Assembly: GCA_019359695.1 (NCBI GenBank)
Contig: JAHHGV010000033.1
Location: 1-64,000, forward strand
Direction: 5' to 3'
DNA length: 64,000 nt
Origin: Brasilonema angustatum HA4187-MV1
Lineage (GTDB): Bacteria > Cyanobacteriota > Cyanobacteriia > Cyanobacteriales > Nostocaceae
Shown here piece after piece: positions 1-64,000 of this stretch. The translations under genes and the position numbers were made by a program. The notes beneath the pieces were generated by a model. The model made no database searches. It saw only the letters and a list, made by a program, of their open reading frames with translations, and was not told the DNA's origin. Numbering within the stretch: the stretch's first letter is position 1; the number at the start of each line of letters is the position of its first letter.

Positions 1-410
1 AAAATGCTTCCACAAAAACCTGAGCCTATTTTATTAGCCCAGATTTTTGCCAAGCTTTCTTCTCTCGGTCGTATTCACAATGCTTCTAGTACCGTTCCAG
101 CCTCGTAAATTGGCAAAGGTATTGTTACTATAACCACATTCTGTACAATAAATATTCTTTTGCATAGTTGTAATTTGTTTGATTTAGTCAGGCATAGACA
201 CAAATTTTTCCTTGAAAGTAGGTAGGCGTAATTAATTCGTAGATAGCAGTAGTGCGAGCGTCTCGCTCGCGGGCTATCCGGTCCCGAAGTCGCTACAACG
301 CGCTTAACCCGATGCCAGATACCTACGGAGGGAAACCCTCCTGCAGTACTGGCTCCGCAACGCGCAACTCTTGGCACTACATCTTATATTTAATTAAACC
401 TACTTACTAA
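1..410. other. Left-edge intergenic DNA with dispersed repeat
   Basis: No convincing gene. Around 240-375 lies a GC-rich dispersed repeat with the core GGGAAACCCTCCTGCAG at about 332-348; the same core recurs at about 42147. On the minus strand around 1-165 one frame reads CTECGY followed by basic residues and then tandem stops. This resembles a decayed zinc-ribbon such as the C-terminus of an IS605-type TnpB, but is too short to assign. The 100-codon open frame across the repeat is a by-product of its GC content. Confidence 0.5.
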
Positions 411-1457
411 CTAATTGATAGTTGCATTTCCACCTACTCTTCCCATGAACTTATTGTTATTACCAGTGACGTTCTGTACCACATTGTCATTACCGGATAT
501 AGTCTGATTAAAAGTGTTGACAGCCTTGGAAATAACTTCCTCGTCTGACTGCATCAAACGAGTTATCTGGGCAGCCAAGGTTTTATCTTCATCCAGCAAC
601 TTTTTGAGTTGCTTTTGAAATATATCCAAAGCATCCGTATCACTGGGAGAGTTAACTAACTCTTCTGCTGCCCCTTTTGCCATCGGCTTTGTTTCCACCT
701 TTGGTTGCAGTAAAGCCCAGACTGATTTTGCCTTTGTCCATACATCTTCGCCTAACTTTTGAGAAGCTCCTTCCACTGCCTTATTACCCACAGTCATTAA
801 AAATGGTAGGCAGGGTGCTAAAAATTTAACTAGTATTGCTATATCCATTGGTTTATATGGTTTTTCTTTAGTTTTTGTTTGAATAACTGGAATTTGCGCT
901 TCAGAAAGGTCTTCTAGTTGAATTGCAAGCTTACCTTCCTCAAAGGCCCTTTGAAACACATCTTGATTATCTGAAGTTGGGTAGCCCAATCCATCGTAAA
1001 AACCAATTGCAAATTTGATCGCAGCCTTATCCCCAATCGGCTGATTCATCCCAATTGCATAATTAATGTATTCGCTAATTGCAATAGCTGGTTTAGCAGA
1101 ATAACAGGCATTAAGCAGTACGCATTCTACATGATCTGCGTGCAACTTAAACAGTGATACTAGTCCGGATGCTGAGACGGGCTTGTTTTCTCCCCCGTCG
1201 TCGTCTTCTAACAGCAAGCTGCCATCTTCCAGCCCGTGTCCACAAAAGTGAACGATTTGGGGTTGTTCTTCTGCAATAGCGCGGCGGATATCAGTCGGGC
1301 GCACAGCAGTCCTGAGCGTAATCTTGAATAAATCCCGCTTTACACCACGTCGGATAGCTTCTTCAATTAAGCGAATTTCCTTATCCAAGCGCAATCCCTG
1401 GGGAATTGCTGCCAGAATCAGGATTGTTTTGACACACACACCGTTACTTATAGGCAT
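411..1457 (-). CDS. CHAT domain (caspase-like) protein with Asn/Gly-rich C-terminal tail
   Basis: A 348-residue protein. The N-terminal half is a CHAT/caspase-fold peptidase domain: the strand TILILAAIP, then HFCGHG (catalytic His about residue 74) and LLNACYS (catalytic Cys about residue 118), the expected His-Cys dyad spacing. A stretch near 205-225 is hydrophobic enough to touch a membrane. The last 30 residues (TISGNDNVVQNVTGNNN and onward) form an Asn-Gly pattern of the kind seen at the ends of effector-associated cyanobacterial proteins. Family members are candidate regulated-proteolysis or cell-death effectors, cleaving after a basic or other fixed residue. The substrate is unknown. 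It is monocistronic, with no strong ribosome binding site before the ATG. I am sure of the CHAT domain, less so of the role. Confidence 0.85.
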   Translation of the reverse strand: MPISNGVCVKTILILAAIPQGLRLDKEIRLIEEAIRRGVKRDLFKITLRTAVRPTDIRRAIAEEQPQIVHFCGHGLEDGSLLLEDDDGGENKPVSASGLVSLFKLHADHVECVLLNACYSAKPAIAISEYINYAIGMNQPIGDKAAIKFAIGFYDGLGYPTSDNQDVFQRAFEEGKLAIQLEDLSEAQIPVIQTKTKEKPYKPMDIAILVKFLAPCLPFLMTVGNKAVEGASQKLGEDVWTKAKSVWALLQPKVETKPMAKGAAEELVNSPSDTDALDIFQKQLKKLLDEDKTLAAQITRLMQSDEEVISKAVNTFNQTISGNDNVVQNVTGNNNKFMGRVGGNATIN

Positions 1458-1650
1458 AGAATAGGCATGGAAAAAGGGTTAGTTATGATGCAGAAGATAT
1501 ACTAATGAGTTATGAGCACATGATACTTCTTCAACAGAAATATTATGCATTCCAGAATATTTCTCCCACATTTGGCAGGTTAATTAGCAAAAGAAATAAT
1601 ATTTACGACAAGCAGTACCAAAAAACTGTAGAATTCAACATCGTTCCTCA

Positions 1651-1763
1651 CTAAGGTTGGAAATTGGTTTCAAGGAGGCGATCCATAGCCTCGATGCGTT
1701 CTGCAACTGCTTGCAGTGATTTGAGTGCTCTGCCATCTTTGTCGCGTTCTAAAGATGCTCAAA
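1651..1763 (-). pseudogene. Remnant of a small gene (C-terminal fragment)
   Basis: Directly downstream of the 128-residue membrane protein, one minus-strand frame reads ERDKDGRALKSLQAVAERIE and ends MDRLLETNFQP before a stop at 1651. It has the look of a conserved amphipathic C-terminal helix (PspB-like proteins end in a comparable way), but it has no start and stops lie upstream. It may be the broken second gene of the pair or a frameshifted tail of the neighbour. Assignment is inference only. Confidence 0.3.
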
Positions 1764-1810
1764 CAATGTCTACCGTCGCTTGCGGGAAAACCAATTAGCA
1801 GGAACACCAA

Positions 1811-2197
1811 TCAATCCGTTGCAAAGCGCATCAACTTCCTTACATCATCGATTGGCAATCGTAACTCTTTGCTAATTGCTGCTTCCAATGCGCTAAGTTG
1901 TGTGACCGGAAATTCAAATTCTAGTTCTTTTAGGGCTTTGGAAGCTGTCTTGACTCTGACTCTAGAAACACCTTGATGCTTTTTGATTTGAACTGTGATT
2001 GATAGTACAAGTGTTGGGGACTGCTTTGCTGATAATGTCTCAACCTTCAACGGATTCGTTGATTGACGAGAGCGCAACAATATGCTATCAATCACAAATC
2101 CACTCCCCACCCAAAAAGTCAATCCAAGCAGTGGTAGGAGTAGCCAAAACTCTAATCCCAAAGAACGTAAAATTTTAAACCATCGGGATTGGAGCAT
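1811..2197 (-). CDS. Small single-pass membrane protein, unknown function
   Basis: A 128-residue protein with a hydrophobic segment at about residues 15-40 (LGLEFWLLLPLLGLTFWVGS) followed by a soluble domain rich in charged residues (VQIKKHQGVSRVRVKTASKA). The second half is probably cytoplasmic or periplasmic; orientation cannot be told. It is transcribed divergently from rppA, with only 72 bases between the two start codons, so a shared control region is likely. I do not recognise a named family. The length, codon use and clean frame argue for a real gene. A decayed coding fragment follows it downstream. Confidence 0.65.
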   Translation of the reverse strand: MLQSRWFKILRSLGLEFWLLLPLLGLTFWVGSGFVIDSILLRSRQSTNPLKVETLSAKQSPTLVLSITVQIKKHQGVSRVRVKTASKALKELEFEFPVTQLSALEAAISKELRLPIDDVRKLMRFATD

Positions 2198-2269
2198 AAA
2201 TTAACTAAGTTCACTTTACAGATATTACGCGCACTAGGATAAAGAAAAAACAACAGCAGCGATCACCCT

Positions 2270-2947
2270 ATGTTAATTTTACTGGTGGAAGATGACCCAG
2301 CCCAATTAGAACCACTGCGAGCTGCGCTGACTAAAGCAGGACATATTATTGATGCGATAGAAGATGGACAAACAGCCCAATGGCTCTTATCTCAAAAAGA
2401 TTATGACTTGTTGATTTTAGACTGGATGCTTCCTAAAGTCAGTGGCGTTGACCTTTGTCGGGAATATCGACTAGCGCTTAAAACTGCCCCAGTACTAATA
2501 CTAACTGCTAAGGATACGACATCAGATAAAGTTTATGGTTTAGATGCTGGAGCAGATGATTATCTGGTAAAACCAGTTGATATTGTCGAACTGCTAGCAC
2601 GGGTGAGAGCTTTGAGAAGACGCTCCCCACTTTGGCAAGGAGACAAACTTACTTTGGCAGATTTAAATCTGGATTTGAATAACCTGACTATTGAGCGAAA
2701 TCAATTCACAGCTCAATTATCTGGTCGAGAATTTCAACTGATGGAGTACTTGATGCGCCATCCTCGTCAAATTCTATCTCACAATCAAATAGAACAGGCT
2801 CTTTGGGGATGGGGCACAGAACCAGAAAGTAATGCTGTGACAACACTGGTGCGCCGACTGCGACAGCGTCTGCAAACGGTTGGAGCAAAAGATTGGCTAG
2901 AAAATGTTTATGCTATGGGTTATCGGCTTGATGCGCCCGAAAGATGA
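2270..2947 (+). CDS. rppA: Two-component response regulator RppA (OmpR/PhoB type)
   Basis: A 225-residue OmpR-class regulator. The receiver domain (1-120) has the acidic pair in LVEDD, the phospho-acceptor Asp51 in LLILDWMLPK, the Thr of LTAKDT and the Lys of LVKP. The C-terminal winged helix (130-222) contains LSGREFQLMEYLMRHPRQIL and the recognition-helix segment VTTLVRRLRQRL. It pairs with the histidine kinase 34 bases downstream. In Synechocystis the homologous pair (RppA/RppB, also called NrsR/NrsS) responds to nickel and to redox and controls a metal-efflux operon and photosynthesis genes. The same wiring here is inference; the likely targets are the adjacent DUF6152/DUF6644 genes. Confidence 0.9.
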   Translation: MLILLVEDDPAQLEPLRAALTKAGHIIDAIEDGQTAQWLLSQKDYDLLILDWMLPKVSGVDLCREYRLALKTAPVLILTAKDTTSDKVYGLDAGADDYLVKPVDIVELLARVRALRRRSPLWQGDKLTLADLNLDLNNLTIERNQFTAQLSGREFQLMEYLMRHPRQILSHNQIEQALWGWGTEPESNAVTTLVRRLRQRLQTVGAKDWLENVYAMGYRLDAPER

Positions 2948-2981
2948 GATGGGGTACCTCTTGTTTGACTCTTGACTAATT

Positions 2982-4265
2982 ATGTTTGTTCGTAGTCGTC
3001 GCAATTTGGCATACTTATTTACAATATCGATGGGGAGCATCCTCATTACATTTGCTGGTATAGCATATTACTTCGTTGTTCAACAGCAGCTTCAAGCTTT
3101 TGACGACAGACTTTATTCTGATAGCAAAGCTATTGCCAGAACTCCACTGTACAAGCTGTATAACAAACGAGCGCAGTTTGAGCGAAGAGATAATCCAATT
3201 TTTGGTGAGACACTACCACCAATTAATAATGACTTGGCGTATATTCGGTTGTACAAATTCAATGGGGAATTAGTTGATTCTACTGGTATGTCTGGTTCAA
3301 AAAAATTAACTGTTGCTCCTGGTTTTCAAACTATTCAAATCACTCAGAAGAATCGCAATGGAGTTTTTACTACCAAAGAATGGTTACGTGAACTAACCTT
3401 ACCTGTTATACAAGAAAATATGTTAATTGGGTATATTCAAGTTGCTGTTTCTCTGACTCCTGTGCGTGAAAACTTGAATCGGGCAAGGTTATTTTTGACA
3501 ATTGGTTTACCAGTAACTTTAGGCACGATAGGTATTACTGGTTGGTTTTTAGGGGGACTTGCAATGCAACCAACTCGTCGGGCATACGAACAACTACAAC
3601 GCTTCACTGCTGATGCTTCCCATGAGTTACGCGCTCCCGTGGCTGCTATTTTAAGTAATGCACAAGTGGCTTTGATGCCTCCACAGGATGAATTAGAGCA
3701 GCGTTTTCGTCTAGAAAATATTACGGAGATTGCTAAATCAATGAGCAATCTCATTAATAATCTGTTGTTTCTTGCTCGTCAGGATGGACCGTTAGATAAT
3801 GCAACATTGAAGAGTATAGACCTTGTTGGACTACTACAACCTATAGTCCAAGAGTATCAGCAACTAGCAGTTGCACAAAATCTCAATTTTACTTCTCACT
3901 TACCTGAGTCACCTGTTACCCTAAAAGCCGATTCAGATTTGTTAAAACAGGCGATTGTAAATTTACTTAGCAATGCTTTTAAGTACACCCTTGAGGATGG
4001 TACAGTAGCACTAAAACTCTTGATACAATCTCACAGAGCTATTATTCAGGTAGAAGATAATGGCATTGGCATTCCCGAAGAAGATTTACCCCATATCTTT
4101 GAACGGTTTTATCGCGTAGATACAGCGCGATCGCGTCAAACGGGTGGCTTTGGTTTAGGACTGGCGATCGCCCAACAAATTGTGCAGGCACACCGAGGAC
4201 AGATTATTGCCAAGAGTCTTTTTGGGCAAGGTTCAACCTTTCAAATTGAACTACCTCAAAAGTAG
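2982..4265 (+). CDS. rppB: Sensor histidine kinase RppB
   Basis: A 427-residue membrane histidine kinase. Transmembrane segment 1 is at about 10-33 and segment 2 at about 165-190, enclosing a periplasmic sensor loop of about 130 residues. The HisKA domain carries the phosphorylated His214 in [13 protein letters not shown], followed by an N box (LLSNAFKYT), a G1 box ([13 protein letters not shown]) and a G2 box ([10 protein letters not shown]). All catalytic motifs are intact. It lies just downstream of rppA, a standard operon. The loop has no obvious Cys or His metal cluster, so the signal cannot be read from sequence. Confidence 0.9.
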
Positions 4266-4511
4266 AGCGGATAAGAAATTCAATTTTTTTTCCTACCTGG
4301 CAAGGACTGACATTTTTTTGTCATACTTGTCCATCACACTAAGAGATAACAAGAATATCACGGTTCTGTTATATGATGTCTAGTTTCTCATCCACAATGA
4401 CTATAAAATCCCACCTCTAATCCTCCACGCTTGCGGTAAAAAGTGCTATAGGCGAAGTGGGGTTATTGAACACACTTAGATTCTTTCACAAAACTTAGCA
4501 CCGCCAAACGT

Positions 4512-4895
4512 ATGATTGCAAAGCGCTCTCGGTTATTTCCGACACTCATAGTTACCGTAGTTGCGAGTCTTGGTTTTGCTGGAGAGGTAGCAGCACACCA
4601 CGGCTATGACACAACCTATGATGTCGGACATCCACGGACAATCACAGGGGTGATTAAAGCAGTGAGATATGCGAATCCTCACATTCGTATGCAGCTTCAA
4701 ACAACTGGAAACTTAAGGCAAGTTTGGAGAATTGATTTGCCATCACCAACCCAAGCACAACGACGAGGATTAACCCGAAGCTTTCTGAAGGTAGGAGCAA
4801 CTGCAACTGTGGTAGGATGGCCCGCTTATGATGGTTCCAACGAAATGGGCGCGTCGCAAATCACAATTGGTGGAAAGACTGTGCAGGTGAACTGA
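4512..4895 (+). CDS. DUF6152 family exported protein (copy 1)
   Basis: A 127-residue protein with a signal peptide (basic start, then LIVTVVASLGFAG) and likely cleavage before HHGYDTTYD, so the mature chain would begin His-His-Gly. The rest is a small beta-rich domain with the family signature NPH (ANPHIRMQL) and a repeated pattern ending GASQITIGGKTVQVN. It is probably periplasmic. A paralogue follows after 42 bases. Family function is not established. The N-terminal His-His suggests metal binding, an inference that fits the neighbouring RppA/RppB pair. Confidence 0.8.
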   Translation: MIAKRSRLFPTLIVTVVASLGFAGEVAAHHGYDTTYDVGHPRTITGVIKAVRYANPHIRMQLQTTGNLRQVWRIDLPSPTQAQRRGLTRSFLKVGATATVVGWPAYDGSNEMGASQITIGGKTVQVN

Positions 4896-4937
4896 GCAAA
4901 ACAGTACGAAACTTAACAAAAGCAGGGGAATCGAATT

Positions 4938-5345
4938 ATGGATGATCAGCAACAGGCAGACAAAGCCATGCTCAAAAAAAGTTTTGTGCAGGCTGCACTG
5001 ACTGCGGCAACAATTGCAACTTTTTTAGCTTCTGGAACTGAAAGTGCTAGCGCACACCACGGCTGGAGTGAGTACAACAACGAGCAAACACTCAATCTGA
5101 CTGGAAAAATCCAGAATGTGAAGTACGATAATCCACACACCACAATAGAAGTGAAAACAGATGATAATAAAGTATGGCAAGCAGTCCTAGCACCACCTGC
5201 CCGATTGCAAAGACGTGGGTTAGCCCAAGGCTCTTTGCAGGTTGGACAGCGAGTGAGATTAGTAGGATACCCTCATCGCACTGAAACCAGTGAAATGAGA
5301 GCAGAGCGAATCACTATAGGTAAACAAACAGTAGAACTACGCTGA
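4938..5345 (+). CDS. DUF6152 family exported protein (copy 2)
   Basis: A 135-residue paralogue of the gene just upstream. The more natural start may be the internal Met at residue 11 (MLKKSFVQAA, position 4968), which leaves a standard signal peptide. Cleavage after SASA would expose HHGWSEY, again a His-His-Gly N-terminus. It shares with copy 1 the TG-I--V-Y-NPH block, the QRRGL block and the closing ITIG--TVE. The stop codon overlaps the start of the DUF6644 gene by one base (TGATG), so the two are translationally coupled. Confidence 0.8.
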   Translation: MDDQQQADKAMLKKSFVQAALTAATIATFLASGTESASAHHGWSEYNNEQTLNLTGKIQNVKYDNPHTTIEVKTDDNKVWQAVLAPPARLQRRGLAQGSLQVGQRVRLVGYPHRTETSEMRAERITIGKQTVELR

Positions 5346-5836
5346 TGAACCTTGCTGATACAAGCTGGTGGTTGTGGTTGGAAAACAGTGCCTTGTCCTC
5401 AACAATTCGCCAGTGGCTATGGCTTTACCCAATGATCGAAACAACACATATTCTTGGTTTAGCCATTGTCTTTGGCTCAATTGCTCTGTTCGATTTCAGG
5501 TTACTTGGTTTCTCCCGTCACCTGTTGGTAACAGATATGGCACGATACCTCTTGCCCTGGGCTTACCCAAGTTTTGCGGTTGTCGTGCTATCAGGTTTTC
5601 TCCTGTTTGCAGTAGATGCAACCGAAATAGCAGCAAATCCAGCTTTTCGTCTGAAGCTTCTGCTATTGTGTGCCACCGGGATGAATGCGGTTTTTTTTCA
5701 TGGAGTGGCTTTGAAATCCGTTAAGTTTTGGAACCGGGGTGTGAAACCTCCAGTAGTGGTTAGGGCGATCGCCGTCATTTCCCTTGTGCTTTGGACTGGT
5801 GTGATTATTTGTGGTCGCCTCATTGCATACGTTTAA
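5345..5836 (+). CDS. DUF6644 family membrane protein
   Basis: A 163-residue integral membrane protein with four or five hydrophobic helices (about 25-50, 68-88, 100-120, 135-160). The conserved early His in MIETTHILGLAIVFGSIALF and further His in NAVFFHGVALK could bind heme or metal within the membrane. It is coupled to the preceding DUF6152 gene by a one-base overlap. DUF6152 and DUF6644 genes often travel together, which points to one membrane-plus-periplasm system. The biochemical role is unknown. Confidence 0.8.
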   Translation: MNLADTSWWLWLENSALSSTIRQWLWLYPMIETTHILGLAIVFGSIALFDFRLLGFSRHLLVTDMARYLLPWAYPSFAVVVLSGFLLFAVDATEIAANPAFRLKLLLLCATGMNAVFFHGVALKSVKFWNRGVKPPVVVRAIAVISLVLWTGVIICGRLIAYV

Positions 5837-5907
5837 CAGTTATCAGTTGTCAATTGTTTACTGTTTACTGATTTAAAAATCTGCGATTTATAGCTGTAAA
5901 TACAAAG

Positions 5908-7188
5908 GTGACGAACACGAAATTTCCATCAATTCTTTTATTAAACACAAAAGCAAAATTATGGTTACAAACTGCGCTTGTAGCTGTTTTGGTCGGACTT
6001 CCCACGGCTTGCGTTGCACAACAGTCAAATCGTGCCAGAGAACTTACCCAGTCTCAAGCTGTCGTTGATGCTCAGGAGTCCAACCGCACTTTTGCAGATG
6101 TGCAAACTTTAGTAAATTTTGGTCCGCGAGTGGCTGGGACACCAGTCATGGAAAAGGCAAGCGCTTATCTGATTGATGAGTATCGCAAAGCTGGCTATGT
6201 GACTGAAGTCCAAACTTTTACTTATCCCAAATTTCAAGACTTAGGCTCAAATTTGACTGTTGATGGAGCGACAGTTGAGGGTAAAGCGCTCAATGGTACA
6301 GTTCCTGGAAAATTAAATGCGCCACTGGTAGCGGTTCCTAATGTTGGACGCGAAGCTGATTTTGCTGATGTCAATGTCAAGGGGGCTATTGCTATTCTCC
6401 GGCGCGGTGAAATTCGTTTTTCTGAAAAAGCGAAAAATGCCTTTGCTGCTGGGGCTGTTGGTTTGGTGATTGTCAACAATCAAGCAGGGGATGTGTACGG
6501 GACACTTGGTGAGGAGGTAAAAATTCCTGTCCTGGCGCTTTCTGGTAAGCAAGGAAATCCCTTAATTCAACGTGTGCAAAGCGTACCCCTGAATATCAGT
6601 TTGAATGTGAACGCCCAACGACGTGTTGTCACAGGGCGTAATATTATAGCACATCTTAAAGGTGTAACTGCGCCCAAAATTATTCTTGGTGGGCATTACG
6701 ACTCAGTACCTGGTTCTCCAGGAGCAAACGATAATGCTTCAGGAACAGCAGTTGTCCTGGCTGTTGCCCGTAATCTTTCTAGTACGCCAACTGCTCGTCA
6801 AGCCTGGTTCATCGCCTTTGATGGTGAAGAAGACGGGCTGCACGGTTCGCGAGCTTTTGTTAATGGGGCTAACTCACAGTTTCTTTCTGGGCTGAAAGCT
6901 ATGGTCAATTTCGATATGGTTGGCGTGAACGAGCAGTTAGGGATTGGTGGTACGTCATCTTTAACAAGATTTGCACGAAATGTTGATCCACAAGTGAAAA
7001 CCTTTGGCTCTTTTGGCGGTAGCGATCACGCATCGTTTGCTAAAAAGGGTGTGCCAGTCATGTTCTTCTACCGGGGTCAGGAGCCGAACTACCACACACA
7101 AAATGATAAAAAGGTAGACCCAAAACTATTAAATGAAACAACTCAAGTAGCGCTGAATATTGTTAAGCGAATTGTTAACGCTAACTAG
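5908..7188 (+). CDS. M28 family zinc aminopeptidase with PA domain, exported
   Basis: A 426-residue protein with a GTG start and a signal sequence (about 18-37). A protease-associated insert (about 115-240) is followed by the M28 zinc peptidase domain. Metal ligands are visible: His263 in GGHYDSV, Asp275 in GANDNASG, Glu308 with catalytic Glu307 in FDGEEDG, Asp336 in NFDMVG and His396 in NYHTQND. All are present, so it should be an active di-zinc exopeptidase outside the inner membrane. A PTAC segment near the signal end is a poor lipobox; ordinary cleavage near CVA-QQ is as likely. Confidence 0.9.
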   Translation: MTNTKFPSILLLNTKAKLWLQTALVAVLVGLPTACVAQQSNRARELTQSQAVVDAQESNRTFADVQTLVNFGPRVAGTPVMEKASAYLIDEYRKAGYVTEVQTFTYPKFQDLGSNLTVDGATVEGKALNGTVPGKLNAPLVAVPNVGREADFADVNVKGAIAILRRGEIRFSEKAKNAFAAGAVGLVIVNNQAGDVYGTLGEEVKIPVLALSGKQGNPLIQRVQSVPLNISLNVNAQRRVVTGRNIIAHLKGVTAPKIILGGHYDSVPGSPGANDNASGTAVVLAVARNLSSTPTARQAWFIAFDGEEDGLHGSRAFVNGANSQFLSGLKAMVNFDMVGVNEQLGIGGTSSLTRFARNVDPQVKTFGSFGGSDHASFAKKGVPVMFFYRGQEPNYHTQNDKKVDPKLLNETTQVALNIVKRIVNAN

Positions 7189-7263
7189 TTTTGTGGTTGA
7201 GGAAAACGGCGCTTGTCTCCAATGATTCTGTGTCAAACGATCCTCATTTATAGGAAATCTACA

Positions 7264-8055
7264 ATGTCCTCTGTTTTTTCTTTGAAGAAATCTCTCACTA
7301 GTTTGTCTTTGGTATCTTTTGGAGCTGCAACGGCTATGTTGGGGGCACATTTTATGCCTACAAATCCAGTACTGTCTCAGCAACCAATCGCTCAATTGCC
7401 TTCTGCACCAATTGGCAACACAGATACTAACTTTGTTACTTCTGCGGTAGAAAGAACCGGAGCTGCTGTGGTGCGGATTGACTCTACGCGCACTTTAAGA
7501 AATCCATATACGAATGGTAGACGGGTGGCAAGAGGTACAGGTTCGGGGTTTATTATTAGGTCGAATGGTCTGATTCTGACAAATGCTCACGTTCTTGGTG
7601 GAGCAGATAGAGTGAGTGTAACTTTGAAAGACGGTCGTAGCTTCACAGGTCGAGTTTTAGGGCAAGATAGATCAACAGATGTGGCAGTAGTCCAAATACA
7701 GGCTAACAATCTTCCTGTGGTCAGTCTTGGTAATTCCGAGCAGTTGAAACCTGGAGAATGGGCGATCGCTATCGGTAACCCTCTAGGTTTAGACAACACT
7801 GTGACAGCCGGGATTATTAGTGGAACAGACCGTTCTAGCCGTGCCTTTGGTTCCCGAAATAGGGGAGTTGGATTTATCCAGACGGATGCTGCTATTAACC
7901 CTGGTAACTCAGGTGGACCACTGCTGAATCAACGAGGGCAAGTCATTGGTGTTAATACTGCTATTATTCAAGGTGCCCAAGGACTGGGATTTGCAATTCC
8001 GATTAACTTAGCGCAGCAAATTGCTAACCAATTGATTGCTCAGGCGGCGGCTTAA
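7264..8055 (+). CDS. HtrA/Deg-type serine protease lacking a PDZ domain
   Basis: A 263-residue S1C (trypsin-fold) protease. I prefer the ATG at 7264, which begins [10 protein letters not shown] with a good signal peptide; an upstream in-frame extension to 7213 is less likely. The catalytic triad is intact: His109 (LTNAHV), Asp139 (STDVAVVQ) and Ser216 (NPGNSGGP). The chain ends at the close of the protease barrel, whereas HhoA/HhoB/HtrA of cyanobacteria continue for about 100 residues with a PDZ domain. It probably acts in the periplasm or cell envelope on damaged proteins, with simpler control than classical Deg proteases. Confidence 0.9.
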
Positions 8056-8275
8056 TTGCTCCAGTTGTACAATGCAACTTGATGGAGTTTCAATCTGCTA
8101 CATGAATCCTCGCTGATTCATTCTGTGAATAAGGGCGCTGCCTCTCCTTTGCGCCCTACCCTGCACCGAAGCCCTCCGGGGATGACCTATGCCCTGCGGG
8201 CACGCTTGATTTTTCTATATTTGTTATTCAATGGGACAATAGTTCTTTGCAATTGTATTTTGTAATTAATTTTAG
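8056..8275. repeat. Dispersed GC-rich repeat and hairpin after the HtrA-type gene
   Basis: At about 8130-8155 there is a hairpin with arms AGGGCGC/GCGCCCT, possibly a terminator without a T-run. At 8167-8207 lies a GC-rich dispersed repeat (core GGGGATGACCTATGCCCTGC), which recurs in opposite orientation at about 63150-63185. No coding potential. Confidence 0.55.
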
Positions 8276-9052
8276 ATGACTACCCCTCTACAAGTTTTCG
8301 TCACTGGTGCAACCGGACGTACTGGTTCACTTGTTTGCCAAAAATTGCAACAACATCCCCAGCAGTTTACTCTTCGGGGATTTGCCCGTAAAAGTGAGAA
8401 AGTTCAGCAATTGTTTGGTACAAAGGATAACTTTTTCTTTGGCGATATCCGCGACCCAAAAACTCTCATAAAAGCGTTAGAAGGTTGTTCTAGCTTGGTT
8501 ATTCTCACCAGTGCGACTCCGCAGATGAAAGGAATGCCACAACCGGGGATACGTCCTGAGTTTACCTTTCCTAACGATGAAATACCGCAAGTAATTGACT
8601 ACCAGGGTCAGGTTAACCAAATTGATGCTGCAAAAGCATCTGGAGTGAATCATATTGTGCTGGTCGGTTCAATGGGTGGCACGAATGAAAATCATCCCCT
8701 TAACAGTCTTGGTAATGGCAACATCTTGATTTGGAAACGTAAGGCAGAACAGTATTTAATTGATTCTGGTATTGACTATACAATTATTCGCGCTGGGGGT
8801 CTATTAGACCAACCGGGAGGAAAACGAGAACTCCTGGTTGGTAAAAATGACAGCATGCTGATTAATCCACCAAATGGGATTCCCACTTCGATTCCGCGTG
8901 CAGATGTGGCAGAAGTGGTCGTGCAAGCTTTGTTGGAACCAAACGCTAGAAACAAGGCGTTTGACTTGATTTCTCAACCAGAAGACGCGCCTGGTACTGT
9001 AGTGACGACAGATTTTGTGGCTTTGTTTGCACAAACGACGCCTGGATTGTAG
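8276..9052 (+). CDS. Atypical SDR / NAD(P)-binding oxidoreductase
   Basis: A 258-residue Rossmann-fold protein. The N-terminal VTGATGRTGSLV is the Gly-rich nucleotide-binding turn of atypical short-chain dehydrogenases. A conserved acidic segment (FFFGDIRDPKTL) follows, then VLVGSMGG and the C-terminal DVAEVVVQALL helix. The Tyr-x3-Lys active site is not present in classical form, which is usual for the NmrA-like/At5g02240-like subgroup. The substrate is unknown. It is followed 20 bases after its stop by a 12-bp-stem hairpin. Confidence 0.85.
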   Translation: MTTPLQVFVTGATGRTGSLVCQKLQQHPQQFTLRGFARKSEKVQQLFGTKDNFFFGDIRDPKTLIKALEGCSSLVILTSATPQMKGMPQPGIRPEFTFPNDEIPQVIDYQGQVNQIDAAKASGVNHIVLVGSMGGTNENHPLNSLGNGNILIWKRKAEQYLIDSGIDYTIIRAGGLLDQPGGKRELLVGKNDSMLINPPNGIPTSIPRADVAEVVVQALLEPNARNKAFDLISQPEDAPGTVVTTDFVALFAQTTPGL

Positions 9053-9071
9053 TAAGCACAGTTGTCGTCTT

Positions 9072-9100
9072 CTGCATCAATCGTAACGCGATTGATGCAG
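9072..9100 (+). terminator. Perfect 12-bp stem hairpin after the SDR gene
   Basis: Arms CTGCATCAATCG and CGATTGATGCAG are perfectly complementary, with a five-base loop, beginning 20 bases after the SDR stop. No T-run follows, so it could be an mRNA 3'-end stabiliser or a weak terminator. Confidence 0.5.
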
Positions 9101-9579
9101 GTTTATGTAATTATTATGTTGTGTGAAAAATTCAATCATCCACTCAACGTATAGTCTGGAGACTTACTGGGGGCAGACTATAATTTGCTGACCGATTTTA
9201 CCCCGTTCTATGGAACCGCGCTTACCGAATTAAAGCTGGGGCTAATCTTCTATTTTAAAAAGTATTTTTAATACAGCAACTAGCACACTGAGCAGTTACC
9301 GCTTCAACATGCAAAAGCCGAAGTCATTTTTTAATTAATTACGCCGCCACAAGCTGTATAATTTTCTCAGTGTTAGAGCAATCAGAAATCATTCAGAAAC
9401 TATAGATAATTTTGTAGTGGGCATTGCCCACCATTGCCAGATTTGCTAGGCAATACCCACCGACAAATTTCATAAATCGGATAGAGGCGAACCAACTTTA
9501 CAAATGTTTTATTTAAATATAGTTTGGAATTCAAGTATGTTGAATACTCGGTGTTCTTAGAGCTAAAACATTAAATTAT
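9101..9579. other. Intergenic region without a recognisable gene
   Basis: About 480 bases, AT-rich. It contains a short inverted repeat around 9417-9465 (GTGGGCATTGCCCAC) of a kind scattered in cyanobacterial spacers; a similar GGTGGGCACTGCCCAC occurs near 51904. No ORF with coding character. The promoter of the downstream permease should lie near the right end. Confidence 0.4.
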
Positions 9580-9586
9580 GGAGGAG
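9580..9586 (+). promoter_or_regulatory. Strong ribosome binding site GGAGGAG
   Basis: GGAGGAG lies ten bases before the ATG at 9597. It is one of the few near-consensus Shine-Dalgarno sites in this window and fixes the start of the AI-2E-type permease. Confidence 0.75.
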
Positions 9587-9596
9587 TAATAGTATC

Positions 9597-10652
9597 ATGT
9601 CAAGCTCTAGGGATAGAGATAGTGGTTGGGGAAGGCTTAGTCATGGAGCTCCTTTGGCAGTGTTCGTTGCAGTTGTACTTTATATTATGTACATGCTACT
9701 GCCAGTCTTGGAGTTGATAGCCCTTGCCGCACTTGTCGCTCTGATTTTTCGTACTACTCTAAAATGGATTGAGAAAATTGTTCGAGTGCCTTGGATAGCA
9801 GTCACGATCCTGGTTGGGGTAGTCGTAGCTTTTGGGGTATTCATTAGTTTGGTGATGATTCCCAGCTTGTTTGAAGAAGCTCAGACTTTGAGTGAGGCGT
9901 TGCCTAACTATGTAAACTCTCTCAAACCATTGTCTGCTAGACTTCACACTCAATTCAGTTTTCTCCCCGATCTGTCTGGTGGTTTGGATCAATTAAAAGG
10001 TATACTCAACCAAGTCCTTTCTTTCATTCCGCTCCTACTCCGAAATACAGTAGAGGTATCTATTGAAACATTAGCGACAATAATTTTAGCCCTCTACATG
10101 GCTTATAACCCTAATTCTTTGATTCAAGGACTGTTGCGGCTAGCACCGCGCAGGGAACACGGTAGGATTAGAACAATACTCCAAGATATAGAGGTTAGGC
10201 TTGAGGGTTGGCTATTAGGTACAGGATTGGGAATGCTGATCATTGGCGTTGGAGCCACAATTGGACTTTCGATTCTCAAAATTCCCTTGGCTGTGTCTTT
10301 CGGTATTCTAGCTGGAATTATAGAGGTGATTCCTTACTTTGGCTCAATTGTTGGTACACTTCTGCCAGCGCTGGTAGCACTTACCATATCCCCAATTAAG
10401 GCGCTACTTGTCGTAATCTTCTTCTTGATTTTGAACCAAGTAGATGTTCACATTATCCAGCCAGTGATCATGGGAAACCGAGTAGGTCTACATCCAGTAG
10501 TAGTTATTGTAGCCTTTTTATGTTTTGGTAAACTGTTAGGATTTGTCGGTCTGATTGTAGCGGTTCCTGCTGCCGCAGTTTTGATGACTATTATAGACGA
10601 TCTAGTTCCGAAAACTGTTGAACAAGAGCAATCAGAAGCTCAACAACCATAG
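9597..10652 (+). CDS. AI-2E family transporter (PerM/DUF20 permease)
   Basis: A 351-residue polytopic membrane protein with about eight hydrophobic helices: two at the start (25-75), one pair near 150-170 and the C-terminal set from 200 to 340. It has the family pattern, a long amphipathic stretch between helices 3 and 4 (FEEAQTLSEALPNYVNSLK) and the C-terminal motifs LAGIIEVIPYFGSIVGTLLP and HPVVVIVAFLCFGKLLGFVG. Family members export small molecules or ions; the AI-2 role of the E. coli namesake cannot be assumed in cyanobacteria. Confidence 0.9.
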   Translation: MSSSRDRDSGWGRLSHGAPLAVFVAVVLYIMYMLLPVLELIALAALVALIFRTTLKWIEKIVRVPWIAVTILVGVVVAFGVFISLVMIPSLFEEAQTLSEALPNYVNSLKPLSARLHTQFSFLPDLSGGLDQLKGILNQVLSFIPLLLRNTVEVSIETLATIILALYMAYNPNSLIQGLLRLAPRREHGRIRTILQDIEVRLEGWLLGTGLGMLIIGVGATIGLSILKIPLAVSFGILAGIIEVIPYFGSIVGTLLPALVALTISPIKALLVVIFFLILNQVDVHIIQPVIMGNRVGLHPVVVIVAFLCFGKLLGFVGLIVAVPAAAVLMTIIDDLVPKTVEQEQSEAQQP

Positions 10653-10860
10653 GTGAGAAATTTCACTAGACAGCGACTCGATATGCTGTCTTTTGTGATT
10701 GCCTACGGCAGAGCTAAGCGCCAGAGGCGCACGCACTCGCGTTCGCTTAACGCCCAAGCAATTGTTCAAGCGCACCAGGGCAACTTGAATGTGCAAAGTG
10801 AATTAGGCAAAGGTAGCACTTTTACAATTCTATTGCCTTTTAATGTCACTCCGTTTGAAG
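10653..10860 (+). pseudogene. Histidine kinase C-terminal remnant interrupted by a repeat
   Basis: From 10752 the frame reads AQAIVQAHQGNLNVQSELGK followed by GSTFTILLPF, the closing segment of a histidine kinase ATPase domain; compare [11 protein letters not shown] and GSTFQIELP at the end of RppB in this window. The preceding 60 bases are a GC-rich dispersed repeat (GCCTACGGCAGAGC onward), so upstream kinase sequence is missing. The open frame runs to 10919 by chance. It is a decayed fragment, not a functional protein. Confidence 0.7.
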
Positions 10861-11050
10861 GTGTTCGTTCTATTTATCAATTGAAATGGCTGTCTCGCCG
10901 TCCACGCAAATTCCAGTAAAATTTTTAAGTAAAATTTTATATTTTTCTTGTGTATATCATCTACCCACAGCACCAACGATATTTGCTAGTCTAAAACTAG
11001 TGGCAAAGCATCAAAAGAAAACTTTATTATTGAAAAGAATAACACGCATT

Positions 11051-11554
11051 ATGACGACTTTTGAGACGAGAGTAACTCGAACCTATACACAAGACGATAT
11101 ACAGCAGATTCTCCATTTGGCGATCGCTCGTCAAGCTGACGATAACAACAAAGAATTTTCCTACGAGCAACTGCTAGAAATAGCTGGAGAATTGGAAATC
11201 TCCATAGACACACTTAAACAAGCAGAACAAGACTGGCTAGAACAACACGGAGAAATGCTACAACGACGAGCTTTCAACGCTCATCGTCAAGGTAGATTCA
11301 AAAAGCGTGTTGGTAAGTATGCAATTGTTAACGTCTTTTTGTTATCTCTGGATATACTTGGTGGTGGTGGTCTTTCCTGGTCACTATATATCTTACTCTG
11401 CTCTGTGTTTGCAGTAGGTCTTGATGCTTGGAATACTTTCCAAATCAAAGGCGAAGAATACGAACTTGCTTTCCAAAGATGGCGTCGCAAGCATCAGGTG
11501 ACAAAATTCTTTAACACAGCCGTGAGTAAATGGCTCAAGGCGTGGCGCATTTAG
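11051..11554 (+). CDS. 2TM domain-containing protein
   Basis: A 167-residue protein if started at the ATG at 11051 (MTTFETRVTRTYTQDDIQQI). The open frame extends back to 10886, but that part is AT-rich and not protein-like. Residues 1-85 form a soluble helical segment (DDIQQILHLAIARQ ... LLEIAGELEISIDTLKQAE) resembling an HTH-like preface, followed by the 2TM domain: FNAHRQGRFKKRVGKYAIVN, two hydrophobic helices around 100-138, and a basic C-terminus. Such proteins often act as small membrane-bound sensor partners; the function here is unknown. Confidence 0.85.
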   Translation: MTTFETRVTRTYTQDDIQQILHLAIARQADDNNKEFSYEQLLEIAGELEISIDTLKQAEQDWLEQHGEMLQRRAFNAHRQGRFKKRVGKYAIVNVFLLSLDILGGGGLSWSLYILLCSVFAVGLDAWNTFQIKGEEYELAFQRWRRKHQVTKFFNTAVSKWLKAWRI

Positions 11555-11587
11555 TCACCAGTAAAAATTGCAGACATCACCCGTTAT

Positions 11588-11644
11588 TCAAACAGTTATC
11601 AGTTATCAGTTATCAAGCAATTGATAACTGATAACTGATAACTG
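11588..11644. repeat. TTATCAGT/ACTGATAA inverted repeat array
   Basis: Three copies of CAGTTATCA are followed by three of TGATAACTG around the centre AAGCAATTGATAA, forming a long hairpin between two converging genes. Related direct arrays occur at 36940-37013, 40740-40772 and 59851-59873. Confidence 0.8.
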
Positions 11645-11655
11645 TTCCCTGTTCC

Positions 11656-12549
11656 CTATTCCCTGTTGCCTCCTTTACGACCGAATGCAAAAAAGCAGGT
11701 ACCATCATTCCAAATACCTTGCTCTGTCACTAACGCTTCTAATTGAGCATCAAATTCAGCCTTGATTTCTTGTAGTTGCTCTGATGGAAGCTCGAACAGA
11801 GTGTTAGAGAATTTGGGGGCTGGATAGGAATTTATAGTCCACCTTTGCTTTGCCTCCTCTAAACTAATATAATTACCATACTGCTCGGTTTTAATATCAA
11901 TCGCTTCAAAACCAGATCGCTCAAGCAGATTGTGACATTTTTCAGCTGTATCTGCAGTTGTACCTGTTGGCTCGCTCAATTCTCGCAAAACGCCATACTT
12001 TTCAAAAATCTTCTGCCAAATAACAACTCCAACTAAAGCTGCATCTGCAAGCGCATGAAAACCAACTAACCCATTAGGTTTGAGAAATTGCATCCATTGA
12101 CGTAATGTGGCTTCCATATCTGTCATCAACGGAAATGCATTCGCGCACAAAATTCGCTCAAAACTGTTTGCTGGAAAATTTAGTGCTTCAGCATCCGCAA
12201 GCTGAAGTTCAACATTGCTTAAGCCTAACGCCTCAACCTTGCGCCTAGCAAGAGTTAGCATCTGGGTTGAAATATCGACACCGACGATTTTACCAGAGGA
12301 CCCAACTCTTTGAGCAACTTCAATCGCAACATGACCTGTTCCAGTCGCAATATCCAAAACGTCATATCCAGGGCTAATTTGTGCGTATTCAACCAGACGA
12401 TGAGCAATCCTCAAATGCCATTGACTTTCATCATAGTTGTGACTTCTGCGATTATACACATCCGCTATCTGCTGCTTGTAGTCATTTAACTTAAGTTGTT
12501 TAGCCATTAGAGGTTTGAAGTGAGACTGTTTTTTAGAACCTAGACTCAT
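11656..12549 (-). CDS. Class I SAM-dependent methyltransferase (UbiE/COQ5-like)
   Basis: A 297-residue protein; the start could equally be the Met at residue 15 (MAKQLKLNDY, position 12507). SAM-binding motif I is VLDIATGTGHVAIEVA, motif II is VGVDIS and a motif near LQLADAEALNFPANSFERIL completes the pocket. The N-terminal YNRRSHNYD matches UbiE-like enzymes. The acceptor is not identifiable; menaquinone/phylloquinone-type enzymes are shorter, so a small-molecule O- or C-methyltransferase is the safer call. It is transcribed convergently with the 2TM gene. Confidence 0.85.
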   Translation of the reverse strand: MSLGSKKQSHFKPLMAKQLKLNDYKQQIADVYNRRSHNYDESQWHLRIAHRLVEYAQISPGYDVLDIATGTGHVAIEVAQRVGSSGKIVGVDISTQMLTLARRKVEALGLSNVELQLADAEALNFPANSFERILCANAFPLMTDMEATLRQWMQFLKPNGLVGFHALADAALVGVVIWQKIFEKYGVLRELSEPTGTTADTAEKCHNLLERSGFEAIDIKTEQYGNYISLEEAKQRWTINSYPAPKFSNTLFELPSEQLQEIKAEFDAQLEALVTEQGIWNDGTCFFAFGRKGGNRE

Positions 12550-12797
12550 GATAAATGCTGTTTGGCAAGTGCGACACTTGAGTCATGCTGTAATACAATA
12601 GACCTGCCTCAAAAATCTACTTTTATTCTTCCTTGTGAGCTTTAGCGGATGAAGTCTCCTACAAAAGTCAATTTATTGGAACATAAAATCACAGATAGAC
12701 ACAAGTAAATTATCTGTATTTTTCTGCGTCTATCTGCGGATAAAAAGATCCAGATAGCTAGTTACATCTACCATACAATAGAACAACATTACTCAAA

Positions 12798-13664
12798 GTG
12801 AATCAAAAGAATCAAAGCTTTCCATTTCATTTACTTCTAGCAGTTTTCATTCTTTTTTTTGTTATCAAATTATTCGTTAATAAGCCTGTAATTCCTATTT
12901 TTGGTTTTCATGGCATTCTTCCTGCTAATACTCCTACTTCTCAATTGCAAAATATGCACTACCCGGAAAAAGATTTAGAGAAAATTTTAGAGCATTTCGT
13001 GAGTAATAACTACTGGTTTTTAACCACTCAAGAGTTATATGATTATTTTCTCAAAAAACAGAAAAAAGTACCAAAAGAGCATTCCAGTCAAAAACCAATA
13101 ATGATTTCATTTGATGACGGATATAAAACAGTACACACGAACTTACTACCCATTTTGTCTAAGCTTGAAAATAAATACGGTAAAAAAATAAAAGTAGTCT
13201 TGTTTATCAACCCAGGCATTATGGAACGAAAAGAAAGTACCTCTACTCACTTAGACTGCCAGGAATTACGAGAAGGTTTGAAAAAAGGTTTTTATGATAT
13301 TCAATCTCATGGCTTGAACCATAAAAACTTAATGACATTAACTCGTCGCGAGTTAGTTAAAGAACTTCAGCAAGCCCAGATTAAACTGAGACAATGTACC
13401 CAAGATTTAGATCCACAACAGCAAGTAGCATCTCATCTGGCTTATCCTTACGGAGCCTCTAATAAACAGGTGCGACACTATGCATCTAAATATTATTTAT
13501 CAACGTATCTTTACAATGACAAAATACTTGATTACGACTGCAAGCAAAACTACTATGAAATTCCTCGTATTCCAGTTAATCGACAAATGACATTTCAACA
13601 AATGCTGGAAATAGCTGAAGGTTTTCAGCAAGACAAGAGTTTACAAAAATGTGAAGCGAAATAG
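12798..13664 (+). CDS. Polysaccharide deacetylase family protein (NodB fold), membrane-anchored
   Basis: A 288-residue protein with a GTG start and a hydrophobic anchor at 10-28. The NodB homology domain is complete: motif 1 ISFDDGY (Asp106, Asp107), motif 2 SHGLNH (metal-binding His171 and His175) and motif 3 AYPYG. It should remove N- or O-acetyl groups from an envelope or extracellular polysaccharide on the outside of the plasma membrane. The next gene encodes a DUF5009-type acyltransferase-like membrane protein, so the two may act on acetylation of the same surface glycan. Confidence 0.88.
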   Translation: MNQKNQSFPFHLLLAVFILFFVIKLFVNKPVIPIFGFHGILPANTPTSQLQNMHYPEKDLEKILEHFVSNNYWFLTTQELYDYFLKKQKKVPKEHSSQKPIMISFDDGYKTVHTNLLPILSKLENKYGKKIKVVLFINPGIMERKESTSTHLDCQELREGLKKGFYDIQSHGLNHKNLMTLTRRELVKELQQAQIKLRQCTQDLDPQQQVASHLAYPYGASNKQVRHYASKYYLSTYLYNDKILDYDCKQNYYEIPRIPVNRQMTFQQMLEIAEGFQQDKSLQKCEAK

Positions 13665-13749
13665 ACGGAATGAAACATTTTCCGTGAGGCTTAGGTATGG
13701 GATAAATAATGTATGACAGCTAAAACATAGGAGCTAGGATGAGATTTAT

Positions 13750-15198
13750 ATGGAGCAAAAGACTATTACTGTTACCAACCTAAAACGCGCCTACGCCTTA
13801 GATGCACTGCGTGGATTTGCAATTTTGGCAATGGTCTTATCAGGCACTATAAGGTATAAGATTTTGCCAGCTTGGATGTATCATGCTCAGGAGCCGCCAC
13901 CTACCCATACATTTAATCCTAATCTGCCTGGGTTAACTTGGGTAGATACTGTATTTCCAATTTTCCTGTTTTGTCTGGGAACAGCTATTCCTTTGGCGTT
14001 GTCGAGTCGTCTTGCTAAAGGATTTACTACAAAACAAGTTGTTTTATATATTCTTAAAAGAGGATTTCTCTTAGGAATCTTTGCAATACTACTTCAACAT
14101 CTTAGACCATATACAATAAACCCAAATCCAACTGAACAAATATGGTGGATAGCTTTATTGGGTTTTTTAATACTCTTTTTGATATTTGTTAGGTTATCTG
14201 TAAACCAACATTTTAGGCACTATATAAAATGGCTTCCCTTGAGTGCTTTAATCGCAGCAATTATCTTTATCTCTTTTCTTCAATATCCAGATGGACGTGG
14301 ATTATCACTTTCCAGAAGTGATATTATCTTAATCGTTCTGACAAATATGGCGGTTTTTGGTTCGCTTGTTTGGTTAATTACCAGAAATAATTTGTTGCTA
14401 CGTTTAGGATTATTAGGCTTATTGATTGCTTTACGGCTCTCGGCTACTGTTAAAGAAAGTTGGATTGCTATACTTTGGCACACTTCACCAGTCCCTTGGA
14501 TTTTTCACTTTGAATATTTACAGTATTTGTTTATTGTTGTTCCTGGAACAATTATAGGAGATTTAATTCTCAACTGGCTGCAAACTCCTACTAAGAATGA
14601 GGGAGATGAAGAAGTGAAAATTTCTTGGAATAAGCTACGTTGTTTTGGCATTCTTCTGATGATGTTGAGTCTTTGTTTGGCACTACTCATTGGCTTACAG
14701 GCTAGGTGGTTATGGCAAACAACATCACTGAGTTTTGTTCTTTGTTCAATAAGTTGCTTTTTATTTGTCAATCCAGTAACTGACACAGAAAGATTGCTGA
14801 AATCATTTTACCAATGGGGAATTTATTGGTTGGCGCTTGGCTTGCTTTTTGAACCGTTTGAGAATGGGATAAAGAAAGACCCTTCAACGTTGAGTTACTA
14901 CTTTGTCACCACGGCGATCGCACTTTTTCTCCTAATTACCTTCACCATACTCCTAGATATCTTCAAACAGCGAAAACTTCTGCAGTTGCTCATAGATAAT
15001 GGACAAAATCCAATGATTGCCTATGTAGCATTTGCCAATCTTCTCTTGCCTATTTTGAGATTAACTCACATTGAACCGTTGATTCTAGAGTTTACAAATA
15101 CCCCCTTGACAGGTTTTTTCAAAGGTGTCATTTATACGTTAGCGATCGCCTGTCTTGTGAGTCTTTTTACTAAGTTGAAGCTTTTTTGGAGAACTTAA
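13750..15198 (+). CDS. DUF5009 / heparan-alpha-glucosaminide N-acetyltransferase-like membrane protein
   Basis: A 482-residue polytopic protein with 10-12 hydrophobic helices. The signature starts RAYALDALRGFAILAMVLSG and continues with WVDTVFPIFLFCLGTAIPLAL, typical of the DUF5009/HGSNAT-like transmembrane acyltransferases. In the animal enzyme a luminal His carries acetyl transfer across the membrane; an exact equivalent cannot be assigned by eye. It follows a polysaccharide deacetylase, which supports a role in glycan acetyl chemistry. Two GCGATCGC (HIP1) sites fall inside the gene. Confidence 0.85.
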   Translation: MEQKTITVTNLKRAYALDALRGFAILAMVLSGTIRYKILPAWMYHAQEPPPTHTFNPNLPGLTWVDTVFPIFLFCLGTAIPLALSSRLAKGFTTKQVVLYILKRGFLLGIFAILLQHLRPYTINPNPTEQIWWIALLGFLILFLIFVRLSVNQHFRHYIKWLPLSALIAAIIFISFLQYPDGRGLSLSRSDIILIVLTNMAVFGSLVWLITRNNLLLRLGLLGLLIALRLSATVKESWIAILWHTSPVPWIFHFEYLQYLFIVVPGTIIGDLILNWLQTPTKNEGDEEVKISWNKLRCFGILLMMLSLCLALLIGLQARWLWQTTSLSFVLCSISCFLFVNPVTDTERLLKSFYQWGIYWLALGLLFEPFENGIKKDPSTLSYYFVTTAIALFLLITFTILLDIFKQRKLLQLLIDNGQNPMIAYVAFANLLLPILRLTHIEPLILEFTNTPLTGFFKGVIYTLAIACLVSLFTKLKLFWRT

Positions 15199-15280
15199 TA
15201 GTTGAATATACTGCTTTACACTCACTTTATTTGTTATTTTTTTTACTTTAAATCGGTTATTATAATTTCGGGTAACTCAA

Positions 15281-15368
15281 ATCTTGCACCTCATCCATAG
15301 TAAGCCTTGAACTCAAGTTCGGAAATTTCTTTATTGGCGGACGAAAATTATGGTGCAAGATTTGAAGT
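15281..15368. repeat. Degenerate copy of the TCTTGCACC hairpin repeat
   Basis: The ends are inverted (CAAATCTTGCACC and GGTGCAAGATTTG) and the interior holds GCCTTGAACTCAAGTT and TTGGCGGACG. It is a decayed, inverted relative of the elements at 51808-52165. It lies in the leader of the three-module protein gene. Confidence 0.65.
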
Positions 15369-15429
15369 AATAAATTAACAAACAACAGAAGCTTCAACGC
15401 TTCAAACTGTGCTACTAGGAGATGCATCA

Positions 15430-16398
15430 ATGGCAATTATTTTAAGAGTGACGACAAATACGACTTTCAAGCAGGACTGGCAGCAACAATCATCAAATTT
15501 AGCACCACAAGACAAGTATTTCGCTCAAGCAGGTCAGCAACTTCGCGTTACGTCTATTGATCGTGATACTCAAAAATATGGTGGTGACAACTGGCTAGTC
15601 ACTTTTGAGCAACCACTTCAGCCAAATCAAGGTACAGCTAAAACTACTTGGTACGTTTATGCACCTCATGTACAAGAATTATCAGGTGTTCCATTAAATT
15701 TAATCAGTTTAAGAACAAGGACAAGTACAACTTTCAAGCAAGACTGGCAGCAACAATCATCAAATTTAGCACAACAAGACAAGTATTTCGCTCAAGCAGG
15801 TCAGCAATTTCGCGTTTCATCTATTGATCGCAATGCTCAAAGATATGGTGGTGACCACTGGAAAGTCACATTCGTCCAACCACTTCAGCCCAATCAGGGA
15901 CAAGCCAAGAGCACTTGGTACATTTATGCACCTGATGTACAATTATTCAGCAATGTATTAACCTCACCTTTGCTCAGAGTCAGAACAAGTACAACTTTCA
16001 AGCAAGACTGGCAGCAACAATCATCAAATTTAGCACCACAAGATAAGTACGCAGCCACAGCAGGTCAGCAATTGCGTATTTCATCTATTGATCGCAATGC
16101 TCAAAGATATGGTGGCGACCACTGGAAAGTCACATTCGTGCAGCCACTTCAACCCAATCAGGGACAAGCCAAGAGTACCTGGTACGTTTATGTGCCTGAT
16201 GTCATATACGAATCGCCTGTCTCTCAGTCTGACACGGGGACAGCGCCTAATCATTTCAACATCATCCAGTATCTGCGGCAGCAAATACAGGGGAACACCT
16301 CTATTAAACCTGTAACAGAAATGAGTCTGCTTTCTCCCTCCTGGATTTATCTCATCTGCTTTCTGTGTACCTCTGCGGTTCGTTTGAAAAAATTTTGA
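15430..16398 (+). CDS. Protein of three tandem ~88-residue modules, unknown function
   Basis: A 322-residue protein. The ATG at 15430 is chosen because AGGAG at 15417 sits eight bases before it. Three nearly identical modules start TFKQDWQQQSSNLAPQDKY, contain YGGDNWLVTFEQPLQPNQG and end TWYVYAPHVQ, at 267- and 264-base intervals. Such modules occur as accessory (SH3-like) domains beside cell-wall hydrolases or peptidases in cyanobacteria, but no catalytic domain follows here. The C-terminus (SPSWIYLICFLCTSAVRLKK) is encoded by DNA resembling common spacer repeat, so the original end may be lost. No signal peptide is visible. Confidence 0.75.
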   Translation: MAIILRVTTNTTFKQDWQQQSSNLAPQDKYFAQAGQQLRVTSIDRDTQKYGGDNWLVTFEQPLQPNQGTAKTTWYVYAPHVQELSGVPLNLISLRTRTSTTFKQDWQQQSSNLAQQDKYFAQAGQQFRVSSIDRNAQRYGGDHWKVTFVQPLQPNQGQAKSTWYIYAPDVQLFSNVLTSPLLRVRTSTTFKQDWQQQSSNLAPQDKYAATAGQQLRISSIDRNAQRYGGDHWKVTFVQPLQPNQGQAKSTWYVYVPDVIYESPVSQSDTGTAPNHFNIIQYLRQQIQGNTSIKPVTEMSLLSPSWIYLICFLCTSAVRLKKF

Positions 16399-16430
16399 AA
16401 AAGTCAAAGCCCTACGGGCAGGGTGTAATA

Positions 16431-16466
16431 GTGTAGGGGTGTAGGGGTGTAAGGGTGTAAGGGTGT
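16431..16466 (+). repeat. GGGTGTA array (telomere-like, G-quadruplex pattern)
   Basis: GTGTAGGGG repeats with GTGTAAGGG variants give five G-runs separated by TGTA or TGTAA. Similar arrays in either orientation occur near 40785-40925, 41854, 42334, 46463, 51735, 52219, 53464, 61709 and 63628. Confidence 0.85.
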
Positions 16467-16560
16467 CTACATCTGTGTGCATCTGCGGTTTTAAACTTTT
16501 GAAACTATAGTTATATGACTTTCACTGATTTCCATAGTAGTCATCATGAACTGCGTACAC

Positions 16561-16678
16561 CCTATGCCTACGGCACGCCAAAGGCGAACGGGTTCGGCAG
16601 TTGCTACCCTTCGGGAAGCCGCCCTCCGGGCGTCTACAAGTCGGGAAACTCTAGCCAAGCACTGCCTCACCAGGACGG
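16561..16678. repeat. GC-rich dispersed repeat (GCCTACGGCACGCC type)
   Basis: A GC-rich segment with short palindromes (CGGGAAGCCGCCCTCCGGGCG) unlike its AT-rich surroundings. Related units appear at 10706-10750, 35140-35280, 45105-45152 and 62950-63235. No coding sense. Confidence 0.65.
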
Positions 16679-16772
16679 ATGAAAAATTTATTTAATCTCT
16701 CCCTGCTCCCTGCTCCCTGCTTTTTCAAGTCAGGGTGGGCATTACAACGCCCACACTACTTGAGAGATTAGA

Positions 16773-17396
16773 TTACCAACCAGCCACAGCTTGCGCTATG
16801 GCTTCATGTGCTTTTGCAAAAGACTGCTGGCGAACTTCATCACCTCCACTGAGGTTTTCCACATTGATGTATGTAATGTCTGTAATTCCAATAAACCCAA
16901 AAATCGCGCTGAGATAGGGTTCCTGATAATTGTAGGGTGCAGCGAAGCTTCCTGGAGAAAAGTCACCACCACGAGCCGTGATAATCAGGATCTTTTTACC
17001 TTCAACCAGCCCTTTAAAGCCACCTTGCTCGGTTACAGCGACGGTGCGACCAATGCGAACAATCTGGTCAATGTAAGCTTTAAACGTGGAGGGGACATTG
17101 AAATTATACATTGGCACACCGAAGACGTAGCGGTCAGCCGCAAAAAATTCATCAACTAAGGTGTTTGACAATTCAATTGCTTTAGCTAGCTCAGGTGTGT
17201 GAGTATCTGGTGGTGTAAAAGCAGCAGCGATCCACGGCTCGTCTACATGAGGAATTGTATTATGACCAATATCCCGGTAGGTGACTTTATCTCCGGGATG
17301 GGCATTTTTCCAAGCTGTGATAAACTCACCAGAAAACTTGCGGGAGAAAGAACGTTCTCCACGAGGACTAGAGTCAATATGTAAGATATGTGCCAT
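16773..17396 (-). CDS. azoR: FMN-dependent NADH-azoreductase
   Basis: A 207-residue flavodoxin-like quinone reductase. The N-terminal HILHIDSSPRGERSFSRKFS matches the FMN phosphate-binding loop of AzoR. GVPMYNFNVPSTFKAYIDQI and ITARGGDF are the conserved flavin-contact segments. It transfers two electrons from NADH to quinones and azo compounds in the cytoplasm and is usually part of electrophile and thiol-stress defence. Length and motifs are complete. It stands alone, between a repeat-rich spacer and a divergent small gene. Confidence 0.93.
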   Translation of the reverse strand: MAHILHIDSSPRGERSFSRKFSGEFITAWKNAHPGDKVTYRDIGHNTIPHVDEPWIAAAFTPPDTHTPELAKAIELSNTLVDEFFAADRYVFGVPMYNFNVPSTFKAYIDQIVRIGRTVAVTEQGGFKGLVEGKKILIITARGGDFSPGSFAAPYNYQEPYLSAIFGFIGITDITYINVENLSGGDEVRQQSFAKAHEAIAQAVAGW

Positions 17397-17577
17397 TAAT
17401 CAATTTCCAATAGCAAACAGTAGAATTGGGATTAGTTACTGGGTTGGTTGATTACGCAGAAACGCAACTACGAACCAGTCCTTATTTGTGGTTCAACTTT
17501 TTATCCGTACTAACTGTAAACTATGTAAAGTTAAAATGAGAAGTAGGCACTTAAAAGTAACTAGAGTTTGAGCTAAT

Positions 17578-17796
17578 ATGAGCGTAGCTAAATTGTTATC
17601 GACCTTACGAAATCTGTCTCGCGTAGAAAAATTACAGGTCATGCAGTTTTTAGTTCAAGAACTGGCAGATGAGGAAGAAGCATCGTTGCTGGAACCTGGA
17701 GCGACCTATCATGTGTGGTCTCCCTATAACTCTCATGATGCTGCCCAAAAGCTAGCCACCCTGCTGGAAGAAGACAGACAGGCAAGTGATGCTTAA
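17578..17796 (+). CDS. Small helical protein upstream of a retropepsin-like gene
   Basis: A 72-residue acidic protein (SVAKLLSTLRNLSRVEKLQV, then MQFLVQELADEEEASLLEPG). It resembles short antitoxin-like or adaptor proteins found in front of aspartic-protease genes in cyanobacteria. Its stop at 17796 lies inside the start of the next gene (GTG 17786 / ATG 17789), so the two are translationally coupled. No DNA-binding motif is obvious; function unknown. Confidence 0.7.
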   Translation: MSVAKLLSTLRNLSRVEKLQVMQFLVQELADEEEASLLEPGATYHVWSPYNSHDAAQKLATLLEEDRQASDA

Positions 17797-18206
17797 CGCT
17801 CAAAGGTTTCCCTTCATTGAAGGACGTGATGCGTTCGGTGATATTGACGCAGTGCCGCTATTACCTCTGACACTGACTTACCAAAATTCTGTTGTACAAG
17901 TTGCAGGGTTGCTAGACACTGGAGCCAGCATCAATGTCTTGCCATACAGCATAGGTATTCAGCTAGGAGCCGTTTGGGAAGAGCTAAATACCTCCGTACA
18001 GCTGGCTGGAAATCTAGCACCCGTTGAACCAAGAGGATTAGTTTTGTCAGCCCAAATCAGCACTTTTGCGCCTGTGCGATTGGTGTTTGCATGGAGCCTC
18101 ACATGATGATGTGCCATTACTGTTGGGGCGTATGAATTTTTTCTTGGAATTTGATGTCTGCTTCTACCCTTCCCAAATGACATTTGAATTACGTCCAAAG
18201 CCGTAA
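17786..18206 (+). pseudogene. Frameshifted retropepsin-like aspartic protease
   Basis: The first frame (106 codons) contains LLDTGASINVLP, the catalytic Asp-Thr-Gly-Ala motif of retroviral-type aspartic proteases, and stops at 18104 after LVFAWSLT. The next frame continues without a break in sense: HDDVPLLLGRMNFFLEFDVC and FYPSQMTFELRP, to a stop at 18206. Removing one base near 18095-18104 would restore FAWSLHDDVPLLLGRMNFF. This is either a real inactivating frameshift, a sequencing error or, less likely, recoding. Retropepsins of this type act as homodimers. The start overlaps the upstream small gene. Confidence 0.75.
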
Positions 18207-18428
18207 GCTAGTAACGTGGGATAAAGCTCAATATCGTTCAGTGAAGACATTCTTTCGTTCCTATGCTCTGCATGGGAATGCCTTAAAGCGGGCTGCTGCC
18301 TCAAGTGATTCATCCCTTGCCAGAGGCAAAGAACAAGAAATCAGTGTAAATTTTCATAAAAATGCATAAGTCTGTGGGGTTGAGCACTAGTAAATAACAT
18401 AGCTCAAAAAACATGAAGTACCAAGGCT

Positions 18429-19856
18429 ATGCTTAACACTCCAATTGATACCAGCGGTGCATTTTTAGAAAATTCGTCTGGAGTTTTAACAACACCTAGA
18501 GCGGATTCATTCGATTCTAATAGTCTTCTCATGAATTTCCGCAACAACTCTAATTTAAAAGCACAATCTATTTCTCCTGACATATACAGTCTTTCTGACT
18601 ATCTAGACATCACAAATGATGACAGTTCCAGCCTATATGCCTACACAAATGATGATTCGCTGAATTTGATTGCAGGTGATTTTGACTACAATTCTAATTC
18701 CTTTCAGTTCGATTCTTCTCGACAAGTCATTGATGACATAACGGGTCAAGTTCTTGCTAATAATAACAGTGGATTTGGTATTGATACTCAAATTCCACTT
18801 TCTTTTCTGGCAAATAATGGCGATACAACGCAGGCAAACTATTTTGCAACTACAACAAAGACAGATGAGTTGAGTGGACAAACGCTCTTAACGTCACAGT
18901 CTTTAACTGCACAATCAAATACATTTAGTAAAGTGTATGGCTACGGACTTGTGAATGCAGCGGCAGCCGTAGCAGGAGCAATTGGAAAGTCACCTTTTGC
19001 TGATGTTTCTAATGTAGGTGGATACAATTGGGGACTGGATAGGATTCAGGCACCAGAAGTGTGGGCAAAAGGTTATACGGGTAAGAATGTTGTTGTGGCT
19101 GTAGTTGATAGTGGAGTGGACTATACGCATACAGATTTAGATAACAATATTTGGAGGAATCGAGGCGAAATTCCTGGTAATGGTATTGATGATGATCGCA
19201 ATGGATACGTTGATGATGTCATTGGATGGAATTTTGTAGGCAACAACAACAATCCGATGGATGATAACAGTCATGGAACTCATGTTGCTGGAATCATTGC
19301 TGCTGAAAACAATGGATTTGGGACAACAGGTGTTGCCTACCATTCTCAAATTATGCCAATCAAAGTACTAAATAATGAAGGCCAGGGTACTTCTAAGAGT
19401 ATTGCACAGGGAATTATCTATGCAGCTAATAATGGGGCAGATGTGATTAATCTCAGCTTGGGTGGAAGTTACTCACCTGAAGATGCACTGGCTATCCAGT
19501 ATGCAACGCAACGGGGTGCAATTGTTGTCATGGCCGCAGGGAATGATGGTACTGATAAACCCATATATCCAGCGGCATTAGCAACTGATTGGGGAATCGC
19601 AGTGGGTGCGATTGATCAATATAATTACGTACCTGATTTCTCAAATAAGGCAGGTTCCGACAATAAAATAGACTATGTGGTTGCTCCTGGTGTTGATATT
19701 TACTCGACAATTCCCAATAATAAGTATGGCCTTAAAGACGGCACTTCGATGGCGACACCTTATGTTTCAGGTGTCGCCGCATTGATGCTGAGTGCCAATC
19801 CGAATTTGACTCCTAATCAAGTGCGTCAAATTATTGCGCAATCCAGTTTAGCTTGA
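18429..19856 (+). CDS. S8 family subtilisin-like serine protease
   Basis: A 475-residue protein. The N-terminal 165 residues are rich in Ser, Asn and Asp and low in structure, with no classical signal peptide. Then comes KVYGYGLVNAAAAVAGAIG and the peptidase S8 domain: Asp227 (VVDSGVD), His282 (SHGTHVAG), oxyanion Asn372 (AAGNDG) and Ser440 (GTSMATPYVSG). All catalytic residues are present. Several Asp-rich turns (NGIDDDRNGYVDD) look like calcium sites. The leader may be a non-classical export or pro-region. Related enzymes are large extracellular or periplasmic calcium-dependent proteases. Confidence 0.93.
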   Translation: MLNTPIDTSGAFLENSSGVLTTPRADSFDSNSLLMNFRNNSNLKAQSISPDIYSLSDYLDITNDDSSSLYAYTNDDSLNLIAGDFDYNSNSFQFDSSRQVIDDITGQVLANNNSGFGIDTQIPLSFLANNGDTTQANYFATTTKTDELSGQTLLTSQSLTAQSNTFSKVYGYGLVNAAAAVAGAIGKSPFADVSNVGGYNWGLDRIQAPEVWAKGYTGKNVVVAVVDSGVDYTHTDLDNNIWRNRGEIPGNGIDDDRNGYVDDVIGWNFVGNNNNPMDDNSHGTHVAGIIAAENNGFGTTGVAYHSQIMPIKVLNNEGQGTSKSIAQGIIYAANNGADVINLSLGGSYSPEDALAIQYATQRGAIVVMAAGNDGTDKPIYPAALATDWGIAVGAIDQYNYVPDFSNKAGSDNKIDYVVAPGVDIYSTIPNNKYGLKDGTSMATPYVSGVAALMLSANPNLTPNQVRQIIAQSSLA

Positions 19857-19944
19857 TGAGATTTGGCAATTTTTTCATCTTTTGCCACTACTCCCTTCCT
19901 GTTGTGAAATGACCGAAAACCTTAGGGTGGACACTTTCCACGCT

Positions 19945-20016
19945 AGAGAATAGTACGGTACGTGTAGAGACGTTGCGTGCCACACGTGTAGAGACGTTGC
20001 ATGCAACGTCTCTACA
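19945..20016. repeat. GTAGAGACGTTGC repeats with a 30-bp perfect palindrome
   Basis: Direct half-sites GTAGAGACGTTGCGTGC (from about 19962) and GTAGAGACGTTGCATGC lead into a 30-base perfect palindrome at 19987-20016 (arm TGTAGAGACGTTGCA). This is a common cyanobacterial spacer repeat. Its position after the subtilase gene could let it act as a transcript end. Confidence 0.75.
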
Positions 20017-20130
20017 TTGCTAGAGAAATCGGTATTTCCCAGTGCCAAAGGAGTTTTTTGCATGAGTTGACTCAGCCAGAACTAGAGAGAAGTATGAGTA
20101 ACACGCCTGAAAAAATAGTGACTTTAAATT

Positions 20131-20169
20131 GAGGAGGTGAAAAAATTGAGAGTGACTGGCTTTGGATAA
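20131..20169 (+). promoter_or_regulatory. Consensus Shine-Dalgarno with eight-codon leader ORF
   Basis: GAGGAGGTG at 20131-20139 is a near-perfect anti-SD match. Six bases after it, TTG at 20146 opens a frame of seven sense codons (LRVTGFG), ending TAA at 20167-20169. It is not in frame with the sigma-like gene that starts at 20180. It may be a leader peptide or the trace of a shifted start. Confidence 0.4.
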
Positions 20170-20179
20170 GTAAAACACT

Positions 20180-21559
20180 GTGGTATCTGCATCAAAATAT
20201 TGGCAACTTGTCAAGTTAGATTCGACTGGCTCGCGTCGGGTGGAAACAATGATTGCTGCTAAGAGCTATTTCCAAAACCAATTTCCTGGATGGACGAATA
20301 ACGTCCCTGATACAACGATTGTGCGCCAACTTTGGCAGCAAATGCGGCAGAATGAAGAAATGGCTGAGAGTTGTTTACGCTGCTATATCTCGCACCAAAT
20401 CAATCAAGCTTGTCTGGGTTTGGCAGTTAAGTTTGGCAGTCGCCACGGTTTTACTTATCAAGATTTATTGCCTTTTGTTTTAGATGATCAGGGGTTGCTC
20501 TCATCAAACTCGCCTGAAAGTGTTCCCTATCGTTCTCTGGCGATGACCATTTTGCAAAGTTTCGACCCAGTAAAGGGAACGCTCAACACATGGGTAACAC
20601 GTTATGTTCGGCAACATCCAGAACTAAAGCGGTTTTTGTTACAGCATGGTGTTTATATAATCAGCGATTGGGCATTGCTGAACGATACAACCTCGAAGCG
20701 ATTACAGCAAATTCTGGCAGAGGTGTATCAGTTAACACAAATTGAAATTCAGCAAAATTGTGAACTTTTACAAAGCTTTCATGCAGTCTATCGTGAAGAC
20801 CGCCTGCAACAGCGCATTACTGGGACGAAACAACCCTGTCAGCCACCAACGCCTCAGCAGTTAATTCGTATCGCTGATGATCTCAAAGTTCGCAGTATTC
20901 GCAGACTCACGCCTGAAGCAGTCTTGCGACAGTTAAATGCGATCGCATCCAAAATCCGGCAATCTCGGATTTCGGCACAAGGAGGAATGGTCAATGGCGT
21001 TTCTTTCGATCAAACAGAGATTCAACCGTTTGTAGATCGGGCAGAGGTCGTTCAAGATGATCAAGAAATAGTTGAATTTCTTAAATATTATCAAAATCAA
21101 TTTATTCAATGTTTAGATCAGGCGATTTCTCAAGTGATTGGCGATTGGATTTCTCAGCTGCAACGCAAACGTTCATCGGTAAAGCAATTATTTATCAATG
21201 CCCTACATCTTTTCCATTGCCAAGGTCAATCTATGAGTCAAATCGCGCCGCAAATTGGATTAAAAAAACAATATGAAGTGACTCGTTTATTAAAACTTAA
21301 CGATTTACGTGCTGATATCCGTCAGCGATTGCTCGTGATGTTGCGATCGCGCATTGTTGATTACGCCAAGATGTATACTGAGTCCGAACGTTTACAAAGC
21401 TTAGATCAACAGGTAGAAGTGATTCTAGATGAACAAATTACGGGCATCATCCAACAAGCAGAATCCGAGGCAAAAAATCCGGTTCGCAATCAATCCCTAC
21501 CCAGTCTCTTGGCACGTCGCATTTGTCGTTATCTCGATTCAAGGATTCCTACATCATGA
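20180..21559 (+). CDS. Sigma-70-like RNA polymerase factor of the DUF1822/CHASE2 island
   Basis: A 459-residue protein with a GTG start (an ATG at 20249 is an alternative). The central segment ILQSFDPVKGTLNTWVTRYV resembles sigma region 2 of the divergent cyanobacterial factors found at the head of DUF1822-CHASE2 loci. The C-terminal part (LFINALHLFHCQGQSMSQIA ... LKKQYEVTRLLKLNDLR) reads as a region-4-like helix-turn-helix. Its stop overlaps the next start (ATGA at 21556), so it is translationally coupled to the DUF1822 gene. Whether it binds core polymerase is inference; the conserved position argues for a dedicated regulator of this operon. Confidence 0.65.
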   Translation: MVSASKYWQLVKLDSTGSRRVETMIAAKSYFQNQFPGWTNNVPDTTIVRQLWQQMRQNEEMAESCLRCYISHQINQACLGLAVKFGSRHGFTYQDLLPFVLDDQGLLSSNSPESVPYRSLAMTILQSFDPVKGTLNTWVTRYVRQHPELKRFLLQHGVYIISDWALLNDTTSKRLQQILAEVYQLTQIEIQQNCELLQSFHAVYREDRLQQRITGTKQPCQPPTPQQLIRIADDLKVRSIRRLTPEAVLRQLNAIASKIRQSRISAQGGMVNGVSFDQTEIQPFVDRAEVVQDDQEIVEFLKYYQNQFIQCLDQAISQVIGDWISQLQRKRSSVKQLFINALHLFHCQGQSMSQIAPQIGLKKQYEVTRLLKLNDLRADIRQRLLVMLRSRIVDYAKMYTESERLQSLDQQVEVILDEQITGIIQQAESEAKNPVRNQSLPSLLARRICRYLDSRIPTS

Positions 21560-22851
21560 TTGATCAACCTGCATCAATGCCAGATTTGACAGATTTACTC
21601 GATTGGCGATCGCTCAATGATTCGCAAACCGAGCTATCATCAGACCAATTACAAACAGCTGCGCGTCTGAGTCAATCAATTCATTTGCCAGATCAACGCT
21701 GGCAAGTTTATCTAGCTGCGTTGGCTGTGTTGGGATTTGAGCAATGGCTGAGCGATCGCGCCCCAGATTTGAGAATAAATAGCACAGATGCCTCAATTTG
21801 GCAACCAGCATATGCAAATTTGATAGCGGCGGTGTGTAACGTTCAAGTTGATTCCTTCAAACTCTGTATCGTAGCTTCTAGCAATCTGGATGAAAACCAA
21901 GTCAGCTTCCCAAGTGCAGTTTTTGACATCCCTGATTTTGCGGCTCATTTCTATGTACCAATCCAGGTGGAGGAAGAGGAACAACAGGTTGCAGTCTCTG
22001 GTTTTTTAAACTACGAACAGTACTGTCGATATCAAGCAGCCGCATCACTTCAACTTGAACAAGATTGGACGTATACACTACCTCTAACCTGGTTTAATTC
22101 TGATCCCAACGCGCTGCTGCTGAATCTGCGTTGCTTAGAACCAGATGCGATCGTTCTACCCACAACTTCATCTGCACAACAGGAGAGTGATACAGTACTG
22201 CGGCAAAAACTGACAACACTACAATCTCAACTTGTAACTAAGCCCGTTTGGGAATTGCTGACAGTCGAAGAAGGTAAGACATTGTTGCAAAAGCCTGAAC
22301 TCGTTAACTGGGTGTACGAAGTTTCCGCTCCCCCGCGTTCTCAACCCCTGATCAACGTTGGTTTGTGGTTACGCAACCAGCTTGATACGGTGGCTGAGGA
22401 ATTGGGATGGATGCTTATGCCATCGCTAACATTGTCTGGGCTGCGATCATTGGAAGAAGACTTTTATAAGATTCGCACAGCTTTGGAACAGCAAGGCGTT
22501 CATATTCCTGCAACAGCGCGAGGCGCTTACCGCGACTTGCGTTGGGAACAGGGAAGTTTGCGACTCTACGCGGTGACGTGGGTAGTATCGCAAGAATTAG
22601 ATTCTCCGGAATGGATGTTACTGATTGCTTTAAGTCCACAACAGCCGACGCAGCTATCAATGCACCTCAAGCTGGAAATTAAAGATGAAACACAGCTACT
22701 CTTTGAACAGTCTCAGGAGAACACAAATCAGGATATACTCTATGCTCAAGTTATTGGTAATTGGGGCGAACGATTTTGGGTGACGGTGAGCGCTGATCAT
22801 GCTGTTTTTGAAATTCCACCTTTTGGTTTTGAGTTGGAAATAACGCCTTGA
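21556..22851 (+). CDS. DUF1822 family protein
   Basis: A 431-residue soluble protein, started at the ATG overlapping the upstream stop (ATGA). The N-terminal block (QRWQVYLAALAVLGFEQWLSD) and the middle block (YEQYCRYQAAASLQLEQDWT) are characteristic of DUF1822. The C-terminal half contains VGLWLRNQLDTVAEELGWML and a beta-rich end. No enzyme motif is visible. The family is restricted to cyanobacteria and lies between the sigma-like factor and the CHAT-CHASE2 protein, which suggests a structural or regulatory link between them. Confidence 0.9.
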   Translation: MIDQPASMPDLTDLLDWRSLNDSQTELSSDQLQTAARLSQSIHLPDQRWQVYLAALAVLGFEQWLSDRAPDLRINSTDASIWQPAYANLIAAVCNVQVDSFKLCIVASSNLDENQVSFPSAVFDIPDFAAHFYVPIQVEEEEQQVAVSGFLNYEQYCRYQAAASLQLEQDWTYTLPLTWFNSDPNALLLNLRCLEPDAIVLPTTSSAQQESDTVLRQKLTTLQSQLVTKPVWELLTVEEGKTLLQKPELVNWVYEVSAPPRSQPLINVGLWLRNQLDTVAEELGWMLMPSLTLSGLRSLEEDFYKIRTALEQQGVHIPATARGAYRDLRWEQGSLRLYAVTWVVSQELDSPEWMLLIALSPQQPTQLSMHLKLEIKDETQLLFEQSQENTNQDILYAQVIGNWGERFWVTVSADHAVFEIPPFGFELEITP

Positions 22852-22881
22852 ATTGCTCAACTACTAACAACTAAGTTCTAT

Positions 22882-25302
22882 ATGAAATTTAATTCCCATT
22901 TTCTTCACCTGAAAGTTCAAAAAGTTGAGAAAATTTGCTTGTTTGCGTTGTCTTGGGGACAAGGACAAAATCTAAGTGTGCAAATCAATTATCCAACTGT
23001 GTTATCTTCGCTTTATGAGGAATGGCGGCGGGCATATCTCAACTTTTATCAGTCGGAACAAATGCGGGGACGCGCGATTAGTGGTGGAATTGCAACTATA
23101 AAAGTGGACTGGCACGCGGAACTTGTTAAAGCGGAAACAAAGTTTATGTTTGAGTTTCATCGCTGGTTACGCAGTGCCGAACTGTACGAAATTCGCGCAC
23201 AGATTGCCAAACTAAGTCAAGAATTTGTCAAGGCGAATCCACAAACAACTGAGACTGTGCAACTTTTTCTCACCTGTGCACCGCTTGAGTTAGATCGTTT
23301 TCCTTGGGAAGCTTGGGAATTTGGCACAGAGTTTGCAACCACAGGAACAATTCGGATTATTCGCGCTCCTTTAAATATTGCCACAGAAAGCGGAAGCCAG
23401 TACACAAGACCACAACGGCGACGTGCGCGTATTCTGGCGATTTTGGGTGATGATACTGGGTTAAATTTTGAAGCAGATCGGCAGGCAGTGCGATCGCTTT
23501 CCCGCATTGCAGATATCCAGTTTGTTGGTTGGCAACCAAAGCAAACACCACAGCAAGCCATCCAACAAATTACTAAGGCAATAACAGACCAGCAAGGGTG
23601 GGATATACTATTTTTTGCCGGACACAGCAACGAAACTCAGATGACAGGGGGCGAGTTGGGAATTGCTCCTGGTGTGTCAATTTCTATCAGCGAAATCAAA
23701 CCACAATTGATAGCTGCAAAAAAACTCGGTCTACAGGTTGCTATTTTCAACTCCTGTAGTGGACTGAGTCTTGCAGATGCGTTGATTGATATTGGTTTTA
23801 GTCAAGTTGTAGTGATGCGCGAACCGATCCACAATTGTGTGGCGCAGGAATTTTTGGTACGATTTCTGCAAGGGTTGGCGAAACACTTGGATGTGTACGA
23901 GTCGATGATGGCGGCGCGTCAATTTCTGCGGATGGAAAAGAGTCATACTTATCCCTCTGCTTCTTTGGTGCCTTCGTTGTTTTGCTATCCAGGCTCTGCC
24001 TTATTCCGTATAAACCGAGCAAAATTGCCAAAAAAATTATATGATTTATTACCAAAACCGATTGAGGCGATCGCACTATGCACCAGTATTGTCCTCAGTT
24101 GCATTCCCCCCGTTGCAGGGCAACTATTGAACGGGCGCACATTCGTTCAGTCAATTTACCGCGACGCAACCGTTCAAGTCCCGTCTGAGGAAGATCCCCC
24201 AGTTGCACTCGTGGAGATTGATACTGAATCGATTTATCATGGTCGCATTTCTCAACTCAATCCGATTAATCGCAGCTATTTAGCAAAGTTAATCGAACGC
24301 CTACAAAAATTAAATGCTTCCGTCGTTGGGTTAGATGTGGTGCTTGATACACCGCAAAAAGACCCCCCATCTGGAGATAAAGATTTAGCAAAAGCCATAC
24401 AGCAAGCAGTTGACCAAAATACGTGGTTAATAATTGCTGGAATTTTGGAATCGAATCGTGAGTTGAGCATCAGTAAAGCGACTGCTATTGCAAGTCAAAA
24501 TTGGACAGTGCAAGGATATATTGATGTGGTTGATCCCCACTTTGTTGAAATCCCGCTTCCAGATCAAGATTGTCGCCAAGCTTGCCCAATGGCTTATTTA
24601 ATGTCACTTGTGCACACATCTCGCTCCTCAATCCTTGACTTACCAAGGCTCGATACAAGTAAGATCAGCTTACGCACCCAATTGCTGAGTGCAATTGAGC
24701 AGATAGCTCCCAAAATCCGCGATTTACCTCCTCCTTTAAACTGGTATCCGCCCTTTGGTTTACAACCTATAGTCGATTTCTCCCTTCCCCCTGATCGCGT
24801 TTATCAGCGAATTCCCGCTTGGAAATTGCTTGAAGATCCCGACACTAACAAATCTCCACTACTTTCGCAGGTTGTGCTGATTGCGGTGGGAAGCGACGAA
24901 CGCTTGGGGATCGCACCTGGACAAGCGGATCGCTTTGATGCACCTATGGCGATGAGATATTGGACGCAACAATCTCGGCTGACAGGGGGTGAATCTTTGG
25001 CGTACATGACTCACCATTTTCTCCGGCGACACTTTGTGATTCCTATCCCTGATGTCTGGGTGATTGGCGTTGCAGTCATCCTTGGTAAAATCACCGTATT
25101 ACTCCTCAAACGCCAGCAGTTTTTAATGAGTCCAACCCGTCGCTTACAAATTAGAGCTGCTGCGATAGGAGCAACAGCAGTTTATGGTGTGGTTGGGTTA
25201 CAGCTTTATATTTGGGCTTCGGTTTTGCTCCCCTGGCTTTTACCATCGTTAGTGTTTTTGGCTTACGTTTTACCTGCTACAAGGAGAGAGAGAGATGTTT
25301 AA
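22882..25302 (+). CDS. CHAT-CHASE2 fusion membrane protein
   Basis: An 806-residue protein. Residues 1-385 carry a CHAT peptidase-like domain: FFAGHSN with His248 and FNSCSG with Cys292. A transmembrane helix follows near 395-415. Residues 420-700 form a CHASE2 extracytoplasmic sensor domain (VALVEIDTESI ... VVGLDVVLDTP ... RDLPPPLNWYPPFG). Two to four C-terminal helices (about 710-800) complete the anchor. CHASE2 normally feeds kinases or cyclases; here the cytoplasmic output is a His-Cys peptidase domain. Its stop overlaps the DUF928 start by eight bases. The inferred role is membrane sensing that triggers proteolysis. Confidence 0.9.
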   Translation: MKFNSHFLHLKVQKVEKICLFALSWGQGQNLSVQINYPTVLSSLYEEWRRAYLNFYQSEQMRGRAISGGIATIKVDWHAELVKAETKFMFEFHRWLRSAELYEIRAQIAKLSQEFVKANPQTTETVQLFLTCAPLELDRFPWEAWEFGTEFATTGTIRIIRAPLNIATESGSQYTRPQRRRARILAILGDDTGLNFEADRQAVRSLSRIADIQFVGWQPKQTPQQAIQQITKAITDQQGWDILFFAGHSNETQMTGGELGIAPGVSISISEIKPQLIAAKKLGLQVAIFNSCSGLSLADALIDIGFSQVVVMREPIHNCVAQEFLVRFLQGLAKHLDVYESMMAARQFLRMEKSHTYPSASLVPSLFCYPGSALFRINRAKLPKKLYDLLPKPIEAIALCTSIVLSCIPPVAGQLLNGRTFVQSIYRDATVQVPSEEDPPVALVEIDTESIYHGRISQLNPINRSYLAKLIERLQKLNASVVGLDVVLDTPQKDPPSGDKDLAKAIQQAVDQNTWLIIAGILESNRELSISKATAIASQNWTVQGYIDVVDPHFVEIPLPDQDCRQACPMAYLMSLVHTSRSSILDLPRLDTSKISLRTQLLSAIEQIAPKIRDLPPPLNWYPPFGLQPIVDFSLPPDRVYQRIPAWKLLEDPDTNKSPLLSQVVLIAVGSDERLGIAPGQADRFDAPMAMRYWTQQSRLTGGESLAYMTHHFLRRHFVIPIPDVWVIGVAVILGKITVLLLKRQQFLMSPTRRLQIRAAAIGATAVYGVVGLQLYIWASVLLPWLLPSLVFLAYVLPATRRERDV

Positions 25303-26281
25303 TATTCAACAGGACTTACGCACTCAAAACCCGAAACCTCCTCGGAACCTCACCCTGCCCTGTCGGGCATCCCTCTCCTTAGCAAGGAGAGGGAAAGATT
25401 TTAGCGCAGCTAAAAGCGAGGGTGAGGTAAAAAGCGAGATCTGTGTACACGATAGCCTTAAAAACGAGAGAATCTTAAAAGCCCCCTTAAAAAGGGGGTT
25501 GGGGGATCTCTTCAGCGTAAGTCCGATTCAATTTAATCTTCAACACCGCAAGTTTTTGTTTATCTATGCAATTATCCCCTTATTCGTCAGTACCACTGCG
25601 ATCAGCAACGCCCAGACTGCCCCAGCTGCGAAATCTCCTCAACCGGTTGTCCAGCAAGGATTTACAGCTAGGCTTAGCGCATTTTGGCAGCGGCGTCCCC
25701 GTCATCGTTTAGGCGCACGCAGTGGTATTTGCGCCATTTCACCTGGTTTGCTGGAAACATACGTTATTTGGCGCGATCGCCCGTTGTTTCTCTGGCAAGG
25801 TAGAGCTGCTCAGATTACCGTGCGCGATCGCGAAACTCAAACCGTATTGTGGACACAATCTCTCAACCCCACAGATAAAAAAATCGCCTACAACGGGAAA
25901 GAACCTCTGCAACCAGGTAAACTTTATCAATGGCAACTGTTAGGAGCTGAGTCCTCAAGTTCTGATCGTAAGCAATGGACAACATTTCAGATTATGCCTG
26001 CAGGCGATCGCGATAAAATTCAAGCAGATTTGCAAACCTTAGAGCAGAAACTACGAGCAACGAAAGCTTCCCAAGAAGATATTGCAGTGATAAAAGCAGA
26101 TTACTTTACCAACTACAAAATTAAACAGGAGAATGATACAAACGAAGCTCCCAAAGCTTGGTCAGATGCTGTGCAAACCCTCTACGATGTTGAGAATCCG
26201 TCTCCGTCTTTTGTTGAGCAACGGCAAACATATGTCGCAAATTTGTGTACTCAGCAAACGACGACAACACAAGCAAATTAA
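25295..26281 (+). CDS. DUF928 family exported protein with a repeat inserted in its 5' coding part
   Basis: As written, a 328-residue protein whose first six residues (MFNIQQ) overlap the previous gene. Residues 7-75 are encoded by a repeat element (25311-25524). The native sequence resumes with IQFNLQHRKFLFIYAIIPLF, a signal or anchor segment ending near NAQTAPAAK. The DUF928 domain follows: RHRLGARSGICAISPG, YVIWRDRPLFLWQG, LQPGKLYQWQLLG and a helical end rich in Gln/Glu. A signal peptide placed 75 residues inside the chain may not work. An in-frame TTG at about 25500 could restore a short leader. The domain is probably periplasmic or outer-surface. Confidence 0.8.
   Translation: MFNIQQDLRTQNPKPPRNLTLPCRASLSLARRGKDFSAAKSEGEVKSEICVHDSLKNERILKAPLKRGLGDLFSVSPIQFNLQHRKFLFIYAIIPLFVSTTAISNAQTAPAAKSPQPVVQQGFTARLSAFWQRRPRHRLGARSGICAISPGLLETYVIWRDRPLFLWQGRAAQITVRDRETQTVLWTQSLNPTDKKIAYNGKEPLQPGKLYQWQLLGAESSSSDRKQWTTFQIMPAGDRDKIQADLQTLEQKLRATKASQEDIAVIKADYFTNYKIKQENDTNEAPKAWSDAVQTLYDVENPSPSFVEQRQTYVANLCTQQTTTTQAN
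25311..25524 (+). repeat. AGGACTTACGCAC repeat element (nested, in-frame in DUF928 gene)
   Basis: Ends AGGACTTACGCACT and GCGTAAGTCC are inverted. The same outer parts, including CCCGAAACCTC and GGGGGTTGGGGGATCTCTT, occur in the element at 46671-46780. Inside it a second repeat (25348-25427, ends CCTCACCCT and GGGTGAGG) is nested. Total length divided by three keeps the reading frame open, with no stop. Confidence 0.85.
25348..25427. repeat. CCTCACCC/GGGTGAGG repeat nested inside another repeat
   Basis: It contains CCCTCTCCTT, GGAGAGGGAAAGATTTTAGC and AAAAGCGAGGGTGAGG. Near-identical sequence abuts the CHAT gene stop at 48236-48297, and relatives lie at 40443-40485 and 47831-48100. Confidence 0.8.
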
Positions 26282-26290
26282 CCGGAGTAC

Positions 26291-26485
26291 GCCTAGGACT
26301 TACAGTCCTAGGCTATAAGCTAAGTCCGTTAAATTGACTTCTTGCATCACTTTCAATTAGCCCATTTCGATCGCCTCGGAATCAATTCCGAGGCTCACAG
26401 CCCAAGTCTACTAAAGTAGACTGAAAAGCTCATGCAGTCATCTTTAGATGACTTTTCCTATGAGCCTGGGATTTAAATCCCAGGT
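26291..26485. repeat. Cluster of five perfect hairpins with conserved feet and variable stems
   Basis: Hairpins of the form GCC-N7-loop-N7'-GGC lie at 26291-26313 and 26373-26394, and a GCC...GGT variant lies at 26464-26485. Hairpins of the form AGTC-N4-AA/TT-N4'-GACT lie at 26405-26422 and 26436-26453. Each stem differs, but both arms change together. This spacer lies between the DUF928 and exoprotein genes. Confidence 0.85.
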
Positions 26486-26724
26486 GGACGAGAATGCAAG
26501 CTTGAGAATCGTGCAAGATTTCAGTTGCTATGAGGTGATTGTTGAGGCATATTTCTTAAACGCATCCAACAATTCCACTGATGGTAAGATTGCTTTTGTT
26601 GCCCAAGCGCTCGAAGCTACGCTCTATAGTCACCCAACGACTGCTGCATATGTGGAGCATAGCCAGAAATAGTCATGAATATAGTTTCCAGCAACACACC
26701 TACCATTACTACATATAGTTCCTG

Positions 26725-29700
26725 ATGAATCAGAAACACACTTGGCTTCAATACTCCCTCCTATGCAGCCTTCTCCTGCTTACTAGCAAGGTTGCTCACG
26801 CTCAAATTACCCCAGATAACACCCTTGGGGCAGAAAGTTCGCGCCTCACACCCAACGTCCAAATCAAGGGTGCAGCAGCTGACAGCATCTCTGGCGGCGC
26901 TCAACGCGGAAGCAATCTTTTTCACAGTTTTAGTCAGTTCAATGTGGGTAATGGACAACGAGTATATTTTGTCAATCCTGTAGGAATACAAAATATTCTG
27001 ACACGGGTGACAGGTAAGGAAGCCTCAAATATCCTGGGGACGTTGGGCGTTAACGGTAGCGCGAATTTGTTTTTGCTTAATCCTAATGGGATTTTGTTTG
27101 GTCCCAATGCGCGATTGGATGTAGGCGGATCGTTTGTGGGGACGAGTGCGAGTGCTTTTCGCTTTGGGGAGCAGGGTGAGTTTAGTGCTACGAATCCGGA
27201 AGCGCCGCCGTTGTTGATAGTGAATCCTTCGGCGTTGTTTTTTAATCAACTTAATCCGGGGGCGATCGCCAACGTTTCTAATGCAACTGCAGGAACAACA
27301 CCCACTGGAGACAAAGCATTTGGGTTACGGGTTGCGGATGGACAAAACTTACTGTTGTTAGGTGGCACTGTAGAAAATGCTGGAGGATTGAATGCCTTTG
27401 GAGGACGAGTTGAAATTGGCGCAGTTGCAGGTGTCGGGACAGTTCAGCTGAATCTTGATAGTAGCTTGAGTTTTCCAAGCGATCTTCCACGAGCAGACGT
27501 ATTTCTTACTAATAGATCTCTGATTGATGTCGCTGCTGGTGATGGTGGAAGTGTAACCATTAACGCACGAAATCTGGCTATTTCACAAGGCAGTGGAGTA
27601 CAAGCGGGAATTCGCTCTGGGCTGGGAACTCCTGACAGTAAAGCAGGGGACATTGTCTTAAACACTTCAGAAGCGCTCCGAATCGAAGAAAGAAGTGTCG
27701 TTCAAAACAGCGTATTTCCAGAATTGTCTGGATTTTCTTCTGGAACAGGTAACAGTGGAGATATTCGTATTACAGCAGGATCGCTATCTATGCTGGATCG
27801 TTCTCAACTAAGTGCAAGCACATTCGGGCAAGGCAATGCAGGGAGTATAATCATTCAAGCAAGGGATCGCGTTTCCTTGGATAATAATGCTCGGCTGACA
27901 GCCAATACTTCTGCAAAGGGAAATGCTGGAAGCATCATAATTCAAGCAGGTAACCGCGTTTCCTTAGATAATGATGCATTTATTAGTAGTCTGGTTACTG
28001 ACAAAGGCGTTGGTAACGGTGGTGATATCCGCATCTCTACAGGTTCCCTTACAATCGCTGGTGCTGCTCAACTGGATAGTAGCACCTTCGGTCAAGGCAA
28101 TGCGGGCGATATAATTATTGATGCTCGCGACACTGTTTTATTTAGCGGGGTTAAAGGTAATTTAGCCAGTGGTATCTTAACCACTGTAGAAAGACAAGGA
28201 AATGGTAATGGTGGCGATATTCGTATAAGTGCTGACTCAGTAATAATTACGGATGGAGCAGATTTAAGTACTTACACTACAAAAAAAGGTAACGCAGGAA
28301 ATATTGATATTGAAGCACGTAATCAAGTAACCTTATCTAATCGTTCTAGCTTGTCAAGCAATACATTTGCACAGGGGAGTGCAGGAAATATCTCAATTGA
28401 TGTTGGCAACCAAGTGAACCTTGACAATATTTCCTATATATCGAGTGTAGTAGGAGAAAACGCGAGAGGTAATGGTGGGACAATCAGCATTAAAACCGGA
28501 TCTTTATCTATGACTGCTTCCCAGTTACAAACTAGTACTTTTGGACGGGGAGATGCAGGGGATGTAATAATCAATGCCCTTGGTGATATATCCCTATCAG
28601 GATTTGTGCTTCAAGAGGGGTTGCCAGTTAGTAGTGCTATTTTTAGTGCAGTTGAAAATACTGGCATTGGAAATGCCGGAGATATTCGCATCAACTCTAA
28701 AACTTTTTCAATGGCAGATAATGCCACACTAAAAGCTAGTACACAAGGGCAAGGTAATTCAGGCAATATTTTTATCAATGCGAGCGATCGCGTTTCGTTG
28801 GATAGCAGGGCAATTATCTCGAATATTGTGGGAAATGTCCTTAATCCTGGACAGTTCGGCGATGGTAAAGGTGGAACTATCGGCATTGATACTGGTTCGC
28901 TATTGATGATAAATGGTGCCCAACTCCAAGCGAGTACTTTTGGACGAGGGGATGCAGGCGATATTATCATCAATGCTCGCGACAGTTTTCTTGCTTCTGG
29001 GTTTGGACAATTTGAAGATTTGACACGTCCCACAGCTGCTTACAGTATTTCTGCTGATAACAGTAACGGTAATGGCGGCAACATTCGCGTTAATACTGGT
29101 TCGCTATTTGTTGAAAATGGGGCACGATTCAGTGTTTCCACATCTGGTGAAGGTAGGGCTGGAAATATTGCTATTGATGCCCGTGATGCTGTTGTTGTAG
29201 ATGGAGTTAGTAAAATTGGATATTTGAGTCAATTGTCTACAGCAACAGATGACGATGCAAAGGGAGTAGGGGGAACGATAACTGTTAATACAAATTCTTT
29301 TCGCGTTAGTAATGGCGGGTTGGTAACTGCCCAAACAACTTCTGCTTTTCAAGGTGGGGATGTGACGATTAACGCAAATAATTTTGCAGCTATCCAAGGT
29401 GGACGAATTATTACAACAGCGACTAACCAAGGACAAGCTGGTAGCATTACCCTCAACGCTGATAGTATTAACCTCTCAGGCAGAAATCAAAGAAGCGCTA
29501 GCGGACTATTTGCCAACACGACCTCAACAGCTTCCGGTCAAGGTGGCAATATCCAAGTGAATGTTAGGCAATTAAATGTGAGCGATTACGCCCAAATCTC
29601 TGTCAATAGTCAAGGCAGTGCAATTGCAGGTGATATTAACATTAACGCCAACACGGTACGACTGAGCGATCGCGCTAACATTGTCGCTGAAACAGCATCT

Positions 29701-30396
29701 CAAAATGGTGGCAACATCAGCATTAAGAACGCAAATCTACTTTTATTACGTCGAAATAGCCTGATTTCTGCCACTGCAGCACAAGGCGGTAACGGTGGTA
29801 ACATCACAATGAATGCTCAATTCATCGTCGCAGTTCCCAAAGAAAACAGTGACATATTTGCCAACGCCTTTCAAGGACGCGGCGGCAACATCACCATCAA
29901 CACTCAAGGACTGTTCGGCATCGTTCGGGCTTCCTTCCCCACCCCACAAAGCGACATCACCGCCAGTTCAGAACTCGGTGTCCAAGGACAAATCTTCATT
30001 ACCCAGCCAGAAGTCGAACGCACCTCTGGACTGATCGAATTACCCACGCAAGTTGTTGACGCCACTACCCAAATTGCCCAAATCTGCCCCAGAAGCCCCA
30101 ATGCAAAACCTTTAGGCGAATTTATCATCACCGGACGCGGTAGTTTACAACCAAATCCTCTAGAACCTTTGGCAGGTACACCTAACTTGAGTCCGTTGGC
30201 AACTTTGGACTCACAAAACTCTGCTAACGTACCGCAAACATCCCCATCAATAGCCGTAACGCCCACTGCGCCTGCAATTGTTGAAGCGCAAGGCTGGGTA
30301 AAAGATCGCGATGGCAACATTACATTAGTTGCTTTTGCGCCTCAAGCGACGCCGTCTAGTCGCCCTGCAGCAACGGTATGTCCTGTCTCTAAATAA
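26725..30396 (+). CDS. Two-partner-secretion (filamentous hemagglutinin-type) exoprotein, S-layer family
   Basis: A 1223-residue secreted protein. The signal peptide ends near VAHA-QITPD. The TPS domain (about 28-160) carries FVNPVGIQNILTRVTG and LNPNGILFGPNARLDVGGSF, the signature of TpsA exoproteins. Then come about 900 residues of beta-helix repeats: GNGGDIRI, LxxSTFGQGNAGDIIIxARD and similar. The C-terminal module holds ICPRSPNAKPLGEFIITGRG and VEAQGWVKDRDGNITLVAF, typical of cyanobacterial members. No TpsB/FhaC transporter is in this window, so the partner must be elsewhere. It is probably a surface filament or adhesin. The 3' end overlaps the opposite-strand antitoxin gene by eight bases. 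Confidence 0.93.
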   Translation: MNQKHTWLQYSLLCSLLLLTSKVAHAQITPDNTLGAESSRLTPNVQIKGAAADSISGGAQRGSNLFHSFSQFNVGNGQRVYFVNPVGIQNILTRVTGKEASNILGTLGVNGSANLFLLNPNGILFGPNARLDVGGSFVGTSASAFRFGEQGEFSATNPEAPPLLIVNPSALFFNQLNPGAIANVSNATAGTTPTGDKAFGLRVADGQNLLLLGGTVENAGGLNAFGGRVEIGAVAGVGTVQLNLDSSLSFPSDLPRADVFLTNRSLIDVAAGDGGSVTINARNLAISQGSGVQAGIRSGLGTPDSKAGDIVLNTSEALRIEERSVVQNSVFPELSGFSSGTGNSGDIRITAGSLSMLDRSQLSASTFGQGNAGSIIIQARDRVSLDNNARLTANTSAKGNAGSIIIQAGNRVSLDNDAFISSLVTDKGVGNGGDIRISTGSLTIAGAAQLDSSTFGQGNAGDIIIDARDTVLFSGVKGNLASGILTTVERQGNGNGGDIRISADSVIITDGADLSTYTTKKGNAGNIDIEARNQVTLSNRSSLSSNTFAQGSAGNISIDVGNQVNLDNISYISSVVGENARGNGGTISIKTGSLSMTASQLQTSTFGRGDAGDVIINALGDISLSGFVLQEGLPVSSAIFSAVENTGIGNAGDIRINSKTFSMADNATLKASTQGQGNSGNIFINASDRVSLDSRAIISNIVGNVLNPGQFGDGKGGTIGIDTGSLLMINGAQLQASTFGRGDAGDIIINARDSFLASGFGQFEDLTRPTAAYSISADNSNGNGGNIRVNTGSLFVENGARFSVSTSGEGRAGNIAIDARDAVVVDGVSKIGYLSQLSTATDDDAKGVGGTITVNTNSFRVSNGGLVTAQTTSAFQGGDVTINANNFAAIQGGRIITTATNQGQAGSITLNADSINLSGRNQRSASGLFANTTSTASGQGGNIQVNVRQLNVSDYAQISVNSQGSAIAGDININANTVRLSDRANIVAETASQNGGNISIKNANLLLLRRNSLISATAAQGGNGGNITMNAQFIVAVPKENSDIFANAFQGRGGNITINTQGLFGIVRASFPTPQSDITASSELGVQGQIFITQPEVERTSGLIELPTQVVDATTQIAQICPRSPNAKPLGEFIITGRGSLQPNPLEPLAGTPNLSPLATLDSQNSANVPQTSPSIAVTPTAPAIVEAQGWVKDRDGNITLVAFAPQATPSSRPAATVCPVSK

Positions 30397-30793
30397 CAGT
30401 AAATAAGCTCGGCTCAACATGAAAAAATTCTCCCAGCTTTCGCGCTTGTTCTGGAGTTATCTTTTGTTGTCCATCTAAAATATCAGCAATCAAATTTTCT
30501 GCTCCTAAAATCACCTGCAAATCTTCTCTAGTTTTGTCAGATTGTTCTAAAAGGAACAAGAGCATAGAGGGAGGATTCATCTGCTCATCAGGCTGATAAT
30601 ATTCTTGTTCAAATTTTTCAATTAAAGTAATTAATAACTGATATAGTTCATTTTCTTCAGGAGTACGTTCCCGGTGCATTAAATTTTCTACAATGGCTAA
30701 AGCTTGTTTATTTTCTGCTTCAGTCCTGATAATTTTAGGAATATAAGTAATTAATAATTCTTTATATTTCTCGGAATTAAAAGTAAGGGTCAT
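30389..30793 (-). CDS. HigA-like antitoxin (HTH)
   Basis: A 134-residue protein, started at the ATG at 30793 (MTLTFNSEKYKELLITYIPK). The N-terminal half is an acidic helical region; the C-terminal half (LLEQSDKTREDLQVILGAEN, then DILDGQQKITPEQARKLGEFF) is a helix-turn-helix of the HigA/XRE type. The start overlaps the toxin gene by 17 bases, the normal HigBA layout with the toxin first. It should neutralise the toxin and repress the operon promoter. Its 3' end overlaps the exoprotein stop. Confidence 0.88.
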   Translation of the reverse strand: MTLTFNSEKYKELLITYIPKIIRTEAENKQALAIVENLMHRERTPEENELYQLLITLIEKFEQEYYQPDEQMNPPSMLLFLLEQSDKTREDLQVILGAENLIADILDGQQKITPEQARKLGEFFHVEPSLFTVI

Positions 30794-31076
30794 TTTTCCA
30801 TTCTTCCTTATCGTATTCTGCATGAGTGAGGATATATTTAATATAAATTAATTGCCCTTCATAATCTATGCTCACGATCAATCGGTATTTATTCCCTTTT
30901 ATATTGAAAACCGTAAAATTACCGACAGCTTCAGCTTTAGGAAAAACTTTTTGTACTTCGACTAAATTTGACCATTTAGCTTTACTACAAAGTTTATACC
31001 AGTTGCTAAGGGCTTCCTGACAATCTGCATGAATTTCTGCATATTCTCTTAAGGTTTTAAAACTGATGATGTGCAT
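30777..31076 (-). CDS. HigB-family mRNA interferase toxin
   Basis: A 99-residue protein starting MHIISFKTLREYAEIHADCQ, the standard HigB opening; GGAG lies just ahead of this ATG, so I prefer it to a TTG nine bases earlier. The core FNIKGNKYRLIVSIDYEGQL followed by IYIKYILTHAEYDKEEW carries the RelE-fold strands and the His and Tyr of the RNase site. It cleaves ribosome-associated mRNA when free of antitoxin. The pair sits on the strand opposite the island genes, between the exoprotein and the TPR-CHAT gene. Confidence 0.88.
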   Translation of the reverse strand: MHIISFKTLREYAEIHADCQEALSNWYKLCSKAKWSNLVEVQKVFPKAEAVGNFTVFNIKGNKYRLIVSIDYEGQLIYIKYILTHAEYDKEEWKNDPYF

Positions 31077-31229
31077 CTTCTCCAAGAAAATCTAATCAAT
31101 ATATAAATCTCTTTTTCTTTATAGCTTCAAAGAGAAATCCAGCAACTGGTTATTAATGGTTGGGTATCAGAAGTGGGCAAGAGCGTGTCCATCCAATGAG
31201 ACAATAATTAGCGATGAGGAGTGCTTCCT

Positions 31230-33968
31230 ATGAAATCTACTAAACGACGCTATAAGAAATTTATTCGTTTTGTTATCCCAATGGTGATAACTTGCTTATT
31301 GTGTATTACATCACCTATACTTGCTCAAACTCCAGTAACTTCCACGTTGATAGCCCAAAGCCAATCTGGATTAACTCTCGAACAGCAGGCGCGATCGCGC
31401 TATAGCGCCAATCAATTTACAGAGGCAGCAACGCTTTTTCAACAAGCCGCCCTTGCTTATAAAGCTGCTGGAAACCCCATCCGTCAAGCTCTCAGTCTTA
31501 GCAATTTATCGCTTTGCTATCAACAACTGGGACAGTGGAATGATGCTAGTAAAGCGATCGCCGACAGTCTTGCACTTTTAGAAGCAACTATACCAAATAC
31601 CTCAGAGAAATCACTGGCGCTGGCGCAAGTCCTCGACATCCAAGGCGGGTTACTCCTGGCACGTGGACAAACCGAAGCCGCGCTGAAATCCTGGGAACGC
31701 GCCACACTTGTTTACACTCAGCTAGGCAAGCCTGACAAGGCACTGATCAGCCAAGTTAACCAGGCACAAGCTTTACAAAACTTAGGATTATATCGACGGG
31801 CGATCGCCTTACTCCAAACTGCCTTAAAGTTACCGCAGCGTTCGACGACGAATACTGAAACAATAACCAACGCTGTTCAACTCAAAACTCTAGAAAGTCA
31901 ACTGCAAGGAATTTCTGCCTCCCCGGAAACTGCAACCGCGCTTCGTACTTTAGGAGATTCGCTGCGGGTGACTGGTAATTTGACTCAAGCACGCCTCGTT
32001 TTAGAGCGTAGTCTGGCGATGCTCCAGCAGGGAGCCGCCCAAAGGGCGATCGCCACCAAGTTGCAACTATCCGACATCATCACATTAACTCAACTCAGCC
32101 TCGGTAACACTGCCCGTGCTCAACTCAGCCTGGATAAAACTGACGAAACTCCAATTGATCCCCAAGCTGCCCAAGCTGCCTTGAAGTTCTATCAACAAGC
32201 AGCTTCTACGGTTTCTCCTCATTTACGGGTACAAGCACAAGTCAATCAATTCAGTTTACTCGTCGATAGCAATCAACAGTCTGCCGCTCAAACTTTCCTG
32301 CCACAGGTTCAACAACAAATCGAGGCATTACCTCCTAGTCGTACGGCAATTGAGGCACGGGTGAATCTTGCCCAGTCGATGATGCGGATGGAAAGTCAAA
32401 AAAAAGGAACATCTTCGTTGCTTGAAGCTCTTCTGACAAAGGCGGTACAACAAGCCAAAGATTTAGGAGATTCACACACCCTTGCCTACGCGCTGGGTAG
32501 CCTAGGCAATGTTTACGAAAAAATGCAGCAGTGGAGTCAGGCAGAAAAATTAACCTCACAAGCACTCCAGTTAGCGCAACAAAGTAACGCAGATGATAGC
32601 ACTTATCTTTGGCAGTGGCAGTTGGGACGAGTGCTCAAGGCTCAAGGGAAAAACACAGGTGCGATCGCAGCTTATAAAGAAGCAGTCGCCACAATCAAAT
32701 CTCTGCGAACAGATTTAGCGGCGGCGAGTCCAGATTTACAGTTTTCTTTCCGCTATGCTGTTGAGCCAATTCACCGTCAACTCGTCGGACTCTTGGTGAA
32801 CTCGAATAAACCCGATGACTTGAAGGTGGCGCGGGATGTTATTGAAGCATTACAACTAGTCGAACTCGATAATTTCTTCCGGGAAGCATGTCTGAATGGA
32901 AATCCAGCACTGATTGATCAAGTGGATCAACGTGCAGCTGTGATTTACCCAATCCTTTTAGAAGACCAGCTTGCCATCATCACAAGTTTACCGCAATCCG
33001 CGAGCCAAAAGTCAACAAAGGAATCCCACAACTTACGCTACAAAAAAACCGATGTCAGCAGCAAAGAGGTGGAAAATCTCGTATCGACGCTACGCGGCGA
33101 TTTGCAGCAAAACACAACCGGAGATTTGGCACTGCCGGAACTCCAAAAATTATATAATTGGCTTATCCGTCCGGTAGCCGCAGAACTTGCCGCGAGCAAA
33201 GTAGAAACCTTGGTTTTTGTTTTAGATGGTGCTTTGCGAAATATTCCGATGGCGGCGCTGCACGATGGTCAAAAGTTCCTTGTAGAACAATATAGTATTG
33301 CTTTGACACCTGGATTGCAACTTTTGTCGCCGCGATCGCTCAAACAAGAACAACTAGGTGCATTGGTTGCTGGACTTAATGCCGCACGTCCTCCAGCGTT
33401 TCCGTCACTACCTTATGTCGAGACTGAGGTAAATAAAATTAAATCCGAGATTCCAACCCAAATCCTGTTTAACCAAAAGTTTACAAATACCGCCTTTCAA
33501 AATAGGGTATCTGCTGTTTCGTCACCGATTGTTCATTTAGCAACACACGGTCAATTTGGCTCTACAGCAGATGATACTTTTATTCTTACTTGGGATGGCA
33601 AAATCAAAGTCAATCAACTCAGTAGCGTTCTCAAAACAGTCGAATTATCGCGGAAGAATTCGCTTGAACTCCTTGTGCTGAGTGCATGTGAAACAGCAGC
33701 GGGCGATACTCGTTCGGCGTTAGGATTAGCGGGGGTTGCAGTGCGTTCCGGCGCACGCAGTACCGTAGCAACATTGTGGCGCGTCAACGATGAAGCTTCA
33801 GCAACGCTCATCGGTCAATTTTATGATCAATTGGCGCACATTAGTAAAACAGGTATCTCAAAGGCAGAAGCCCTGCGTCGTGCCCAACTTGCAATTCTTA
33901 AAGATCGCAACTATCGACAACAACCCTATTACTGGGCGGCGTATGTGCTGATTGGTAACTGGACGTGA
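31230..33968 (+). CDS. TPR-CHAT protein, exported
   Basis: A 912-residue protein. The ATG at 31230 is chosen for the GAGGAG at 31216. The signal peptide runs to about SPILAQTPV. Tetratricopeptide repeats cover about 40-540 (ARSRYSANQFTEAATLFQQA, then NLSLCYQQLGQWNDASKAIA and others). The CHAT domain covers about 590-912: HLATHGQFGS with His773, LSACETAAGD with Cys820, then TVATLWRVNDEASATLI and the closing YYWAAYVLIGNW. The dyad is intact. It is likely a periplasmic peptidase whose TPRs select or gate the substrate. As the last member of the island, its plausible substrates are the exoprotein or DUF928 protein, which is inference. Confidence 0.9.
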   Translation: MKSTKRRYKKFIRFVIPMVITCLLCITSPILAQTPVTSTLIAQSQSGLTLEQQARSRYSANQFTEAATLFQQAALAYKAAGNPIRQALSLSNLSLCYQQLGQWNDASKAIADSLALLEATIPNTSEKSLALAQVLDIQGGLLLARGQTEAALKSWERATLVYTQLGKPDKALISQVNQAQALQNLGLYRRAIALLQTALKLPQRSTTNTETITNAVQLKTLESQLQGISASPETATALRTLGDSLRVTGNLTQARLVLERSLAMLQQGAAQRAIATKLQLSDIITLTQLSLGNTARAQLSLDKTDETPIDPQAAQAALKFYQQAASTVSPHLRVQAQVNQFSLLVDSNQQSAAQTFLPQVQQQIEALPPSRTAIEARVNLAQSMMRMESQKKGTSSLLEALLTKAVQQAKDLGDSHTLAYALGSLGNVYEKMQQWSQAEKLTSQALQLAQQSNADDSTYLWQWQLGRVLKAQGKNTGAIAAYKEAVATIKSLRTDLAAASPDLQFSFRYAVEPIHRQLVGLLVNSNKPDDLKVARDVIEALQLVELDNFFREACLNGNPALIDQVDQRAAVIYPILLEDQLAIITSLPQSASQKSTKESHNLRYKKTDVSSKEVENLVSTLRGDLQQNTTGDLALPELQKLYNWLIRPVAAELAASKVETLVFVLDGALRNIPMAALHDGQKFLVEQYSIALTPGLQLLSPRSLKQEQLGALVAGLNAARPPAFPSLPYVETEVNKIKSEIPTQILFNQKFTNTAFQNRVSAVSSPIVHLATHGQFGSTADDTFILTWDGKIKVNQLSSVLKTVELSRKNSLELLVLSACETAAGDTRSALGLAGVAVRSGARSTVATLWRVNDEASATLIGQFYDQLAHISKTGISKAEALRRAQLAILKDRNYRQQPYYWAAYVLIGNWT

Positions 33969-34331
33969 GAGATATATCCTACATTCCGCAGGTTTTGTTT
34001 TCTTCCCAAATATTTTTGGTACTTTGGAATCATTAGTCGTTATTGGATAAAGGATATCAGCGTTTTGTGTTGAGTTTTTATTTTCCGAAATTGTTGACAA
34101 AATTCTCAATTATTTGGGTTTGCCCAAAGTCTTTTGGTTCAAACGAGCGAAAATTCATTAAAGCGATCACTGACCTGCAGAATGTCGGATAGATAAAAAC
34201 ATATGATATTTACACTTATCATTGAGTCTGAGTCTTTAGTTAGAAAAAATTCACACAATTAATAAGACTGGAGACGGAAACAAAAATACTGTCTAACCAA
34301 TAAACTTTTATTAGTAATAGAGGAATTGGTG
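33969..34331. other. Spacer between the TPR-CHAT gene and the EYNDR gene
   Basis: About 360 AT-rich bases with no ORF of coding character and no repeat that I recognise. AGAGGA at 34319-34324 serves as ribosome binding site for the following gene; the same AGAGGA-TTGTG pattern precedes its paralogue. Confidence 0.4.
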
Positions 34332-34643
34332 ATGTCAGAATATAACAACCCTGAATATAACGACCGTGAATATAACGACCGTGAATATAACGACCGTGAA
34401 TATAACGACCGTGAACATAATAACCCTGAAGGAGTTGGCGAGTTTGCTGTTGATGCTGGTGTTGATACAGCAGCAAATAACGTTGCTAACAGGGTAATTG
34501 AAGGGATAGCCGAGCATATTCCAGGTGGTCGGGCAATTGAGCCTATGCTTGAAACTGAAGTTGATTTAATGCTTGATAACAGAATCAATGAGGAAGTTAA
34601 TGAGCGTATAGAAGGTGTTGAAGACAGGTTTTCAAACCGTTAG
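34332..34643 (+). CDS. Small acidic protein with EYNDR repeats, unrecognised family
   Basis: A 103-residue protein, ATG at 34332. Residues 3-32 are six five-residue units (EYNNP, EYNDR four times, EHNNP) encoded by a 15-bp minisatellite. The remaining 70 residues form a conserved domain (EFAVDAGVDTAANNVANRVI ... HIPGGRAIEPMLETEVDLM ... INEEVNERIEG). The next gene repeats this domain with a different N-terminus. I recognise no family. It is soluble and probably helical, with a Gly-rich hinge. No catalytic residues are evident. Confidence 0.8.
   Translation: MSEYNNPEYNDREYNDREYNDREYNDREHNNPEGVGEFAVDAGVDTAANNVANRVIEGIAEHIPGGRAIEPMLETEVDLMLDNRINEEVNERIEGVEDRFSNR
34338..34427 (+). repeat. 15-bp coding minisatellite
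   Basis: Six in-frame units of GAATATAACGACCGT type; the four central copies are identical, the first and last differ. Copy number can change in steps of five residues without frameshift. Confidence 0.95.
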
Positions 34644-34725
34644 TGATCTAGACGTAATCAATTTCTTGAAGCCGCACTATCATGATAGTCTAGGCATCGT
34701 GTTATCAGTAATAGAGGACTTTGTG

Positions 34726-35025
34726 ATGTCAGAACATAATCACCATAAACATCATCACCATACAGATGGTAACCCTGAGGGAGCTGGTGAGTTTATAGTT
34801 GATGCTGGAATTGATACAGCAGCAAATAACATTGCTAATAGGATGATTGATGGCGTTCTGTCCCATATTCCAGGCGGTCGGGCAATTGAGCCTATGATTG
34901 AAACAGAAGCTGATTTAATGCTTGATAATGCAATCAATGAAAGAGTTAATCGGCGTATCGAAGGTATCGAAGAGGCGTTTGAAAACCCTCCCCATCATCG
35001 CCACCACCATCGTGAATCAGAATAA
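34726..35025 (+). CDS. His-rich paralogue of the EYNDR protein
   Basis: A 99-residue protein, ATG at 34726 preceded by AGAGGA. The N-terminus HNHHKHHHHTDG and the C-terminus HHRHHHR are His clusters; the middle 70 residues (EFIVDAGIDTAANNIANRMI ... PGGRAIEPMIETEADLML ... NRRIEGIEE) match the upstream protein at most positions. It is a tandem duplicate in which the tails have diverged. The His clusters suggest binding of nickel, zinc or copper, an inference. No known family recognised. Confidence 0.8.
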   Translation: MSEHNHHKHHHHTDGNPEGAGEFIVDAGIDTAANNIANRMIDGVLSHIPGGRAIEPMIETEADLMLDNAINERVNRRIEGIEEAFENPPHHRHHHRESE

Positions 35026-35039
35026 TAAGACGGCTACAA

Positions 35040-35455
35040 AGTAGGGAAGTCACGCTCCATTCGCCCTAGCCATAGGCCGTAGTTCGTCCGTACTAATCTC
35101 CTGCATCCTGGTGTGGTTGTGGGGGATTTTAGTGTGTGGGGTTTTTGGTTTTTTGGGCTATAGCTTCTCTACGAGACGCTGCTTTGTATGCCTAACGGCA
35201 CGTCTTACGGCGAACGCCCTCGCTTGCGTGCGCTTGCGCTTACGCGCTCTACGCTCCTTTGCAGATCGCCCTCGAAACACCCCAAATCCATCTACTGTTA
35301 TTTCTGCTGACTCCCATCCGATAAGTATTTTAGCTACTTTTCTGCGCCTTTTTTTATTTAATACCTACCCTTGAAAGCTACTCCCTACTCCCTGCCCCGT
35401 TCCCTCAAATCGCTTTTAGTCTAAACTCCAATAAGGTAGTTACGCAACAAAAACT
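35040..35455. repeat. Repeat-rich spacer before the HxlR gene
   Basis: It contains GC-rich dispersed repeat (about 35160-35285, with CGCTTGCGTGCGCTTGCG) and a spacer motif CTACTCCCTACTCCCTGCCCC. Open frames across it are compositional artefacts. Confidence 0.5.
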
Positions 35456-35809
35456 ATGAAAGCAGAAGCACAAAACCATAGCCGACTAACTTGTGAAGTA
35501 GAAAACACACTAAAAGTCATTGGTGGACGCTGGAAGGTTTTGATTATTAGAGAATTAATGGATGGTGTGAAACGCTTTGGTGAATTACAGCGAGCTTTAG
35601 ATGGAGTTACTCAAAAAATGCTAACTCAACAACTCAGGGAGATGGAGGAAGATGGGGTTATTGATCGCAAAGTTTACCCGCAAATTCCTCCAAAAGTAGA
35701 GTATTCTTTAACACCTTTAGGGGAAAGTCTTAAACCAATTCTCTATGCAATGCATGAGTGGGGCGTCAAGCATTTATCTGAAATAAATAATAAGAAGCAA
35801 AATATTTGA
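35456..35809 (+). CDS. HxlR family winged-helix transcriptional regulator
   Basis: A 117-residue protein. The signature Cys (TCEVENTLKVIGGRWKVLII) is followed by the HxlR winged helix: FGELQRALDGVTQKMLTQQL is the helix-turn-helix and DRKVYPQIPPKVEYSLTPLG the wing. The N-terminal Cys is often a redox or electrophile sensor in this family, and HxlR proteins usually control a neighbouring oxidoreductase. No such gene is directly adjacent, so the target is unknown. The homologous domain is complete. Confidence 0.92.
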   Translation: MKAEAQNHSRLTCEVENTLKVIGGRWKVLIIRELMDGVKRFGELQRALDGVTQKMLTQQLREMEEDGVIDRKVYPQIPPKVEYSLTPLGESLKPILYAMHEWGVKHLSEINNKKQNI

Positions 35810-35870
35810 GCACTGGACTTGGTTAGTTAATTCCTAATAATGGTAAGGCACAAAAGACTAAAAAATTTAT

Positions 35871-36242
35871 TCACTCCAATTGTAAATATTCAATTGCAGC
35901 CTCTAATCTTGACGGATATCCTTCAGCAAACTTTTCAAACCAAAGTCCTTCTGAGGAAAAGGGGTCTAATTTAGCTAGCCAATCTTCGGCTTGCTTTTTC
36001 AACTCCTCTAATTTTTTAGCCTGAAGTTGTTCTTGTTCTTGCTGTTTCTGCAATTTTTCCGCTAAATCTTTTTGCTCAAAATCAGCTTTGACGTCGGCTA
36101 ATAGTTTATCTATCAAGAAATTTGATTTATCTTCCATTTTGCTGACTGGTTTGATTGAATTTGCTTTTTGCTGATGCTGTTGGGGTTTTTGTTGTTCATA
36201 TTCAGCTTTCAGTTCAGCTAAAAGTTTATCAAGAGAATCCAT
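35871..36242 (-). CDS. Slr1339-family salt-stress protein
   Basis: A 123-residue highly charged helical protein. MDSLDKLLAELKAEYEQQKP and the repeat LIDKLLADVKADFEQKDL show an internal duplication; a coiled coil (LQKQQEQEQLQAKKLEELKK) follows, then the conserved end DPFSSEGLWFEKFAEGYPSRLE. It matches the cyanobacterial family named after Slr1339. It is the last gene of a minus-strand run behind two VWA proteins, so a stress-related complex is plausible. Molecular function unknown. Confidence 0.8.
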   Translation of the reverse strand: MDSLDKLLAELKAEYEQQKPQQHQQKANSIKPVSKMEDKSNFLIDKLLADVKADFEQKDLAEKLQKQQEQEQLQAKKLEELKKQAEDWLAKLDPFSSEGLWFEKFAEGYPSRLEAAIEYLQLE

Positions 36243-36313
36243 GTTCTGAAATCCTCCGTAACTACTCCAAATTCAGTTTGCTCCTCAATTCCATGAAAAT
36301 TCACCACAAATGC

Positions 36314-36919
36314 TTAATCATTAATAGCGTTGAGCAGTACTTCTGATAAACTCATGTCTTCCATATCTTCTATGGTGATGGTGTCGCAGATATCGAACTT
36401 TGCACCAGCCCCTTGCAGTTCATCATCTAATACTTTGAGAAAGCGAGTCGCTTGGGGATCTGTACCTACTTGAATAAAAGAAATACCAAGTTCCTCATCG
36501 CGATCCATCTGGCGAGAAGCTTCAATAATTACTTTCATCACCGCTTTACGATCATCTGGTTCACCATCAGTCACCACTAAAATAGTTTCACCATTTGGCT
36601 GAGTTTCACCTGCAGCTTTGCGTTGAAAATAGTTATCAGTTGCGTGTTTCAGCACACCTGCCAAATCAGTTGTACCAGAAGGATCATTTTCTTGGAAAAT
36701 TTGCAATACCCTGCTTGATGTCACATTTTCATAGCGCTTGAAGCGTCCAGAAAACAGATAAACAGTGATACCATCAGGGTCAAGTTGCTCGCATTTACTC
36801 GCCAAGGCAAAAGTAGATTCTTGTGCAGCAACCCATCTGCTTCTACCACCTTTTTGGTCTTGGGTTGCCATACTGCCACTTTTGTCGATAATTAAAGTAT
36901 AGTCACGATTATCTAGCAT
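36314..36919 (-). CDS. VWA domain-containing protein (copy 2)
   Basis: A 201-residue single-domain von Willebrand A protein. The metal-ion-dependent adhesion site is intact: IIDKSGSM (DxSxS at 12-16), the Thr of PSGTTDLAG and the Asp of VVTDGEPDDRK. It has no signal peptide or membrane helix, so it is cytoplasmic. It is about 75 percent similar by eye to the upstream copy, a tandem duplicate. In TerY-like and stress systems such proteins bind partners through the metal site; the Slr1339-type neighbour is a candidate partner. Confidence 0.9.
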   Translation of the reverse strand: MLDNRDYTLIIDKSGSMATQDQKGGRSRWVAAQESTFALASKCEQLDPDGITVYLFSGRFKRYENVTSSRVLQIFQENDPSGTTDLAGVLKHATDNYFQRKAAGETQPNGETILVVTDGEPDDRKAVMKVIIEASRQMDRDEELGISFIQVGTDPQATRFLKVLDDELQGAGAKFDICDTITIEDMEDMSLSEVLLNAIND

Positions 36920-36939
36920 TTTTCAATTCTCCCTATTTG

Positions 36940-37013
36940 TTATCAGTCATCACTCATCAGTTATCACTCATCAGTTATCACTCATCAGTTATCACTCATC
37001 ACTCATCAGTTAT
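36940..37013. repeat. CATCAGTTATCACT direct repeat array
   Basis: Multiple copies of TCATCAGTTATCACT and shorter variants fill the gap between the two VWA genes. Similar units occur at 11588, 40740 and 59851. Confidence 0.85.
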
Positions 37014-37041
37014 TAATAACGAACAAATGACAAAAAACTGA

Positions 37042-37647
37042 TTAATCAGTCACCGCATTCATTAACACATCAGCAAGACTCATATCTTCCAAATCATCCA
37101 AGGTGATTGTGTCGCAGATGTCAAATTTAGCACCAATATCTTGCATTTGGTCATCCAAAGCTTTGAGAAACTTGGTTGCTTGAGGATCTGAGCCTATTTG
37201 AATCAAAGAAATTCCCAATTCTTCATCGCGTTCCATCTGACGCGATGCATTAATTATCACCTCAAAGACTGCTTTACGGTCATCTGGTTCACCATCGGTG
37301 ATCACTAGAATTGTTTCGCCATTGGGCTTGGCTTGACCTGCTGCTTTGCGCTGAAAGTAGTGATTGGTTGCATCTTTGAGTACACCTGCTAAATTTGTCG
37401 TGCCACCAGGATCATTTTCTAGAAAAATTTGTGCTACTTTCGCTGAAGTGACATCATCGTAACGTTTCAATTTACCGGCAAATACATAAATTGTGATCCC
37501 GTCAGGGTCAAATTGCTCACATTTCCTTGCCAGTGCGAGTGTAGATTCTTGAGCCATTTCCCAGCGACTTCTACCTCCAACTTGGTCAGGAGTGGACATA
37601 CTACCGCTCTTATCAATAATTAATGTGTAATCGCGATCGCTCATCAT
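37042..37647 (-). CDS. VWA domain-containing protein (copy 1)
   Basis: A 201-residue cytoplasmic VWA protein, the paralogue of the next gene downstream and of equal length. Its metal site is IIDKSGSM, GGTTNLAG and VITDGEPDDRK. The two differ mainly in surface residues and in the end (DVLMNAVTD versus EVLLNAIND), suggesting duplication followed by specialisation. It is probably co-transcribed with copy 2 and the Slr1339-type gene on the minus strand. Confidence 0.9.
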   Translation of the reverse strand: MMSDRDYTLIIDKSGSMSTPDQVGGRSRWEMAQESTLALARKCEQFDPDGITIYVFAGKLKRYDDVTSAKVAQIFLENDPGGTTNLAGVLKDATNHYFQRKAAGQAKPNGETILVITDGEPDDRKAVFEVIINASRQMERDEELGISLIQIGSDPQATKFLKALDDQMQDIGAKFDICDTITLDDLEDMSLADVLMNAVTD

Positions 37648-37963
37648 AATATCCTTTCGATTGTCAACCTTGCTACCTTGTTGTTCTAGTCTAGCTTTTG
37701 AATTGTAGTTTTAACAGTTATCAGTTTAGCCCCAGCTACAGGGCATACTTTAAAATAGCTATAGGAATTCGGTTTGATTTATGAACTGACTCGTGAATAG
37801 AGGGAACGCTTAACGCTTAGCACCAGAAGGGGGAACATCAAATGTACTTAGTTTCACAAAAATCAAATATGAGTACTATAAATAAAAAACACATTTGATA
37901 CTTTAAAGAGAAAAAACTTTGTATCCTGATGTTAATAGGTTTTAACAATTTTTTTATAAGCTT
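37648..37963. other. Divergent promoter spacer between VWA and antiporter genes
   Basis: About 315 bases, strongly AT-rich. It holds CGCTTAACGCTTAG near 37807, which resembles CGTTAAGCGTTAAG beside the repeat element at 60740-60970, and an AAATGT...ACATTT inverted repeat around 37837-37897. Promoters for both flanking genes must lie here; no clear boxes could be assigned. Confidence 0.4.
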
Positions 37964-40303
37964 GTGCAGGAAGATTTTAGACTCATAGTTGATTTAGTTT
38001 CAGTTTTTGCCGTTGCTGCTTGTGGCGGACTCTTGGCGGCGCTTTTAAGACAACCCGTTCTACTAGGGTATCTTATTGGTGGAATGGTCGTTGGGCCATC
38101 CGGACTGGGACTGATTAAAGAATTGATTCAAGTAGAAACGTTGGCTCAGTTTGGAGTCGCTTTTTTACTATTTGCCTTGGGTGTTGAGTTTTCCTTTACG
38201 GAACTCAAAAAAGTCCAAGCGATCGCCCTTGGGGGAGGAGGACTACAAATTGCCCTAACAATTCTCGTCACAGTTTTAGTCTGCGGGGCTACAGGGGCTT
38301 GGGCATATCTACCAGCTAAAGGCATATTTTTAGGGGCAATTTTGTCTTTGTCTTCCACAGCAGTTGTTCTCAAGTGTTTGATGGAACGTAATGAGACGGA
38401 AACACCCCACGGACAGGTGATGCTGGGAATTTTGGTCGTTCAAGATTTAGCATTAGGACTGATGATTGCAGTCTTACCTGCTCTTCACGAACCAGGAGAA
38501 AGGCTTGTTGTCGCAGTTTTGTTGGCACTGTTGCGAATTGGTTTATTTGCTGCTGGTGCAGTTATTGCAGGGATTTGGCTCATCCCTCCTTTGTTGCGAC
38601 TGCTAGCCCGTACTGAAAGCCGAGAATTATTTTTATTAGGTGTCGTAGCACTGTGTTTGGGTATTGCCCTACTAACAGAGTCTTTGGGGCTTTCTATTGA
38701 AATGGGAGCGTTTGTCGCTGGCTTGATGATTTCGGAAGTGGAATACGCTGACCAAACCCTTACGTATGTTGAGCCATTGCGAGATATTTTTGCCAGTTTA
38801 TTTTTTGCTTCCATTGGAATCTTAATCGACCCAGTGTTTTTGTGGAACAATCTGGAATTGATTCTGGGATTAGTGACACTGGTATTTATTGGTAAATGTT
38901 TAATTATTACGCCACTGGTAAAATTGTTCCGCTACCCGTTGAAAACAGCGTTAATCGCTGGATTAGGACTGGCTCAAATTGGAGAATTTTCCTTTGTTCT
39001 CGCCAGCGAAGGACAAGCCCTGGGGCTGGTTTCACGAAAAGTATATTTACTGATTTTGGGAACGACTGCAGTCACATTAGTGCTGACTCCTTTTGTGCTG
39101 CGTTTGGTTCCAATTATGTTTGACTGGTTGGAATCAATACCTTGGTTAAAGCCCTATTTAAGCGGGGAAGGTCAGCCGTTAGCAGTTGCTGAAGAACTGC
39201 CAATCAAAGACCATGTGGTTGTCTGCGGCTATGGGCGAGTGGGACGCAATTTGGTGAAGTTGCTTCAGCAGCACAATTTACCCATTGTGGTGATTGACCA
39301 GTCAGAAAGTCGAATTCAGCAGTTGCGCGAAGCTGGGGTGGCTTATATTTATGGTAATTGTGTGAGTTTTCACGTTTTAGAAACTGCTGGAGTCAACACA
39401 GCACGAGGAATGGCGATCGCACTTCCTGACCCCATGAGTACCCGTCTTTGCGTCAAACGCGCTTTGGAACTGTCTCCTGATCTAGATATCGTTGTTCGCG
39501 CCACAAACGACAAAAGTATTGAGGTACTTTATCAACTCGGGGCACGGGAAGTTGTGCAACCAGAGTTTGAGGCTAGTTTAGAAATGGTGACTTACATCTT
39601 AACTGATTTGGGCTTATCATCTACTGTGGTGCAACGAGAAATGCAGGAAATTCGCAGTCGTCATTATTTGGATCTGCGCCCTGAACAATCCGCGTCTGAG
39701 GTTTCTCGTGATTTACAACTAGCAACTCAAGACCTGAATAAACGTTGGTATTCTTTACCATTTGGTTCACCCCTAATCGGTATGACTTTAGAAGAAGCAG
39801 ATATGCGCTACTTAACAGGCGTGAGTTTGATGGCAATTCGTCGTCAAGGAGGTGAGGAAATAGATTATCCTTCACTCCAGACGGACTTAGAAGAAGGCGA
39901 TCGCCTTTTGGTTGTCGGTTCTGATGGTGAATTAGCGGCTTTGGATGAATTTGCAAAAGGTCAAGTCGCCGTTCCCGGAGAAAACAGCGCTTGTCAGTGG
40001 GTGACTCTCAGTACCGATAGCCCAGAGGTTGGGAAAACTTTAGCAGATTTGGATATCCGCAACAAATATGGGGTTATGGTGCAGGCAATGCGACGAGATG
40101 GCAAATTTATCCGCTTTCCCGATGGTAACAAGGATTTGCAAGTCCACGACCAAGTTTTATTGTGTGGAAATTTGCTTTCTCTAAATCAAGTTGTGCAATT
40201 GCTTGCCCCAGAAAGCAAAATACCGCTAGCTATCCCAATCGTGAAAGCAGGCGAAGCAGAAGCACTCAAAGAGTTTTTGCCTAGAGATAGTGTGTTGGAT
40301 TAG
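37964..40303 (+). CDS. CPA2-type cation:proton antiporter with TrkA-N and two TrkA-C domains (KefB-like)
   Basis: A 779-residue protein, GTG start. The membrane part (1-400) has about 12 helices with the CPA2 motifs LLGYLIGGMVVGPSGLG, FLLFALGVEFSF and VVQDLALG. A TrkA-N/RCK nucleotide-binding domain begins near 413 (DHVVVCGYGRVGRNLVKLL) and runs to about 540, with the acidic IVVIDQSE ending strand 2. Two TrkA-C domains follow (about 595-665 and 677-750). It should move K+ or Na+ against protons under nucleotide control, at the plasma or thylakoid membrane. Two TrkA-C copies are more than in E. coli KefB. Confidence 0.92.
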   Translation: MQEDFRLIVDLVSVFAVAACGGLLAALLRQPVLLGYLIGGMVVGPSGLGLIKELIQVETLAQFGVAFLLFALGVEFSFTELKKVQAIALGGGGLQIALTILVTVLVCGATGAWAYLPAKGIFLGAILSLSSTAVVLKCLMERNETETPHGQVMLGILVVQDLALGLMIAVLPALHEPGERLVVAVLLALLRIGLFAAGAVIAGIWLIPPLLRLLARTESRELFLLGVVALCLGIALLTESLGLSIEMGAFVAGLMISEVEYADQTLTYVEPLRDIFASLFFASIGILIDPVFLWNNLELILGLVTLVFIGKCLIITPLVKLFRYPLKTALIAGLGLAQIGEFSFVLASEGQALGLVSRKVYLLILGTTAVTLVLTPFVLRLVPIMFDWLESIPWLKPYLSGEGQPLAVAEELPIKDHVVVCGYGRVGRNLVKLLQQHNLPIVVIDQSESRIQQLREAGVAYIYGNCVSFHVLETAGVNTARGMAIALPDPMSTRLCVKRALELSPDLDIVVRATNDKSIEVLYQLGAREVVQPEFEASLEMVTYILTDLGLSSTVVQREMQEIRSRHYLDLRPEQSASEVSRDLQLATQDLNKRWYSLPFGSPLIGMTLEEADMRYLTGVSLMAIRRQGGEEIDYPSLQTDLEEGDRLLVVGSDGELAALDEFAKGQVAVPGENSACQWVTLSTDSPEVGKTLADLDIRNKYGVMVQAMRRDGKFIRFPDGNKDLQVHDQVLLCGNLLSLNQVVQLLAPESKIPLAIPIVKAGEAEALKEFLPRDSVLD

Positions 40304-40395
40304 TCATTAGTCATTAGTCATTAGTCATTACTCCCGAACCGCTATATTGTGGGTTAAGGGAGTGTGTGCAATCATTCATGAGCAAAGGACAAATG

Positions 40396-40522
40396 ATATC
40401 ATGTCCGGATAAACATTTATAAAAACGAGGAACTTAACGCGCCTCCAGTACCCTCTCCTTTATAAAGAGAGGGTTAGGGTGAGGTCAAGCAGGAATTATA
40501 AGTAATTAAGCGGACATGATAT
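40396..40522. repeat. MITE-like element, ends ATATCATGTCCG / CGGACATGATAT
   Basis: A 127-bp element with 12-bp perfect terminal inverted repeats. The interior carries a CCTCTCCTTT...GGGTGAGG repeat. It ends two bases before the hfq stop codon. A second copy with the same ends but a different core lies at 41917-42044. Confidence 0.85.
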
Positions 40523-40524
40523 GA

Positions 40525-40743
40525 CTATTCTTTCGTCTTAATATAAGCAATAGCCTGCTTCCAAACAGTCATCTGTTGACTGTTTTCATCCATAAGACAC
40601 ATACATTGAGAATCCTGCCATATAATTCTCCCAATCAATATGTCGCCAGTTAGCAGTTTGGTCTCAATTGTGACTGCTTGCTGTATCAAATTTTGTACTT
40701 GCCGAATGCTAGGCAGTGAGGTGTCAAGTCCCATAATTGTCAT
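40525..40743 (-). CDS. hfq: Cyanobacterial Hfq
   Basis: A 72-residue Sm-fold protein (SLPSIRQVQNLIQQAVTIET ... IGRIIWQDSQCMCLMDENSQ ... WKQAIAYIKT). Length and the WKQAIAYI ending match cyanobacterial Hfq rather than the E. coli type (no YKHAIST). A second Met at residue 4 (40734) is an alternative start. In Synechocystis this divergent Hfq works with the pilus ATPase PilB1 in motility rather than as a classical sRNA chaperone. It is divergent from dapF, the arrangement found across cyanobacteria. Confidence 0.93.
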   Translation of the reverse strand: MTIMGLDTSLPSIRQVQNLIQQAVTIETKLLTGDILIGRIIWQDSQCMCLMDENSQQMTVWKQAIAYIKTKE

Positions 40744-40930
40744 CAGTTATCAGTCATCAGTTATCAGTTATCAGTTTTGAAGTTGGGGTGTAAGGATATA
40801 AGGGTATAAGGGTGTAGGGAAGAAATCAATGCTTGCTATAACACCAAGGTGGTTCCGGGGCTTTCTTGTACAAAAATATCGTTTTTTCTTTTCCCTGACA
40901 TCCCTACACCCCTACACCCTTAGCTTTGGT
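40740..40930. repeat. hfq-dapF spacer: CAGTTATCAGT array plus paired GGGTGTA arrays
   Basis: CATCAGTTATCAGT copies at 40740-40772 adjoin the hfq start. A GGGTGTAAGG array (40785-40820) is followed about 75 bases later by its inverse, CCCTACACCCCTACACCCTT (40901-40920), so the two could pair into a long stem. Promoters of both genes must cross this region. Confidence 0.75.
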
Positions 40931-41005
40931 CAGTTATAACTAACAACTGACAAAAGACATTACACTAATGACGAAAAACTCAAATATAATTCATCGACTT
41001 TGACA

Positions 41006-41848
41006 ATGGCAATAGAATTTACTAAGTATCACGGTCTGGGCAATGACTTCATATTGATTGACAATCGCTCGTCATCAGAGCCTGTCATCACTCCAGAGCA
41101 AGCGGTTAAGTTGTGCGATCGCCACTTTGGCATCGGTGCAGACGGTGTTATTTTTGCCTTACCTGGAGAAAACGGTACTGACTACACCATGCGAATTTTT
41201 AATTCTGATGGTTCAGAACCAGAAATGTGTGGTAACGGTATTCGCTGTCTCGGTGCTTTTTTAGCTGATTTGGAAGGCAACGCCAAAAAAAGCGACCAAT
41301 ATCGCATTCATACTCTAGGTGGTGTGATGACACCCCAACTCATGCCAGATGGTCAAGTTAGAGTGGATATGGGTATCCCCAGGCTACTTGCTGGTGAAAT
41401 CCCTACGACTATCAACCCAGCTAACGAAAAAGTTGTCAATCAACCGCTAGAAGTCGCAGGCAAAACTTGGGATGTCACCTGTGTCAATATGGGAAATCCT
41501 CACTGCATCACTTTTGTAGAAGATGTCGCAACAATTCCTTTAGAAATTATTGGTCCTCAGTTTGAGCATCACCCAGCTTTCCCTCAACGAATCAATACTG
41601 AATTTATCCAAGTCGTGCGTCCTGACTACGTGAAAATGCGCGTATGGGAACGAGGTGCTGGTATAACTTTAGCTTGTGGAACTGGCGCGTGTGCGTCGCT
41701 AGTGGCGGGTGTGTTGACACAGAGATGCGATCGCAAGGCTACGGTCGAACTTCCAGGAGGACCATTGCTGATAGAATGGTCCCAAATCGACCAACGCCTT
41801 TATATGACAGGACCAGCAGAGCGGGTTTTTACTGGTAAAATTGACTAA
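41006..41848 (+). CDS. dapF: Diaminopimelate epimerase
   Basis: A 280-residue enzyme. It converts LL- to meso-diaminopimelate for lysine and peptidoglycan synthesis in the cytoplasm. The two catalytic cysteines are present: Cys75 in [10 protein letters not shown] and Cys224 in [10 protein letters not shown]. The opening [15 protein letters not shown] is the family signature. I start at the ATG at 41006; the frame opens six bases earlier at a TTG. It is divergent from hfq. Confidence 0.97.
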
Positions 41849-41853
41849 AACTG

Positions 41854-42380
41854 GGGGTGTAGGGGTGTAGGGGTGTAAGGGGAATAAACAGCAGTTATAG
41901 CCCAGTACGGTGAGTTATATCATGTTCGCCTAATTAGTTATAATCTGGTGCATCTGTGCTAAAACCTGAAAACTCTTTCTCCGGTGCTCCCTACCCCCTG
42001 CTCCGTTGCAGCCTTAATGATAAGTCTTTAAACGGACACGATATTAGTGGTATTTAGTTTTGTAATACCAATTCTCTGTAAACTTGCACTTAATACTTAC
42101 TCTTTCATTCTTGGCGTTCTTGGCGACGCCAGTCGCCTAGGTCGGGAAACCCTCCTGCAGCGCTGGCTCGTCTTGTTGCTAATCGTCTAATAAACATTAA
42201 GTGCATCTATGGCTACGCCACGCAAGCTATCATGGAGAATCGGTATAAGATCCCCCAACGCTCGTTAAAAAGCTTGCTCAGTTCCCTCCTTTTTAAGGAG
42301 GGCGAGTTTCGGATCAATCCTTAACAGCAACCGTATTCCCCTATACCCCTACACCCCCATACCCCTACACCCCTAATTAT
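41854..42380. repeat. Repeat-filled spacer between dapF and the SDR gene
   Basis: In order: a GGGTGTAGGGGTGTAGGGG array (41854-41880); a MITE-like element with ATATCATGTTCG / CGGACACGATAT ends (41917-42044); a GC-rich repeat with GGGAAACCCTCCTGCAGC (about 42150); a GATCCCCCAACGCTCG...GGAGGGCGAG unit (about 42250-42315); and a CCCTACACCCC array (42334-42373). No gene. Confidence 0.75.
41917..42044. repeat. MITE-like element, second copy
   Basis: A 128-bp element whose ends match those of the element at 40396-40522 (10 of 12 bases on each side), almost the same total length, but different interior sequence. This pattern suits a non-autonomous transposable element moved by its ends. Confidence 0.75.
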
Positions 42381-43151
42381 TTAAAAACCAAAGCCTACAA
42401 AACCACCATCAACTGCAATACACTGTCCAGTAATGTAAGTGGCTGTTGGCATACACAGAAAGGCTACTAAACCTGCAACTTCCTCTGGTGTGCCAACTCG
42501 CCCCATTGGTGTACGCGATAAAACTGAGTTCAAGACATCTGAATTGCTCAAGAAAGATTCAGTTAAAGGAGTGAGAATAAACCAAGGAGCAACAGTATTT
42601 ACACGAATTTGGTTTTCTGCCCATTCTACAGCCAAAGAACGAGTCAGTTGTACAAGCGCTGCTTTTGTCATTCCATAGGGTGCGCCCGTGCGAACTCCAG
42701 TTAACCCAGCAACAGAACCAATGTTCACGATGCTGCTGTTGTCTCCAGCTTTCAGCAAAGGATAAGCGAGTCGGCACATTTCAAATGTAGAGGTTAAGTT
42801 GGTTTGAAATATGCGCTCATATTCTTGTTGTGTATATTCCAGCGCTTTTTTGCGAATATTAGTGCCAACGTTGTTGACGAGGATATCTAATCCTCCTAAA
42901 GTTTGATTGACTTGTTCAATTATTGCCTGACGACCATCAGATGTGGCAATATCTGCAGCAATTCCATAAGCTTTCCATCCTTGCGATCGCCAGTTTTCAA
43001 GCTGCTGGTTTATTGCTTGTGCATCTCTAGCAACAATCATAATTTCAGCACCGAGAGACAAAAATTCTTGGGCGATCGCTCCTCCAATTCCTTTGGTTGC
43101 CCCAGTAATCAAAGCTTTTTTTCCTGTCAGTGTCCAGCGGTTATTGTTCAT
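42381..43151 (-). CDS. SDR family oxidoreductase (tropinone-reductase-like)
   Basis: A 256-residue classical short-chain dehydrogenase. The preferred start is the Met at 43151 ([20 protein letters not shown]); the open frame continues upstream to 43223 without support. The cofactor site is [13 protein letters not shown] is the structural motif, and the catalytic Ser (IGSVAG) and Tyr-x3-Lys (YGMTKAA) are in place. The C-terminal [12 protein letters not shown] is standard. Plant tropinone reductases share [12 protein letters not shown]. The substrate here is unknown; NADPH use is probable from the Arg in VARD. Confidence 0.9.
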
Positions 43152-43357
43152 TGCTTTTTTTAAATATCGATTTGTTGTAAACAGATGATGCACTTTCAAA
43201 CATTTCTTCCCAAACTTTATCAAAATCTTGTAAGAACTTTAGGGCATTGACCACAGAGAACATTTGTGAGCAACAAAAGAATATTCCTGGCAATAGTATC
43301 CATAAGCACCATAACCTTGATTTAGTAAAATTGCTAAAGAAGCCCTTAGTGATATTC

Positions 43358-45127
43358 ATGAATTGCTCGCCGATTTCGCCTCCTCTCACCAAAGTTCCCC
43401 AGTTGCGTCCTCCTGCTCGTTTTGTCAGGAAGCAATCAATTTTGCTACAAATCGCCTTGGGGATTCTTAGTATTGGGTTAATTCCTACTCTAACCGCTCG
43501 TCCTAGCTTAAGTGCAGAGCGGTTGACTCTTTCCTATGGTGCTGTGTCTCGCTCTATTTCGATTGATTCTCTAGAAGCTTATGCCAGGACAGGTAAAGTA
43601 GATGATGATCTGGCTGCATATGTTGAGTATGCAGGTAAAGAGCAACTAAAGCAACTGCCGCAATTGTTGCTGACTCCCATTCCCCTAAATGCTGTACAGG
43701 TTTCGCAATTTCTTTATACGCCGATAGGCGAAAGAGTGTTGGCAGATTTCGGAGAAGTCGTACAGCAAGAATCTCACATTAACGGGTTCTATGCAATTCG
43801 AGGAGCACTGATTCTTGCAGCAGCCGACCCACAAAAGTTCACTTTATTAAATATACTACGCAGGTTTCCCTCAAGAACGATTTCGATAAACTTAGCTCGC
43901 GGTTTGCAAATAGCAGAGGCATTCCAAAATATAGTTAATCAGACTCAACAGGCGATCGCACTGATCAACAAGCAGTCGTTGGATACAGCAAATGCCTCTA
44001 CCTCAGATAAGATTTCACTCACAGATCTGCCACGATCAGGAAAATATCGTTGGCAAAAGCGGACTATTACCCTCAACGATACATCTCGTAGTCGCACTTT
44101 TCCTGCTGACATTTATCTACCAGATGTATCTGGCTTTCGTCCAGTTATTGTCATCTCCCACGGACTTGGTTCTGATCGTACCAGTTATGCTTACCTTGCT
44201 CAAAACCTTGCTTCTTATGGGTTTGTCGTTGCTGTTCCAGAACATCCCGGTAGTGATGCCAAACAGTTGCAAGCTTTATTATCAGGTAGGGCGGCGGAAG
44301 TCACAGGTCCAAGAGAATTTATTGACCGCCCTTTGGATGTAAAGTATTTGTTGAATCAACTGACTAAGCTATCTCAAACCGACCCTGCATACAAAGGGCG
44401 CTTGAATTTGGAACAAGTCGGCGTAGTCGGTCAATCCTTTGGTGGTTACACAGCTTTGGCGTTAGCAGGAGCACCAATTAATTTTAAGCAACTAGAAAAA
44501 AACTGCCCAAGTTCACCAGATAAAGCTAATCTTTCACTGTTACTTCAGTGCTTGGCTGTGAGTTTACCACAATCTAGTACATATAACTTATCTGATTCAC
44601 GAGTCAAAGCGGCGATCGCCATTAACCCGATTGACAGCAGTATTATGGGGCAAGACAGTATCAGCCAAATTAAAATTCCTATAATGATTATGGCTGGCAG
44701 TGCCGATACAATAGCTCCAGCATTTCCAGAACAAATTCAACCCTTCACCTGGTTAACCACCTTAAATAAATATTTAGTCTTAATTAATGGTGCTACCCAC
44801 TTCTCAACAATTGGAGATTCAGAAAGTTCTGGTGTACCCGTTCCCGAACAAGTGATTGGTCCGAGTCCTGCATTAGCACAGCGATATGTCAGGGCTTTGA
44901 GTCTTCCCTTCTTTGAAACCTACCTTGCTAATCAACCAAGTTACCGTCGCTACTTAAGTGCCAATTACGTCAACGCTATCAGTCAAGAACCCTTACGACT
45001 GAGTTTGGTACAGTTTCTCACTTTGAAAAATTCTGCCTTAAGTCCAATCCAACAGCACTCTGCTGTTTTTAATTCACAATCCAGTAGCCCTCCTTCCCTG
45101 CCAGCCTACGGCACGAAGCGCCCCTAA
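43358..45127 (+). CDS. DUF1400 alpha/beta hydrolase, exported
   Basis: A 589-residue protein; I use the ATG at 43358, since the 37 codons before it are not protein-like. A signal anchor (about 25-50) precedes the DUF1400 domain (RLTLSYGAVSRSISIDSLEA ... YARTGKVDDDLAAYVEYAGK), then an alpha/beta-hydrolase core from about 245: ISHGLGSDRTSYAYLA, nucleophile Ser360 in GQSFGG, an acid in MAGSADTIAP and His in GATHFSTIG. It is probably a periplasmic lipase or esterase. The last residues (AYGTKRP) are encoded by a GC-rich dispersed repeat, so the native C-terminus may have been replaced. Confidence 0.88.
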   Translation: MNCSPISPPLTKVPQLRPPARFVRKQSILLQIALGILSIGLIPTLTARPSLSAERLTLSYGAVSRSISIDSLEAYARTGKVDDDLAAYVEYAGKEQLKQLPQLLLTPIPLNAVQVSQFLYTPIGERVLADFGEVVQQESHINGFYAIRGALILAAADPQKFTLLNILRRFPSRTISINLARGLQIAEAFQNIVNQTQQAIALINKQSLDTANASTSDKISLTDLPRSGKYRWQKRTITLNDTSRSRTFPADIYLPDVSGFRPVIVISHGLGSDRTSYAYLAQNLASYGFVVAVPEHPGSDAKQLQALLSGRAAEVTGPREFIDRPLDVKYLLNQLTKLSQTDPAYKGRLNLEQVGVVGQSFGGYTALALAGAPINFKQLEKNCPSSPDKANLSLLLQCLAVSLPQSSTYNLSDSRVKAAIAINPIDSSIMGQDSISQIKIPIMIMAGSADTIAPAFPEQIQPFTWLTTLNKYLVLINGATHFSTIGDSESSGVPVPEQVIGPSPALAQRYVRALSLPFFETYLANQPSYRRYLSANYVNAISQEPLRLSLVQFLTLKNSALSPIQQHSAVFNSQSSSPPSLPAYGTKRP

Positions 45128-45155
45128 GGGGCGCGGCGCAAACGCGCTTCACTCC
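45105..45155. repeat. GC-rich repeat supplying the stop codon of the DUF1400 gene
   Basis: GCCTACGGCACGAAGCGCCC followed by a palindrome around CCCCTAAGGGG and a run of GCGC. The TAA of CCCCTAAGGGG ends the hydrolase gene. The same palindrome recurs at about 63050. Confidence 0.75.
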
Positions 45156-45489
45156 TTATTTTCACCTCAGGCGGGTGGGAAAACTTATAAGTATAAGACG
45201 AAACATTAACCAGGTTCTTTTGTTAGATTTAATACAATTTATCCTGTCCCCTGCTCCCTGCTGCCCGCTCCCTGTTCCCTATTCCCTCTATTTATTGAAA
45301 GTTTTGCCTACACACAAAAAATACTAATTTTGTGCGGAAACAGACCTTTTCTATCTGTAGTTAGACTTTGACTGCTTGTCATTTAGACAGATTCACCCAT
45401 TTGTATGAGGTAAACATGAGCGAATAAATGTACTTTGTAAGTAATAGACATTAAAAATATGGTTATAATTTTACTTAATAGGATTCATC

Positions 45490-46461
45490 GTGAATGTTAA
45501 TATCAGTTCTCAATTGCTAAAACGAGTCTTTACTTGTTTACTCTCAATTAGTTTAGTCGCAGGCTGCGAATCAATGCAAGCGCAGCAAATAACTATACGA
45601 GAGAATAACGTTGTTTATGGTCAGAGTAATGGCGAATTAGCTGACCAAGGTTACACGCGCACTTACGATATTTATACGCCAAAGTCTTATTCTCCTAGTC
45701 GTCCTATGCCATTAGTTATGGTATTTCATGGAGATGAAGGCAGTGGACGCTCAATTAGTAATGTATCTCAATTTAATAAATTAGCAGACCAAAAAGGGTT
45801 TATTGTCGTTTATCCTGATGCCATTAACCAGAGATGGAGCATAAGAAAGAAGAAGGAAAGAAATATTGATGATGTTTCTTTTGTGAAGAATTTAATTAAT
45901 CATATAGAAAAAGTTAGAAATATTGATAGCCGTAGAATATACGCTAGTGGCTTTTCTAGAGGTGGAATACTAACCCAAGCTTTGAGTTGTCAACTATCTG
46001 ATAGAATAGCAGCTTTTGCTTCAGTCGCTGGTTCTTTGCCAAGCCGACTAAAACCAAAATGCCAACCAGAAATGCCTGTATCTATGTTAATGATTAATGG
46101 CACAAACGACCAATCTGTACATTATCAGGGTGATAAGAAAACTCAAAAAGGATCGCTCGTTTCTATTCCAGAAGCAATAGAATTTTGGCGTACTCACAAC
46201 CAATGTCCTGAATATACTGCCAATAATGTATCATTTGTGGCTGGCAATCAGAGCGATCGCTCAAAACTTAAAACCTATTCCTACTCCGGTTGTAGCGCTG
46301 GTTCCGAGGTTGTAGAATTAGCTGTAGTCAACGGCGGACATCTCTGGTACGGTGGTAGTTCTACTGATAAAGATGTAAATGACTTCAATAAAGATTTGGG
46401 TTTAGACTCAACTCAGACGATTTGGGACTTCTTTGAGCGTCATACTTTACCTTTAGTTTGA
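45490..46461 (+). CDS. PHB-depolymerase-like esterase (LpqC family), lipoprotein
   Basis: A 323-residue protein, GTG start. The signal ends in LVAGC, a good lipobox, so it is probably lipid-anchored. The esterase core has the oxyanion segment MVFHGDEGSG, nucleophile Ser156 in GFSRGG, an acid in INGTNDQSVHY and the late His in VNGGHLWYGG. Family members include polyhydroxybutyrate depolymerases and feruloyl esterases; the substrate cannot be told. It follows the DUF1400 hydrolase after 360 bases of repeat-rich spacer. Confidence 0.88.
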   Translation: MNVNISSQLLKRVFTCLLSISLVAGCESMQAQQITIRENNVVYGQSNGELADQGYTRTYDIYTPKSYSPSRPMPLVMVFHGDEGSGRSISNVSQFNKLADQKGFIVVYPDAINQRWSIRKKKERNIDDVSFVKNLINHIEKVRNIDSRRIYASGFSRGGILTQALSCQLSDRIAAFASVAGSLPSRLKPKCQPEMPVSMLMINGTNDQSVHYQGDKKTQKGSLVSIPEAIEFWRTHNQCPEYTANNVSFVAGNQSDRSKLKTYSYSGCSAGSEVVELAVVNGGHLWYGGSSTDKDVNDFNKDLGLDSTQTIWDFFERHTLPLV

Positions 46462-46462
46462 A

Positions 46463-46790
46463 AGGGTGTAGGGGTGTAAGGGTATAGGGGTGTAAGGGTG
46501 TAAGGGTGTAGGGAAGAAGTAGAATGGTAGGTTGGGTAAAGCGTAAGCGAAACCCAACAGACGTTTGATATTGTTGGGTTTCACTCCGTTCAACCCAACC
46601 TACGACTTCTTTTAGAAGTCAATAATCTTGTTGTTCACAAATGATTTAGACTGCTATATCACAGAAATACAGGACTTACGCACTGAAAACCCGAAACCTC
46701 GATCCCCCCTAGCTTCAAAAGGGGGGAATCTTAAAAGCCCCCTTTTTAAGGGGGTTGGGGGATCTCTTGTGCGTAAGTCTTAAAATATCT
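46463..46790. repeat. Repeat-filled spacer: GGGTGTA array, GTAGGTTGGG hairpin, AGGACTTACGCAC element
   Basis: GGGTGTA array at 46463-46512. A 77-bp inverted repeat at 46528-46604 has ends GTAGGTTGGG / CCCAACCTAC and inner arms GAAACCCAACA / TGTTGGGTTTC. An element at 46671-46780 shares both ends and the inner GGGGGTTGGGGGATCTCTT with the one inside the DUF928 gene. No gene. Confidence 0.85.
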
Positions 46791-46794
46791 CTAC

Positions 46795-47769
46795 TTATTT
46801 TCCTGTCAATCTATCTAAAAAATCAATCTTCACACCCAGGTTGATTATCGCTCTTCCATCACGAGTTTTGATCTCTGCATTATTAAGACCAATTATGTAA
46901 GGTTGATTACCTATCACACCAATAATTGGTCCCCCGGAAGAACCACCAGTGGTATCACAGTCGTGTAACAACACATTGCCTTCTTCACCCACGATGCTAC
47001 AACCTTGTTGCACGCTGGCTGTCCATCCCTTACCTGCGGTAAAAAATCGATACTTTTCTTTGTTTGTGTTAGGGAAATCGCCAGAATAACCAACGAAAAT
47101 ATATTTATTCCGGTTTTTGGTGAGAGTTGATGAGGGTAAAGATTTCCAACCAAGATATCCGTATTTTAAGCCGATAGGTTTATTGAGTTTCAAAAGCGCC
47201 CAGTCGTCAGTTTGATTCTCTAACTTAGTTTTAGTGAAATCAGTGCCATAAACGACATTTTGAACTTGGGCAATATCCGATTCATCCGCGACTTTGCCAT
47301 TGATAAGATTTGGGAGAAACAAGATTTTTTGACTAGCTTGGTGTGTTTCAGGATCAATCACGCAGTGTGAATTGGTTAAAACGACATCTTCACTAATTAA
47401 TGTACCTGTGCAATGATATTCCTCGCCTTTGGTGGTTAATCCCTGTACTCTACCAATTGCCGACCAAGGATATTGTCGGCTTAACATAGGAACTCGGTCA
47501 TCCCAACCAATAACTCCTCGGCGTTTAAATTCTTGATCATCGGCTTTATCTGGTTTATTCGTCTGTTGCAAATTACCAGGTTGAAAGGCTTTACCGTTTC
47601 CTTTGATACTGAAGTTCTTCACATCTTGCAATTTAGTATATTTGGGTGGAGTTGTTTTTGCTGGTGTGGTTTGGGCGTTTGCATTCCACCAAGTGTTTAA
47701 CGTAATTCCGCTGATAGTTGCTGCGATAAATAATGCAATTGATTGTTTGCTGATGAGTTTGTTTTTCAT
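46795..47769 (-). CDS. V8-like trypsin-fold serine protease, exported
   Basis: A 324-residue protein with a signal peptide ending near NANAQT. The S1B/V8-like domain starts at about 85 (GVIGWDDRVPMLSRQYPWSA). The catalytic triad is His135 (LTNSHCV), Asp189 (TDDWALLKL) and Ser278 (TTGGSSGGPI). Two cysteine pairs (HC...HC, GC...DC) suggest disulfides outside the cytoplasm. The pro-region (35-85) could need cleavage for activation. It lies downstream of a CHAT-TPR gene on the same strand; activation of one by the other is a testable inference. Confidence 0.92.
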   Translation of the reverse strand: MKNKLISKQSIALFIAATISGITLNTWWNANAQTTPAKTTPPKYTKLQDVKNFSIKGNGKAFQPGNLQQTNKPDKADDQEFKRRGVIGWDDRVPMLSRQYPWSAIGRVQGLTTKGEEYHCTGTLISEDVVLTNSHCVIDPETHQASQKILFLPNLINGKVADESDIAQVQNVVYGTDFTKTKLENQTDDWALLKLNKPIGLKYGYLGWKSLPSSTLTKNRNKYIFVGYSGDFPNTNKEKYRFFTAGKGWTASVQQGCSIVGEEGNVLLHDCDTTGGSSGGPIIGVIGNQPYIIGLNNAEIKTRDGRAIINLGVKIDFLDRLTGK

Positions 47770-47776
47770 GGGTATT

Positions 47777-48297
47777 TATTGTTGTGTTGGTTTGATAGTT
47801 TTTGTATGTCGTCTCTTCCAAGCGAAGAAACCTCACCCGCCTTCGGCACCCTCTCCTTCAAGGAGAGGGTTTAGAGAGTCTTTCTCCCTCTCCTTTATAA
47901 GCAGAGGGCTGGGGTGAGGTATCTCGGTGTCGTTTCTAACCATAGAGCTGGGGTATTGTTGTGTTGGTAGTTTTTGTATATCGTCTGTTTCCCAGGCGAA
48001 GAAACCTCACCCGCCTACGGCACCCTCTCCTTCAAGGAGAGGGTTTAGAGAGCTTTTTCTTTCTCCCTCTCCTTTATAAGCAGAGGGCTGGGGTGAGGTA
48101 TCTCGGTGTCGTTTCTAACCATAGAGCTGGGGTATTGTTGTGTTGGTAGTTTTTGTATATCCTCTGTTCCCTGGCGGAGAAACCTCACCCGCCTTCGGCA
48201 CCCTCTCCTTATAAAGGAGAGGGTTTAGAGAGTCTTTCTCCCTCTCCTTGAAGGAGAGGGAAAGATTTTAGCGTAGCTAAAAGCGAGGGTGAGGTTT
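47777..48297. repeat. Three tandem ~178-bp units filling the CHAT-V8 protease spacer
   Basis: Units begin TATTGTTGTGTTGG at 47777, 47954 and 48133. Each holds CCTCACCCGCC, CCCTCTCCTT-GGAGAGGGTTTAG and GGCTGGGGTGAGG parts. The array starts seven bases from the protease start codon and runs up to the CHAT stop codon, so it forms the entire leader of the protease transcript. Confidence 0.9.
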
Positions 48298-51200
48298 CTA
48301 ACGCCACTCTCCCTGAACAGTGAAACCCGCCCAGTAATAGGGGCTACGCCATTTTGGGTTTTCCCATAACTTGCGTTGTGCTGCACGTAACGCCTCTGAT
48401 GGAGTTTTCTTTTGCTGCAACAAAACTGTGTAAAATTCCTGCATTAGTATTGATGTGCCTTCATCGTTAACCTCCCACAGCGATAGCATAACCCGCGCTG
48501 CACCCGCATACATTAACCCGCGTGTCAACCCCACTAAACCTTCACCGTTGACATTTTTACCAAGTCCGGTTTCGCAGGCACTCAAGACGATTAACTCTGC
48601 TGGGTAGTCTTGGTTAAACAAATCTTCCAACCGCAAGTATCCTCTGATTGGCTTGCCTTTTTTATCAAATAATGACAGTACAATCCCGGATAACTCTGGT
48701 TGTTCTGGATTGACAAACCCGTGAGTGGCAAAATGCAGGATACGGAATTGATTGAGGGTTTTGCTTGTTGCCCAGTCGTAATTAGCATCAAAGTTCAATG
48801 CTTCCAGGCTAGTTGCTGCTGGTATCAGTTTTAAAATTCCTTTTGCTTCTTCTGCTGTGTTGGCTAGCCTGTCCAAACCATCGCGTTTCAGGCTTCTGGC
48901 GGAACGGTCGAGGGCAGAACGTTCTGATTGAGGAATGTCAAGGTTAGGACCAGGAGGTTGGGGTTTGTCAGTTTCTCGGCAATCTTCTGATGAGGTGAAT
49001 CGGCAGTCTGTTGCACTGTATACCGGATCGGCGAGAATGGCTATGGCTTTGGGTGCGCTTTGGCGGTTGGCAAGTTTTTGGCGTTGGATGGCAATGGTAG
49101 AGGCTGAGGGTAAATTGATAATTTCATGGTTTATCATCAGTGGTTGGTATTTACTTGAAGTGATATCAGCTAATGCCCCAAAGGGAATGGTTTGCAGCCC
49201 ACCATCAGCAACAATCACCAAACGCTTTCCTGTTAATTTATCGGCAACAGGTGCAAGAATAAGTTGAGTGAGTTGTTTTGCGCTGTTAATCGCTAAGTCA
49301 GTAGCTGTTACTTGCTGCGAATCTTCACGGAACCTCGATGCGACTTTTTCTATTTCCTTTTGTCCGGGGAGTGTGTAAACTTGCATAGAGGTGGGAGTGA
49401 CTGCCCACAAATAACTGTGTTCTTCTCCCAAGGAATATTGCAATAGCAGAGTGTCTTTATCAAGTTGTTGTTGGATTTGCGGTAATTTGAGAATGTCCTT
49501 TTCGGGGTTTGGGTTTGTCAGTTTTGCATATTCTGGGCTAGTGGTACGGATTTTGGCTTGCACTTCCTGGTGTTGTCTGAGAAGATCTTCAATTTCTGTG
49601 GTGTGTCTTTTAATAGCTGCTTTGGTGATGAAGTCGTTTTTATTTGGTGAAGAAGCTAAATTTTGCCGCAGTGTCTGTGTTGCATCAATTTGCTGTAGTA
49701 AGTTACGTTCTTGTTGTACGAGTTCTGGGTTTGCGCCTTTGAGAATTTTGGCATTTGCTTCGGTTAATAGTTCTATCAAACTTCTGGCGCGGGAGCGTTC
49801 GCTGATGTGTAGGCCTAATGCGGCGTATCCTTGGGATGGATCTTTTTTGTGCAGTTGCATCAGCAGGTCGATGTAGAATTTGTAAACGTCCTGTTGAGTA
49901 GCAAAGTAGGAAGTGCGGAGTTCTTGTCTGTCGATTTTGGTGCGTAATTCTTCGATAATTTTGATTGCGGCTTCTATGTTAGTGCGGGCTGCTTGTAGGT
50001 TGCTGCGATCGCGTTCGAGGTACGCGAGGTTGTAAAGGGTTGTAGCTTCTCCTGCTTTGTCGCCGACTTGTTTTCTCAAAGGCAGAGCAGAGTTGTAGTA
50101 TTTGAGGGCACTCTGGTTGTCTCCTAAATCGGAGTAGACTTTGCCAATATTGTTGAGGGTAGTAGCTTCTCCTGCTTTGTCGCCCACCTCTTTCATTAAA
50201 GGCAGAGCAGAGTTGAGGTATTTGAGGGCACTTTGTTTATCTCCTAAATCGGAGTAGACTAAGCCAATATTGTTGAGAGTTCTTGCTTGTCCTGCTTTGT
50301 CGCCGACTTGTTTTCTCAAAGGCAGAGCAGAGTTGTAGTATTTGAGGGCACTGTGCTTGTCTCCTAAATTGGAGTAGACTAAGCCAATATTGGTGAGGGT
50401 AGTAGCTTCAAGAGCTTTGTTGCCCACTTGTTTGATCAAAGGCAGAGCAGAGTTGAGGTATTTGAGGGCACTCTGGTTATCTCCTAAATCCGAGTAGACT
50501 TTGCCAATATTGGTGAGGGTTCTTGCTTCTCCTGCTTTGTCGCCGACTTGTTTTCTCAAAGCCAGAGAATCGTTGTAGTATTTGAGGGCACTTTGTTTAT
50601 CTCCTAAATCGGAGTACACACCGCCAATATTGTTGAGGGTTGTTGCTTCTCCTGCTTTGTCGCCGACTTGTTTTCTCAAAGCCAGAGAATCGTTGTAGTA
50701 TTTGAGGGCACTTTGTTTATCTCCTAAATCGGAGTACACACCGCCAATATTGTTGAGGATTGTTGCTTCTTTTGCTTTGTCGCCGACTTGTTTACTCAAA
50801 GGCAGAGCAGAGTTGTAGTATTTGAGGGCACTCTGGTTGTCTCCTAAATCGGAGTAGACTGAGCCAATATTGTTGAGGGTAACAGCTTGCTGTACTTTGT
50901 CGTCCACTTGTTGACTTAAAGGCAGAGCAGAGTTGTAGTATTTGAGGGCACTCTGGTTGTCTCCTAAATCGGAGTAGACTTTGCCAATATTGGTGAGGGT
51001 AGTAGCTTCAAGAGCTTTGTTGCCCACTTGTTTGATCAAAGGCAGAGCAGAGTTGTAGTATTTGAGGGCACTCTGGTTGTCTCCTAAATCGGAGTAGACT
51101 GTGCCAATACCAAGCAGGGTAGTAGCTTCCCATTTTTTATCCCCTGCCTTCTGCCACAATACCAGCGCTTCTTGCCATTTTTCTATTGCCTGTCGCAAAG

Positions 51201-51447
51201 ATACTGCTGTCCTTTGTTTGTAAAGTGCTATCCCCTCATGAAAAACTTTTTTGGCTGCGGCGCGGGTTGGATCTTGCTGTGTTGTGACTGGTTGTTGTGC
51301 GATTTGCGACTCTTTTAATGTGGTTTTTGCTCTGACTGATTCGGATAAGAAAACGACACTTAGCAAGCAGATTAAGCTGTAAAGCTTAATTTTTGGTCTT
51401 AGATATTTGAAAAAATCGCTTTTTGTGGTTTTAGCTTTCATCTTCAA
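48298..51447 (-). CDS. CHAT protein with nine near-identical TPRs, exported
   Basis: A 1049-residue protein. The signal anchor covers about 20-40. A TPR-like entry (AIEKWQEALVLWQKAGDKKW) leads into nine 40-residue repeats (107-466) of TLNNIGKVYSDLGDNQSALK plus YYNSALPLRKQVGDKAGEAT, then a divergent tenth. A helical linker leads to the CHAT domain (about 740-1049): HFATHGF with His909, LSACETGLGK with Cys958, LSLWEVNDEGTS and the end YYWAGFTVQGEW. The dyad is intact. It is a likely periplasmic caspase-like peptidase gated by its TPR arm. The same-strand neighbour is the V8-like protease. Confidence 0.93.
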   Translation of the reverse strand: MKMKAKTTKSDFFKYLRPKIKLYSLICLLSVVFLSESVRAKTTLKESQIAQQPVTTQQDPTRAAAKKVFHEGIALYKQRTAVSLRQAIEKWQEALVLWQKAGDKKWEATTLLGIGTVYSDLGDNQSALKYYNSALPLIKQVGNKALEATTLTNIGKVYSDLGDNQSALKYYNSALPLSQQVDDKVQQAVTLNNIGSVYSDLGDNQSALKYYNSALPLSKQVGDKAKEATILNNIGGVYSDLGDKQSALKYYNDSLALRKQVGDKAGEATTLNNIGGVYSDLGDKQSALKYYNDSLALRKQVGDKAGEARTLTNIGKVYSDLGDNQSALKYLNSALPLIKQVGNKALEATTLTNIGLVYSNLGDKHSALKYYNSALPLRKQVGDKAGQARTLNNIGLVYSDLGDKQSALKYLNSALPLMKEVGDKAGEATTLNNIGKVYSDLGDNQSALKYYNSALPLRKQVGDKAGEATTLYNLAYLERDRSNLQAARTNIEAAIKIIEELRTKIDRQELRTSYFATQQDVYKFYIDLLMQLHKKDPSQGYAALGLHISERSRARSLIELLTEANAKILKGANPELVQQERNLLQQIDATQTLRQNLASSPNKNDFITKAAIKRHTTEIEDLLRQHQEVQAKIRTTSPEYAKLTNPNPEKDILKLPQIQQQLDKDTLLLQYSLGEEHSYLWAVTPTSMQVYTLPGQKEIEKVASRFREDSQQVTATDLAINSAKQLTQLILAPVADKLTGKRLVIVADGGLQTIPFGALADITSSKYQPLMINHEIINLPSASTIAIQRQKLANRQSAPKAIAILADPVYSATDCRFTSSEDCRETDKPQPPGPNLDIPQSERSALDRSARSLKRDGLDRLANTAEEAKGILKLIPAATSLEALNFDANYDWATSKTLNQFRILHFATHGFVNPEQPELSGIVLSLFDKKGKPIRGYLRLEDLFNQDYPAELIVLSACETGLGKNVNGEGLVGLTRGLMYAGAARVMLSLWEVNDEGTSILMQEFYTVLLQQKKTPSEALRAAQRKLWENPKWRSPYYWAGFTVQGEWR
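50050..51129 (-). repeat. Nine 120-bp tandem repeats inside the CHAT gene
   Basis: Nine direct 120-bp units, each one TPR. Units covering 50521-50640 and 50641-50760 differ at only a few bases. The block starting GTAGCTTCAAGAGC appears almost unchanged at 50401 and 51001, non-adjacent units, pointing to unequal crossing-over or conversion. Confidence 0.95.
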
Positions 51448-52357
51448 GTTGATATTAATAGTTATGCACAGGAAAATTAGTACCGTATAAATACGGCAGG
51501 TAGATACAAAATATTAAATTTTTATCAGAAAATATACGTAAATTGTCATGGAGATTAGTTTAAAGCCAGCGTGGACATTAAATCAACCTGGTTTCGTTTT
51601 CTGCAACAAAGTTTAGAGAAGTTGTCTTTTTGGAGTGGAAGATGATTTTAGAGTTGCTCATGGGTGTTTGTCCTCACTTTTATACTTCTATTTCTGAGGT
51701 TTGAGGACTTATGCAGTTTTTGTGATCGAAATTAGGGGTGTAGGGGTGTAAGGGTATAAGGGTGTAGGGGTATAAGGGGAAGAAAGTAAAACACTCTTAC
51801 CTGAGATCTTGCACCATAACTTTCGTCCGCCAAGAAATAAATTTCTTGGCTCAAAGTTCAAGTCCGTTAAAACTGAGATCTTGCACCATTCTCAATAACT
51901 GTAAGGTGGGCACTGCCCACAACGTAAAAATAGGAGTTTCGCGCGAACGATAAACAGTGCCCACCCTACAAAAATTGCTTTCGTCCGCCAAGAAATAAAT
52001 TTCTTGGCTCAAAGTTCAAGTCCGTTAAAACGGACTGGGTAAGTTTTTGAGGAGGCACTGCGTTGGGCGGGTTTCCCGACTTGAAGCATGTGCCGTTCCG
52101 TTTTAACGGACTTGGGTTATTAGCCTTGAACTTGAGTTCAAGGCATACTATCGGTGAGGTTTAAGATCTCAGTTACCCAATCTGATTCCAAAGTTGTCGC
52201 AACTAACGAATAAACCATTCACTTACACCCCTACACCCCTACTTCTTCTCCCCACCCTTACACCCCTATACCCTTACACCCCTAGTTTTGCTCACAAAAT
52301 CAAAAATGAGGATTAGCATAAGTAATGTAACTTCCTCACAATCCGCGCGACTTACTC
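51448..52357. repeat. Repeat-rich spacer with covarying hairpin elements
   Basis: About 900 bases without a gene. GGGTGTA-type array at 51735-51779. A hairpin element at about 51808-51895, flanked by GAGATCTTGCACCAT on both sides, holds GCC-AAGAAAT-AA-ATTTCTT-GGC (51829-51850). A larger element at about 51978-52170 holds the same hairpin (51987-52008), AGTCCGTTAAAACGGACT (52019-52036) and GCC-TTGAACT-TG-AGTTCAA-GGC (52123-52144). A CCCTTACACCCC array lies at 52219-52285. Confidence 0.8.
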
Positions 52358-53104
52358 ATGAACTTCTCGACTTATGTCATGCACTTAGTTGGTTCTGGTG
52401 CGATCGCTTATTATTATGCTTTGCAAATCCGTGATCTGAAAACCCGCCCTAATGTGCTTGCAGGCTTTCAGTTAGCAGAGTCTGGTTCAGTTCCATATCT
52501 GACAAAGCTGGGCGATCGCGCAGCAGCAGAAGGCGACACATGGCTTGCCGAAAAGCTGGCAAAACACGCATCCGATGAAAATAGGCACGGTCAAATTTTT
52601 GCCCATGCCTTAAAACAACTTAACAAAAAAGTTATAGATTTCAAAAGTTTGCCTCAGAATACAGAGGAAAAGAAAACTCAACAACGGCGCAGCCCCTTTT
52701 TTGCTGCATACTATGAAGGTTACTCTCAAGAGCAGCTTAAACCTGAGATCGTTGATTGGGATGTGTTCATGGCTAGCACCTACATCTTAGAGTTGGATGC
52801 TAGCAAAGACTTTACTCGCATGGCGAACGTGTTACCTGAAGATGATCCAATTGCTCGTAACCTCAAACTAGGGATGTTGAGCATTGCTAAGGATGAAACA
52901 GGTCATGCAGCATATCTTTATGAAGCCATGACACGGCGGATGTCTGCAATCCAAGTGCAGCAACTCGTGGATGAGTGGCGTACTCGTAAGGTCAACGCCT
53001 TGGTAGCATTTGCAGGTAATATGTTGCAAGGCAATGATAATAGATCTTCCTTGGTGCAAGATGGTGCGCCATCGGAGAGTGAATCTGAATTGATGGTTGC
53101 GTAA
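52358..53104 (+). CDS. Ferritin-like di-iron protein
   Basis: A 248-residue four-helix-bundle protein. Di-iron ligands are visible in the canonical order: Glu41 (QLAESGS), Glu74 and His77 (DENRHG), Glu145 (ILELDAS), Glu180 and His183 (DETGHA). This is the ferritin-like oxygenase/hydroxylase pattern (tRNA hydroxylase MiaE-like or related). The N-terminus STYVMHLVGSGAIAYYYA is hydrophobic and could sit at a membrane. The substrate is unknown. The last 25 residues are polar and probably disordered. Confidence 0.85.
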   Translation: MNFSTYVMHLVGSGAIAYYYALQIRDLKTRPNVLAGFQLAESGSVPYLTKLGDRAAAEGDTWLAEKLAKHASDENRHGQIFAHALKQLNKKVIDFKSLPQNTEEKKTQQRRSPFFAAYYEGYSQEQLKPEIVDWDVFMASTYILELDASKDFTRMANVLPEDDPIARNLKLGMLSIAKDETGHAAYLYEAMTRRMSAIQVQQLVDEWRTRKVNALVAFAGNMLQGNDNRSSLVQDGAPSESESELMVA

Positions 53105-53119
53105 AGAAAAAGGGGTGTA

Positions 53120-53386
53120 ATACCATTTCACGAAATTCTTGATACAAATGATTAGTCTCTAATTCTTTCTCCCCTGCTCCCCTGCTCCTCTGCTCCTCTG
53201 CTCCTCTGCTGCCTATTTGTATCAACCTTAAAGTGAAACGGTATAAGGGGGTAAGGGTGTAATACCATTTCACGAAATCCTTGATACAAATGATTAGTCT
53301 CTAATTCTTTCTCCCCTGCTCCCCTGCTCCTCTGCTCCTCTGCTCCTCTGCTGCCTATTTGTATCAACCTTAAAGTGAAACGGTAT
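53120..53386. repeat. Tandemly duplicated ATACCATTTCAC element
   Basis: Two copies (53120-53244 and 53262-53386, period 142 bp), ends ATACCATTTCAC and GTGAAACGGTAT, interior with TGATACAAATGATTAGTCTC and CTGCTCCTCTG runs. A diverged third copy lies at about 59907-60010. Confidence 0.9.
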
Positions 53387-53463
53387 AAGGGGGTAGGGGG
53401 AAGAAATAGGAGGAGGTTAAGGGTGTAATGAATATAAAAAACTCCGTCAATACAACGTAAGCC

Positions 53464-53507
53464 ACCTACACCCCTACACCCCTACACCCCTACACCCCAC
53501 CCCTACC
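53464..53507 (-). repeat. CCCTACACC array (inverse GGGTGTA)
   Basis: Five CCCCTACA units in a row; the minus strand carries GGGG runs separated by TGTA. It lies 50 bases beyond the 3' end of the TamB-type gene. Confidence 0.85.
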
Positions 53508-53557
53508 CTCCGGTGTTGTCGGCGGAAAGGGATTCTACGAACCTGAGGACAATCAAG

Positions 53558-56500
53558 TTAAAACCGTGTCTCATAATCAAGTTGCAAACGACTGTCGTCT
53601 GAGAAACTTGTTGAACCTCGTACAAGAACATCATCATTGACTCGATAGATAATGTTATAACGGAAAGGCTCATCGGTTAAGAAAACCCGCGATAGGGAAA
53701 CGGAGAAATTCTTACTTAAATCAAATACACCTTCTGCTGTCAAACCGAGAACTGAATTTGATGCTTCTCGTTCATTTTTGCTCTGCTTAGAAACAGAGCT
53801 AGGATAGATACGAAATTCACTAAAGCCGATCGCCTGTCCGATCGCAGTGATACTTCCTTGCAAACTACCGAATATAGTAGAACCAGCTAGGGTAGCAATT
53901 CCAGTTGTTGCGTCTGATTGACCGAAGCTATTAATAATAGAACCGCCTAACAGAGAAATAATTTCTGCTTCACTGCGGCTAGGTTCGCTAGTTAGTTCCA
54001 GATTACCAGCTGACAATCGACTCGCTGGTCCTGTTGCTGTGGCGCGAACACGAACAGTACGTAAAGTCCCAAAGTTAGTTGCAGAAACATCACTAATTTC
54101 GCTAGAAAAAGGAGAGGTCAAAATGCGATTACTCGTTGCCCCGCTTGCCTCTGGTACAATTGCCACAAGCCGGACATCTAACTCGGGATCGAGTCCTCGA
54201 TTAGGTGTAAATTCTGCAGTCTGTTCGTAGCCCCGTTCTAAGGTAAACTGAGTTGTAAATAAGTTCACTTGTCCTCCCGTCAGACGAATAACTCCTTCGG
54301 GACGAGGTTTGGCTAATGGACCATTGATAGTCAGATCACCTTTGGCGTCAAAGCTGAGTATAGAAGGACTGAGTTGCCCTCCTGGTACAAACCCGCCGAG
54401 TATCGGCTGAGTGGAGACACGAATACCTTTATCTAGAACAAGCTGTAAATTATTAAACGTTACAGGTAAATTTGGTGGAGTCGGGGTGGCTGCGGTGTTA
54501 CCTTGTGTACCTTCTGGTTCTATGCCATAGGTTGTTGTTGTACCATCAGGTGTGTTAGATTGTGCCGTTTGTGTTTGTTGGACAGTGAAAGTCTTTATTG
54601 CATTATCGGTTGTCTTTTTTGCACTTGATGATTTTGTACTGGCTGTATTCGATTGTCCAATGACAACTTGACCATCACTCAGCGTAATTTTCCCACCAAC
54701 ATTAGGAGATAGTGCTGTTCCACCAATGACAACATTACCAGTGACACCGCCTTGATACAACCCTTGAACTTTCAAATTCAGATTGTTCACCGACACAGTC
54801 AGGGGATTTGTTGCAGCTTGCTGCTGTGCTGCTCGATTTGCAAAAATGGGAAGAATTCCTGCAGCAGTCACGTTACCTTTATTGTATTGCCCTTGAATAC
54901 CTTGAACCAATAGTGTGTCGCCATTAAATTGCAGCGTTCCTGTGACATTTGTCAAGGGTTCAGTTAAGGCTTGAGCTTCAATAGTCGCATTATCGACTCT
55001 GGCAACTCCGTTAATAATTGGCTGCTTTAAAGTTCCTTGAATATCAACATTAACTTCCCCTAGACCATCCACCCAACTGACTTGTTGATTGGTAAACAAG
55101 TTTAACAGTGTTAAGCCTTCATTCTGCACTTTGGCATTGATCCTAATTTGATCGCTATCTGGTTGAACTGAAGCGAAGGGCAATGCAAAAGGTATGTTTC
55201 CTGTAACATTAACAGGCTGTGTCCCAGTTAACAACAAGGTACTGCCAAAATTCAAACGAGCATTGTCATAGTTGAAATTTAATTGCCCTGTCTGCACTGG
55301 CTGTTTATTTATCGTACCATCCACCAGTGTCAATTCTCCGATCGCGCTGGGGTCTTTTGAATTACCACCCAGTGTAGCGACAGCACTCACATTCCCTGTG
55401 ACATCAACTGGTAATTTGTCTATGAAAGGCTGTGCAAGTGATAAAGGTAAATTTGTCACTTGCAACTGTCCGGACAGTTGTTCTGTTCCTAATTGTCCTG
55501 AGTAAGCCAAAACTCCTGGATTCAAGTCCACACTGAATGGTGATAATGTCACAATACCATTTGCAAAAGTGCCTCTGGCTATGACATCTTTAATGGAGTA
55601 TTGGCCCCATTTCCAGTTATTGCCACCAAAATTAAAGCTAGCATTCAACCCTGACTGTAAAGAACCAGCGACTTCAATTCCTCCACTAAGAGTACCTTGT
55701 AATTCTGCTAGTGTGGGCAAAGTCGTTGGTTCATTTTGCTGTTGTTGCTGTTGTGCAATTAGGGTGACAATTTTTGAGAAAAACTCTAGCTGTTTTAGCA
55801 AATCTGCATCTGGCAAAGTAACAGGCTTTGTTTGCAAAACTTCTGCCCTCGCCAATTTTGGACCTTGCAACCCTCCACCAAAATCCCCAAAGTCAAAAAC
55901 GTTGAATGCTTCTAGGAGTCTTTGGATTTTCGTTTGGTCAAAGTTAGCTTGGAGTTTAAATTGAGGGTTGTTTCCTGTTTGCACATTTCCATTTAGGGCA
56001 ATGCTGCCATCTCCTATCTGCAATTGACCATTTGTTAAGCTAGCAGCACCATCGGCATAACTGATATTACCTCGAAACTCGTCTGCTGTGACTCGACCGA
56101 CGCGGGGTTTGGCGATCGCCACATTTCCCACCGCACTATAGTTATTAAGATTGACGGTTAAATTAGCAGATGCTTGTCCTGCAAGGGGTTTTAACGTATT
56201 GTTAGGAATGAATCCCTCAGCAAGAGCGATAGGAAAACTCCGCACATTGACGAGCAAGTTGTCTCCTTCAGTTCTACCGGTTGCAACTGCCTCACCACGT
56301 CTGAATAAAAATGAAGTTGGGCGATTGTTCGGACTAATATCAACTGCAACTTGGTCTTGCCTACCTGCCAGTCGCAATTGTCCTCCTTGCCCTCCCTGAT
56401 ATCTTACATTCCCAGCTAACACTGGGTCAAATGCTAAATTATTGACATTTAAATTTTCCAGCCGGATGTTTCCAGAAGCGTTAGGAGTTGTTGGGGTACC

Positions 56501-59449
56501 TGTAACTTGTCCAGTAAAATCAAGTTGTCCTTTCAGCGCTATCTTACCAGGAAGATTACCGCTCGCTTTCTGGAGATTGTAATTCCGCGCTTGGACATTG
56601 AGATTGAAACCAGTCACTTGAGGTGTACCCGTTTCTGGTACTTGAACAGCAACAACACCGTTAGCACTCAATCCGGGAGAAGTTGCACGTTGAAGAATAA
56701 TCTGTTGTCCATTCCACTGAACTTGTGCTGTGATTGGTTGTGCAAGCAGCGATAACCCTTGTGATAAGCCGACTTGCCCTGCAACTCGAATATTTGAAAG
56801 CGCAAAAGATTCAGTTGTTCCTGCTAACTGTAAGTTGCTATTAAGTCGTCCTTGCAGTTGTTGGGAGAAACGGTTGAGTTGAACTTGAGAAATATTAGCA
56901 GCTGCTTGCCAGCGACCATTATTAAGATTAATATTTCTGACGTTAACCGTACCTCCTGCCACACCATTAAGATTTGCTTGTCCAGAAGCTTGAATCGTTG
57001 ACGGTTGAAAGGAAGCGGTGGTTCCCGATAAATTCAATTGACTGTTTAAGACTCCTTTTTGAAGCTGGGCTGGTACCTGTGCAAAACGGCTTAACTGAAT
57101 TTGCTGTGCATTAACAAAAGCCCGCCAGCGACCGTTATCAAGATTAATATTTCTGACGTTAACCGTACCGCCTGCCACACCACTGAGGTTTGCTTGTCCA
57201 GAAGCTTGAATGTTTGACGGTTGAAAGGAAGCAGTTGTTCCAGATAAATTCAACTGACTGCTTAAGACTCCCCCTTGAAGCTGGGGTGGTACCTGTGCAA
57301 AACGATTCAATTGAATTTGCTGTGCATTAACAAAAGCTTGCCAGCGACCTTGTGTTAGCTGACCTCTCGCCCTAATTGTACTACCTGCCACTTTCGCAAC
57401 AGCATCTCGCAAGAGAATACTATTACCCTGTTGATTTACAACAACTTGCCCAGTGGTGGGATAAGTGGCTGTGGGTGCTTGCACCTGTGCGACTGTTTGG
57501 AGATTACCAAGTGAGCCAAAAGTCCTAGCGTTTGCTGATATATTACCAATGGTAAAATTGGGTGAAGCTTTGTAAGCTTTGGCAATCGCATCACCTGGTA
57601 AATTTTGAGCTAGGACATTTAACGAAACTCTGCCTTGAGGTGCCAATTGAAGTTGACCGTTTGCGGTGATTTTGCCTCCGATTTCTGGCGTGGCTTGAAC
57701 GCTGGCAATATTGACTTGTAACGGCTGCTTACCAAGTGAACCAGAACCAAGAGAACCAGAGACTTTGGCGTTGGCGGAGATACCACCAATATTGAAGGGA
57801 ACTGAAACGCCATAACCTTGGGCGATCGCATTTCCTGGTAAATTTTGAGCTTGAACATTTAACGAAACGTTACCTTGAGGGACAAGTTGAACTTGACCGT
57901 TTGCGGTGACTTGTCCTCCGGCTGGCGGCGTTACTTGAACGCTGGCAATATCAAGCACCAAAGGTTGTTTCCCACCGCTTGGTGAACCAGAAATTGCAGC
58001 TTTTGCTGATACATTACCAATAGTTGTGGGGAGAGTAAAGCCATACGAAGTTGCCAGTGCATCTGCTGAAATTCCTTCAGCTTGAATGTTAAATTTCGCT
58101 CCAGCTTGTTGGGGATTAGCTGCGAGTGGAATTTCACCGCCACCTGTAATTTGTCCACCTGTTGCAGGAATTATCTGCAGATTAGAAACGGCAATAGTAG
58201 ATGCAGTTTGAGATACACTTAGACGAAAGCCAGTGCTAATAGTCTTAAATACAACGCGGTCAACTTGAATGGGTTTTGTGTTACTTGCTGTTCCGCTCAA
58301 AATTGGCTGTTGAATTGATCCTTGCAACTGAATGTTTGATTGTATTTCTCCAGCAACCGGAACGGGTAAATTCACTTTTAGCGAATCGAGAACATTTTTC
58401 GCACTAACCGGCTTTACCTGGGCTGAAATGTTGAAACCTGTTTGAGTATTGAGAGATCCATTGACCAAAGTCGGAACTTTGCCATAGTTCGTGCTGAGAT
58501 TTTCTAGAGTAATTGTCTGCCCTTGGAAGGTTAATTTGCCATTGGAATTGATAAACTTTTGGGGAACCTTTTGAACTTGAGCCGTGACTTGATTAGCAAC
58601 AGCCGTTCCATTAATCGCAATGTTCTGCTTATTGCCTTGCTGGGGATCTGGCTCTAATTGTACCGTTAAGTCAGCACCCACACGACCTGCTTCCAAAACA
58701 ATTGGTAACTGAATTAATCGACTAACATCAGATGCTAGAAAATTCTGCGTTTGTACCTTGAGGTTCGTTTGTTGTGATTTCAGTCGTGTGTCTCCGCTTA
58801 TTTTAACTGTCCCTCCGCTGGTTGGTTGAGCACCAATGTCATAGGTAACTCCTTCATTTTTCGGCAAAAATCGTGCAGTTCCACTCACTTGATCTAAAGC
58901 AACTGAACCTTTGGGTGTATTTGGTGTTGATTTTGGCACTAACACCACATCGCCATTCTGAATTTTTAGTGTCTGCAACTCAGTTTGAATAACACTTTTT
59001 CCCTCTCCTGTCTTAATTTGAGTTGTCACCCAACGCCCTTGTTTATCTTGTTCAAGGTAGACATTAGGTTGAACTAAAGTGACATTTAACCCCAATGTCC
59101 GTTTGAAGATAACTTCTAAGGGTGAGAACTCTACTTCCACAGCTTTTGCTGCAACTCTGTCTGGATCAGTGGAAGTTGCTGGTATTGAAAGTGAGCCAAA
59201 TCTCAGGCTAGAAAGGGAAAATCGCTCAACTGCTCCTATTTTCACTGGTCTTCCAACCAGTTGCTGAAGATTTTTTTCTACTAATGGTGCCAAATCTTTA
59301 TACACATAGTTCCTCGCCCACAAAACACCACCTGCAATTCCAGCTAGTAAAATTACTCCGAAAACAATACTAGTACGTCCTAACAGAAGGAGCCACAAAC
59401 GACGATTCTTAGGCTCTTGTTCATTTTCTGAATTTGGAGAGCGCGTCAT
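53558..59449 (-). CDS. Giant TamB/TIC236-type protein (translocation and assembly module)
   Basis: A 1963-residue protein. A single N-terminal transmembrane helix (about 19-45) precedes a very long beta-repeat rod and a C-terminal TamB (DUF490) domain (roughly 1550-1963), ending in YETRF, an outer-membrane-type terminal Phe. Such proteins span the periplasm as lipid-transfer or outer-membrane assembly bridges; the plant relative is TIC236. Internal duplications are clear: GRWRAFVNAQQIQLNRFAQV and GRWRAFVNAQQIQLSRFAQV about 70 residues apart, and two GQVQLVPQGNVSLNVQAQNL-type blocks. It stands alone on the minus strand. Confidence 0.93.
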   Translation of the reverse strand: MTRSPNSENEQEPKNRRLWLLLLGRTSIVFGVILLAGIAGGVLWARNYVYKDLAPLVEKNLQQLVGRPVKIGAVERFSLSSLRFGSLSIPATSTDPDRVAAKAVEVEFSPLEVIFKRTLGLNVTLVQPNVYLEQDKQGRWVTTQIKTGEGKSVIQTELQTLKIQNGDVVLVPKSTPNTPKGSVALDQVSGTARFLPKNEGVTYDIGAQPTSGGTVKISGDTRLKSQQTNLKVQTQNFLASDVSRLIQLPIVLEAGRVGADLTVQLEPDPQQGNKQNIAINGTAVANQVTAQVQKVPQKFINSNGKLTFQGQTITLENLSTNYGKVPTLVNGSLNTQTGFNISAQVKPVSAKNVLDSLKVNLPVPVAGEIQSNIQLQGSIQQPILSGTASNTKPIQVDRVVFKTISTGFRLSVSQTASTIAVSNLQIIPATGGQITGGGEIPLAANPQQAGAKFNIQAEGISADALATSYGFTLPTTIGNVSAKAAISGSPSGGKQPLVLDIASVQVTPPAGGQVTANGQVQLVPQGNVSLNVQAQNLPGNAIAQGYGVSVPFNIGGISANAKVSGSLGSGSLGKQPLQVNIASVQATPEIGGKITANGQLQLAPQGRVSLNVLAQNLPGDAIAKAYKASPNFTIGNISANARTFGSLGNLQTVAQVQAPTATYPTTGQVVVNQQGNSILLRDAVAKVAGSTIRARGQLTQGRWQAFVNAQQIQLNRFAQVPPQLQGGVLSSQLNLSGTTASFQPSNIQASGQANLSGVAGGTVNVRNINLDNGRWRAFVNAQQIQLSRFAQVPAQLQKGVLNSQLNLSGTTASFQPSTIQASGQANLNGVAGGTVNVRNINLNNGRWQAAANISQVQLNRFSQQLQGRLNSNLQLAGTTESFALSNIRVAGQVGLSQGLSLLAQPITAQVQWNGQQIILQRATSPGLSANGVVAVQVPETGTPQVTGFNLNVQARNYNLQKASGNLPGKIALKGQLDFTGQVTGTPTTPNASGNIRLENLNVNNLAFDPVLAGNVRYQGGQGGQLRLAGRQDQVAVDISPNNRPTSFLFRRGEAVATGRTEGDNLLVNVRSFPIALAEGFIPNNTLKPLAGQASANLTVNLNNYSAVGNVAIAKPRVGRVTADEFRGNISYADGAASLTNGQLQIGDGSIALNGNVQTGNNPQFKLQANFDQTKIQRLLEAFNVFDFGDFGGGLQGPKLARAEVLQTKPVTLPDADLLKQLEFFSKIVTLIAQQQQQQNEPTTLPTLAELQGTLSGGIEVAGSLQSGLNASFNFGGNNWKWGQYSIKDVIARGTFANGIVTLSPFSVDLNPGVLAYSGQLGTEQLSGQLQVTNLPLSLAQPFIDKLPVDVTGNVSAVATLGGNSKDPSAIGELTLVDGTINKQPVQTGQLNFNYDNARLNFGSTLLLTGTQPVNVTGNIPFALPFASVQPDSDQIRINAKVQNEGLTLLNLFTNQQVSWVDGLGEVNVDIQGTLKQPIINGVARVDNATIEAQALTEPLTNVTGTLQFNGDTLLVQGIQGQYNKGNVTAAGILPIFANRAAQQQAATNPLTVSVNNLNLKVQGLYQGGVTGNVVIGGTALSPNVGGKITLSDGQVVIGQSNTASTKSSSAKKTTDNAIKTFTVQQTQTAQSNTPDGTTTTYGIEPEGTQGNTAATPTPPNLPVTFNNLQLVLDKGIRVSTQPILGGFVPGGQLSPSILSFDAKGDLTINGPLAKPRPEGVIRLTGGQVNLFTTQFTLERGYEQTAEFTPNRGLDPELDVRLVAIVPEASGATSNRILTSPFSSEISDVSATNFGTLRTVRVRATATGPASRLSAGNLELTSEPSRSEAEIISLLGGSIINSFGQSDATTGIATLAGSTIFGSLQGSITAIGQAIGFSEFRIYPSSVSKQSKNEREASNSVLGLTAEGVFDLSKNFSVSLSRVFLTDEPFRYNIIYRVNDDVLVRGSTSFSDDSRLQLDYETRF

Positions 59450-60285
59450 ACTCGTTACCAGTATTGTTAGTTAAAGTGGGTAATTAAATTAGCAATTTAC
59501 AGTTTCTCAGGGTTAGTCAAATAAGTTTAAATTGGTTTTCAAACAATACAAAATTATGTTACTGGAAATTGTCGTGTTTATGGAACTACTTTTTGTGAGT
59601 TTTGTGAAACGTGACAGCTCCACTGTAATTGCATCATCAATACTGAAAACGACTATAGCGAGAAAATAGGGTAAAATGCTGTAATCTTTGTGGACAAATT
59701 AAAGTTATGATCAAAAATCTGACTACAGAAGTATTTTTGCAACTATCAAAAGGAATAATTAAGCTAAAACACCTAGAAGTTGCATCTTTTCTAGTGATGA
59801 CCGTCATGATTCACAATCAATAAACCAGCTTATTTTGAACACACAACTCAACAGTTATCAGTTATCAGTTGTCAAGATTTCTTGTGATTTGTAATACAAA
59901 AATTGATGATATGCCTGATACAAATGATTTTTCTACAATTATTTACCCCTGCAAGAGAAAATTTTGCTTGACTGCTGGCTATTTGTATTAATCTTAAAGT
60001 GAAACGGTATTAAGGGAGTTAGAGTCTCTCACTTCTAAAACTGCTGTGTTTCAGTCGGCGTAGAAATCTCGTTATGTAACCTTGATAACTGCGTCGGTAG
60101 CTGGTCACTAATTTAACAAATTTACTTGTTGTTGCTTTATTCTGACTCTGGACTTTGTCGCAAGTCATCAAACTTTAATCACCTATCTAAAAAATGATTG
60201 AAATGTTAAGATTTCTTGTCAAACTCAATACATCTGAGTATAAATACTAAAATTTTGTCACTGCATGAATTAAGGATGTGCATCT
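59450..60285. other. Spacer with a diverged ATACCATTTCAC element and a short possible ORF
   Basis: A 38-codon frame (59707-59823, MIKNLTTEVFLQLSKGIIKL onward) has no ribosome binding site and is not trusted. CAGTTATCAGT units lie at 59851-59873. A decayed copy of the element seen at 53120 spans about 59907-60010, with an intact right end GTGAAACGGTAT. The rest is AT-rich promoter DNA for the regulator gene. Confidence 0.5.
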
Positions 60286-60660
60286 ATGCAATCATCTCGG
60301 CCTCATCGAATATTAATTGTGGACGATTGTGAACTCAATCTGGCTTTGCTTCAAAGTGCTTTAGAAGAAGAGGGCTACGACGTTGATATAGCCAACAATG
60401 GGAGTATCGCTTTAGCAAAAATAGAGGCTTCGCCACCTGATTTAGTCCTGTCAGATGTGATCATGCCTAAGATGAACGGTTATGAGTTAGCCCGATGTAT
60501 CCGCCAAAATGAGAAGTTACCTTTCATTCCTATTCTGCTCATTACGGGTACTCAACAGATGACTACCATGCAAGAGTTAGATATAGGGTTTGATGATTTT
60601 ATCCGTAAGCCCATCAATTTGGATAGATTGCTTGCACGCATCAATGCGTGTTGGAACTAA
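60286..60660 (+). CDS. Single-domain response regulator (CheY-like)
   Basis: A 124-residue receiver domain with no output domain. The acidic pair is in LIVDDCELN, the phospho-acceptor is Asp57 (LVLSDVIMPKMNG), the Thr is in LLITGTQ and the Lys in FIRKPIN. The 'ELNLALLQSALEEEGYDVD' start resembles receivers that pair with hybrid kinases or GGDEF proteins. No kinase is adjacent, so the partner is unlinked. It is likely a phosphorelay shuttle or motility/taxis adaptor. Confidence 0.92.
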   Translation: MQSSRPHRILIVDDCELNLALLQSALEEEGYDVDIANNGSIALAKIEASPPDLVLSDVIMPKMNGYELARCIRQNEKLPFIPILLITGTQQMTTMQELDIGFDDFIRKPINLDRLLARINACWN

Positions 60661-60768
60661 GGTACTGAGTAAATGGGCGACAATGAAATATATAGGATTC
60701 CTATTTGACTTTTGCTCAGCTAGGTACAGTTTATGTTAATCGTTAAGCGTTAAGCCTTCTTTGTTAAC

Positions 60769-60947
60769 GGGACTTAAACATTTTTCCTGTCAAAACAAGC
60801 CTCAAATCTTTACAGGGCAAGGAAAATACACCAAATACCCAAAAATGCCTAAAACCCAGATATATCAACAAACTAAGTAAAACAATGTCAAAGTCTTTTA
60901 GGATATACGTTTGAAGCTTTTTTAGCTGTGTTTTTTGTCTAAGTCCC
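60769..60947. repeat. Inverted-repeat element, ends GGGACTTAAACA / TTTGTCTAAGTCCC
   Basis: A 179-bp AT-rich element with near-matching inverted ends, flanked by CGTTAAGCGTTAAGC (left) and TTAAGCGTTAAGCG (right). It looks like another short non-autonomous element; no coding sense. Confidence 0.65.
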
Positions 60948-61017
60948 ATTAAGCGTTAAGCGTTCCCTACCTTAACTAATAAGTTCATAAACCAAACCAG
61001 ATTCCTATAAGTTGTTG

Positions 61018-61614
61018 TTAATAATCTAACTCTCGGCGACCTTCCAAAGCTCTTGCCAAAGTCACCTCATCGGCGTACTCCAAATCCCCACCCACAGGTA
61101 AACCAAAAGCAATCCGCGTTACTTTGGTAAATGGCTTTAGCAATTGACCAACGTACAGTGTTGTTGTTTCACCTTCCACACTTGGACTAATTGCCAAAAT
61201 AACTTCTTCAGGCTTGTGCTGACTCACCCTTCGCACCAAAGCTTGGATAGTCAACTGTTCTGGACCAATGCCCTCAATAGGAGAAATCACCCCACCTAAG
61301 ACATGATACTTGCCTTTAAACTCACGAGTTTTTTCCAAGGCAATCAAATCACGGGAATCTGCTATCACACAGAGAGTCGTATTGTCACGGTTTGGGTTGC
61401 GGCAAATTTCACAAACTGGTTCAGCAGATAAGTGAAAACAAACAGAACACAAACCCACCTGTTTTTTTGCCTCAATCAAAGCTTGCGCCAGAGCCTCAAC
61501 TTCTGCTTCTGGTCGCTTTAAAATATGTAATGCCAGACGCTGGGCAGTTTTAGGACCAACTCCAGGTAAGCGTTGGAGTTGTTCAATTAAACGTGCTAGA
61601 GGGCGTGCGTAAAC
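61018..61614 (-). CDS. recR: Recombination mediator RecR, start codon abnormal
   Basis: The frame reads [20 protein letters not shown] through the helix-hairpin-helix, the C4 zinc finger ([16 protein letters not shown]) and the Toprim domain ([13 protein letters not shown] ... [14 protein letters not shown]) to GRRELDY: a complete RecR of about 199 residues acting in RecFOR gap repair. But no ATG, GTG or TTG exists in frame between the upstream stop and ARPLARL. Where cyanobacterial RecR proteins start, the codon is GTT (61614), with ACG (61617) and AAG (61623) just before it. GGAG lies 11 bases ahead of the GTT. An in-frame TTG at 61479 would lose the DNA-binding helices. Confidence 0.88.
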
Positions 61615-61632
61615 CGTTGTCTTATCTCCAAT

Positions 61633-62389
61633 GAGTTCTAATCATAACTATGATGGCATTTATGAGAGCTTGGTGGGCACTGTTTGAGAGTTATTTGGTT
61701 ATTACTTTCAATAAACATAAGGGTGTAGGGGTGTAAGGGTGTAGGGGTATAGGGGGATCATGGGTGTAAGGGCGTAGGGTACTCCGTGGGCGTGGTAGGA
61801 TATAAGCTGGACAACTCGTCAATCTTTCCGGAATGTCGCAGGTCATTTTTGTATAATGGTATTGCTCAATGACCTATCTGACCGTATTGAACAGACAGGC
61901 AAACATCAAAGTAGGCGTAACAGCCTTGCCGCAGAAAAATCGGTAGATCAAAGGAAAGAATTTGCCGCTGGAAGGTGTATGCACAGTCCATGTGAATTCT
62001 TGAATCACAATCAAACTGCCTTGGAATACGCAGGGCGGCTGCGCGGGTTCCTCTTTGTGAGGATAAAGGTAAAAATACCTCCAGACGCGGTGTAAGACCA
62101 ATTTGTAGCAATACAAAAAGGCAGCAGCGAATGAGACGCGTTTGTAGAGCGTGCACCTTAGTGCTTAGCTCTAACTATAAACGATACTCCGTTTTATTAG
62201 TAGGTACTTCACCCGCTTACCAGGATAGAGCATACTCAGAGTCGTTAGCGATAAACAGTAACTCTTGTTTGCTGTCTAAATGCTGCCTAAAGATATGCCG
62301 GAAAAATCGATGGAAACCGAGGCTCAGTTGAGGAAATTCAACAAACTCTTCTGACACCGGACACCGAAATTGTAAAGGAGGAACTCAAC
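61633..62389. other. Spacer between recR and the DUF4168 gene
   Basis: GGGTGTA array at 61709-61760. The remaining 600 bases have several open frames on both strands but none with protein-like composition or a ribosome binding site. I looked for tmRNA, RNase P RNA and tRNA motifs and saw none. GGAGGA at about 62376 belongs to the next gene. Confidence 0.4.
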
Positions 62390-62899
62390 GTGTTTAAGCA
62401 AATTCTGACAGGTAGCTATATTTTTGTATTTCTTCTTGTCAGCAGCCTGTCGGCTCATGCACAAGCACCAAAACCTACATCTCCATCTTCTTCTCCATCC
62501 CCTCAAGTTCCAGGAACACCCCAAACCAAAGTTAGTTCAGAGGAACTTCAGAAATTTGCAAACTCCATAAAACAGTTGAGGGTGATAAAGCAGGGAGCAG
62601 TTCAGCAGATGGGGGATGTTATAAGTAAGTCTGGTCTGAGTCAAGAACGATTTTTGGAAATATATAAATCACAGCAAAATCCTCCAGAGAAGCTAAAACA
62701 AGCAATGACCCCACAGGAAAAACAACAATATGAAAAAGCTGTCACAAGTTTAAAGTCAATTCAGGAAAAAGCTGATACAAACATGCAGCAAGTCTTGCAA
62801 AAGGAAGGGTTAGGCCTAGAACGTTTTAATCAAATTCAAGTAGCAGTCAGCCAAGATCCGGCACTTAAGCAAAAAGTGCAGCAAATGATTAAAAGCTAG
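62390..62899 (+). CDS. DUF4168 domain protein, exported
   Basis: A 169-residue protein, GTG start supported by GGAGGA about eight bases ahead. The signal peptide ends near AHAQAPKP; a Pro/Ser-rich linker (25-47) leads to the helical DUF4168 region (SSEELQKFANSIKQLRVIKQ ... GLSQERFLEIYKSQQNP ... EGLGLERFNQIQVAVSQDPA). It is periplasmic or cell-surface. Two similar 'SQERF/LERFNQI' helices suggest an internal repeat. Function unknown; family members accumulate in stressed cyanobacteria by repute, which the sequence alone cannot show. Confidence 0.85.
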   Translation: MFKQILTGSYIFVFLLVSSLSAHAQAPKPTSPSSSPSPQVPGTPQTKVSSEELQKFANSIKQLRVIKQGAVQQMGDVISKSGLSQERFLEIYKSQQNPPEKLKQAMTPQEKQQYEKAVTSLKSIQEKADTNMQQVLQKEGLGLERFNQIQVAVSQDPALKQKVQQMIKS

Positions 62900-62947
62900 T
62901 CTTGAAGGTCACGCCCAAAGAGTGTAAGCAATTTTGTGAATATGGGG

Positions 62948-63235
62948 ATGCGATCGCGTAAGCGCAAGCGCACGAATCGGGAATTGCGCGTAGTGGTGAG
63001 GGGGTCCAGTCTTGGACGCCACTTCCTACCCTACGGGAAGCCGCTAGCCCCTAAGGGGGCGCTGCGCAAACGCGTCTACAAGTCGGGCATTGCCCCCCCC
63101 AACAGAGTGGCTCCGCTTCCCGTCGATTGCGACCCCCCGTTAGCGCAGCGTGACCGCAGGGCATAGGTCATCCCCGTAGGGCTCCCAGAGGCGAGCTAGG
63201 CGCTGCTGCCAAAGGCAGATCGCACAAAGCATGAT
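62948..63235. repeat. Composite GC-rich dispersed repeat
   Basis: Strongly GC-rich relative to its surroundings. It contains GCGATCGC, CCTACGGGAAGCCGC, GCCCCTAAGGGGGCGC and GACCGCAGGGCATAGGTCAT, each found elsewhere in the window (16610, 45120, 8170 in reverse). It looks like several repeat units inserted side by side. The open frame across it (62936-63166) is an artefact. Confidence 0.75.
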
Positions 63236-63365
63236 TATTTTGACGGGTGGTTGCACAAAGCGTATTGCTTTGCACAACCACCTAAAATTTAATTAATCCC
63301 GAGTTGCATTCATTTTGATAAAATGTCATTTTACCAGTACTAGTCATCACCCCTCTGAGTCAATT

Positions 63366-63473
63366 ATGGATAACGAGGTTGTTCTTTTTCTTGTCAGCGC
63401 CAGTGTTTTCATCCTCTACCTCATCTTCTCTGCGTTAACTGAAATGGGCACAAAGTTACCTTGGAAAAAATAG
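63366..63473 (+). CDS. Possible 35-residue single-helix membrane peptide
   Basis: ATG at 63366 opens 35 codons: a short acidic start (MDNEVV), a hydrophobic helix (LFLVSASVFILYLIFSAL) and a polar, basic end (TEMGTKLPWKK). Size and layout match the small single-helix subunits of photosynthetic complexes, but it is none I know by sequence. No clear ribosome binding site. The strong hydrophobic-then-basic pattern argues for a real peptide; it needs a conservation check. Confidence 0.5.
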   Translation: MDNEVVLFLVSASVFILYLIFSALTEMGTKLPWKK

Positions 63474-63768
63474 CGTCAAGTGACCAAAACTACTCCTTTA
63501 TGTGCCCGTAATCCGTAGGAGAACCCGTAGGGTAGATTACCGTTTAGGTAGCACTCGGTGCACCGGGTGCAAGGGAGAAGAAATTACATCGGTAATCTTA
63601 CACGCACAAAGGGGAGTAATTGATCCCCTACACCCCTATCCCCCTACACCCCTAATTGCTGACTGAACTCTCAGCTTCAGGGGCGAGGTGAGCATTTATC
63701 TTATGACTGCTGCTGGATCGCACATTGTGTATATAATTCCAACAACAGAAAAAGGGAGTGTGGTTTCT

Positions 63769-64000
63769 ATGTCATCCATCATCAGGTTTGCTACAGAACA
63801 AGATGCTGAGCAAGTTTTGGAAATTTACGCCCCCTTTTGCGAGTATTCACCTGTGTCTTTTGAAGTTCAACCACCAACTTACGATGAAATGCAGCAGCGG
63901 ATTGCAAAAGTTCTACAGAAGTTGCCTTGGCTGGTGTGCGAACGTGATGGAGAAGTTCTAGGATATGTTTATGCTACACCTCATAGAGACCGAACTGCCT
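63769..64000 (+). CDS. GNAT family N-acetyltransferase (phosphinothricin-acetyltransferase-like), cut by window end
   Basis: The first 77 codons: SIIRFATEQDAEQVLEIYAP, FCEYSPVSFEVQPPTYDEM, then WLVCERDGEVLGYVYATPHR. This is the N-terminal half of the PAT/BAR-like GNAT group, whose members acetylate glutamate analogues or amino acids with acetyl-CoA. The acetyl-CoA loop lies beyond the window. GGGAG at 63754 lies 10 bases ahead of the ATG. Confidence 0.88.
   Translation, partial: MSSIIRFATEQDAEQVLEIYAPFCEYSPVSFEVQPPTYDEMQQRIAKVLQKLPWLVCERDGEVLGYVYATPHRDRTA

Follow-up and report, generated by a model that had tools for sequence, protein, structure and literature searches.

Whether the six plus-strand genes between positions 20180 and 33968 of the window (the whole 64,000-nucleotide stretch of Brasilonema angustatum HA4187-MV1 DNA that was analyzed) work together, and to what end, is the question raised by this locus. 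An initial annotation regarded them as a sensing and export system and as the best candidate in the window for an undescribed system. The locus contains the following features.

20180..21559, plus strand: SIG, putative divergent sigma-70-like protein, 459 aa; GTG start; assigned through profile links
21556..22851, plus strand: DUF1822 protein, 431 aa; ATG start; PF08852 6e-49 (Pfam)
22882..25302, plus strand: CHAT-CHASE2 membrane protein, 806 aa; PF12770 2e-9 and PF05226 7e-21 (Pfam)
25295..26281, plus strand: DUF928-like protein; signal-like hydrophobic segment at about residues 87-105
25311..25535, no strand assigned: repeat-bearing stretch, an in-frame insert near the 5' end of the DUF928-like gene (blastn)
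26725..30396, plus strand: TpsA-like exoprotein, 1223 aa, with a TPS secretion domain; PF05860 4.7e-50 and TIGR01901 2.5e-27
30389..30823, minus strand: HigA-like antitoxin candidate, an intruder; adjoins HigB; without a Pfam match
30777..31085, minus strand: HigB toxin of a toxin-antitoxin pair, an intruder; PF09907 1.4e-32 (Pfam)
31221..33968, plus strand: TPR-CHAT protein, 915 aa, with a signal-like N-terminus; PF12770 8.8e-62 and TPR families

All six open reading frames are on the plus strand, as initially described, but they do not form an unbroken run, as the minus-strand HigBA pair lies between the TpsA-like and TPR-CHAT genes. Both of the overlaps that had been claimed can be read in the sequence: SIG and DUF1822 share an ATGA at 21556-21559, and CHAT-CHASE2 and the DUF928-like gene share eight bases at 25295-25302, an overlap kept in 40 of the 68 loci with a downstream DUF928-like gene. 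The spacing between DUF1822 and CHAT-CHASE2 is 30 bp. In two relatives (L056 and L075) the gap from TpsA to TPR-CHAT is just 49 and 88 bp. A single fixed operon of six genes was rejected because HigBA is on the other strand and TpsA is optional. Matches in a promoter and terminator scan were no better than the shuffled level.

Rather than a local island, the order SIG, DUF1822, CHAT-CHASE2, DUF928-like gene makes up a cassette that is conserved in cyanobacteria. Strong SIG and CHAT-CHASE2 matches were found in the same 15 of 194 genomes (hypergeometric 1e-22, which, like the Fisher and binomial values of this study, ignores phylogeny), with a SIG cut-off of 1e-100 that was chosen after viewing the list; 8 further genomes had weaker SIG matches (3.7e-23 to 9.1e-83), and three of the 15 genomes carried SIG on a different contig from CHAT-CHASE2. 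The DUF928-like gene directly followed CHAT-CHASE2 in 67 of 80 named loci, and DUF928 was near a strong CHAT match in 5/6 cases (7e-9). Within 10 kb upstream of CHAT-CHASE2, DUF1822 was present in 37 and SIG in 33 of 47 loci; wherever SIG was upstream, so was DUF1822 (50/50 loci), and neither was upstream in 15 of the 67 loci with enough upstream sequence. SIG homologues lacking DUF1822 away from contig ends numbered three (L131, L143, and L149). Each of 10 distant CHAT-CHASE2 paralogues (9 loci) had a DUF1822-type gene before it and a gene in the DUF928 position after it, with a sigma-like gene ahead of DUF1822 in 5 of the 10. Among 101 genomes of 1–4 Mb, SIG was found in nine, all with CHAT within 10 kb of SIG, and in four of these nine that CHAT gene was the only one; the Brasilonema genome has 62 CHAT matches. 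The cassette thus recurs more than chance would give, and well beyond close relatives (194 genomes, 80 loci). This supports the part of the initial annotation that saw here a sensing unit built on a dedicated sigma-like factor and a membrane-bound CHAT-CHASE2 protein; a secreted-looking TPR-CHAT protein is found near it recurrently.

CHAT-CHASE2 consists of a CHAT domain with His248 and Cys292, a hydrophobic segment at about 394-412, CHASE2 at 427-734, and C-terminal hydrophobic segments at about 724-742 and 765-783. H248 and C292 are invariant across 11 orthologues, and all 92 members of the family that are at least 600 aa long carry the His/Cys motif. Residues 1-115 align with the N-terminus, presumably EACC2, of the common CHAT-CHASE2 paralogues (prob 94.2). 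A PDB sequence search with the CHAT-CHASE2 profile gave no result. EACC2-caspase systems were the subject of an eLife paper of 2021, reportedly by Kaur, Iyer, Burroughs, and Aravind. Because the available part of that paper (PMC8195603) reports neighborhoods of an ECF sigma factor, DUF1822, and EACC2-caspase, with CHASE2 among the variable C-termini, the core of the cassette cannot be called undescribed. Those systems, as presented there, combine a constant N-terminal domain and a caspase domain with a variable C-terminus, including CHASE2 with membrane helices, next to sigma and DUF1822 genes. In the window the same type of C-terminus is seen (PF05226 7e-21 plus hydrophobic segments); of the neighbors, DUF1822 is recognized by Pfam, and the sigma is a candidate by profile link. 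However, the window sigma-like gene comes from a more divergent family than the one in the available text. The terms DUF928, hemagglutinin, and two-partner occur 0 times in the main text of PMC8195603, as available, which calls DUF1822 a TPR protein, a description with which the AF2 model described below disagrees. Relative to that text, the DUF928-like link, the recurrent TPR-CHAT gene, and a DUF1822–DUF928-like fusion are new. A Trichodesmium metacaspase-CHASE2 protein (PMC3501461, PLoS One 2012) also has a cytoplasmic caspase-like domain and an extracellular CHASE2 flanked by membrane helices, a topology that is predicted for the protein studied here, but it was described as a single protein, and the available part of PMC3501461 does not mention a cassette.

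The designation of the first gene as sigma-like stands on indirect profile links and not on direct matches: neither Pfam nor NCBIfam gives SIG a sigma match, it falls below the cut-off of every sigma model, and it has no direct HMM match to sigma regions 2 and 4. A transitive profile match (prob 97.9) joins the SIG family (a clean set of 76 sequences, without the joint SIG–DUF1822 ORF of L088, a low-coverage MAG) to an NCBIfam-recognized sigma family that precedes other DUF1822 genes (hhalign E 4.9e-13). The latter family, of 400 aa, matches TIGR02937 at 5e-30 and 2e-27, has homologues annotated as sigma-70, and aligns with the ECF sigmas of the genome at prob 96.9; unrelated control families reached prob 1.3 at most. 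Direct alignments of SIG with the typical sigmas of the genome (six group-1/2-type and five ECF-type, sorted by length) were weak (prob 3.5 and 37.8), and a short sigma-like family gave no convincing hhalign match (prob 19-38). Of the 11 best Foldseek matches of SIG, 10 were chains from structures of RNA polymerase initiation complexes, and six of these chains carry the name sigma-S or SigA; no match reached E<0.001 (E 0.017 and up). The absence of recognizable sigma regions by HMM, and the labeling of SIG as hypothetical in 16 of 18 plasmid records, would suit a sigma-derived DNA-binding or scaffold protein that is not a sigma factor, with DUF1822 as its co-activator, but we consider this quite unlikely given that its profile leads to a genuine sigma family in the same genetic slot and that its fold matches are to initiation complexes. 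SIG is better viewed as a putative divergent sigma-70-family factor, with sigma activity predicted from these comparisons. In Nostocales, 15 of 77 regions upstream of SIG share an element that occurs in 11 of 1540 random windows; the sharing may reflect close kinship alone.

DUF1822 is proposed to be the regulator of SIG, acting as an anti-sigma factor. The window protein is without a signal-like N-terminus, and its AF2 model (pLDDT 87.6) has alpha/beta, helical, and beta-sandwich parts, on which basis a TPR protein was rejected. Below 0.001 Foldseek gave three matches, two to PDIP38/POLDIP2 and one to the FBXO3 ApaG domain; the remaining matches among those listed were mostly other beta-sandwich proteins, and none of those listed was a known anti-sigma fold.

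The name DUF928 fits the fourth gene in part. The window copy has no match to Pfam DUF928 (PF06051) even at E<=10, but 5 of 9 aligned orthologues match it weakly (best 5.5e-6), and the orthologue profile aligns with a set around a Pfam-positive DUF928 member at prob 94.0-95.1. Approximately 75 codons near its start look like an inserted repeat, which is missing from the 7 other aligned orthologues and makes up most of the residues ahead of the hydrophobic segment. Among the loci fetched, the full-length repeat occurs only in this genome and a 97%-identical relative; partial copies lie at 46671-46779 and 48239-48295 of the window and in L169 and L043 (blastn).

Besides its tie to CHAT-CHASE2, the DUF928-like gene has one to DUF1822, through a fusion. 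In 14 loci of small genomes one protein consists of a DUF1822 domain, an uncharged hydrophobic stretch, and a DUF928-like domain, with SIG directly upstream in 14/14, TPR-CHAT in 13/14, and CHAT-CHASE2 in 0/14, versus CHAT-CHASE2 in all 19 unfused loci read (Fisher 1.2e-9, ignoring phylogeny). L209 and L210, in which the DUF1822 domain is present and the DUF928 part, CHAT-CHASE2, and TPR-CHAT were not recognized, are counted in neither group; L193 and L220 lie on contigs of 4.1 and 3.5 kb, and the unfused L221 to L224 have no TPR-CHAT within the stretch read. The fused N-terminal domain matches DUF1822 (prob 97.3), and the C-terminal domain matches the DUF928-like protein that stands alone in small genomes (prob 99.9, E 5.5e-31), against prob 0.4 or less for unrelated controls. 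The C-terminal domain also matches the CHAT-CHASE2-linked DUF928-like family (prob 84.8 alone, 95.9 pooled); the set around Pfam DUF928 gave no match to it (prob 0.1-0.2). An uncharged stretch of 16-20 residues separates the domains in 14/14 fused proteins, and a similar stretch occurs in 4 of 88 unfused DUF1822 proteins. Plain hydropathy of at least 1.6 did not separate the groups (11/14 fused versus 25/90 unfused, the 90 including two fused). As judged from sequence, the fused protein has the layout of a membrane-spanning sigma regulator: the transmembrane anti-sigma plan of sigma partner, cytoplasmic domain, one transmembrane segment, and periplasmic domain fits the predicted layout of all 14 fused relatives, and in the window DUF1822 is separate.

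The TPR-CHAT protein of the window has a signal-like hydrophobic segment at 17-35, and its His and Cys align with 27/27 small-genome relatives; among 61 TPR-CHAT proteins, the simple His/Cys pattern is missing in 11 and the hydrophobic N-terminus in 11. In the export and quality-control system initially proposed, the TpsA exoprotein would be processed by TPR-CHAT together with DUF928 and expressed under the control of the sigma. The window TpsA has the TPS domain (PF05860), but this export half is less well supported than the sensing half. Of the 54 loci with sufficient sequence, 15 have a TpsA gene that begins no more than 5 kb downstream, and TpsA is separated from TPR-CHAT by 49-768 bp in eight loci and by 1.7 kb in another. 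All six genes can be seen in full and in order in 4 of the 80 named loci (L051, L065, L075, and L078); L056 and L064 have DUF1822 through TPR-CHAT, and L059 and L095 have just the start of a TPR-CHAT relative at the locus end. These juxtapositions favor an export role, yet TpsA is missing from most loci, the DUF928-like gene and TPR-CHAT accompany the cassette without it, no small-genome locus was located via TpsA, and a Pfam scan of 18 window ORFs recognized no TpsB transporter. The case for TpsA processing by TPR-CHAT is weak, and the export reading as a whole is quite improbable.

Our preferred reading, to which we assign a probability of roughly 0.47, is a trans-envelope sigma switch gated by CHAT proteases. 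The odds of this reading, and of the more specific version given below, were lowered slightly because the fused C-terminal domain lacks a direct match to the Pfam DUF928 set and plain hydropathy fails to set the fused proteins apart. Starting from the observed gene order, co-occurrence, fusion, and intact His/Cys pairs, the model proposes sigma activity, inhibition, topology, cleavage, a signal, and targets. SIG would be made together with DUF1822, which would hold it inactive in the cytoplasm, and the DUF928-like domain would be a periplasmic sensor. In small genomes one fused protein would span the membrane beside a secreted-looking TPR-CHAT protease, a layout like that of RseA and DegS. In larger genomes, including that of the window, DUF1822 and the DUF928-like protein would be separate and CHAT-CHASE2 would carry the signal across the membrane: CHASE2, probably with the DUF928-like protein, would sense the outside and activate the inner CHAT domain, which would cleave DUF1822 or itself and free SIG to transcribe its targets, among them perhaps the operon itself, TPR-CHAT, and surface proteins of the TpsA type. 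A more specific version is held tentatively, at less than even odds: DUF1822 would be a new sigma-restraining family, the small-genome protein a one-pass receptor with a DUF928-like sensor activated by secreted TPR-CHAT, and CHAT-CHASE2 would have taken over the membrane step in larger genomes.

The logic that cleavage frees the sigma was modeled on RseA/DegS and on Csx29–Csx30–CASP-sigma. The RseA-DegS-sigmaE envelope stress pathway is built of different domain families; the fused form resembles it in layout, with a partner of the sigma, a single hydrophobic stretch, a domain presumed to be periplasmic, and a secreted-looking protease nearby. The available part of PMC10028731 mentions that pathway and reports that Csx29 cleaves Csx30, relieving CASP-sigma. 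As presented there, that type III-E CRISPR system likewise joins a sigma factor and a CHAT protease in one locus, together with an inhibitor that can be cleaved; cleavage in the cyanobacterial cassette is proposed by analogy. Unlike in that system, no Cas7-11 or crRNA was seen here and the proteases look membrane-bound or secreted; the PADLOC matches of the five proteins scanned included no III-E component of Craspase, and the window TPR-CHAT has its signal-like N-terminus.

According to the available part of PMC8195603, EACC2-caspase neighborhoods would have a counter-invader role, a proposal made explicitly there. Applied to this cassette, CHAT would sense a threat, autoproteolysis would activate it, and the sigma would drive a defense program or programmed death. 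Patchy spread (15/194 genomes) is consistent with such a role, as are the 12 of 18 SIG plasmid records that are conjugative or mobilizable and the caspase C14, S8-peptidase, and CHAT neighbors in the two SIG plasmid regions inspected. However, no toxic effector domain was recognized in the cassette, the PADLOC matches of TPR-CHAT were just a weak one to BovA and one to TPR, and envelope signaling accounts better than an intracellular suicide effector for the DUF1822–DUF928-like fusion and for the parts that look secreted; we regard this role as unlikely. The genomic island module Syn_GI122 of marine Synechococcus also holds secreted CHAT proteins and surface proteins in the available text of PMC7522525, but sigma factor has 0 occurrences in that text. 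A counter-invader role is compatible with the sigma switch provided that a phage or predator serves as the signal.

The fused form cuts the system to about three genes (SIG, the fused regulator, and TPR-CHAT) and therefore makes it testable. To our knowledge, few substrates of CHAT proteins are known, and the cassette offers both candidate substrates (DUF1822 and the fused protein) and a readout, SIG-dependent transcription. If the more specific version is correct, it would be a caspase-fold-gated sigma pathway outside CRISPR, in several cyanobacterial orders; if the sigma switch is correct, CHAT-gated transcription would reach beyond CRISPR into general signaling.

The six open reading frames described in the initial annotation were present in the window, and the sequence showed both overlaps, ATGA at 21556 and one of 8 bases at 25295. 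Pfam agreed with the identities given to DUF1822, CHAT-CHASE2 (CHAT and CHASE2), TpsA (TPS), and TPR-CHAT (TPR and CHAT) but not with those given to the sigma-like gene, here called SIG, or the fourth gene, designated DUF928. The genes do not form an unbroken same-strand island, because a minus-strand HigB toxin gene and a HigA-like partner interrupt it.

20180-21559, plus strand: SIG, a putative divergent sigma-70-like protein
21556-22851, plus strand: DUF1822 protein
22882-25302, plus strand: CHAT-CHASE2 protein
25295-26281, plus strand: DUF928-like protein
25311-25535, 46671-46779, and 48239-48295: short interspersed repeat, the in-frame copy being the one in the DUF928-like gene
26725-30396, plus strand: TpsA
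30389-31085, minus strand: HigBA toxin-antitoxin pair, between TpsA and TPR-CHAT
31221-33968, plus strand: TPR-CHAT
48298-51447 and 411-1457: a further TPR-CHAT with a signal-like N-terminus (1049 aa) and a further CHAT protein (348 aa), respectively

In the closest relative, the HigB match was limited to the last 47 residues. The DUF928-like gene had an apparent in-frame repeat insertion near its 5' end, which places about 75 codons ahead of its signal-like segment; among the loci searched, only the window's genome and its closest relative had the repeat at this site.

To evaluate the conservation of the cassette, named genomes were searched with a CHAT-CHASE2 profile. Of 245 loci, the best 80, whose titles were all cyanobacterial, were kept for neighbor counts with clean profiles. 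Within these best 80 of 245 loci, a DUF928-like gene directly followed CHAT-CHASE2 in 67, and, where enough sequence was available, DUF1822 and SIG lay within 10 kb upstream in 37/47 and 33/47, respectively. An upstream SIG was accompanied by DUF1822 in 50 of 50 loci, DUF1822 stood upstream without SIG in 8 loci, and neither was found in 15 of the 67 loci with at least 3.5 kb of upstream sequence. In the same 80 loci, TpsA started within 5 kb downstream in 15/54, a secreted-type CHAT gene lay within 9 kb downstream in 16/48 or upstream in 12/47, and the full six-gene order was visible in 4/80. Strong matches to SIG (E < 1e-100) and to CHAT-CHASE2 (E < 1e-90) fell in an identical 15 of 194 genomes in the phylum, at most 10 kb apart in 12 and on different contigs in 3. 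Co-occurrence and synteny beyond close relatives were borne out for SIG, DUF1822, CHAT-CHASE2, and the DUF928-like gene.

All 10 distant CHAT-CHASE2 paralogues had a DUF1822-type gene before and a gene in the DUF928 position after them, with a sigma-like gene ahead of DUF1822 in five. Other SIG-DUF1822 pairs adjoined CHAT-nSTAND1 proteins, one with WD40 repeats, and DUF1822 was absent beside three SIG homologues located away from contig ends (loci L131, L143, and L149). In the window's genome, a CHAT gene lay on the same strand within about 5 kb of 9/10 DUF1822 genes (1e-12, uniform placement), and five of six strong DUF928 genes lay no more than 5 kb from one of 14 strong CHAT matches (7e-9), the sixth being 7 kb from one; these p-values, like that for small genomes below, overstate independence because the genomes are phylogenetically related.

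SIG had no direct match to any sigma model among those run, which included Pfam and NCBIfam. Some other DUF1822 genes were preceded by a 400-aa family that is sigma-70 by NCBIfam (5e-30 and 2e-27), homologues of which were named sigma-70 in four of five plasmid records. SIG matched this family with clean sets (probability 97.9, E 4.9e-13, 270 columns), and the family matched the genome's ECF sigmas (96.9); direct comparison of SIG gave 37.8 with the ECF sigmas and 3.5 with group 1/2 sigmas, versus at most 1.3 for unrelated controls. With an AlphaFold2 model of SIG (pLDDT 76.7), 10 of the best 11 Foldseek matches were RNA polymerase initiation complex chains. The first nine matches had E-values between 0.017 and 0.16, and none of the matches fell below 0.001. 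Six of these 10 chains carry the name sigma-S or SigA; the remaining four (chain F) we take to be sigma factors. SIG is treated here as a putative, not a proven, divergent sigma-70 relative.

Related arrangements appear in earlier reports. A 2021 eLife article described EACC2-caspase proteins whose C-termini vary and can be CHASE2, noted an ECF sigma and DUF1822 in most EACC2-caspase neighborhoods without TRADD-N, and proposed autopeptidase activation and sigma-driven transcription (PMC8195603). A metacaspase-CHASE2 protein (PLoS One 2012; PMC3501461) has the topology predicted here for CHAT-CHASE2, one cyanobacterial cluster pairs a CHASE2 sensor with a DUF928 gene (Sci Rep 2017; PMC5587647), and secreted CHAT proteins are found in a marine Synechococcus island (Front Microbiol 2020; PMC7522525).

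Small genomes had a different form of the cassette. Among 101 genomes of one family of the same class (1.0 to 3.9 Mb, sizes at which some may be marine picocyanobacteria), SIG occurred in 9 and CHAT in 32. All nine SIG-bearing genomes, which are related, had CHAT (1.3e-5); a CHAT gene lay no more than 10 kb from SIG in each and was the sole CHAT match in four (G136, G246, G265, and G303); SIG pieces at contig edges were also present in G222 and G234. A search of 400 genomes found DUF1822 N-domain matches in 35, all inspected for neighbors: 14 full-length fusions to a DUF928-like domain, 2 partial (G509 and G600), and 19 with the N-domain only. SIG was directly upstream in 14/14 fused loci, with TPR-CHAT in 13/14 and CHAT-CHASE2 in 0/14. 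The 19 unfused loci all had CHAT-CHASE2; 13 of them had a separate DUF928-like gene and 12 had TPR-CHAT, divergent from SIG in 10 of these 12. Both partial loci had SIG upstream, and no DUF928 part, CHAT-CHASE2, or TPR-CHAT was recognized in them. No description of the fusion was found in the accessible portions of literature on DUF1822, DUF928, and EACC2, a scope outside which most subscription journals and preprints fell.

In the fusion, the DUF1822 N-domain is followed by a hydrophobic stretch (starting at residue 183 to 191) and a C-domain that matched the separate small-genome DUF928-like protein (probability 99.9; unrelated controls at most 0.4). The C-domain also matched the CHAT-CHASE2-linked DUF928-like set of larger genomes (84.8 alone, 95.9 pooled), which matched the set around Pfam DUF928 (94.0 to 95.1); the C-domain had no direct match to the latter (0.1 to 0.2). 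Plain hydropathy did not discriminate the stretch (at least 1.6 in 11/14 fused versus 25/90 in the other set). Runs of 16 or more uncharged residues with a mean of at least 1.5 were found in 14/14 fused proteins, always between both domains, and in 4/88 of the other set after two fused ones were taken out.

In small genomes, a dispersed element, GTTC-N14/15-TGATTCC, clustered near the SIG locus (loci L139, L140, L180 to L183, and L201 to L208). A looser form, GTTC-N13..18-GATTCC, had 74 copies in 293 kb of loci versus 0 to 3 in shuffles. In 10 SIG-bearing genomes, 57 of 82 genome-wide matches were within about 25 kb of SIG, and in 10 genomes without a SIG match, the 36 matches were scattered and formed no cluster. 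Among 63 copies, 18 were within 200 nt ahead of a same-strand start, including those of SIG and TPR-CHAT, 34 were just past opposite-strand stops, and 11 were neither. The element may belong to promoters or mark gene-cassette boundaries.

SIG homologues were also on 18 cyanobacterial plasmid records (including AP018320.1 and NZ_CP063787.1), 12 of them mobilizable or conjugative. The two plasmid regions inspected had, by annotation and position, SIG, a gene in the DUF1822 position, a CHASE2 protein, and then a small gene, with C14-caspase, S8-peptidase, and TPR or CHAT neighbors. A single 766-aa open reading frame in a low-coverage MAG (L088, 1514-3814) joined the C-terminal part of SIG to DUF1822; it is perhaps a real fusion or perhaps a frameshift.

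Catalytic His and Cys were aligned in 27/27 small-genome TPR-CHAT proteins and in that of the window, and a simple His/Cys pattern was found in 50/61 TPR-CHAT and 92/92 CHAT-CHASE2 proteins of a wider set. Crude scans, by which secretion and membrane stretches were judged, found no signal-like N-terminus in 89/90 DUF1822 sequences and one in 68/80 DUF928-like proteins.

The fusion, encoded directly after the sigma-like gene, joins the DUF1822 and DUF928-like parts across a hydrophobic stretch and has the layout of transmembrane anti-sigma factors. Because the fusion is absent where CHAT-CHASE2 is present, we infer that CHAT-CHASE2 is the signal carrier across the membrane. In the proposed sigma switch, every functional step of which is hypothetical, CHAT-CHASE2 would relay a signal through the membrane from the separate DUF928-like protein to DUF1822. 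Its inner CHAT domain would probably be a protease acting on DUF1822 or on itself, and TPR-CHAT would likely be the outer protease. By adjacency, TpsA and TPR-CHAT are candidate targets of SIG. Release of a sigma factor by a CHAT protease would have a precedent in the type III-E CRISPR system Csx29-Csx30-CASP-sigma (PMC10028731).
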